A stretch of 32,765 nucleotides of DNA from contig WRCW01000005.1 in NCBI GenBank assembly GCA_009783755.1, positions 1 to 32,765 of the forward strand, given 5' to 3'. Position numbers and translations under genes: made by a program. The stretch is from Spirochaetaceae bacterium. Lineage in GTDB: Bacteria > Spirochaetota > Spirochaetia > CADAEX01. Of this stretch, positions 1 to 32,765 are shown piece by piece. Under the pieces are notes generated by a model. That model searched no databases. It was not told the DNA's origin and saw only the letters and a list, made by a program, of their open reading frames with translations. Within the stretch, counting starts at the first letter, position 1. Each line of letters opens with the position of its first letter.

Positions 1-1
1 G

Positions 2-427
2 GGCACATCTCTCAATTTAATGAAGGATAATAGAATACAATCGCACAGTAACTTAATACAAATGCCTTCCAGCCATGTAGTGGATGCTGCTATCAATATG
101 GATCTTGTTCTGCTGCCCATGTCAGAAGAAGCTATTAAGAAAGTAAATGCCGCAGTAGGAACTTATAAAACAATAATCCCCAAGGGCACTTATTCATTCT
201 TGAAAGAAGATATCCCAACAGTTGCAGGTACCTTGATTTTAGTTACCAACACAGATGTACCAGAAGATGTTATTTATAAAGTTGTTAGATCAATGGGTGA
301 GAATGTTAGTTATCTTAAAAATATTCATGCTTCGTTAGCTGATTTGACCATTGAAGCCATGCAAAGAGTTGCTCCTGCTGAACTGCACTCTGGAGCTGTA
401 AAATACTTTAAAGAAGCTAAAAAATAA
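2..427 (+). CDS. TAXI-family TRAP transporter solute-binding protein, C-terminal part (5' end outside window)
   Basis: Frame is open from nt 2; C-terminal sequence (IIPKGTYSFLKEDIPTVAGTLILVTNTDVPEDVIYKVVRSM) resembles TAXI receptors. Confidence 0.75.
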   Translation, partial: GTSLNLMKDNRIQSHSNLIQMPSSHVVDAAINMDLVLLPMSEEAIKKVNAAVGTYKTIIPKGTYSFLKEDIPTVAGTLILVTNTDVPEDVIYKVVRSMGENVSYLKNIHASLADLTIEAMQRVAPAELHSGAVKYFKEAKK

Positions 428-456
428 TCAGTTTATCTTGACTGATCAATCAATAA

Positions 457-488
457 AGAGGCTGTTGCACAACAGCCTCTCTTTTTTA
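457..488 (+). terminator. Rho-independent terminator
   Basis: Perfect 11-bp stem AGAGGCTGTTG/CAACAGCCTCT followed by a T-run, just downstream of the TRAP receptor stop. Confidence 0.9.
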
Positions 489-523
489 GGGCTCTAACTA
501 TATAAAATCTAAGAAGGTGTTAA

Positions 524-1783
524 ATGAGTAAGACTATGTCACAAAAAATACTCGCTAAAGCTGCTGGACAGCCATCTGTTAATGTCGATGATATTTTTTG
601 GGTAAACATAGACAAGGCTATGATGGATGATGTTCTGGGTCCCAGAATAGAAATTGATGACCGGCTTAAAGAACTCGGAGCAACAGTTTGGGATCCTGGC
701 CGCGTAGTAATCATTTCAGATCACTACACACCGCCTGCTAACGAAAAACAAGCTAATGTTGTAAAGTTTACAAGGGATTGGGCAAAAGAAAACAACTGTA
801 AAAATTACTATGAGTTTTGCGGCCCTTGCCATCAGGTAATGGTAGAAAAAGGACATGTTCTACCAGGCGAAGTGATCGTGGGAACTGATTCCCATTCCTG
901 CACCTATGGGGCTCTTGCGAGTTTTGGCACAGGGATTGGGTCTACTGAGATGGCAGGTGTTCTTGCTACCGGGCAGACCTGGATGCGTATACCGAGCACA
1001 GTTAAAATAGAGTGGAACAATTCGCTTGCTCCTCTTGTAATGGCTAAGGATATTTCTTTGCGAACTATAAAAGAGATAGGGCATTCCGGCGCTACTTACC
1101 AGACAATTGAATACTGCGGCAGCACTGTCAGCAACCTGAACATGGATGAAAGACTTTGCCTTACCAATATGGCAGTGGAAGCTGGGGCAAAAGCAGGATT
1201 GATTGGATATGATAGCGTTACAGCTGAGTATCTTCGTGCATTTGGTGTGACTGGGGATTTTAGTTGGGTCAATTCTGATCCTGATGCTGAGTATAGCTCT
1301 GTTTATGCTTTTGATTCTTCCAGTCTTGTTCCTCAAGTTTCATGCCCCTATGAAGTGGACAATGTTATTGATCTGACGGAAATGGAACCAGTGGTTATTG
1401 ATCAGGCTTACATAGGATCCTGTACCGGAGGACGATACACCGATTTGTTTTTAGCTGCTCAGCTCCTAAAAGGAAAGAAGATTGCAAAGGGTTTACGCTT
1501 GCTGGTTTCCCCTGCATCTCGGGAGATTTACAACCGCTGTCTAAAGGATGGGGTTTTGGATATATTGGCAGATGCTGGCGCGGTGATTCTCGCCTCAAGT
1601 TGTGGCGCATGTCTGGGTATCCATTCGGGCGCTCTGGCTGATGATGAAATCTGCATTTCCACCACAAACCGCAACTTCCTGGGTAGAATGGGCAGCAAAA
1701 AATCCAAAGTTTATCTGGCATCTTCTGTTTCAGTAGCAGCCGCAGCGATCACAGGGAAGATTGTTGATCCCCGTGTGATTTAA
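524..1783 (+). CDS. leuC: Aconitase-superfamily hydro-lyase large subunit (3-isopropylmalate/homoaconitate/2,3-dimethylmalate dehydratase type)
   Basis: 419 aa; VGTDSHSCTYGALASFGTGIGSTE, GSCTGGRYTDL and SSCGACLG Fe-S cysteine motifs; paired with a small subunit. Confidence 0.9.
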   Translation: MSKTMSQKILAKAAGQPSVNVDDIFWVNIDKAMMDDVLGPRIEIDDRLKELGATVWDPGRVVIISDHYTPPANEKQANVVKFTRDWAKENNCKNYYEFCGPCHQVMVEKGHVLPGEVIVGTDSHSCTYGALASFGTGIGSTEMAGVLATGQTWMRIPSTVKIEWNNSLAPLVMAKDISLRTIKEIGHSGATYQTIEYCGSTVSNLNMDERLCLTNMAVEAGAKAGLIGYDSVTAEYLRAFGVTGDFSWVNSDPDAEYSSVYAFDSSSLVPQVSCPYEVDNVIDLTEMEPVVIDQAYIGSCTGGRYTDLFLAAQLLKGKKIAKGLRLLVSPASREIYNRCLKDGVLDILADAGAVILASSCGACLGIHSGALADDEICISTTNRNFLGRMGSKKSKVYLASSVSVAAAAITGKIVDPRVI

Positions 1784-1798
1784 AAGGAGACAACGCAG

Positions 1799-2287
1799 AT
1801 GCAGTACGAGAAAGTTTGGAAATATGGCAATAACATCAACACAGATATTATTTCACCACCCGCTTATCTTGAGTGGACAGTAGAGGACGCCAAGATTTAT
1901 ACAATGTCTCCCATAGACCCGGATTTTGCCTCTAATTACAAACCAGGTGAAATATTTGTAGCTGAGCGTAACCTGGGTTCAGGCTCCAGTCGCGAAACTG
2001 CGCCTCTGATGCTCAAGGCTCTGGGTGTAAAGTTTGTGGTAGCAATGGATTTTGCACGGATCTTCTACCGTAATTGCATCAATATAGGTATAATACCTGT
2101 GGAATGCAAGGAAACCAATAAAATCAAAACTGGCAATTGCATCAAGCTTGATTACATCAATGGGGAGATCTATAACGAAACCACTGGCGAGACTTATCCT
2201 TGTAGCAAAATACCTGATTTTATCATGGAAATTGCTGAGTGTGGCGGACTGATTGAGTATATTAAAGAAAAGAGGATGCCAAAGTAG
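1799..2287 (+). CDS. leuD: Aconitase-superfamily hydro-lyase small (swivel) subunit
   Basis: 162 aa; GNNINTDIISP and GSGSSRETAPLMLKALGVKFVVAMDFARIFYRNCINIG; directly downstream of the large subunit. Confidence 0.9.
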   Translation: MQYEKVWKYGNNINTDIISPPAYLEWTVEDAKIYTMSPIDPDFASNYKPGEIFVAERNLGSGSSRETAPLMLKALGVKFVVAMDFARIFYRNCINIGIIPVECKETNKIKTGNCIKLDYINGEIYNETTGETYPCSKIPDFIMEIAECGGLIEYIKEKRMPK

Positions 2288-2454
2288 CCCTTAATTACGG
2301 CTATATTTACTTTGGAATTTACCCTTCTGTTTCTATATTATAAGAAATATGCTTGATTTCCTTAAATCAACAGGAGCATTTTCATTAGATGTACTTATAC
2401 AATACCAATTATCTTTGTCTATATCCTTATCCCTTATACCCAATATAAACTAAC

Positions 2455-3024
2455 TCACTCATTTTCTTGCTCCCACCCCTTTCCGGCTATCCACTTATAT
2501 CCTCTCATTATTTCAAACCTAATACCTTCCATCGTTTCCTCAATTTTCCCCTTATTCCTTTTTGTAAATGTCTTATATGCATTAACTGCATCAAGATTAC
2601 TAATCATTGAACTCCAACAAACCAAATAATAATCAGCTATATATTCTTTAACTTTTTCTAAAATATCTTCATACCTAACATCACTGCCTTTGCTGCCTTT
2701 TTCTAATTGAAATGTTTTTATATTTCTAACATACTGCCTACTATCCAAATTCGTCGCAATTACACCAGCAATAAATCCAACATATCTTTCCCCATCCATT
2801 ATAAAATAACTATCTATATTTGTTCTCCTAATACTAACATACATTATATCCCACAATGACCCATTCTCTACCCAACTACCTTCTGCTAAACCACTTAACT
2901 CTGGAATCTTTCTTATTTCTGTCTCAATCCAATAATATAAATCCTTATCCTGTCCAGCTAATTCCCCTAACTTATTCAATTTTTGCATGTCTGCTTTAAC
3001 TAAATTACTTTTAATATTATCCAT
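2455..3024 (-). CDS. Hypothetical protein
   Basis: Intact 189-aa ORF, co-directional with upstream genes; no family recognised. Confidence 0.6.
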   Translation of the reverse strand: MDNIKSNLVKADMQKLNKLGELAGQDKDLYYWIETEIRKIPELSGLAEGSWVENGSLWDIMYVSIRRTNIDSYFIMDGERYVGFIAGVIATNLDSRQYVRNIKTFQLEKGSKGSDVRYEDILEKVKEYIADYYLVCWSSMISNLDAVNAYKTFTKRNKGKIEETMEGIRFEIMRGYKWIAGKGWEQENE

Positions 3025-3041
3025 TTCTTACACACCTACAC

Positions 3042-3374
3042 CTATTTCTTATCCCAAAAAGAAGCTCTTACTATTTTTAATTTTGACCTGTACCTACCTA
3101 AACCAAAATACTTAATAACTTCTTCTATCATATACTCTGGACACCCTTCACCAATTGAAAGTGTAACAATACCAGCATTTAACTCTACTCTTGCTCTAGG
3201 CGTTGTAAATCTTTTTGACTTATATTCCCCATGCGACCCTTTAGGTAATACTGTTTGTTTCATGATAGCATCTCTTACCGAAAACGCTATCACACCCTTA
3301 GCATCTATTATATCTGTATACCTTTCATCAAACCAAAGTAAACCTACAAAAGAACTTCTTATTTTTTGTCTCAT
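3042..3374 (-). CDS. Hypothetical protein
   Basis: Intact 110-aa ORF in the same co-directional run; no family recognised. Confidence 0.6.
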   Translation of the reverse strand: MRQKIRSSFVGLLWFDERYTDIIDAKGVIAFSVRDAIMKQTVLPKGSHGEYKSKRFTTPRARVELNAGIVTLSIGEGCPEYMIEEVIKYFGLGRYRSKLKIVRASFWDKK

Positions 3375-3445
3375 AACTGATTAACTCTTTCTTTATATAT
3401 GCTCTTAAATTTATAAAAACCTCACCAAAAAATAAAAAAGAGACC

Positions 3446-5215
3446 TTATTTTTCCTTACTTGTTTTAGCATTACTCTTTTTGGCTTCAAGATATTTAACT
3501 ACAGCAGGAGAAATTGTTCCAAAAGAACCGTATTCCTTAATATCTTTTGCAAAAATACCTTCAATAACTTCAAAAGCAGTAGGAGTAAAAGGTTGTGGCA
3601 ATTCTTTTATTATCAACTCAGTAATTTTATCAATATCATCCTTTTCATCTGCGTAAAATATTAACAATTCTATTATTTTCACTATATCTAACAAATTTTT
3701 CTTCTTTTCGAGTATCTTGCTCAGTATCCTTTTTATTTCTATATGTCTATATTTTGAATAGCAATCATAAATTAATAAAGGATTTGACTCGGAGACTTTT
3801 TCTAATAAATTTTTTGAATTATCGTAAGTAAATATCTCAAATAATTTTTCTTTCATAAAATGACGCAAACTAACTGAAATAATATCTTGAGCATCAGCAA
3901 CAATATAACCAGCATCAACAGCGTCCTCTATTTGTTCTTTATTTATTAGAATTGCTGGAAGACCAAAAGTAGGGTCTTTAATACATTTACCATCAATCTT
4001 ATTTTTTACACGTCCATTTTCTATACATAAATATTTATTATATTCAATTTCATATTTTATCATCTCTTTGCCACATATATAAAAGGAGTATTCAAATTCT
4101 TTTAGATTAATATTATCCCTTATACGTATTCTTGGTATACATATACCTGTCTCTCTTTCAATTTCTTTATGTATCAATGAAATTCTTTTGAGCAAATTAT
4201 TTTCAAAATATTCATCAACCAGATGTATTAAGCCCAAACCAATTTCTAGCCGTATTATATCATCTTGAATAATTTTCATTTCATTGAGGTTTTGGTTTAT
4301 AGACTTAATCTTTTTTATTATTTCTTCATTAACAGGTTTTAAATCTTGATATAGTATTTTTTTCTCTTCATTAACTGATTTTCTTAAATAAAAACTCACA
4401 GTCATAGATAGCAGTAAAACAGGCAATAAAAAAATTACGCCGCTTCCTATAGCAAGAGGAATATATATTTTTATTGCAGAAAAGATCTCTCCGCCGTGAT
4501 GCAGAATCTCAATTAAGATACCTCCAAGAATTATGATAAAAATTGAAAGTATTATTATTTTATAATATCCAGATACGTAATTAAATCCTCTATCAATTGC
4601 TGAATATAGATTTACTTCTTTCTGAAGTCTCTTTCTATTTTCCATTGCCTCATATTCTGTTATTATGCAACTGGCAAGCTCTGAATTGATTAAGATACTA
4701 TTCTTCGCCATTTTATCAAGAGAAAATCTTGCAGTAACTTCTACAGTATAGGCAGTTCTCTTTAATACTATAACAACAAAAGAAAAAGCTAATAAAAAAC
4801 CTGCAGAGCCTGCGATTAGGTGTACGATATTTCCTGTCCCAGCCACAAGATAAGAAGTACCCCTTATCACCCAGTCATTAAGATCTGAGCCCTCCTTCAA
4901 AACAAGCAATATAACAGGCATTTTAACCACTGCTGTGTTAGAAAATATAAAAATCGATATCAGTATATGAAATATAGAAAAGTCCGTTGTCATATTTTTT
5001 CTACATAACGTCATTATATGAAAAATCATAATTACAAAAAGCAGATTCATTACAATAAAAATATCCATCACTATCGCAGAACGTAAAATTAGGGATGCTG
5101 ATGATACACTAAAAACTACAATCACCCAAATACATATTAACGTAAGAACCCTAATCACCCTAATGCCGGCGAATTTGTTTTTTAATCTGATTAATAAATC
5201 TTTATATTTGCTCAT
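3446..5215 (-). CDS. flhA-like: Divergent full-length FlhA/FHIPEP-family export-gate homologue
   Basis: ORF extends to 5287, but MSKYKDLL at 5215 has AAGGAG upstream. FlhA-like membrane half (VEVTARFSLDKM...EYEAMENRKRLQKEVNLYSAID) and FlhA_C-like half (LEIGLGLIHLVDE...IRIRDNINLKEFEY...DPTFGLPAILINKEQIEDAVDAGYIVADA). Confidence 0.85.
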   Translation of the reverse strand: MSKYKDLLIRLKNKFAGIRVIRVLTLICIWVIVVFSVSSASLILRSAIVMDIFIVMNLLFVIMIFHIMTLCRKNMTTDFSIFHILISIFIFSNTAVVKMPVILLVLKEGSDLNDWVIRGTSYLVAGTGNIVHLIAGSAGFLLAFSFVVIVLKRTAYTVEVTARFSLDKMAKNSILINSELASCIITEYEAMENRKRLQKEVNLYSAIDRGFNYVSGYYKIIILSIFIIILGGILIEILHHGGEIFSAIKIYIPLAIGSGVIFLLPVLLLSMTVSFYLRKSVNEEKKILYQDLKPVNEEIIKKIKSINQNLNEMKIIQDDIIRLEIGLGLIHLVDEYFENNLLKRISLIHKEIERETGICIPRIRIRDNINLKEFEYSFYICGKEMIKYEIEYNKYLCIENGRVKNKIDGKCIKDPTFGLPAILINKEQIEDAVDAGYIVADAQDIISVSLRHFMKEKLFEIFTYDNSKNLLEKVSESNPLLIYDCYSKYRHIEIKRILSKILEKKKNLLDIVKIIELLIFYADEKDDIDKITELIIKELPQPFTPTAFEVIEGIFAKDIKEYGSFGTISPAVVKYLEAKKSNAKTSKEK

Positions 5216-5298
5216 AATTTTACTCCTTACACACTCCATTAAACGGTTTGCTGTTTTCTGGTTAAGATCCCTATACTTTATTTTCAAATATATACTTT

Positions 5299-5325
5299 TC
5301 AGTATGTCAAATAGCGATATACTGA
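5299..5325 (-). promoter_or_regulatory. 27-bp palindromic element, single copy upstream of the flhA-like gene
   Basis: TCAGTATGTCAAATAGCGATATACTGA; matches the element repeated elsewhere in the window. Confidence 0.65.
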
Positions 5326-5332
5326 AAAAGAT

Positions 5333-7150
5333 TTAGCTTTTATCTGCCACTGAAGAAACTTTTATCTTCCCTTGATCACTCATCTGCTCCTTGATTTCTT
5401 CGGGTACAGCGACAATCGCTCTGCTGTCCTTCTCCACCGCGATACGGCAGAGATCTGCTATTTTGAATTTCTCCGGTACATGCTTAAGAGCTATTCCGGC
5501 TTTTTTTACCGCGATGTGGCAAAGTTCTTTGGTTTTTAATTCTTCCGGTACATACTGAAGAGTCCAACCAGCATCCTCTACTGAAATACGACAGAGTTTT
5601 GCTGTTCTGAATGCTTTTGGTACACACTGAATCACTGCGCTATTTTCCTTCACTGCGATTTGGTAAATCTTTTCAGTTTTGAATTTCTCCGGTATATCCT
5701 GAAGCACCCAACCATCCTTCTTTACCGCGATTTGGCAGAGTTTTTCGGTTTTGAATATTTTTGGTACATATTTAATTGCATGACCACTCTTTTTCACAGC
5801 AATATGACAGAGTTTTTCAGTCTTTAGTTCTTCCGGTACATACTGAAGCGCACCGCCATACTTTGCTACAGAGATTTTACAGAGTTCTTCAGTTAGTAAT
5901 TCTTCAGGCACATAACAAAGTGCCCAGTCCGAATAACCACCTTTTACAGCAATATAGCAGAGTTCTTTTGTTTTTAGTTTTTCTGGTACATACTGAAGTG
6001 CATAACCCATGGTATCTTTTTCTATGGCGATAGTGCAAAGCTCTTTTGTTTTTAAATGTTCCGGTACATACTGAAGCGCTGTACCAACATTTTCCACAGC
6101 GATTTGGCAGAGCTTTTCGGTTTTGAGTTTTTTTGGTACATACTGAAGCGCTACGCCATACTTCTTTACAGCAGTACGGCATAATTTTTCAGTCTTAAGT
6201 TCTTTTGGCACACACTTGAGAGCATTACCTTTCTGCATTACAGCGATACGGCAGAATTTTGAAGTCTTTAATTCCTTTGGTACAAACTCAAGCGCCCAGC
6301 CATCAATTCCCACAGCAATACGACAGAGTTTTTCTGTCTTAAGTTCTTTTGGCACCAACTCAAGTGCCCGGCCAAACTGATTCATGGCAGTGTAACAGAG
6401 TTTCTTTGTCTTGAGTTTTTTTGGCACATATTTAAATGCCCAACTAATCTGTTCTACCGCAATACGGCAGAGATCTGCTGTTTTTAGCTCTTCCGGTACA
6501 TACAGAAGCGCCTCACCATTCAGTGTCACAGCAGTAAGGCATAACTCTTTGGTTTTTAATTCTTTTGGTACAAATGCAAGCGCTCTTGTCATTTGTTTCA
6601 CAGCAAAATAACAAAGTTCTGTAGTTATGAATTCTTTTGGTACGAACATAAGTGCATCTGCATTCTGCGCCACAGCAATTCTGCTAAGTTCTTCACTTTT
6701 AAATTTTTCGGGTACATACTGAAGCGCTTCTCCATTTTTCTCCACAGCAATATGGCAGAGTTCTTTTGTCTTAAATTCTTCGGGTACAGCGATGATTGAT
6801 CTTCCATCCTTTTGTACAGCAATGTGACAAAGTTTTATAGTTCTTAATTTTTGCGGTACATACTGAAGCGCCACTCCACATTCTTCCACAGCGATTTGGC
6901 AGAGTTCTTTGGTTTTTAATTCTTCCGGTACATGTTGAAGCATCCATCCATTGTATTCTATAATAGCTCGACAAAATTTGTAGGTTTTTAATTCTTTTGG
7001 TACAAACTCAAAAGCCCAGCTATCCCGCGCTACCGCGATATGACAAATTTTCTCTGTTTTGAGTTTTTTTGGCACATATTTAAGCAATTTACCATTTTGT
7101 TTTACTGCCCCAAGTGCTTCTTTTTCTGTTGTGATTTTCATGTTATCCAT
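5333..7150 (-). CDS. DUF4116-type repeat protein (about 23 tandem 24-aa repeats)
   Basis: Repeats of the form [24 protein letters not shown]; N-cap MKITTEKEALGAVKQNG. Confidence 0.88.
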   Translation of the reverse strand: MDNMKITTEKEALGAVKQNGKLLKYVPKKLKTEKICHIAVARDSWAFEFVPKELKTYKFCRAIIEYNGWMLQHVPEELKTKELCQIAVEECGVALQYVPQKLRTIKLCHIAVQKDGRSIIAVPEEFKTKELCHIAVEKNGEALQYVPEKFKSEELSRIAVAQNADALMFVPKEFITTELCYFAVKQMTRALAFVPKELKTKELCLTAVTLNGEALLYVPEELKTADLCRIAVEQISWAFKYVPKKLKTKKLCYTAMNQFGRALELVPKELKTEKLCRIAVGIDGWALEFVPKELKTSKFCRIAVMQKGNALKCVPKELKTEKLCRTAVKKYGVALQYVPKKLKTEKLCQIAVENVGTALQYVPEHLKTKELCTIAIEKDTMGYALQYVPEKLKTKELCYIAVKGGYSDWALCYVPEELLTEELCKISVAKYGGALQYVPEELKTEKLCHIAVKKSGHAIKYVPKIFKTEKLCQIAVKKDGWVLQDIPEKFKTEKIYQIAVKENSAVIQCVPKAFRTAKLCRISVEDAGWTLQYVPEELKTKELCHIAVKKAGIALKHVPEKFKIADLCRIAVEKDSRAIVAVPEEIKEQMSDQGKIKVSSVADKS

Positions 7151-7203
7151 CCTTATAAAGGAAATTATATCTCTTCGATAAATCTGGTCTTATTTTGCAA
7201 TAG

Positions 7204-7230
7204 TTACTATGTCATATAGTGCTAGGGTGA
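7204..7230 (-). promoter_or_regulatory. 27-bp element, left unit of divergent pair
   Basis: TTACTATGTCATATAGTGCTAGGGTGA; inverted relative to 7268-7294. Confidence 0.7.
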
Positions 7231-7267
7231 TAAGTTTTTGGAATATTTTGCAAAAAATTAATTTTTA

Positions 7268-7294
7268 TCACTATAGCATTATATGACATGGTGA
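7268..7294 (+). promoter_or_regulatory. 27-bp element, right unit of divergent pair
   Basis: TCACTATAGCATTATATGACATGGTGA, then TATGTT 12 nt after ATGACA. Confidence 0.7.
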
Positions 7295-7401
7295 AAGAGG
7301 TATGTTTTAAAAAATAAGAATAAAGAACAGTGCTTTTGAACGGAAAACAGTGAAATATTTTGTGGGGTGTAAGTAGTCTGGAGAATATAGGGGGTGAAAG
7401 T

Positions 7402-7632
7402 ATGGGTAAAGAAAAAAGATTAGGGGATATGGCAGGACAAGAGTTAACACAAGCGATTATTGAACAACTTGGTGGTGAAAAAGGAATAGATGCTATTCTA
7501 ATGGAACAAGAAAAATTAGCACAAGAAGCGTTTGCAAAAATGAGAGTTCGAAAACTAGCTCCTGCAGATGGTTCAAAAAACAAAAAAAATAATGCTAAAA
7601 CAAATAAGGAAAATAAGATTAAGGATAGATAA
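7402..7632 (+). CDS. Small basic-tailed protein (76 aa), GSKNKK family
   Basis: ATG at 7402 with GGGGTGAAAG upstream; C-terminal KLAPADGSKNKK shared with 21319-21510. Confidence 0.65.
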   Translation: MGKEKRLGDMAGQELTQAIIEQLGGEKGIDAILMEQEKLAQEAFAKMRVRKLAPADGSKNKKNNAKTNKENKIKDR

Positions 7633-7666
7633 AATAAGAATAAATAAGCAGGAGGATGGAGATAAA

Positions 7667-8938
7667 ATGTCTGTAGTTTTAAATCAAAATCAATTACCCG
7701 CAGCGACAACCATTGAAAACGGGGCAAAAGACTTTGGAGCTGTTTGTGATCATCGGAATATAAGAAATTATGATTTTAAAAAGCCCAATAAATTCACAAA
7801 AGAACAGATTGATGCTATTTCATTAATACATGAAACTTTTGCCCGCCTGGCACGAACCAGCCTTTCTGCCCAGCTTCGTACCGTGGTACATGTAAACCTT
7901 ATTTCTGTTAATCAGCTTACTTATGAAGAGTATATCTCATCCATAGCAATGCCAACTACACTAGCCATTATTGATTTTGATCCTTTAAAGGGGAGTGTTA
8001 TTCTGGAAATTGATCAGTCAATAACGTTTTCAATAATTGATTTCCTTGCCGGAGGCGCTGGAGAAAAATCTGAATTCCAGCATGAACTTACTGATATTGA
8101 AAGATCTATCATGGAAGGGGTTGTTGTCCACTTGCTTGGGAATTTAAGGGCAGCGTGGAGCTCTGTAATTGATTCAAAGCCACGACTTTGTCAAATTGAA
8201 ACAGATTCAAGATTTGCACAAATCGTGCCCTCTGCAGAAATGGCAATACTGGTAACAATGAAAGCTAAAGTCAGGGAAGTGGAGGGGAGGATCAATTTGT
8301 GTATTCCCTACATGACCATGGAGCCAATCATTGGAAAACTTTCAGAACAATACTGCTACTCAGCTTGTTGCAAAGATTCTCCATTTAAAGCTATGCCAAT
8401 TTTTAAAACTATAATTCCTGTAAAATTAACTGCTGAAATATTAAAGCGTAAATATTCTATCAAAGAAATATCTGACTGGAAAGAAGGAACAATTTTATTG
8501 CCAGTACGTCCTTTGGCTCCTGATTCTTGCTTTTTAAGGATCGGGGAGAGAAATATATGGCAATGTGAAATAATAAAAGATACAAAATTGTTACTCAGGC
8601 AAATTAAAGTAGTAAAGCATGTTGAGAAACTGTTTGAAAAGGAGGATTCAAAAATGGAAATAAATAATATGACTGGTTTGCTTAAAGCAGGTATAACAAT
8701 TTCTGTAGAGCTTGGTTCTGCAGAGAAGACAGTTAAAGAAGCCATGGCAATAGGCGAAGGAACAATTATTGAACTTGATACATTAGCCGGAGAACCAGTG
8801 GATGTAAAAGCAAATGGTGTTCTTTTTGGCAAGGGAGAAGTAGTTGTGATAGAAAAAAACCTTGGTGTGAAAATTACCAAAATAATATTTGACCAGGTTG
8901 AAGAAGAAGAAAAAATAGAAGGGAGTCAGAATGATTAG
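7667..8938 (+). CDS. fliM/fliN-like: FliM-FliN fusion, flagellar C-ring paralogue
   Basis: ATG at 7667 after AGGAGG. FliM: FTKEQIDAISLIHETFARLARTSLSAQLRTVVHVNLISVNQLTYEEYISSI, GGAG, CIPYMTMEPIIGKLS; C-terminal FliN/SpoA: ISVELGSAEKTVKEAMAIGEGTIIELDTLAGEPVDVKANGVLFGKGEVVVIEKNLGVKI. Confidence 0.92.
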   Translation: MSVVLNQNQLPAATTIENGAKDFGAVCDHRNIRNYDFKKPNKFTKEQIDAISLIHETFARLARTSLSAQLRTVVHVNLISVNQLTYEEYISSIAMPTTLAIIDFDPLKGSVILEIDQSITFSIIDFLAGGAGEKSEFQHELTDIERSIMEGVVVHLLGNLRAAWSSVIDSKPRLCQIETDSRFAQIVPSAEMAILVTMKAKVREVEGRINLCIPYMTMEPIIGKLSEQYCYSACCKDSPFKAMPIFKTIIPVKLTAEILKRKYSIKEISDWKEGTILLPVRPLAPDSCFLRIGERNIWQCEIIKDTKLLLRQIKVVKHVEKLFEKEDSKMEINNMTGLLKAGITISVELGSAEKTVKEAMAIGEGTIIELDTLAGEPVDVKANGVLFGKGEVVVIEKNLGVKITKIIFDQVEEEEKIEGSQND

Positions 8939-9959
8939 CGCTGCTAGCGTAATGTTATTGGCTTTATTATTGCTAATGTTAATGGTTCTCATACTTGGAG
9001 TTTTGTTCTTTTATTTTAAAAAAGATGTATCGCGACAACTATTTGAAACAAAAAAAACATTGGATAATATGCAAGTTACTTATAATAATTTTTTTAAATC
9101 AACAAACCCTTTTGCTAACTCTTCCGAAGATGAATCAGGATATGTTGATGTCCTTGATTTTTTATCTTCTGCTATAAAAAATCATATTGATAATGTAGTT
9201 GGAGTCATCCGTTTTTTATTAGGACAGAGTGATTGTTCAAAAATTGCTGCTTTTTTTATTGCAATTGGTTCAAAACTATCAGTTGAGATTTTTAAGAATC
9301 TTCAGGAAAATGAAGTCGAGATTATAACATTTGAGGTAGCGTGCTTTGAAAAGATAAATAGTGAGCAAAGAACAACGATTCTTAAAGAATTCTATGAATT
9401 ATTTATGGCTAACCAATATGTTTTTACCGGAGGTATTGATTATGCCCGTGTTCTTCTTGAAAAATCATTTGGAACGATGAAAGCAATTGATATAATTAAT
9501 CGATTAACTTTAAGTCTTAAAACTATGCCATTTGATTTTGTCCGTAGAGTTGAACCTATGCATTTATTAAATTTCATTCAACAAGAACATCCGCAAATAA
9601 TTGCTCTTATTCTCTCACACCTGGAACCTGATAAATCTGCAATTATATTAGAAAAATTACCATCTGAATTACAAGAAGAAATTATTCGGCGAATAGCAAC
9701 AATGAAGAAAACAAGTCCTGAAACTTGCAGAGACATTGAAAGAGAATTAGAAAAAAAGTTATCAACTTTATCAATAGAAGATGAGCCTGCTGTGGGTGGA
9801 CTTGAAAGTGCTGTCAAAATATTAAGTCTTATTAATTCTGGTTCTGAAAAGCAGATAATAAAAATCCTTAAAGATAAAGATCCGAAATTAGCTGATAAGA
9901 TCGAGAAAAGTGGAATAAAAAAATCAGGAGATAGCAAGGAATGGTTTTATGAAAAATAA
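8931..9959 (+). CDS. fliG-like: Membrane-anchored FliG N+M domain protein lacking FliG_C
   Basis: N-terminal hydrophobic helix MISAASVMLLALLLLMLMVLILGVLFFYF; FliG_N (FTGGIDYARVLLEKSFGTMKAIDIINRLT); FliG_M (EHPQIIALILSHLEPDKSAIILEKLP...GGLESAVKILSLI); overlaps the previous gene by 8 nt. Confidence 0.92.
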   Translation: MISAASVMLLALLLLMLMVLILGVLFFYFKKDVSRQLFETKKTLDNMQVTYNNFFKSTNPFANSSEDESGYVDVLDFLSSAIKNHIDNVVGVIRFLLGQSDCSKIAAFFIAIGSKLSVEIFKNLQENEVEIITFEVACFEKINSEQRTTILKEFYELFMANQYVFTGGIDYARVLLEKSFGTMKAIDIINRLTLSLKTMPFDFVRRVEPMHLLNFIQQEHPQIIALILSHLEPDKSAIILEKLPSELQEEIIRRIATMKKTSPETCRDIERELEKKLSTLSIEDEPAVGGLESAVKILSLINSGSEKQIIKILKDKDPKLADKIEKSGIKKSGDSKEWFYEK

Positions 9960-11988
9960 TAAGAAAAATAAAGTTTTTACATTTGAGGATATTATTTTTC
10001 TTGATGATTTTAGTTTGCGAAGAGTTGTAAAGGAAATAGAAGAAGAAGATCTGGAAAATGCTTTTATAGGAGCAGAGGAGCAAGTAGTGGCAAAGGTTTT
10101 AGAGTTCATGTCCTACTTGTCGGCGAAAGAACTTAACCAGTTGATTAAAACATCCGGACAGGATGTTTTAAAATCTTCCATTGAATTGAGCAGAGAAAGG
10201 ATTGGCAATATAATAACGAGCTTTGTGGGGAGAGGCAGAATTCTTTCTCCCGATGGCTGGAGAGTGCCGGCGAGAGATGGCGTTATTCGCCAGATTGAAG
10301 AAGCAATACAAACAGGGCATCTTGATTTGTATAATTGGTATTGCCAAAAAAATGCCTATTCCGGTTTTGAGGAAGTAGTAAAAAGCGCATTTGATTCATT
10401 CAAAGACCGCGAAAAAGAGCTTTCTGCTATTACTTCTCTTAAAATAAAAGGAGAAATCCTTTACAGCGCCGAATTGCTATTTAGCAGGAATTCGCTTGAA
10501 CATCTTGTTATTAGTTATGATAATATTTTGATTCCTTGTACATTGCTTCCTGCATCGCTTTTAAAACCGATTGGACAATGTAAAAACTTGAAAAGCTTGG
10601 TTTATTCCACGCCATATTTGGACTTGCCTGAATGGATATTTGATTTAACATCATTGACAGATCTTTTTCTTGGCGGTAGTCATCTTGATGGGAAAAGTAT
10701 TACTGCTTTATCAGAAAGGTTAGGTAATCTGATCAATCTGAAAACATTATCTTTAAATTACATGGACATTGACTGTGTTCCCGATAATATCGTGAATCTT
10801 GAGCGATTGGAATATTTAGAGATTTCAAGGTGCCGTATAACATCACTTCCTGAAAATATTGGAAAACTTACAGAGCTTAAAAGGCTTGATATAAGCGGAA
10901 CCTCTGTTGCAAACCTACCGGAGAGTATTGGGTCTCTTACAAAACTTTTAAAACTCGATATAAGTAATACACTTATTACGCACCTTCCTGAAAGCATTGC
11001 AAAACTTATATCGCTTAGGAAACTTGACATAAGGGATACCTGCATACGCGAGCTGCCTCTTTTTCTTGAAAATCTGTATGGACTAAGCATTTGTATGTAT
11101 GGACTTGATGCAAAAATACCTCCTGCGCTTCCGCAGAATAAAAATATAACCTTCAACCGCGAATATAAAATAGAAACACTTCCTCCTCATGACCTGAATT
11201 TAGATGAGTTTATTCGTGCATATTATATGTTTATTCAGGATATATATTATGTTAATCCAATGGCAAGAAGAATGGGGCTTATGGAATTAGAAGATTTTTT
11301 TAGAGATTTATATGAAAAAAATGATTTTTTTGGAGTAGGTATGATGTTGGTAATTGATGGAACAGATCCGGAAAATATTCGTCATATTTTGTCTTGTAAG
11401 ATTGAGCATGAAAACTGCTTTTTAAAAAAGAAATTAAGAAAGATACAGATGGAAGGAATTCTGGGAATCCAGAGGGGCGATGATACAATAGAACTTATTT
11501 TGTACCTAAATAATCTTGTTGATATTGATGGGAATAAAGTTACCCTTTTGTGTAAAGATTACTGGCAAGGAAAACAGAATGCTTTTGAAGACCTTGAAGA
11601 TATTCGCCATGAACTTCCAAAAGAGAGGGAAGAGGTTGCGTTTATCAAGCGGGCAACTAAGATACACAAGATTGCCTGGGACAATGGGCTTTTGGCGCTG
11701 GAAGCAGAATGGAACAGAGAAGGATATGATAATAATGACATATTTGAATATGGGATTCCTCTTGTGATTGATGATTATTTAGGGGCGCATCATATCGAAA
11801 GCCAACTTAACGCCATGATTGAGCGGGAACATAACCCATGGAAAAAGAAAATGGGGCAGGTGAAAAAAACAGCAGTCATGGCTATTCTGGCAGGGGATAT
11901 TCCAAGAATGGTTGAGGAAAAATTATTGTGTTACTTTGATGACAATGTTTTAAGGATTTTAAAAGCGGATCAGGCACGGGAAGAATAG
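9949..11988 (+). CDS. FliG_C - LRR - (MotA cytoplasmic-like)x2 chimeric protein, copy 1
   Basis: FTFEDIIFLDDFSLRRVVKEIEEEDLENAFIGAEEQV (FliG_C); leucine-rich repeats (SLPENIGKLTELKRLDISGT); MARRMGLMELED...LVIDGTDPENIR...EGILGIQRGD and a second related unit. Starts 11 nt inside the FliG N+M gene. Confidence 0.85.
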   Translation: MKNNKKNKVFTFEDIIFLDDFSLRRVVKEIEEEDLENAFIGAEEQVVAKVLEFMSYLSAKELNQLIKTSGQDVLKSSIELSRERIGNIITSFVGRGRILSPDGWRVPARDGVIRQIEEAIQTGHLDLYNWYCQKNAYSGFEEVVKSAFDSFKDREKELSAITSLKIKGEILYSAELLFSRNSLEHLVISYDNILIPCTLLPASLLKPIGQCKNLKSLVYSTPYLDLPEWIFDLTSLTDLFLGGSHLDGKSITALSERLGNLINLKTLSLNYMDIDCVPDNIVNLERLEYLEISRCRITSLPENIGKLTELKRLDISGTSVANLPESIGSLTKLLKLDISNTLITHLPESIAKLISLRKLDIRDTCIRELPLFLENLYGLSICMYGLDAKIPPALPQNKNITFNREYKIETLPPHDLNLDEFIRAYYMFIQDIYYVNPMARRMGLMELEDFFRDLYEKNDFFGVGMMLVIDGTDPENIRHILSCKIEHENCFLKKKLRKIQMEGILGIQRGDDTIELILYLNNLVDIDGNKVTLLCKDYWQGKQNAFEDLEDIRHELPKEREEVAFIKRATKIHKIAWDNGLLALEAEWNREGYDNNDIFEYGIPLVIDDYLGAHHIESQLNAMIEREHNPWKKKMGQVKKTAVMAILAGDIPRMVEEKLLCYFDDNVLRILKADQAREE

Positions 11989-12022
11989 AAAAATGTTTCC
12001 TGGTATTTTATGGAGATAAGTT

Positions 12023-12913
12023 GTGATAACGCGAGAGGTTATAAATAAACATATTTTAAATATGTCTGAAGAACGATTAAAAAATTGGATCATCTCTCAC
12101 TTTAAAAGAAAGCATAAAGAAATGATAGTGGGTGATTACAATAACTTTATCGAATACTTAAAAGAAGAGCATTTAGTTACAGATGGTATTTGCTCAAGTG
12201 GTGTTGGTAAATCAATATTAAAAAAAATATTAAATGCTTATGAACTTAAAGATATAAATCCTGATGAATTATATGAACATATAAAATTAAACGCTACATT
12301 CGTATTAACTCAAGACTCTGGCTGGGAAATAAAAGAAATATCTCTTTTAAGTGAGACTCCAAACATTGAAAATATAAAATGTTATTTTGCTGAATTTATA
12401 TGGCTTAACAAATGGGGGTATGAACTTTCTAAATATAAACATATTTATAAAATAATGTATTACGCTAATAAGGTTATATGGATAGGGTACGCAGGAGATT
12501 ATTTTGAGCCACATTACTTTATAATCCAAAAAAATAAAATATATGGATTAAAATACAAGCATAAATGCACAAGAAGTAAAAGCTTAAAAATTATGAAAAA
12601 TCTCGACAATGCATTCGATGAATTGTTGCATGTTGGACTGGATGATATAGCACAACAATATAGAGAAAAAAAATTTAATATTATTAAAACTGAAATCGAC
12701 TTATCTGAATATTTTTATAAAGGTTTTTTTTACAAGGGTATTTTATTTGACAGAAATTGGAAAGATGAAATATCTGTTATAAAAAAAATCAGTTTTAATA
12801 ATGGATTATTAAAAATAGAAATCGAAAATTTAACATATCCTCATACTGGATATGCATTATTGGATTTGGAAAATAGTAAAGTAGTCGAAGTTGATAAACC
12901 AATGGTTTTATAA
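12023..12913 (+). CDS. Hypothetical protein (296 aa)
   Basis: Intact ORF between the two chimeric genes, same strand; no family recognised. Confidence 0.65.
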   Translation: MITREVINKHILNMSEERLKNWIISHFKRKHKEMIVGDYNNFIEYLKEEHLVTDGICSSGVGKSILKKILNAYELKDINPDELYEHIKLNATFVLTQDSGWEIKEISLLSETPNIENIKCYFAEFIWLNKWGYELSKYKHIYKIMYYANKVIWIGYAGDYFEPHYFIIQKNKIYGLKYKHKCTRSKSLKIMKNLDNAFDELLHVGLDDIAQQYREKKFNIIKTEIDLSEYFYKGFFYKGILFDRNWKDEISVIKKISFNNGLLKIEIENLTYPHTGYALLDLENSKVVEVDKPMVL

Positions 12914-12948
12914 AATATGAGTTTGGCTAAACAGTAAGGAGAGTCAAT

Positions 12949-15171
12949 GTGGAGAAAAAAGTTTTTACATTTGAGGATATTATTCATCTTGATGATCGTG
13001 CTATATGGAGGATTCTGCGGGAAACAAATATTGAATATCTGCGAGATGCTCTTATTGGAGCTGAGGAAACGATATTAGAAAAGATATATAAAAATATCTC
13101 ACCTCGTATAATAGAAAGATTAAAAAAGATGGTGAAAGAAGCTGAACAGGATTATATATCTCAAGATACCATTAACGAGAGAAGAGGAGGAATTGTCTAT
13201 CATACTATAGTGGGGCTTGCGACAAAAGGAGAAATTGTTTTGCCCGATAATCTAAAACTCCCGACGAGAGGATACAAAGCTCATGCACAAGATAGCAGTA
13301 GAATATTGACGAAAGATAACGTCGTTCATCGGATTGAAAAAGCAATACAAACAGGTCATCTTGATTTATATAATTGGGATTGCAAAGAAAAGCCAATTTC
13401 TGATTTTGAGGAGACAATAAAAAATGCATTTGATTTATTCAAAGGCCATGAAAAAGAGCTTTCTGCAATTACTTCTCTTGTAATTAATGGAGCGATCCTT
13501 TATGGCGCTGAACTGCTATTCAGCTTAAATACACTTGAAGATCTTGATATTAATTATAGGGGCACCTCGAAACATGGGATACCTCCTCGCAACATGCCGC
13601 AGGTATCGCTTTCAAAACCAATTGGGGAATGTAGAAACTTGAAAAAGCTTTCTTTTTCTACACCATATTCAGGGTTACCGGAATGGATATTTAGCTTAAC
13701 ATCATTAACAGACCTTTGCCTGGGTGATTATTGGTTTGAAAATAAAAGCATTATTAGTTTACCGGAGAGCCTAGGGAATCTGAGCAATCTGAAATTATTA
13801 TCTTTGAGATTAATGGAAATTACCTCTCTTCCGGACAGTATAACAAATCTTAAGCACTTGAAATACTTGGAGATTTCATCGAGGAGAATAATGTCGCTTC
13901 CGGAAAGTATTGGAAACCTTACAACTCTTGAAGAGTTGCATATAGACATACCTATTAAAGTTCTGCCGGAAAGTATTCGCAATCTTACAAACCTTTTAGA
14001 ACTTACTATAAACTATACTAATATTATATACTTGCCGGAAAATATTGGCAGCCTCACAAACCTTGTAAATCTTGGATTAATTTCTAACAAATCAATGGAA
14101 AAACTTCCTGATGCCATTGGCAATCTTTTATCACTTAGGAGAATGTCTGTTTGTTGGTCTGCTATAAAAGAATTACCAAAAAGCATGGCAAACCTTAAAT
14201 CCCTTAGAGAACTTGCTATACGCTATACCGGCATACAGGAGATTCCTTCTTTCCTTGGAAGCCTATCAGATCTAACTATTTCGATGTCAGGACTAGATGC
14301 AGAAATTCCTCCTGAGCTTTTACAAAATAAAGATATAAATATTTATCCCAACCCAAAACATAAAATAAAAATACTACCTCATCACGAAATGAATTTTGAT
14401 GAATTCATTCACGCCTATTATGAGTTTATTCGTGATGCTTATTATTATTCCTGTATGGCGAGGAGAGAAGGTCTATTGGCACTGGAAGAATATTTGAATA
14501 ATTCAAATGATTTTTTTAACATTGGATTAAGATTAGTCGTTGATGGAACAGATCCTGAGCTTGTACGAAAAATGCTTACATGCAAGCTTGAACGAGAACA
14601 TGACTTTCTGAAAAATAAACTTAGACAGGTGCAGATGGAAGCACTCTTAAGTATTCAGATAGGAGAGATCCCGGAAGAACTTATTTTACGACTTAATCAA
14701 CGTGTTGATATTGATGGCAATAAAGTAACTCCATTGTGCAATGATTATTTGAAAGGAAATCTTAATGCGCTTGATGATCTCGAAGATCTTCATCATGAAC
14801 TCCCACCGGAACGGGAAGAGGTGGCTTTTATCGAGCGAGCTGTTAGTATATCTGAGAAAGCCAGAAGAGAAGGGATACCGGCACTGGAAGATGAACGGAG
14901 CAGTGAAGGGTACGCTGAGGGAGATATTTTTGAATATGGGCTTTCTCTTATAATAGATGATTTAAGCCCACGTTATATCGAAGCAGTACTGGATGCAATG
15001 ATTAAGCGGGAACGCTGTCCATGGAAAAAGAAAATGGGGCAGGTGAAAAAAGCAGCAGTCCTCTCCATTCAGTCCTATGATAACCCGCGCATACTGGAGG
15101 AACATTTAATGTGCTACTTTGACGACGATGTCCGCAGCTTTTTAAAAGAAGCTTGCTCCAGGGAAGAATAG
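12949..15171 (+). CDS. FliG_C - LRR - (MotA cytoplasmic-like)x2 chimeric protein, copy 2
   Basis: GTG start with AAGGAG upstream; VFTFEDIIHLDDRAIWRILRETNIEYLRDALIGAEE...TKGEIVLP; LRRs; MARREGLLALEEY...LRLVVDGTDPELVRKML...MEALLSIQIGE; KARREGIPALEDE...KKAAVLSIQSYDNPRILEEHL. Confidence 0.88.
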   Translation: MEKKVFTFEDIIHLDDRAIWRILRETNIEYLRDALIGAEETILEKIYKNISPRIIERLKKMVKEAEQDYISQDTINERRGGIVYHTIVGLATKGEIVLPDNLKLPTRGYKAHAQDSSRILTKDNVVHRIEKAIQTGHLDLYNWDCKEKPISDFEETIKNAFDLFKGHEKELSAITSLVINGAILYGAELLFSLNTLEDLDINYRGTSKHGIPPRNMPQVSLSKPIGECRNLKKLSFSTPYSGLPEWIFSLTSLTDLCLGDYWFENKSIISLPESLGNLSNLKLLSLRLMEITSLPDSITNLKHLKYLEISSRRIMSLPESIGNLTTLEELHIDIPIKVLPESIRNLTNLLELTINYTNIIYLPENIGSLTNLVNLGLISNKSMEKLPDAIGNLLSLRRMSVCWSAIKELPKSMANLKSLRELAIRYTGIQEIPSFLGSLSDLTISMSGLDAEIPPELLQNKDINIYPNPKHKIKILPHHEMNFDEFIHAYYEFIRDAYYYSCMARREGLLALEEYLNNSNDFFNIGLRLVVDGTDPELVRKMLTCKLEREHDFLKNKLRQVQMEALLSIQIGEIPEELILRLNQRVDIDGNKVTPLCNDYLKGNLNALDDLEDLHHELPPEREEVAFIERAVSISEKARREGIPALEDERSSEGYAEGDIFEYGLSLIIDDLSPRYIEAVLDAMIKRERCPWKKKMGQVKKAAVLSIQSYDNPRILEEHLMCYFDDDVRSFLKEACSREE

Positions 15172-15228
15172 AAATGCCATGCTGCAATTTGCAGTTGTGG
15201 TCGTAATAATTGATCTGCTAGAGTATTT

Positions 15229-16725
15229 TTATTCTGCTTTTGGCAGTTTTTTAATTTTTTCTTTTAGTTTTATAGGCATATGCCTGATAGCCCACTTGTT
15301 TTGCTTTACGGCAATCAAGCAGAGTTTTTCTGTTTTGAATTTATCAGGAACATATAAAAGAGCTTCACCGTTCTGCTTTACAGCAATTAAACAGAGTTTT
15401 TCGCTCTTGAGTTTTTTTGGTACAAATTGAAGTGCTTTGCCATCTTTCTTTACAGCAATACTGTAGAGTTTTTTTGTCTTTAATTTTTCAGGTAAAAACC
15501 TAAGCGCGTCGCCGTCTTTTTCTATAGCGATCTTACATAATTCTGTGCTTTTTAGTTCTTCCGGTACAGCTTTAAGCGCGTTGCCATTTTTCTCCACAGC
15601 AATACGACAGAGTTCCGCTGTTTTTAAAACTGTTGGTACAAGTAGAAAAGCACGGGGATCTTTTTCTGTTGCTATTTTACAAAGCTCTGCGGTTTTTAGT
15701 TTTTCCGGTACATCCTCAAGCGCTAAGTGATATTTTCCCACAGCAATAAAGCACAGTTTCTCTGTCTTTAATTTTTCAGGTACACATTTAAATGCCCATC
15801 CGTTCTTCTCTACAGCTATGTGGCATAGTTCTTCTGTTATAAATTTTTTTGGCACAAACTTAAGCGCAGGCTGGAGTACTGCGGCATCATTCTTTATAGC
15901 GATTAAGCAGAGTTTTTTTGTCTTAAGTTCTTTTGGTACAAACCTGAGCGCCCCACCTTTTTTCTTTACAGCAATTAAACAGAGTTTTTCGCTCTTGAGT
16001 TCTTTTGGTACAAATTGAAGTGCTTTGCCATCTTTCTTTACAGCAATATGGCATAATTCCAATGTTTTTAGTTTTTTTTGTACAAACATAAGCGCTGTGC
16101 CATTATTTTCTATAGCTATTCGGTAGAGCTCTTCTGTTTTGGCTTTTTTTGGAATATATGCAAACGAGTTGCCACTCTTTTTCACAGCGATTTGATATAG
16201 TTCTTTTGTCTTAAGAGCTTCAGGTACAAACTGAATTGCTCTGCCATCATTTTCTACAGCAATGTGGCAGAGCTCTTTTGTTATGAAATTTATTGGAACA
16301 AATTTAAGCACCCAGCCATTTTTCTCCACAGCAATATGACACAGTTTTTCTGTTATGAATTTTTTTGGAACAAATTTAAGCGCATCACCATTTCGATGTA
16401 CAGCAGTATGGCATATTTCTTCTGTCTTATATTTTTCCGGTACATATTTTAGTGTCCAGCCCCCCTGTTGTACAGCAATGAGGCAGAGATTTTCTGTTTT
16501 TAGTTTTTCCGGTACATCTATAAGTGCAACGCAATAATCTTCCACAGCAATACGGCATATTTTCTTTGTTTTGAATTTTTCAGGAACATACATAAGAACA
16601 TGGCCATCATCCTCCACAGCAATGCGGCATATTTCTTCTGTCTTAAGTTCATCCGGTACAATGTCAAGCATCCAACCACCCTTTTTCACTGCTGCAAGCG
16701 CTTCTTTTTTTGTTGTAATTTCCAT
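15229..16725 (-). CDS. DUF4116-type repeat protein (about 19 tandem 24-aa repeats)
   Basis: Start MEITTKKEALAAVKKGG at 16725 with AAGGA upstream (ORF extends to 16794). Confidence 0.87.
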   Translation of the reverse strand: MEITTKKEALAAVKKGGWMLDIVPDELKTEEICRIAVEDDGHVLMYVPEKFKTKKICRIAVEDYCVALIDVPEKLKTENLCLIAVQQGGWTLKYVPEKYKTEEICHTAVHRNGDALKFVPKKFITEKLCHIAVEKNGWVLKFVPINFITKELCHIAVENDGRAIQFVPEALKTKELYQIAVKKSGNSFAYIPKKAKTEELYRIAIENNGTALMFVQKKLKTLELCHIAVKKDGKALQFVPKELKSEKLCLIAVKKKGGALRFVPKELKTKKLCLIAIKNDAAVLQPALKFVPKKFITEELCHIAVEKNGWAFKCVPEKLKTEKLCFIAVGKYHLALEDVPEKLKTAELCKIATEKDPRAFLLVPTVLKTAELCRIAVEKNGNALKAVPEELKSTELCKIAIEKDGDALRFLPEKLKTKKLYSIAVKKDGKALQFVPKKLKSEKLCLIAVKQNGEALLYVPDKFKTEKLCLIAVKQNKWAIRHMPIKLKEKIKKLPKAE

Positions 16726-16753
16726 TTTATTGTTCCTTAAAATAAATATAATT

Positions 16754-17485
16754 TTAATCACTATAGATGATTTTTTCTTTTGGAATATCATCAAAATGCA
16801 TTATGCGTCGTGAAAGTATGATTTTTTGTAAATTGTTGCCTTTCCAAAATGCCGGACTTCCAAGGGCAAATACAGATGCCGGTATTGTAAGCTCTGTTAA
16901 ATTCTTACAACCATCAAATGCTGAGTCATCAAAGGCTGTTACTGATGAAGGTATGATATATGTTTTTGCTTTTTTATTACTCGAATATGCTATGATATTT
17001 TTTTCCTCTTTATCAAAAAGCACTCCATCAATGCTTGTATAATTTGGATTTTGCGGATCTACTATTATATTTGCCAATTTATAGCAATGGTCGAATGCAA
17101 AATCGCCAATGTGTGTTACTGAAGATGGAATCGTAATCTTTTCTAAATTTATGCAATACCGGAAAGCATAATGCTTAATGCATGTTACAGATGGGGGAAT
17201 TATAATTTCTCTTAAATTCATACAATCGTTGAGTGCCATATGCCTAATGGAGGTTACTGCTAATCCAAAGATTTTATCGGGAATAGCTAAAGATAGATCG
17301 CTTTTACAGCAATTGACAAGCTCAAGACTTTCTCCATCAAGTTCAAAATTCATATTATTTTTTTCAAGAGTTTTATTTGTATAGTAAACCTGAATCCCCA
17401 TACGTTTAGCATGATTTTTATATTTTTCTGCTATTTTTTTTGTTTTAAAAGAAACTGTATTGTTCCCATCTGTTAATATATGCAT
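16754..17485 (-). CDS. BspA-type (LRR_5) leucine-rich repeat protein
   Basis: MNLREIIIPPSVTCIKHYAFRYCINLEKITIPSSVTHIGDFAFDHCYKL; start MHILTDG at 17485 preceded by AGGAG. Confidence 0.82.
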   Translation of the reverse strand: MHILTDGNNTVSFKTKKIAEKYKNHAKRMGIQVYYTNKTLEKNNMNFELDGESLELVNCCKSDLSLAIPDKIFGLAVTSIRHMALNDCMNLREIIIPPSVTCIKHYAFRYCINLEKITIPSSVTHIGDFAFDHCYKLANIIVDPQNPNYTSIDGVLFDKEEKNIIAYSSNKKAKTYIIPSSVTAFDDSAFDGCKNLTELTIPASVFALGSPAFWKGNNLQKIILSRRIMHFDDIPKEKIIYSD

Positions 17486-17527
17486 TTTTAATGCTCCTCT
17501 CATTTATTTGCTTTAAATATATCCCTT

Positions 17528-17554
17528 TCACTATGTCATATAATGCTATGGTGA
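17528..17554 (-). promoter_or_regulatory. 27-bp element upstream of the BspA-type/DUF4116 pair
   Basis: TCACTATGTCATATAATGCTATGGTGA; in minus orientation TATATT follows ATGACA by 12 nt. Confidence 0.7.
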
Positions 17555-17634
17555 TAAAAATAATGCATAGTTTTATACTAATTTTATCTCTGTCACAAAA
17601 TATTTAAAGGAGAAAAAATATTGTCTTTATGAAG

Positions 17635-18513
17635 TTATTTTTCTGAATTCTCTAACTTTTGATACTGGTGAATAGATAGCACATCATATACAGATTCAAG
17701 AACAACTAATTTTTCACGTACCGCTTTCTTCTCTTTGCTGTTATATAACTCATCCTTAGTTATCTTATCAATATCACGCCTATGTGAAATATTACCCATA
17801 GCAAATTCTGTAATTTTAACATCTGAAAACTTTCTTTTACTATTTGCTTTAACAACGCCATTAGCCCAGGCCCATAAATAATCTTTTACTTTTTTAGTAA
17901 GTTTATTTAACTCAATTACATAAAAAGCTTCTTCAACATAATATCTTATTCTGATCCATCCCCCCCTGATAAGGGCTTCCATTATTTCATGCCTTGCTTT
18001 ACCCTCGAAACCCATGGGCTCATTATACTTTTTATACATAGCATCAACATATTCTTTAGTAAGTCCAAAAGATTTAGGACTTTTTATTATTTCATCAATA
18101 TGATTCTTTTCCACTTCAAATAACTGACCACCAGGACTTATCCAATACGCATTAGCATCTGGCACTTCAAAAACTTCAAGCTTTGTCTCTTCAGATTTTA
18201 AATACTCTTCCGGTGATGTAATAGCTTTTCTTAACTCATCTATCAACATATCCTTTATTGGTAATAATCCAGGTTCAGTATCCATAATGGTTTCTACACC
18301 ATCTTTAATTATTGTTTCAATCCTTGAATCTGTATTTGACTTTATATCATCACTTTTTATCTTTTTTGCAAGATTATCTTTAAGATCCTTTAAAATAATA
18401 TTGTCCCACATAGCTTTATGCTCTTCTATTAGTTTTTGTTGTTCTTCTTCTGGTAAATCCTCAAAAAATTTATCCATACTATTCTCCTTACCCATATAGT
18501 TTTTAAATAACAA
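17635..18513 (-). CDS. Hypothetical protein with a phage/accessory-type region
   Basis: 292 aa; AYWISPGGQLFEVEKNHIDEIIKSPKSFGLTKEYV...EGKARHEIMEALIRGGWIRIRYYV resembles phage-associated hypotheticals from memory. Confidence 0.6.
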   Translation of the reverse strand: MLFKNYMGKENSMDKFFEDLPEEEQQKLIEEHKAMWDNIILKDLKDNLAKKIKSDDIKSNTDSRIETIIKDGVETIMDTEPGLLPIKDMLIDELRKAITSPEEYLKSEETKLEVFEVPDANAYWISPGGQLFEVEKNHIDEIIKSPKSFGLTKEYVDAMYKKYNEPMGFEGKARHEIMEALIRGGWIRIRYYVEEAFYVIELNKLTKKVKDYLWAWANGVVKANSKRKFSDVKITEFAMGNISHRRDIDKITKDELYNSKEKKAVREKLVVLESVYDVLSIHQYQKLENSEK

Positions 18514-18526
18514 AACACATTTTATT

Positions 18527-18835
18527 TCAAACTTCCTTTATTTTTATAGAAAGATATTCCTCTATACTTTTAACAAACTCGGCATCTGGTTTTTCATCTT
18601 TGGGCTTTTTTACATAATCCTGATATACTTGTTCCACCTCCACATCTTTCCATAGCTTAAGAGCTTTTTTTACATATTGCTTTGACCTGGAAAATGAAAG
18701 CAAAAATGTTATGGTTTGATAAGCCTCATTGCGAAAAATCGCATAAAAGTCTTTAGGACTAAGTTTTTGATACATCTCCTCAAAAGGATAGTGTTTTTTA
18801 TTTTTGGAAAAAATATTAATCATTTTTATCTCCAT
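18527..18835 (-). CDS. Probable stand-alone FliG_M-like protein (102 aa)
   Basis: SPKDFYAIFRNEAYQTITFLLSFSRSKQYVKKALKLWKDV aligns without gaps, by eye, to EPMHLLNFIQQEHPQIIALILSHLEPDKSAIILEKLPSEL of the window's FliG; 8 bp from the FliM-FliN stop. Confidence 0.55.
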   Translation of the reverse strand: MEIKMINIFSKNKKHYPFEEMYQKLSPKDFYAIFRNEAYQTITFLLSFSRSKQYVKKALKLWKDVEVEQVYQDYVKKPKDEKPDAEFVKSIEEYLSIKIKEV

Positions 18836-18842
18836 CTTCTGC

Positions 18843-20264
18843 TTACCTTATAGTGCATAGCGGTCCCAGATAAAAAGGATCTTCATCCGGGTTTTCCCCG
18901 GAAGATTCGTCTTGCTGTTTAATAGGATTGCTTTCCGAAGTCTTTCCCATTACACAGTTTGTGACTCTTACTCCTAAATTTTCATCTATTACAACAACCT
19001 CGCCATGAGCAACAAGTACATTATTGGCAAAAATATCTATTGGTTCACCTGCCAATTTTTCCAGTGTGAGGATTCTCCCTTCGGACATACTTAATAATTC
19101 TTCCATGGTCAACTCTGTTCTTCCAAGTTCAACAATACATTGGATTTTCATTTGTCCCATGGCTTCTTCCCTGTTCTTTGCTGTTGCGTAGTTTACATTC
19201 TTTTTCATTATGCCGACCTCCTTAAAATCGCATTGTTTTTCGATAATTATTTTTTTGTTAAATACAGGATTTGTTTTAAGTATCCTTGCTGTAAATAATT
19301 GTATTCCATCAATGCAGAGTGTGTATTGGTTTGGATCTAAATTTTCATAGGGATAGATTATTGTCCCGGGCTTCCACTCTGATAATTCGCTATAGAGTAT
19401 TTCTTTTTCAAAAAGTATTGCATTAGCGCTCATTTTAACATTACGCAAAGATTCAGGATTTATACGCTGGCGTTGTTTTGAAGTACCTCCAGTTGAGTAC
19501 CAGTTTTTTCTTGTGAGTTCATCCAGGATACTTTCTAGTGATAGATATGGAATGCAAATGTTTATCATTCCTTCAACACCACAAAATTCAATTTCAATAT
19601 CTATGAGGATAACCATTTCATTTGGCGGGACGAGTTGCACAAATGTCGGGTTTGTTTCAATATGGCTTAGTTTTGGTTTTATAACAGCAAATGGCTCCCA
19701 TGCTGAGCGAAAACATTCCAGTAGTCCAATAACTGGTTTTTGCATTGTAAAATTTTCAAGCGCAGTCAAGGTTATATCTTTCCTGTGTACGAAACCATTA
19801 ATATCACCTGGGCCGCCAAATATTTTATTCAACATGGCAGAATATACCGAAGGATCAATTTCAATGCAGGCAGTTCCACCTGTCTCTTCCATGTTTATTA
19901 TTCCAAGCAATGTAGGTATTGGAATAGAACAGATGAATTCCTCGTATGACAACTGGTCAACAGAGGCAACATGACAATGAACATCTTTTCTGAATTGCCT
20001 GGAAAGATACTCTGTTGCTTTTCGGACAAAAGTTTCATGGATCATGGTAATTGACCGTATTTGTTCTTTGGAAAACTTATCCAGTCTTTTGAAATCATAA
20101 ATTTTTATTTTACGCACATTTTTATAAAATGAATTATAGGCATCTTCTTCGCCTTCCTCGGAAGGAGTGGAAAAGGCTGTAAGCAACTGATCGATTTCAT
20201 TTTGGCTTAGAATATCACATTTAAAAACATCATCAATGATATCCTCTTCTTTGTCTTTTTCCAT
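18843..20264 (-). CDS. fliM/fliN-like: FliM-FliN fusion, second copy, with EIDQLL motif
   Basis: [14 protein letters not shown] near the N-terminus; [46 protein letters not shown]-terminal Spo[61 protein letters not shown]. Confidence 0.93.
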
Positions 20265-20280
20265 AATTACACTCCTTAAC

Positions 20281-21156
20281 TTAAATTATGCCAATATTCC
20301 TTTGCGGATTTTTCCCTGCTGCAATGCTGTAAAGTTCCATACTCTTTATCTCTTCAGGTACAAACTCATCTGACTTTTCATGGTACGCCACAGCAAAACA
20401 GCACAGCTGTAAGCTCTTTAGTTCTTCTGGCACATACCGGATCGCATAACCATTCTGCATCACTGCAATGTAGCAAAGTTCCTTTGTCCTGAATTTTTCA
20501 GGTACATCTCCCAGACCTAAACCATACTTCTTTACAGCTATACGGCAGAGTTTAAAAGTTTTTAGTTCTTCAGGTACAAAATTAAGCGCGCTGCCATCAT
20601 TTTTCACAGCCATAAGGCATAGCTCTTCTGTCTTAAACTTTTCTGGAACATGCAAAAGCGCCCATCCATCATTTTTCACAGCAATGTGGCACAGTTCTTT
20701 TGTTTTAAACTTTTCCGGCACAAGCTCAAGCATACTGCCATCTTTTTCAATAGCAATACGGCATAGTTCTTCTCTCCTGAATTCTTCAGGAACATCTAAA
20801 ATCGTCCAATAATCTTTCTCCATAGCAGAGAGGTATATTCCATATAGTTCTTCACTATTGAGTTCCCATGGCAAAAACTTAAGAGCCTTGATGTTTTCTA
20901 ACAAAGCAGCACAGTATATCTCCTCTGTTAAGAGTTCTTTTGGTATAAGTTTAAGAGCATTTCCATCTTTTTTTGCAGCAATATGACAAAGTTCTGTTGT
21001 CATAAGTTTTTTTGGTACAAACATAAGTGCTCTATAGTCCTTTTCCACAGCAATACGGCATATTTCTGCAGATTTGAGTTCTTCTGGTATAAACAAAAAC
21101 GCCCAAAAGCCTTTTTTTATTGCAGAGAGGGCCTTCTTTTCGCTTGTGATTACCAT
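20281..21156 (-). CDS. DUF4116-type repeat protein (about 10-11 repeats)
   Basis: N-cap [16 protein letters not shown]; repeats [24 protein letters not shown]. Confidence 0.87.
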
Positions 21157-21209
21157 GCAGGTCTCCTTTTATCTTTATCTGTAGAATATGATGATCTATT
21201 CTACTAAAA

Positions 21210-21236
21210 TCAGTGTGTCATATACTGCTATGGTGA
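21210..21236 (-). promoter_or_regulatory. 27-bp element, left unit of divergent pair
   Basis: TCAGTGTGTCATATACTGCTATGGTGA. Confidence 0.7.
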
Positions 21237-21263
21237 AAAATAAAAGAGAAAATTAAAAAATTC

Positions 21264-21290
21264 TTACTATAGCACTATATGATAGTGTGA
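21264..21290 (+). promoter_or_regulatory. 27-bp element, right unit of divergent pair
   Basis: TTACTATAGCACTATATGATAGTGTGA, inverted relative to 21210-21236; TATATT downstream. Confidence 0.7.
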
Positions 21291-21318
21291 GGATGTATAT
21301 TAAAGTTAGGAGTTTAGT

Positions 21319-21510
21319 ATGCCAGTTTATGATATTAGTGAAACAGAGAAGATTGAGGCAGCAATTGAGGAGCAGTTAAGTAAAATGTCTGATAAGGTTT
21401 TGAAAAAGGTAGCAAGGGATTTTGGTCTTAAAGTTCCAGCACATGGTTCAAAAAATAAAAAGAGTAAGGAAGATCTTGAGGAGATTAAAGTAAACAAAGG
21501 AGAAGGCTGA
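21319..21510 (+). CDS. Small basic-tailed protein (63 aa), GSKNKK family
   Basis: GGAG upstream of ATG; GLKVPAHGSKNKKSKEDLEE parallels KLAPADGSKNKK of 7402-7632. Confidence 0.6.
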   Translation: MPVYDISETEKIEAAIEEQLSKMSDKVLKKVARDFGLKVPAHGSKNKKSKEDLEEIKVNKGEG

Positions 21511-21562
21511 TAATCTTTTATTGCTTTAAAAAACCTAAGAATAAAGGAAATTAATTTGTTTT

Positions 21563-23068
21563 TTAGCCGCAAATTTTCTGCAGCTTTTCCAGAATCTTAA
21601 CCATGGCAAGCGTATCCAGGCAACAGTAGGCAAGGAGGGCAGCTCTTATCCGTTGCTTCTCCTCTGGGCTTGCATTATATAGTTGCGCATAGGCGATCTG
21701 GGCTTCTATCCCATTATGAACAAGGTCAAGTGCATTGTAGTCAAGTTCAGGATCATTCGGACAAAGAGCAGGGAGTACTTTCTTAATGGAATAAGAGCCT
21801 TCAAGTTCTTTTGAGTAGTATGCACGAGATCGAAAAGGTTTCATAAGGTCTTTGATGTTGTTGTGTATGTTCATTAAATGAGATGCTAAATTTGGATAAG
21901 ACTTCTTCAAAAAATCAGTAAGTTCTTTTATTCGCCCTTTTTCAAAACCCATGTTATATGTAAGAACACAGATGTTTTCAGGTATATCGGCGCAGAGACA
22001 TTCAGCCAGAGAGCGGCGGGGGTCTCTCCCTTCTTCTGCAAGAAATTCCCGATGCTCCGGTACTGCTCCAGGTGATTTCTGTATATGCAGTGAATACTGA
22101 AAAGGTACCTGCATATATGGGCGCAAACCTTTATAAGGAGGGATAGCTTCCCCAAAAGTCTCAAAGTCAAGAAAGTAAAGCGGCCAGCTTAAAGTTTCAA
22201 GAAAAGAGCAGAGTGCCTCTTTATCGATAGTTGGGGGACGGTTATAAACATGTGTTACTACCTGGAGCAGAGCAGCAGTGCTGAATTTTTCGTTGCTATC
22301 AAGAAGTTGTTCAAATCTGACAATACCTCGTCTATAGAGATCAATTTTTTTATCAAAACGTAGTGCCTTGTTTGGAATAGTAAAGAGGCTATTTTCAGGA
22401 ATGTGGCGCCAGCAATAGGTGCTGTACACACAATCATATGGATCGCTGCAATGTGTTCCAATATCAATAGCAGGCTCATCCTCGCTGGCAGTATATTTTC
22501 TAAAGCGTACGATATTAGCAGCAACTTCTTCTTTCATGGAACGCGCTTTTTCTGTACAATCGTGAATATTAAGTAATCTGTGAAGATCAAGGTCATCCTG
22601 CCTCTTGTAATTTTTATTGATATACATAATAGAAACTTTGGTAACATTTAGACCACAAGAAGTTAGAACATAGTATTGATACGCAACATCATCATAATAG
22701 ATTGGCTTTATTGCAGTAGAACTTTTTACTTCAATAATTTCAAACCCATTGTCCAAAACGCGGAGTATATCAGCACTACAAAAACTTTTATTGAAGGAAA
22801 AAGAGGCTTCACAAATAGTTTTAATTTTTGCATCAAGTACTTGTTGGGTTTCGGCAATCATAATGGATTTGTCATCATTGTATGGTACTTCTATATAGTC
22901 GCTGTAGTAACCCATGGCAAGATCGCCGACCCTGCTGCCGGCCTCAAGAATCTGTTGATTTAATATGGAGTCATCGCGGACTTCTCTCTTGTTTTCATCC
23001 AACCAGAGAAATTTTTTACACTGAATACCTTTACAGTAACGGGATTTAGATAAATTCATGACTACCAA
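21563..23068 (-). CDS. DUF2779-domain protein with PD-(D/E)XK/Cas4-like N-terminal region
   Basis: YFLDFETFGEAIPPYKGLRPYMQVPFQYSLHI and FEIIEVKSSTAIKPIYYDDVAYQYYVL; C-terminal cysteine-containing segment. Confidence 0.78.
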   Translation of the reverse strand: MVVMNLSKSRYCKGIQCKKFLWLDENKREVRDDSILNQQILEAGSRVGDLAMGYYSDYIEVPYNDDKSIMIAETQQVLDAKIKTICEASFSFNKSFCSADILRVLDNGFEIIEVKSSTAIKPIYYDDVAYQYYVLTSCGLNVTKVSIMYINKNYKRQDDLDLHRLLNIHDCTEKARSMKEEVAANIVRFRKYTASEDEPAIDIGTHCSDPYDCVYSTYCWRHIPENSLFTIPNKALRFDKKIDLYRRGIVRFEQLLDSNEKFSTAALLQVVTHVYNRPPTIDKEALCSFLETLSWPLYFLDFETFGEAIPPYKGLRPYMQVPFQYSLHIQKSPGAVPEHREFLAEEGRDPRRSLAECLCADIPENICVLTYNMGFEKGRIKELTDFLKKSYPNLASHLMNIHNNIKDLMKPFRSRAYYSKELEGSYSIKKVLPALCPNDPELDYNALDLVHNGIEAQIAYAQLYNASPEEKQRIRAALLAYCCLDTLAMVKILEKLQKICG

Positions 23069-23071
23069 TAT

Positions 23072-24082
23072 CTATCGCGCGATTTTTGACATTGCTTGTA
23101 TGGTTTCTTTCCAACGAGTAATCAGAGTTTTTGGGGCAAGAGGTTTGGCGCAAGCTCCTTGAGAGAGTATCCATTGCAGCACTTTTTCAAACTGATTGCT
23201 GGTAAAGGAGAGTTCTATGCCATTTTTGATTTTTTTTATATGCTGATCTTTTGCCCATATCCGTTCTTTGATCCACCGGGTATCGCCCGTAAGTGCTATA
23301 ATAAATTTAAAGGATTTATTTTCTTTAACATATATACCGAAGTAGCTTGTCCCTTCCAGGCTGCGGTAATCAAAATCACCACGAATTTTAAAAGTCTCAT
23401 CTACAAGCGTAGCATCAGTAATTCTGGTGATGCTGAACATTCTCATTGCATTTCGATCTACATCATAAGCATAGAGATACCAGGCGCTCTGGTCAAAGAG
23501 CATCTGATATGGGTGGACTCGGCGTAGATTAAGTTTTTTTGCAGTGTTTTCTCCTTTCCCTGATAACTCTTCTTTATCTGCGCTAAGATAGCTAAAGGTA
23601 ATTACCTTGTTATCCCGTAATCCGCAAACAATAGTATTCCATATTTCTGCGTTTACAGTAGCTGAGGCGGTTTTAGGAATTACAATTCGATTATTAAACC
23701 ACTCTGCTTTTTGGTCTCCTCTTAAGGGTAAAGAAATATTTTCCAGGAGATTTAAAGCAGCTGCATGGAGAGGGGTATTTTGATACAACTCCATAAGGTT
23801 TTTTGCCATGCCTAAGGCTAACAGGTCGTCAGCAGTAGCGTAGGCAGCAGCCAGGCGAAATGTTTTTTCTGTATAGTAGAACCCTTTTTTAAAAAAATCA
23901 TAAGCTATAGGCGCATCCATCATATCCCTCATGTAGGCAATATCTCTGTTTATGCTGGATACGCTGGATTCATACTTTTTTGCCAATGTTGGTGCGTTGG
24001 GATAGGTTCCTGAGGCAATTTCTTTATCAATAAAATAGATCCGGGGAAGCGCGATCTTTGGAAGATTTTTTCTTTGTTTCAT
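23072..24082 (-). CDS. WYL-domain transcriptional regulator
   Basis: N-terminal HTH-like region (TLAKKYESSVSSINRDIAYMRD); VHPYQMLFDQSAWYLYAYDVDRNAMRMFSITRI. Confidence 0.85.
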   Translation of the reverse strand: MKQRKNLPKIALPRIYFIDKEIASGTYPNAPTLAKKYESSVSSINRDIAYMRDMMDAPIAYDFFKKGFYYTEKTFRLAAAYATADDLLALGMAKNLMELYQNTPLHAAALNLLENISLPLRGDQKAEWFNNRIVIPKTASATVNAEIWNTIVCGLRDNKVITFSYLSADKEELSGKGENTAKKLNLRRVHPYQMLFDQSAWYLYAYDVDRNAMRMFSITRITDATLVDETFKIRGDFDYRSLEGTSYFGIYVKENKSFKFIIALTGDTRWIKERIWAKDQHIKKIKNGIELSFTSNQFEKVLQWILSQGACAKPLAPKTLITRWKETIQAMSKIAR

Positions 24083-24096
24083 ATTATATAGTTATA

Positions 24097-26103
24097 TCAT
24101 GAGTGAATTCTCCTATCAAGAAAAAAAGTCTTAATGTAAGATTGTATGCTTTGTGGTTCTCCCAATATGGGTTTTATATACTCAAAGATAGCTTCATCAT
24201 ATACTGATTTAAGATTTATGCAGCTTTTGAATACATCTTCTCCGATAGCTGTAATACTCTTTGGGATATTTATCGATGTAAGGTTAATACAGTCCCTAAA
24301 TGCCCCTTCTCCAATAAATGTAACACTACCTGGAATGGATATTGATGTAAGGCTTTCACAGAAAGAGAATGCGTTTTTTTCGATAACTGTAACGCTGTCA
24401 GGAAGATTTATTGCTGTAAGGTTCATACAGTTCCAGAATGTACCTTCTCCAATAGATGTAACACTACCTGGAATGGTTACTGATGTAAGGTTTTCGCAGC
24501 CCTCGAATGCATTTTCTCCAATAGATGTAACACTATTTGGGATATCTATCGATGTAAGGTTTATACATCCTTTGAATGCTTCTTTTCCAATAAAGATAAC
24601 ATTGTTAGGAATGGACATTGTTGTAAGGTTTATGCAGTTCATGAATGCACCCTCTCCGATATATGCAACACTGCTTGGAATGGTTACTGATGTAAGGTTT
24701 TCGCAGCCCTCGAATGCATTTTCTCCGATAGATGTAACACTGTCTGGAATGACTATTGATGTAAGATTACTGCAACCCTCGAATGCCCAAGCTCCGATAG
24801 ATGTAACGCTCTTTGGAATGGTTATTGATCTAAGATTGTCACAATCATAGAATGCATGATCTCCGATGGATGTAACACAATTTGGAATATTTATCGATTT
24901 AAGATTACTGCAAAACATGAATGTACCTGCTCCGATAGATGTAACACTATTTGGAATATTTATTGATGTAAAGTTTTTGCAAAACATGAATGAACCTGCT
25001 CCGATAGATGTAACACTGTCTGGAATGATTATTGATGTAAGGTTTTCGCAGCTCTCGAATGCATTTTCTCCGATAGATGTAACACTGTCTGGAATGACTA
25101 TTGATGTAAGATTATAGCAGTAATCGAATGCATGATCCCCAATAGATGTAATATCTGATGGTATTATCGCTTCGCTGGTCTGGTTGTTACAGTATCCTAC
25201 CAGCACAGACCCATTTATATAGTACTCTTTACAATGTATTCTTTGCAAAATAGGCTCTTGCTCTTGCTCTATTATTTTGTAGGCATTTTGCAATGACGAT
25301 GAGAATTTATCTCTTTTCAATATTTTACTTTCCATCAAGAAATCACAGATCTCTTCTGAGAATTTGTCTTTTTTCAATATCTTACTTTCCGGTAAGAGAT
25401 CACAGATCTCTTCTGTGTTGATTCCAAAAAAAATATCAAACTCAAAAAATAGTTGTTTTGACACTTCTTTTTCATTTAGTAGATGAGAATACCATTCACT
25501 GGGCAAATTTTTGTAGAGAGGTGGGTTCTCTTTTTCCTGGCTATCACATAATGGCAAATAGTGATCCATAATATTTACAAGAGGCACGTCATCCTGATTC
25601 CAAAAAATAAAATCTTTTTCTCCCGGCTCATATTGAAGTAATATTTTTTTTCCAAAAACTGGATGTCTTTTAGTAAAGAATAATAAGGCAAATAAATTTT
25701 TATCGAGTCTATAAGTATACCAGGTTTTTGGATTTTTTTTGTATCCTATGCACCAGCGCGCCCCTTCTCCACCGCAATTAAAAGAATTAAAGAACACAGC
25801 ACATTCCCAGTCATAAGGAACTATTATCAAAAAATCATCTGTTTGAGTTATAATTTTACAGTTGTATTTTTCAAACAATAGCTGTGGATCACTTTTTGTT
25901 TTGTGCTTTAAGCTTCTTCTTGAGTTTTCAGCTATCTTAAACACCTGCTCAAAATCTTTATATGTTAAAGATTGGCAACGATTCCAGTCTATATATTTTT
26001 CATATTGAGGAAATTTTGTAAAAAAATTAATAGCATAAAGTTTCTCTTCTTTAGATAAACTTTCTATTTTATCGATAAATCGGTACTTCTTTGTTTCCTT
26101 CAT
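24097..26103 (-). CDS. BspA-type (LRR_5) protein with an N-terminal non-LRR domain
   Basis: Tandem 23-aa repeats LTSIVIPDSVTSIGENAFEGCEN; N-terminal ~300 aa with GGEGARWCIGYKKNPKTWYTY. Confidence 0.85.
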   Translation of the reverse strand: MKETKKYRFIDKIESLSKEEKLYAINFFTKFPQYEKYIDWNRCQSLTYKDFEQVFKIAENSRRSLKHKTKSDPQLLFEKYNCKIITQTDDFLIIVPYDWECAVFFNSFNCGGEGARWCIGYKKNPKTWYTYRLDKNLFALLFFTKRHPVFGKKILLQYEPGEKDFIFWNQDDVPLVNIMDHYLPLCDSQEKENPPLYKNLPSEWYSHLLNEKEVSKQLFFEFDIFFGINTEEICDLLPESKILKKDKFSEEICDFLMESKILKRDKFSSSLQNAYKIIEQEQEPILQRIHCKEYYINGSVLVGYCNNQTSEAIIPSDITSIGDHAFDYCYNLTSIVIPDSVTSIGENAFESCENLTSIIIPDSVTSIGAGSFMFCKNFTSINIPNSVTSIGAGTFMFCSNLKSINIPNCVTSIGDHAFYDCDNLRSITIPKSVTSIGAWAFEGCSNLTSIVIPDSVTSIGENAFEGCENLTSVTIPSSVAYIGEGAFMNCINLTTMSIPNNVIFIGKEAFKGCINLTSIDIPNSVTSIGENAFEGCENLTSVTIPGSVTSIGEGTFWNCMNLTAINLPDSVTVIEKNAFSFCESLTSISIPGSVTFIGEGAFRDCINLTSINIPKSITAIGEDVFKSCINLKSVYDEAIFEYIKPILGEPQSIQSYIKTFFLDRRIHS

Positions 26104-26116
26104 GCTTCTACTTCTT

Positions 26117-28285
26117 TCATGTTAGAAAGCCTATTCTTGTTTCAGGCTTTTCCAGCAGTTCTTCTTCGCAAAAGGTTTTTAGATCGGACAAGCAAGGAAC
26201 TGCTCCACGCAGGATAAAGGAAACCATACTTTTACGAGAGATATTTTCTATCTGACCGCCAGAAAAATCAAACTGTTTTGCCAGTTGAATAGCATCATTG
26301 TCTGCGAGAGCAGGAAGCTGGCTTTTCCATATCATTTTTTTTGACTCAATGTCCGGTTTCCCAAATTCGATCTTATAAAGAAAACGACGCTCAAATGCTT
26401 TGTCAAAATTCATTGTCATATTGGTAGTGGCAATGAGAATTCCATTAAGGTTTTCCATTTCCTGAAGGATAATATTCTGTATGGCGTTCTCGGTTTGAGC
26501 AAGATTGGATCTTGAAATATCTTTTCGTTTACCGAAAACAGCATCTGCTTCGTTAAATAGTAAAATTGGAGTTATTTCTGCTTCTTCAACATAGTCACGA
26601 TAGCGGGTGAAAATTTCTTTTATTTTCTTTTCACTCTCTCCAAACCACATGCTTTTTGTTTCAGAAATATCAACAGCTAAGATATCTCTGCCTGTTTGTT
26701 TGGCAATCTGATAAACTGTTTCGGTTTTTCCTGTACCTGCTTGCCCGGAGAAAAGGCATGCAAAACCTGTTCTCATTCCGGAATCTGAAAGCCGTGTTTT
26801 TATTTCTTTATACGCACTATCGTTAAGGAGAGATATCAACTGCTCTACCTGAGTTCTCTCTTTTGCGTTGTAAAATAATTCTTTAGTATGAATTGTCGAG
26901 GCTCGGATTATATCTTTATGATTGCGTGAAGATTTTATTTTTAATTCTGATAACAGATCATTTTTTATGTTAGTCGTTAGCTTGAATAATTCCCGGTTTC
27001 CAAATCCATTGCTGTTGGCAAATTCAACAAACCCACGAATCATAAGAATATGTTCACCTAATTTAAATTGTCGTCTACTTATCCCAAAGTCAGAATCTTG
27101 CTCATATATGGCTGATATTGTATTGAAATCTAATTCATCACGATCACAGTTAATATATAAATGGCAGAAACGTAGCAGAAGTAAAAAATCTTCTTGGGAA
27201 AGTTCATATCCAAAGATTTTTTTTACAAAGATAAGATGCATATTCTCTTTTAGCAGTTCGTTGATTCTTGTTGAAAGTTCATTATAAGATATCCTGTCTT
27301 GGCAGCACTCTTCAAATAATGAATGCATTCTCACAAACAGTTCAGTATTCGACAAATTTGACTGACTAACAGGTTTGTATTCTTCGTTCTTCATCAGGGA
27401 AACCATTACTTCTTTAGGAATGCTATATGAAGCTACATCGCTTGCAGAGAAACCAAATCTCCTTCGGTTAGATTTGGGGGAAATCCGAATAAGTTTTTTT
27501 TGTTCAAGTTCTTCAAAATCGCTCATATACTGCATAAGTTTTAGTTTACTGCAATCAAGAGATCTGGCGATTTCTCGCAACTCTACCGGAGTGGTTTCAA
27601 ATTCTGAAACAATATGGGAAAATAAAACAGCCTGGATCTGAGAAATATTCAATTTTTGAGTGATATGTTTTATATGCGTCATAGCACTTAAAATAGAATT
27701 CTCAGAAAGATCGTTTTTTTCTGTTAATTTAACAATTTGCTCTACATGTCCCAGAAGATTTAATTCTTTTTGCTTCGTTGTCAGAGCAATGATTTTTTCT
27801 GAAAGTCTCGATATATTATTTCCTTTAATAATACAATTCTCAAGATTGGGAAGGTTATTGATTGTTTCCGGCAATTCAGAAAGCTGATTATAGCTGATAT
27901 CAAGAGAACGTAGAGAGTTAAGTTCTCCAATAGATTCTGGAATTTCCCTTAAATTGTTACACTTGAAATTTAATTTTTTTAGACAAGTCAGCCTGCTTAT
28001 TGATTGTGGCAGAATTGAAAGCTTATTGTAACTAAGATCAATATACTCAAGCTTATCAAGTGAGCATAAAAAGTCCGGTAATTCTGAGATTGAATTTTCG
28101 CTTAACTTCAGAACTTCAAGATATTTTAATTTTTTTACCTCTTCTGGAATTGCTGTAAGTTCAATGTCAGAAAGATCTAAAATACTTAAATGCCTATCAT
28201 GGCATATATTTATAAGACTTTCTGCTTCATTGATAACTTTATTCTGTTCCTGTATGTTTGTCATTTTTTTGCTCCTTTTTTTCAT
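26117..28285 (-). CDS. LRR - AAA+ ATPase fusion
   Basis: N-terminal LRRs (YLEVLKLSENSISELPDFLCSLDKLEYIDLSYNKLSILP); C-terminal AAA+: FSGQAGTGKTETVYQIAKQ (Walker A), ILLFNEADAVF (Walker B-like), ATTNMTMNFDKAFERRFLYKIEF. Confidence 0.9.
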   Translation of the reverse strand: MKKRSKKMTNIQEQNKVINEAESLINICHDRHLSILDLSDIELTAIPEEVKKLKYLEVLKLSENSISELPDFLCSLDKLEYIDLSYNKLSILPQSISRLTCLKKLNFKCNNLREIPESIGELNSLRSLDISYNQLSELPETINNLPNLENCIIKGNNISRLSEKIIALTTKQKELNLLGHVEQIVKLTEKNDLSENSILSAMTHIKHITQKLNISQIQAVLFSHIVSEFETTPVELREIARSLDCSKLKLMQYMSDFEELEQKKLIRISPKSNRRRFGFSASDVASYSIPKEVMVSLMKNEEYKPVSQSNLSNTELFVRMHSLFEECCQDRISYNELSTRINELLKENMHLIFVKKIFGYELSQEDFLLLLRFCHLYINCDRDELDFNTISAIYEQDSDFGISRRQFKLGEHILMIRGFVEFANSNGFGNRELFKLTTNIKNDLLSELKIKSSRNHKDIIRASTIHTKELFYNAKERTQVEQLISLLNDSAYKEIKTRLSDSGMRTGFACLFSGQAGTGKTETVYQIAKQTGRDILAVDISETKSMWFGESEKKIKEIFTRYRDYVEEAEITPILLFNEADAVFGKRKDISRSNLAQTENAIQNIILQEMENLNGILIATTNMTMNFDKAFERRFLYKIEFGKPDIESKKMIWKSQLPALADNDAIQLAKQFDFSGGQIENISRKSMVSFILRGAVPCLSDLKTFCEEELLEKPETRIGFLT

Positions 28286-28328
28286 TAGCAGCTTTTCCTG
28301 ATTTATTCGTGCTTTATGTATAGCACTA

Positions 28329-28355
28329 TCACAATGTCATATAGTGATAGAGTGA
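28329..28355 (-). promoter_or_regulatory. 27-bp element, left unit of divergent pair
   Basis: TCACAATGTCATATAGTGATAGAGTGA. Confidence 0.7.
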
Positions 28356-28437
28356 GAAAGATTTTTAAAGTTATTTAAAAAATAATTATTTTTTCAGTAT
28401 AGCAATATATGATAGGGTGAATGAGGTATTTTATTAA
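28334..28437. repeat. Direct repeat of about 104 bp, copy A
   Basis: Near-identical to 29372-29474 (atgtcatatagtgatagagtgagaaagatttttaaag...gatagggtgaatgaggtattttattaa). Confidence 0.9.
28394..28420 (+). promoter_or_regulatory. 27-bp element, right unit of divergent pair
   Basis: TCAGTATAGCAATATATGATAGGGTGA, TATTTT downstream. Confidence 0.7.
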
Positions 28438-28473
28438 AAATATGAGAAAAAACGCCTGCCAGAAGGAAGGATT

Positions 28474-28800
28474 ATGAATATCACAACAGAAGAAGAAGCT
28501 CTTGAGTCTGTGAAAAAAGATGGGGATAGAGCACTTAAGTATATACCAGAAGAACTAAAGACGGAAAAGCTCTGTCACATTGCCGTAGAACAGAATGCCA
28601 GAGAACTTGAATATGTGCCAAAACCGCTAAAAACAGAGAAACATTGTTATATCGCTGTGAATAATAATGGAGAGTCCTTTTTGCATGTTCCGGATAAACT
28701 AAAAACCATAGAGATCTGTTTTATTGCAATAATACAAAATAGTTATAGCAGTGCTATTAAATATGTGCCGGAAAAATATAAAAAAATGAGGTTAACATGA
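28474..28800 (+). CDS. Short DUF4116-type repeat protein (about 3 repeats)
   Basis: N-cap MNITTEEEALESVKKDG; LKYIPEELKTEKLCHIAVEQNARELEYVP; AGAAGGAAGG upstream. Confidence 0.82.
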   Translation: MNITTEEEALESVKKDGDRALKYIPEELKTEKLCHIAVEQNARELEYVPKPLKTEKHCYIAVNNNGESFLHVPDKLKTIEICFIAIIQNSYSSAIKYVPEKYKKMRLT

Positions 28801-29264
28801 AAATAGCAAATGCATTTATAAACTGTAAAATAAATAATAAAGTAAAAAAAAGAATCATGAAAAAATGGATAAATAGGTTCATCAAATATTACAGGAACCC
28901 AAAAAATGAATTTGGATTTATGGTTCTTTCTTTAATGAAAAAATGGACAAATCTTCCCGCAAATGTTCTTATAGATGATGGTGGATTATGGACTAACATT
29001 GGTAATAAACAAATAATTTTGTTTCAAATTAATAATAATTATTATAGAGATTTTAATAAGATTATACCAATGAGTATTGAAAATGAGCCTCAAATATTGG
29101 TAAAAAATGTAAAAATAGATTTAAGTAATTTTGAAATAGAACAAATAAAAGATTTTGTAAAAAAATGTCAAAAAGAGTTAATTCAAATTGCTGATGACTA
29201 TGATCATTCGGAGTTTTTTGAAAAAATAAGGAATAAAGGTTTTTATAAAGAAAAGTGCAAGTAG
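28797..29264 (+). CDS. Hypothetical protein (155 aa)
   Basis: Intact ORF overlapping the preceding stop (ATGA); no family recognised. Confidence 0.6.
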   Translation: MKIANAFINCKINNKVKKRIMKKWINRFIKYYRNPKNEFGFMVLSLMKKWTNLPANVLIDDGGLWTNIGNKQIILFQINNNYYRDFNKIIPMSIENEPQILVKNVKIDLSNFEIEQIKDFVKKCQKELIQIADDYDHSEFFEKIRNKGFYKEKCK

Positions 29265-29366
29265 AGTTATTCCCATACAGTTATCTCCGAATGAGCCCAA
29301 AAATTAGGCTGTAAAATCTTCCTTTCTCTCATGGCTTATATTAACTTAAGTGTTAATATATCTCTT

Positions 29367-29393
29367 CTGCCATGTCATATAGTGATAGAGTGA
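29367..29393 (-). promoter_or_regulatory. 27-bp element, left unit; points into the 3' side of a plus-strand gene
   Basis: CTGCCATGTCATATAGTGATAGAGTGA; minus-strand TATATT 12 nt after ATGACA. Confidence 0.6.
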
Positions 29394-29474
29394 GAAAGAT
29401 TTTTAAAGTTTTTAAAAAATAAATATTTTTTCAGTATAGCAATATATGATAGGGTGAATGAGGTATTTTATTAA
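29372..29474. repeat. Direct repeat of about 103 bp, copy B
   Basis: Near-identical to 28334-28437. Confidence 0.9.
29431..29457 (+). promoter_or_regulatory. 27-bp element upstream of rtcB
   Basis: TCAGTATAGCAATATATGATAGGGTGA, identical to 28394-28420. Confidence 0.7.
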
Positions 29475-29521
29475 TTACAAAATTAGATAAAAATGTCTGA
29501 TAAATATGAATAGGAGGAAAA

Positions 29522-30763
29522 ATGCAAATATTTTCCAGTGAAAAGATTCCAATTATGTGTTGGGCAGGAGAAGTAGAACCAAATTGCCTGGAGCAGGCTA
29601 AAAACCTGGCAAACTTGCCTTATGCTTTTCATCATATCGCCTTGATGCCCGATGTGCATTTTGGTATGGGTATACCTATTGGTGGAATATTGGCTGCTAA
29701 AAATGTGGTTGTGCCAAATGCTGTTGGTACAGATATTGGCTGTTCTGTTTCTGCCTATCGGGTAAATACGACAATTGAAAATTTCAGCAAAGAATTATTA
29801 AAAGAGATTATGGGCGATATTCGAAAGGTTTTTCCTGTGGGCGAGGCAAGGTACCCGCCAAAAGACAAAGGAGTAGTTAAGTTTTTTGAGAAACTGGAAA
29901 ATGTTTCGGAAATACAAAATGAGGATTTGAAAAGTTATTTATCTTCGGAACAATTCAAAACAGTGTATCTGCGTCAAGACACTGAGCTAAAAAGAATTAT
30001 TAGAAAAATGTTTGAATGTTTGCCAAGCATGGGCGGCGGGAATCATTTTTTGGAAATACAAAAAGAAAATAACGAAACAGGCAATATTTGGATAATGACT
30101 CATTTTGGTTCCAGAGGACTTGGCGCGGAAACTTGTAGGAAATTCAATAATATTGCCAGAAAAATTAATGAAGAGCATGGCTGTCCTGTGCCGGATGAAT
30201 TAAAGCTTAGCGGTTTGGCTTTGGACTCTCAGGCTGGAAAGGAGTACTGGGATATGATGACTTTAAGTTTACAATATGCGCGTCTTAACCATTTATTTAC
30301 CAAAGAAATCTTGAGAAGTGTTTTACGCGACAAAGGGCTTGATTTTCTGGATGAGCATTTTATTCATCATAATTACGCGGCAAAAGAAACCCATTTTGGC
30401 GAAGAGGTAGTTGTGCATCGTAAAGGGGCGACATCTGCCAAGTTGGATGAGTTGGGTATTATACCAGGTTCAATGGGTACCTCGTCTTATTTGGTAAAAG
30501 GTTTAGGCGAGCCTAATTCATACATGTCTTGTTCGCATGGCGCAGGAAGGAAATTTGGCAGAGCAAAAGCAATGGAAACTTTGGATCTGGCAGAAGAAAT
30601 AGCGAAAATGGAAAAACTGGGTGTAGTGCATGGTCTGCGCAATAAAAACGATTTAGAAGAAGCAGATGGCGCCTATAAAAATATAAAAGATGTTTTAGCT
30701 GAGGAACAGGATTTGGTTAAAGTAGTGCTGGAATTAAAACCTCTAGGTGTGATTAAGGGGTAG
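29522..30763 (+). CDS. rtcB: RtcB-family RNA ligase
   Basis: LMPDVHFGMGIPIGGILA, VGTDIGCSVSAYRV, GGGNHFLEIQ, HFGSRGLG, EEVVVHRKGATSA, SCSHGAGRKFGRAKA; AGGAGG upstream. Confidence 0.95.
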   Translation: MQIFSSEKIPIMCWAGEVEPNCLEQAKNLANLPYAFHHIALMPDVHFGMGIPIGGILAAKNVVVPNAVGTDIGCSVSAYRVNTTIENFSKELLKEIMGDIRKVFPVGEARYPPKDKGVVKFFEKLENVSEIQNEDLKSYLSSEQFKTVYLRQDTELKRIIRKMFECLPSMGGGNHFLEIQKENNETGNIWIMTHFGSRGLGAETCRKFNNIARKINEEHGCPVPDELKLSGLALDSQAGKEYWDMMTLSLQYARLNHLFTKEILRSVLRDKGLDFLDEHFIHHNYAAKETHFGEEVVVHRKGATSAKLDELGIIPGSMGTSSYLVKGLGEPNSYMSCSHGAGRKFGRAKAMETLDLAEEIAKMEKLGVVHGLRNKNDLEEADGAYKNIKDVLAEEQDLVKVVLELKPLGVIKG

Positions 30764-30790
30764 CTGGGGCTAATCAGGGAGACAGGATTA

Positions 30791-31483
30791 ATGGGATGGC
30801 TTAATGATTTTTGTAATAAATATGAGTGGTGGAGGAAGGAGAAACTGAATTCCTCTCTTAGTCTTTTCTTGAACTCTTTATATTGCACATTTCGTGGATG
30901 GACTCCTGTTTTTAAGGTGAGGATGTTCCTTCAGAAGATTTTCAGGAAAGACCATCTCAATGATTTTGAAAATTGGAATTGCGGGTCCTATATTGCGAAG
31001 GATATCCTTAGACGACTCAGGGCGTACAAGAGAATGAACAGGCATGGCTATCCGGTAAGTTTCGTCGAATATGAGGATTCCAGTATGTCCATGGAAGAAT
31101 ATAATAAGCGTATCGAGAGTGGAGAGTGGGAGGGCGGAGGTCCCGATGCATGGGAGATTGTTCTAGACACAATGATAATCTCCTTTGAGTATATAGTTGA
31201 GGTTGACCGCCATTACGGTTCCAAGAGGGCGCATGAGTGGTATATAAAGCATTATGGTATGGATCCCCATGATGAGACTAACGAGTGTAATAAAATGGAG
31301 AGTTGGGATCACGAGATAGAGAACGATGATGGGTCAAGCACTAATAGGTGCGAGCGTGTTAAGACCGATGGTTACACCTATAAAGTTTCCTACTGCAACT
31401 ACGAGTTGGAAAAATATATATCTGAGGATCAGGAATATGGCTTGTATTTATTCAGCAAATATTTTCAGACGATATGGGACTAA
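30791..31483 (+). CDS. Hypothetical protein (phage/accessory-like)
   Basis: 230 aa; NCGSYIAKDILRRLRAYKRMNRHGYPVSF...WEIVLDTMIISFEYIV resembles phage-associated hypotheticals from memory. Confidence 0.6.
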   Translation: MGWLNDFCNKYEWWRKEKLNSSLSLFLNSLYCTFRGWTPVFKVRMFLQKIFRKDHLNDFENWNCGSYIAKDILRRLRAYKRMNRHGYPVSFVEYEDSSMSMEEYNKRIESGEWEGGGPDAWEIVLDTMIISFEYIVEVDRHYGSKRAHEWYIKHYGMDPHDETNECNKMESWDHEIENDDGSSTNRCERVKTDGYTYKVSYCNYELEKYISEDQEYGLYLFSKYFQTIWD

Positions 31484-31497
31484 GGAGAGGCGTATTT

Positions 31498-32262
31498 ATG
31501 AGCAAAGACATAGTACTAGTTGGGGGGGAGATTGTATTTTTATTAATAGCGCTTTTTTTACCTTTCCATGGGATAGTAGTTGATATTTTTATAGTAATGA
31601 ATCTGCTTTTTGCAATTATGATTTTAAGAATAGCCCTTCTCAGAAAAGAAATAATGGACTTTCCTACACTTCCTACACTTCTGTTGATATTTGTGATTAT
31701 TAGCATAGCTGTTAATATTTCTGTTGTAAGGCTTGTTTTATCTATGGGTGCAGATCTTAATGACTGGGTGATAAGGGGTGTTTCCTATCTTATGGCAGGG
31801 GCAGGCTATATCGCGCACCTGATTGCAGGATCTGTGGTTTTTATATTTACTGTTGTTTTTGTGGTTATAAAATTAAAGCGAACTAACCGCATGGCGGAAG
31901 CAACTGCAAGGTTTTTTCTTGATGGAATGGTGGCAAAAAATATGTCAATTGATTCAGAACTTGCAAGAGAATGGATTGTCGAATACGAGGTAATGGAAAA
32001 GAGAAAAAGAGTTCAGAAAGAAGTAGCTTTATATTCAGCAATGGATGGTGTATCTAAATTTGTGTCTGGTCATATTAAGATAATAATAATTTCAATTTTT
32101 GTCATAATTCTGGGAGGTGTTTTAATTGAGGTTCTGTATCGCGGCGAAGAGATAATTTCTGCAATAAAAATCTATCTTCCTCTTTCTATTGGAAGCGGTA
32201 TAGTTTTTTTACTTCCTGTTTTTCTAGTGCTTGCGGCTGTGGGTTTTATTTTTAAAAAATAA
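31498..32262 (+). CDS. flhA-like: FlhA/FHIPEP homologue consisting only of the transmembrane domain
   Basis: MSKDIVLVGGE start with AAGGAG upstream; MAEATARFFLDGMVAKNMSIDSELA...KRKRVQKEVALYSAMDGVSKFVSGH...GGVLIEVL; stops after the last predicted TM helix. Confidence 0.85.
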   Translation: MSKDIVLVGGEIVFLLIALFLPFHGIVVDIFIVMNLLFAIMILRIALLRKEIMDFPTLPTLLLIFVIISIAVNISVVRLVLSMGADLNDWVIRGVSYLMAGAGYIAHLIAGSVVFIFTVVFVVIKLKRTNRMAEATARFFLDGMVAKNMSIDSELAREWIVEYEVMEKRKRVQKEVALYSAMDGVSKFVSGHIKIIIISIFVIILGGVLIEVLYRGEEIISAIKIYLPLSIGSGIVFLLPVFLVLAAVGFIFKK

Positions 32263-32415
32263 GCTATTACCGAGAGATTGTAACTTTTTTGTGTAAAACC
32301 TGAAATATCATAACGAAACTCTATTTCTGTAAATAACGGAAAATTGACGCATTGTCTTGCCCCAATTCCTAATCGGAAAAATTCCTATTTTCCGCAACCT
32401 TCCCTTGTTAAAAGG

Positions 32416-32765
32416 TTAAGCTAAATATTTCTGCAGTTTCTCCATAACTTTATCAATATCTATCGGTTTACCTAGATGATCATCCATGCCAGCAGCGATG
32501 CATGCCGCTATATCATCTTTAAAGACATTTCCGGTCATTGCGATTATGGGCATTCTTTTGGAAAGTTTTGATTCGGAACCGGAATTTTGTTTTTTTTCCA
32601 TTTCACGTATCAGTCGTGTTGCTTCAAGCCCATCCATCTGAGGCATCTGAACATCCATTAACACAATATCATATTTTTCCTGCGCAGCCGCAACCATTGC
32701 CAACGCTTCATTTCCATTTTCTGCGCAGTCGATAATAAGCCCGGAATCACCAAGAAGAGTTAAAA
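32416..32765 (-). CDS. Response-regulator receiver domain (partial, probably C-terminus of a hybrid sensor kinase)
   Basis: YDIVLMDVQMPQMDGLEATRLIREME, PIIAMTGN, GMDDHLGKPID; frame runs off the right edge. Confidence 0.85.
   Translation of the reverse strand, partial: LTLLGDSGLIIDCAENGNEALAMVAAAQEKYDIVLMDVQMPQMDGLEATRLIREMEKKQNSGSESKLSKRMPIIAMTGNVFKDDIAACIAAGMDDHLGKPIDIDKVMEKLQKYLA

Follow-up and report, generated by a model that had tools for sequence, protein, structure and literature searches.

What kind of protein combines parts of the rotor and of the stator of the flagellar motor on one chain, and what might such a protein do? The question is raised by two intact open reading frames in a stretch of 32,765 nucleotides (the window) from a Spirochaetaceae bacterium (GCA_009783755.1, contig WRCW01000005.1). 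A preliminary description of this DNA had read both products as a FliG_C-like N-terminus followed by leucine-rich repeats (LRRs) and two MotA cytoplasmic units devoid of transmembrane (TM) helices. Such a membrane-free MotA cytoplasmic unit is named cytMotA here.

Domain composition of the two chimeras

The two proteins and their domains are located as follows:

9949..11988, +, chimera 1, 679 aa; FliG_C - LRR - cytMotA - cytMotA
9964..10242, +, FliG_C domain of chimera 1, starting at the hinge (VFTFED)
11197..11529, +, cytMotA unit 1 of chimera 1; MotA TM2-TM3 loop joined to post-TM4 tail; from the hidden Markov model (HMM) of TM-less units
11611..11946, +, cytMotA unit 2 of chimera 1; R90-equivalent replaced by W; from the same HMM
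12949..15171, +, chimera 2, 740 aa; FliG_C - LRR - cytMotA - cytMotA; 56% identity to chimera 1
12952..13242, +, FliG_C domain of chimera 2; Pfam and PDB search
14389..14715, +, cytMotA unit 1 of chimera 2; ARREGLLALE, R90/E98 kept; from the same HMM
14797..15129, +, cytMotA unit 2 of chimera 2; from the same HMM

All the domain calls of the preliminary description were borne out. FliG_C exceeded the Pfam cut-off in both chimeras (E 1.3e-12 at aa 6-98 of the 679-aa protein, 5.5e-14 at aa 2-98 of the 740-aa protein), and the domain search confirmed the LRRs that follow it. The C-terminal parts matched NCBIfam MotA models (E 3e-11 in the 679-aa protein and 1.6e-17, over two stretches, in the 740-aa protein), and all four cytMotA units scored 127-139 bits each against an HMM of 25 TM-less units. 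Searches of the PDB with parts of the chimeras returned MotA (6YSF, 8UCS) at E ~1e-11 and FliG at E 2.5e-9, the best structural match being MotA in the MotAB-FliG complex 8UCS. With Foldseek, the top 17 PDB matches were all MotA or PomA, led again by 8UCS (E 1.0e-3, probability 1.00); the global TM-score of only 0.21 indicates a local match and not a superposition of the whole chain. It is practically certain that the chimeras consist of one FliG_C, an LRR scaffold and two cytMotA units. The AlphaFold2 model of the full chain (two-sequence input) was a partial success, as the LRRs and MotA units were modelled but FliG_C confidence was below 50. A model of the two cytMotA units was better, with a pLDDT of 81.6. 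The domain search found no NTPase domain in either chimera, which sets them apart from NLR/STAND-like LRR receptors. The LRR-cap linker, used as query against the genome and viral collections, had no relatives.

It had also been proposed that TM3 and TM4 were removed and the flanking cytoplasmic pieces joined, twice per protein. On 38 ordinary MotA proteins the HMM of TM-less units gave a split match, at HMM positions ~10-75 (MotA aa ~73-135) and ~75-112 (aa ~208-246), with ~70 residues comprising TM3-TM4 between the halves. The window units were matched in one uninterrupted run, which shows the proposed deletion to be real. The chimeras share the cytoplasmic loop and tail of the MotA stator family and contain no MotA-like TM segment of its four-helix channel. 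As the domain matches show, each chimera brings the rotor side and the stator side of the flagellar motor contact together on one predicted soluble chain. In a FastTree phylogeny all 38 MotA were separate from all 48 TM-less units (support 0.25), suggesting, though not proving, a single origin of the latter.

The claim that every unit carries an ARREGLLALE-type motif held in general, but unit 2 of chimera 1 reads AWDNG and has lost the conserved Arg. Both FliG-contact residues of MotA, R90 and E98, are kept in three of the four window units. Across 46 TM-less units the R90-equivalent is kept in 43 and the E98-equivalent is acidic in 42 (together ~92%). At the torque-helix positions K264/R281/D288/D289 the window FliG_C domains have I,R,K,M and I,L,Q,L instead of K/R-R-E/D-E/D and thus lack the charged torque helix of FliG; most FliG_C of the gene pairs and simple fusions described below keep these residues. 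To judge from these positions, the window copies have largely lost the FliG_C torque charges and largely kept the MotA contact residues. Between the window paralogues dN/dS was 0.36 overall, 0.15 for cytMotA unit 1, 0.30 for unit 2 and 0.63 for FliG_C, the fast-evolving part; by these ratios, purifying selection is acting between them.

Neighbouring genes and relatives

The following further features were recorded in the window:

3446..5287, -, divergent FlhA-like paralogue, 613 aa
5333..7150, -, DUF4116 repeat protein, 605 aa
7568..8938, +, FliM-FliN fusion 1, 456 aa; 47% identity to the genome's own FliM
8931..9959, +, FliG_N + FliG_M + ARM_C, 342 aa; N-terminal TM segment at aa 7-25
12023..12913, +, 296-aa protein between the two chimeras; no family in family searches
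15229..16794, -, DUF4116 repeat protein, 521 aa
17635..18513, -, 'WISP' domain protein, 292 aa; motif AYWISPxGxLF...GWIRIRY
18843..20264, -, FliM-FliN fusion 2, 473 aa; CheY-binding motif and GGPG kept
20281..21156, -, DUF4116 repeat protein, 291 aa
26117-28285, strand not given, LRR-AAA protein with IetA similarity, separate from the chimeras
28474..28800, +, short DUF4116 repeat protein, 108 aa
31474..32262, +, FlhA-like protein, membrane half only, 262 aa

FliG_N and FliG_M are not part of the chimera chain and are encoded by the separate preceding gene, which overlaps its upstream neighbour by 8 bp and chimera 1 by 11 bp. Its 342-aa product shares 52% identity with the genome's own FliG, retains the EHPQ motif and stops at the FliG MFxF hinge, without FliG_C, the domain that Pfam and PDB searches identified in the chimeras. 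In sequence terms, this is a FliG cut precisely at the hinge, and the chimeras supply its C-terminal half. FliM-FliN fusion 1 has the FliG-binding GGxG motif (GGAG) and an extra FliN-like C-terminal domain; the CheY-binding EIDxLL motif is absent from its 456 aa. WYL and Cas4-like DUF2779 genes and the LRR-AAA gene lie near the chimeras. Related loci have fusions of DUF4116 to cytMotA, and the WISP domain is common to the window, the G246 island introduced below and a cytMotA-bearing phage (43-44% identity to the phage).

We defined a cytMotA+FliG_C family whose members match the TM-less MotA HMM over its full length and without a break and have FliG_C either on that chain or encoded by the adjacent gene, a definition that includes the window chimeras. 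In the genome scan a seven-sequence alignment was too divergent, and a tighter alignment gave matches. Some 30 genomes of Spirochaetota and Fibrobacteria have such gene pairs or fusions, the Fibrobacteria carriers being from termite gut. The complete single-contig genome G246, from another family than the window host, encodes an 805-aa orthologue with the order FliG_C-LRR-cytMotA-cytMotA, whose units 1 and 2 group with window units 1 and 2, respectively. A single-copy oddity is ruled out by this orthologue and by the relatives in other genomes. Placed among these relatives, the window chimeras are the elaborate end of a Spirochaetota-wide family. The architecture had been called undescribed. 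Pfam, NCBIfam and the open literature that was searched gave no description of soluble MotA-derived domains or of a natural fusion of these to FliG_C, but the search of other genomes showed that the architecture is not restricted to the two proteins. The hinge-split FliG gene set, the G246 orthologue and the wider family were absent from the preliminary description.

Two cytMotA units accompany one FliG_C in the window chimeras, the 805-aa protein of G246, an 831-aa protein of G207, two overlapping genes of G063 and locus L087; G280 and G348 belong with these, though their second unit is weak (17.6-20.8 bits) and they have up to two FliG_C matches. Gene-pair loci have one cytMotA per FliG_C, and in G312 and G386 FliG_C outnumber cytMotA; the 2:1 ratio is not universal. 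The genes of a pair share ~4 bp, an overlap that points to coupled and stoichiometric expression. In G215, G410 and G416 cytMotA carries a fused FliM-N/CheY-binding motif. The loci of the chimeras and their relatives lie outside flagellar operons. Several hold further switch parts: a FliM-FliG_M-FliG_C fusion adjoins cytMotA-FliG_C in G207, FliG_M+FliG_C adjoins cytMotA in G312, and the G246 island contains an orphan FliM, FliM-N proteins and DUF4116. A protein of ~250 aa consisting of cytMotA-FliG_C is kept across other families of the phylum.

The carriers are flagellated. FlhA was found in 29 of 30, and the one without it is a genome that is 76% complete; in Fibrobacteria, MotA occurs in 14 of 126 genomes, and all three carriers belong to these 14 (p ~0.001). 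This association could be an inheritance from a flagellated ancestor.

Possible functions

The most likely reading, at a probability of roughly 0.4, is that the family comprises soluble rotor/stator mimics which would serve as a motor clutch or brake. A cryo-EM study of an engineered MotA-FliG_C fusion reports that two adjacent MotA domains, a pincer, are needed to bind one FliG_C (PMC11302681). The tandem cytMotA pair may form a two-jaw pincer like the one with which real stators grip one FliG_C. In simple fusions and gene pairs the pincer would be filled by a partner FliG_C, intact on the same chain or supplied by the overlapping gene. Release would come about when something binds to the LRR, DUF4116 or other sensor repeats, or through concentration. 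The released pincer would dock on the FliG_C in the C-ring of the flagellum, while the freed FliG_C could dock on stators, so that the motor would be clutched, braked or retuned. FliG_N+M with its TM segment and FliM-FliN would tether the window copies near the membrane. Since the window FliG_C lacks the torque-helix charges, mainly the cytMotA face is expected to act there.

Several natural loci pair two cytMotA with one FliG_C like the published pincer, and the kept MotA contact residues, the torque-helix residues of most gene-pair and simple-fusion FliG_C, the purifying selection, the flagellated carriers and the CheY-binding motif fused to cytMotA argue in the same direction. Against a clutch or brake stand the position outside flagellar operons, the lost torque charges and low modelling confidence of the window FliG_C, and the single cytMotA per FliG_C in gene pairs; moreover, the affinity of cytMotA for FliG_C may be weak away from the pentameric ring in the membrane, and the pairing with flagella could be inherited.

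A somewhat unlikely alternative is a switch complex independent of the flagellum, in which FliG_N+M (with its own TM in place of FliF), FliM-FliN and the chimeras would assemble with each other into a scaffold like a C-ring and signal by way of LRR and DUF4116 sensors. The overlapping co-directional genes at 7568-11988, which encode FliM-FliN, FliG_N+M and FliG_C in this order and split at the hinge, are consistent with such a complex, as are the kept FliG EHPQ and FliM GGxG contact motifs and the orphan switch parts in the G207, G246 and G312 islands. Nearly all carriers are flagellated, however, most family members are cytMotA+FliG_C alone, without FliM or FliG_N/M, and no orphan FliF was noticed. 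We regard as rather unlikely a membrane-free rotor-stator clamp, in which the tandem MotA pincer on FliG_C would act as an LRR/DUF4116-gated intramolecular switch within a non-flagellar signalling ring of TM-anchored FliG_N+M and FliM-FliN. If this is true, a protein switch of general use would have been made out of the flagellar torque interface.

An improbable reading is a phage-related conflict device, with phage cytMotA stopping the host motor and LRR/DUF4116 proteins with the same domains acting as integrated decoys or sensors. One lone cytMotA lies among major head protein, tail sheath, tail tube and baseplate hub genes of an 86-kb phage contig that also carries the WISP domain, yet this is the only such contig found in IMG/VR. 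In Fibrimonas a cytMotA-FliG_C gene comes after a DO-GTPase and GAP1-N2/GAP1-M pair, genes described as conflict systems (Kaur et al. 2020, PMC7159879), and the WYL, Cas4-like and LRR-AAA genes of the window fit the same idea. Neither chimera matched a PADLOC model of known anti-phage defence proteins, though, and the simple cytMotA-FliG_C genes of the phylum mostly stand alone on the chromosome, without visible defence context.

Duplicated and shuffled flagellar debris without selected function is more improbable and already disfavoured: FlhA-like fragments and truncated parts do pile up in the same genome (C99; window 31474-32262) and the chimera FliG_C evolves fast, but both reading frames are long and intact with an overall dN/dS of 0.36, domain order and unit grouping by position are conserved with G246, and the ~250-aa protein is kept in other families. 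Contamination or an assembly chimera, conceivable for an assembly of 247 contigs with 7% contamination, was rejected on composition (GC 0.353 vs 0.354; tetranucleotide correlation 0.84-0.85 with flagellar contigs), the identity of FliG_N+M to the genome's own FliG and the same architecture in the complete genome G246.

Comparison with known systems

Spirochaetes move by means of periplasmic flagella. Should cytMotA bind FliG_C, the contact between rotor and stator could be examined in solution, free of the membrane pentamer, and the natural fusions would serve as ready constructs. Regulators that are made from the interface of the motor they act on would also form an additional class, and a phage would be shown able to carry a stator-mimic gene.

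With the MotA/PomA stator (PF01618, PRK08124; 6YSF, 8UCS) the chimeras share the TM2-TM3 domain (ARREGLLALE, VVDGTDPE), the post-TM4 tail (GLLSIQxGDNPR) and mostly the contact residues R90/E98. They differ in the excised TM3-TM4 and the lack of TM helices, in their tandem units on a soluble LRR protein and in having no MotB partner. The engineered C. sporogenes MotA-FliG_C fusion behind 8UCS (PMC11302681) has the same two domains on one chain and in the same order as the natural cytMotA-FliG_C, which lacks the membrane part and MotB. The DO-GTPase/GAP1 systems are linked to the family by the one Fibrimonas locus, and their survey mentions neither FliG nor MotA (Kaur et al. 2020, PMC7159879).

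Compared with FliG (PF01706; 1LKV, 8UMD), the chimera FliG_C starts at the MFxF hinge and the preceding gene supplies the matching N, M and ARM_C parts; the torque domain is thus on a separate polypeptide, its charges are largely lost in the window, and the N+M part is TM-anchored. EpsE (PMC3000366) is a flagellar clutch or brake protein, and so is YcgR. For the chimeras, as for these two, the proposed site of action is the FliG-MotA interface on the cytoplasmic side; EpsE and YcgR have unrelated folds and bind this interface, whereas the chimeras are copies of it.

Domain make-up of the chimeras and loss of TM3-TM4

The two chimeric proteins are encoded at the following positions:

9949-11988, chimera ORF, 679 aa
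12949-15171, chimera ORF, 740 aa

The preliminary description read both as FliG_C, leucine-rich repeats (LRRs) and two membrane-free MotA cytoplasmic units (cytMotA), and this make-up proved real. FliG_C scored above the Pfam cut-off at aa 6-98 of the 679-aa protein (1.3e-12) and aa 2-98 of the 740-aa protein (5.5e-14), followed by LRRs in both. The C-terminal parts matched NCBIfam MotA models (3e-11 and 1.6e-17) and were barely detected by the Pfam MotA model (0.022), probably because the core of the latter is the excised membrane region. A PDB sequence search returned MotA of 6YSF and 8UCS at about 1e-11 and FliG structures at 2.5e-9; a profile built from TM-less units reached 8UCS MotA at 2.9e-25. 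The chimeras are 56% identical, with a dN/dS of 0.36 over the whole length, highest in FliG_C (0.63) and lowest in cytMotA unit 1 (0.15, at a dS of 2.1, close to saturation). Between them lies a 296-aa protein (12023-12913, +) for which no family match was found.

The proposed removal of TM3 and TM4, with joining of the cytoplasmic pieces, is likewise confirmed. Against ordinary MotA, an HMM built from 25 TM-less units aligned in two segments (model ~10-75 at aa ~73-135, ~75-112 at aa ~208-246), and the ~70 residues between them contain TM3 and TM4. This was seen in the 38 MotA proteins used in a tree with the TM-less units, a tree of low support, whereas the TM-less units gave a single unbroken match (model 2-114) and contain no MotA-like TM. 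The AF2 model of both window units (12 sequences) was all-helical with a pLDDT of 81.6, and its first 17 Foldseek matches in the PDB were all MotA/PomA, led by 8UCS; the global TM-score was only 0.21 for this query, which has two copies and no membrane half.

A wider family of cytMotA and FliG_C proteins

The window chimeras belong to a wider family, whose distribution was mapped by genome searches that are samples and by contig scans that rest on short peptides. Across the class (395 genomes), the window genome and 12 more contain TM-less units of full length, and G085 a single degenerate one. No description of this architecture, of TM-less MotA proteins or of their natural fusion to FliG_C was found in the open-access literature searched. 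The architecture is not unique: the complete genome G246 encodes an 805-aa FliG_C-LRR-cytMotA-cytMotA protein. This gene has cytMotA-DUF4116 proteins as neighbours, together with two elements also present in the window, a WISP protein and a DUF2779-like gene (L073:17688-19163).

In their simplest form the two domains are encoded by a gene pair, overlapping or adjacent, with beta domain + FliG_C first and cytMotA second (loci L076, L085, L088; similar pairs at L078, L086), or are fused as cytMotA-FliG_C in one protein of ~250 aa (L080, L087, L138). Eight genomes in other families of the phylum carry the ~250-aa fusion outside visible flagellar operons. Named carriers are Candidatus Fibrimonas termitidis and Treponema/Spirochaetales MAGs, the MAGs presumably termite-associated, judging from their names and general knowledge. 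TM-less units were found in 3 of 126 genomes of the Fibrobacteria class, one with a DUF4116-cytMotA array; G416 of this class (L132, L133, L134) encodes about a dozen DUF4116 proteins, many ending in a TM-less unit. One array protein of G416 (L132:12774-15914) is also fused to an ADP-ribosylglycohydrolase domain. FliM N-terminal motifs are joined to cytMotA in G215, G410 and G416:

L082 (G215), EIDxLL/EIDxLT FliM N-terminal (CheY-binding-like) motif with TM-less MotA unit
L134:8303-9319, the same combination
L136:487-1554, the same combination

One of these proteins has a weak DnaN-like N-terminal match, and more EIDxLL proteins lie among BspA-type LRR genes at these loci. In G207, a FliM-FliG_M-FliG_C fusion (638 aa, L080:749-2665) is located 4 kb from a cytMotA-FliG_C gene.

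Split FliG and gene neighbourhoods

Further flagellar-type genes of the window and related paralogues are:

8931-9959, FliG_N + FliG_M + ARM_C with N-terminal TM (aa 7-25), directly upstream of chimera 9949-11988
18843-20264, second FliM-FliN fusion
3446-5287 (-), divergent FlhA-like paralogue
31474-32262 (+), half FlhA-like paralogue
L049 (window genome, contig C99), L149:7593-8366 (G386) and L150:1709-2833 (G398), other divergent or half FlhA-like paralogues

The 8931-9959 product shares 52% identity with the regular FliG of the same genome. It ends precisely at the MFxF hinge, which is where the chimeras start, with VFTFED; FliG is split at the hinge, with its N+M part on one gene and FliG_C on the chimeras. 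A FliM-FliN fusion is encoded just before this gene, and overlaps among genes 7568-11988 are 8 and 11 bp. Both FliM-FliN fusions retain the GGxG motif, and only the second retains an 11-residue CheY-binding segment. The window also holds four DUF4116 proteins, an LRR-AAA protein and the divergent and half FlhA; the ordinary flagellar set sits on contigs C3 and C16. FliM, FliN, FliG_N+M and FliG_C parts are all encoded together here, and a separate C-ring-like complex in place of a motor clutch is a serious rival explanation for the window.

A further divergent FliG-like protein (455 aa, FliG_C 1.1e-23) is encoded outside the flagellar operon on contig C158 (L004:1474-2841). Half FlhA-like forms in carriers consist of the membrane half or the cytoplasmic half alone. 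FlhA-like paralogues adjoin WYL genes in the window and G386, and in G398 a protein resembling the window LRR-AAA. The half FlhA of the window lies next to a 230-aa protein (30791-31483, +) with a match to phage family phrog_11543 (1.1e-08). The window LRR-AAA (26117-28285, -), an LRR protein fused to an AAA ATPase, is similar to the defence protein IetA, and a WYL regulator adjoins a DUF2779/Cas4-like nuclease at 21563-24082 (-).

Support for a role in phage conflict is circumstantial and consists of the nearby WYL and Cas4-like genes, a DO-GTPase/GAP1 neighbour of a cytMotA-FliG_C gene, and a lone cytMotA among head/tail genes of one 86-kb phage contig:

L083 (IMGVR_UViG_3300005201_000042), 7986-8369, lone TM-less MotA unit

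This contig encodes a major head protein, tail sheath, tube and baseplate, and several WISP proteins homologous to window 17635-18513 (L083 3955-7668; L146:7277-8404). In Candidatus Fibrimonas termitidis, the DO-GTPase, GAP1-N2/GAP1-M and cytMotA-FliG_C genes are consecutive (L090:492-4209), hinting at a possible tie to GTPase-centred conflict systems. Evolutionary debris and artefact are both disfavoured as explanations of the module.

Clues to function

FlhA was found in 29 of 30 distinct carriers, in G063 as a contig-edge fragment only; the exception, G702, is 76% complete. By sampling, this association has a probability of about 0.008 in the class and about 0.001 in Fibrobacteria, not corrected for phylogeny. 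Equivalents of the FliG-contacting MotA residues R90 and E98 are kept in 43 and 42 of 46 TM-less units, respectively. Most gene pairs and simple fusions retain the torque-helix residues of FliG_C; the LRR type has lost them.

For a cell with flagella, the most parsimonious role of such proteins would be to clutch, brake or tune the motor where rotor and stator meet; the tandem cytMotA is predicted to form a soluble stator jaw gripping FliG_C, and the repeats may act as sensors or targeting parts. Gene pairs provide one cytMotA per FliG_C, with an additional FliG_C in G312 and G386; G280 and G348 have two units per FliG_C, the second one weak. According to cryo-EM work on MotAB-FliG_C, two neighbouring MotA domains form the pincer that grips one FliG_C (PMC11302681), and the same ratio of two MotA domains per FliG_C is found in the window chimeras, G246, G207, G063 and L087.
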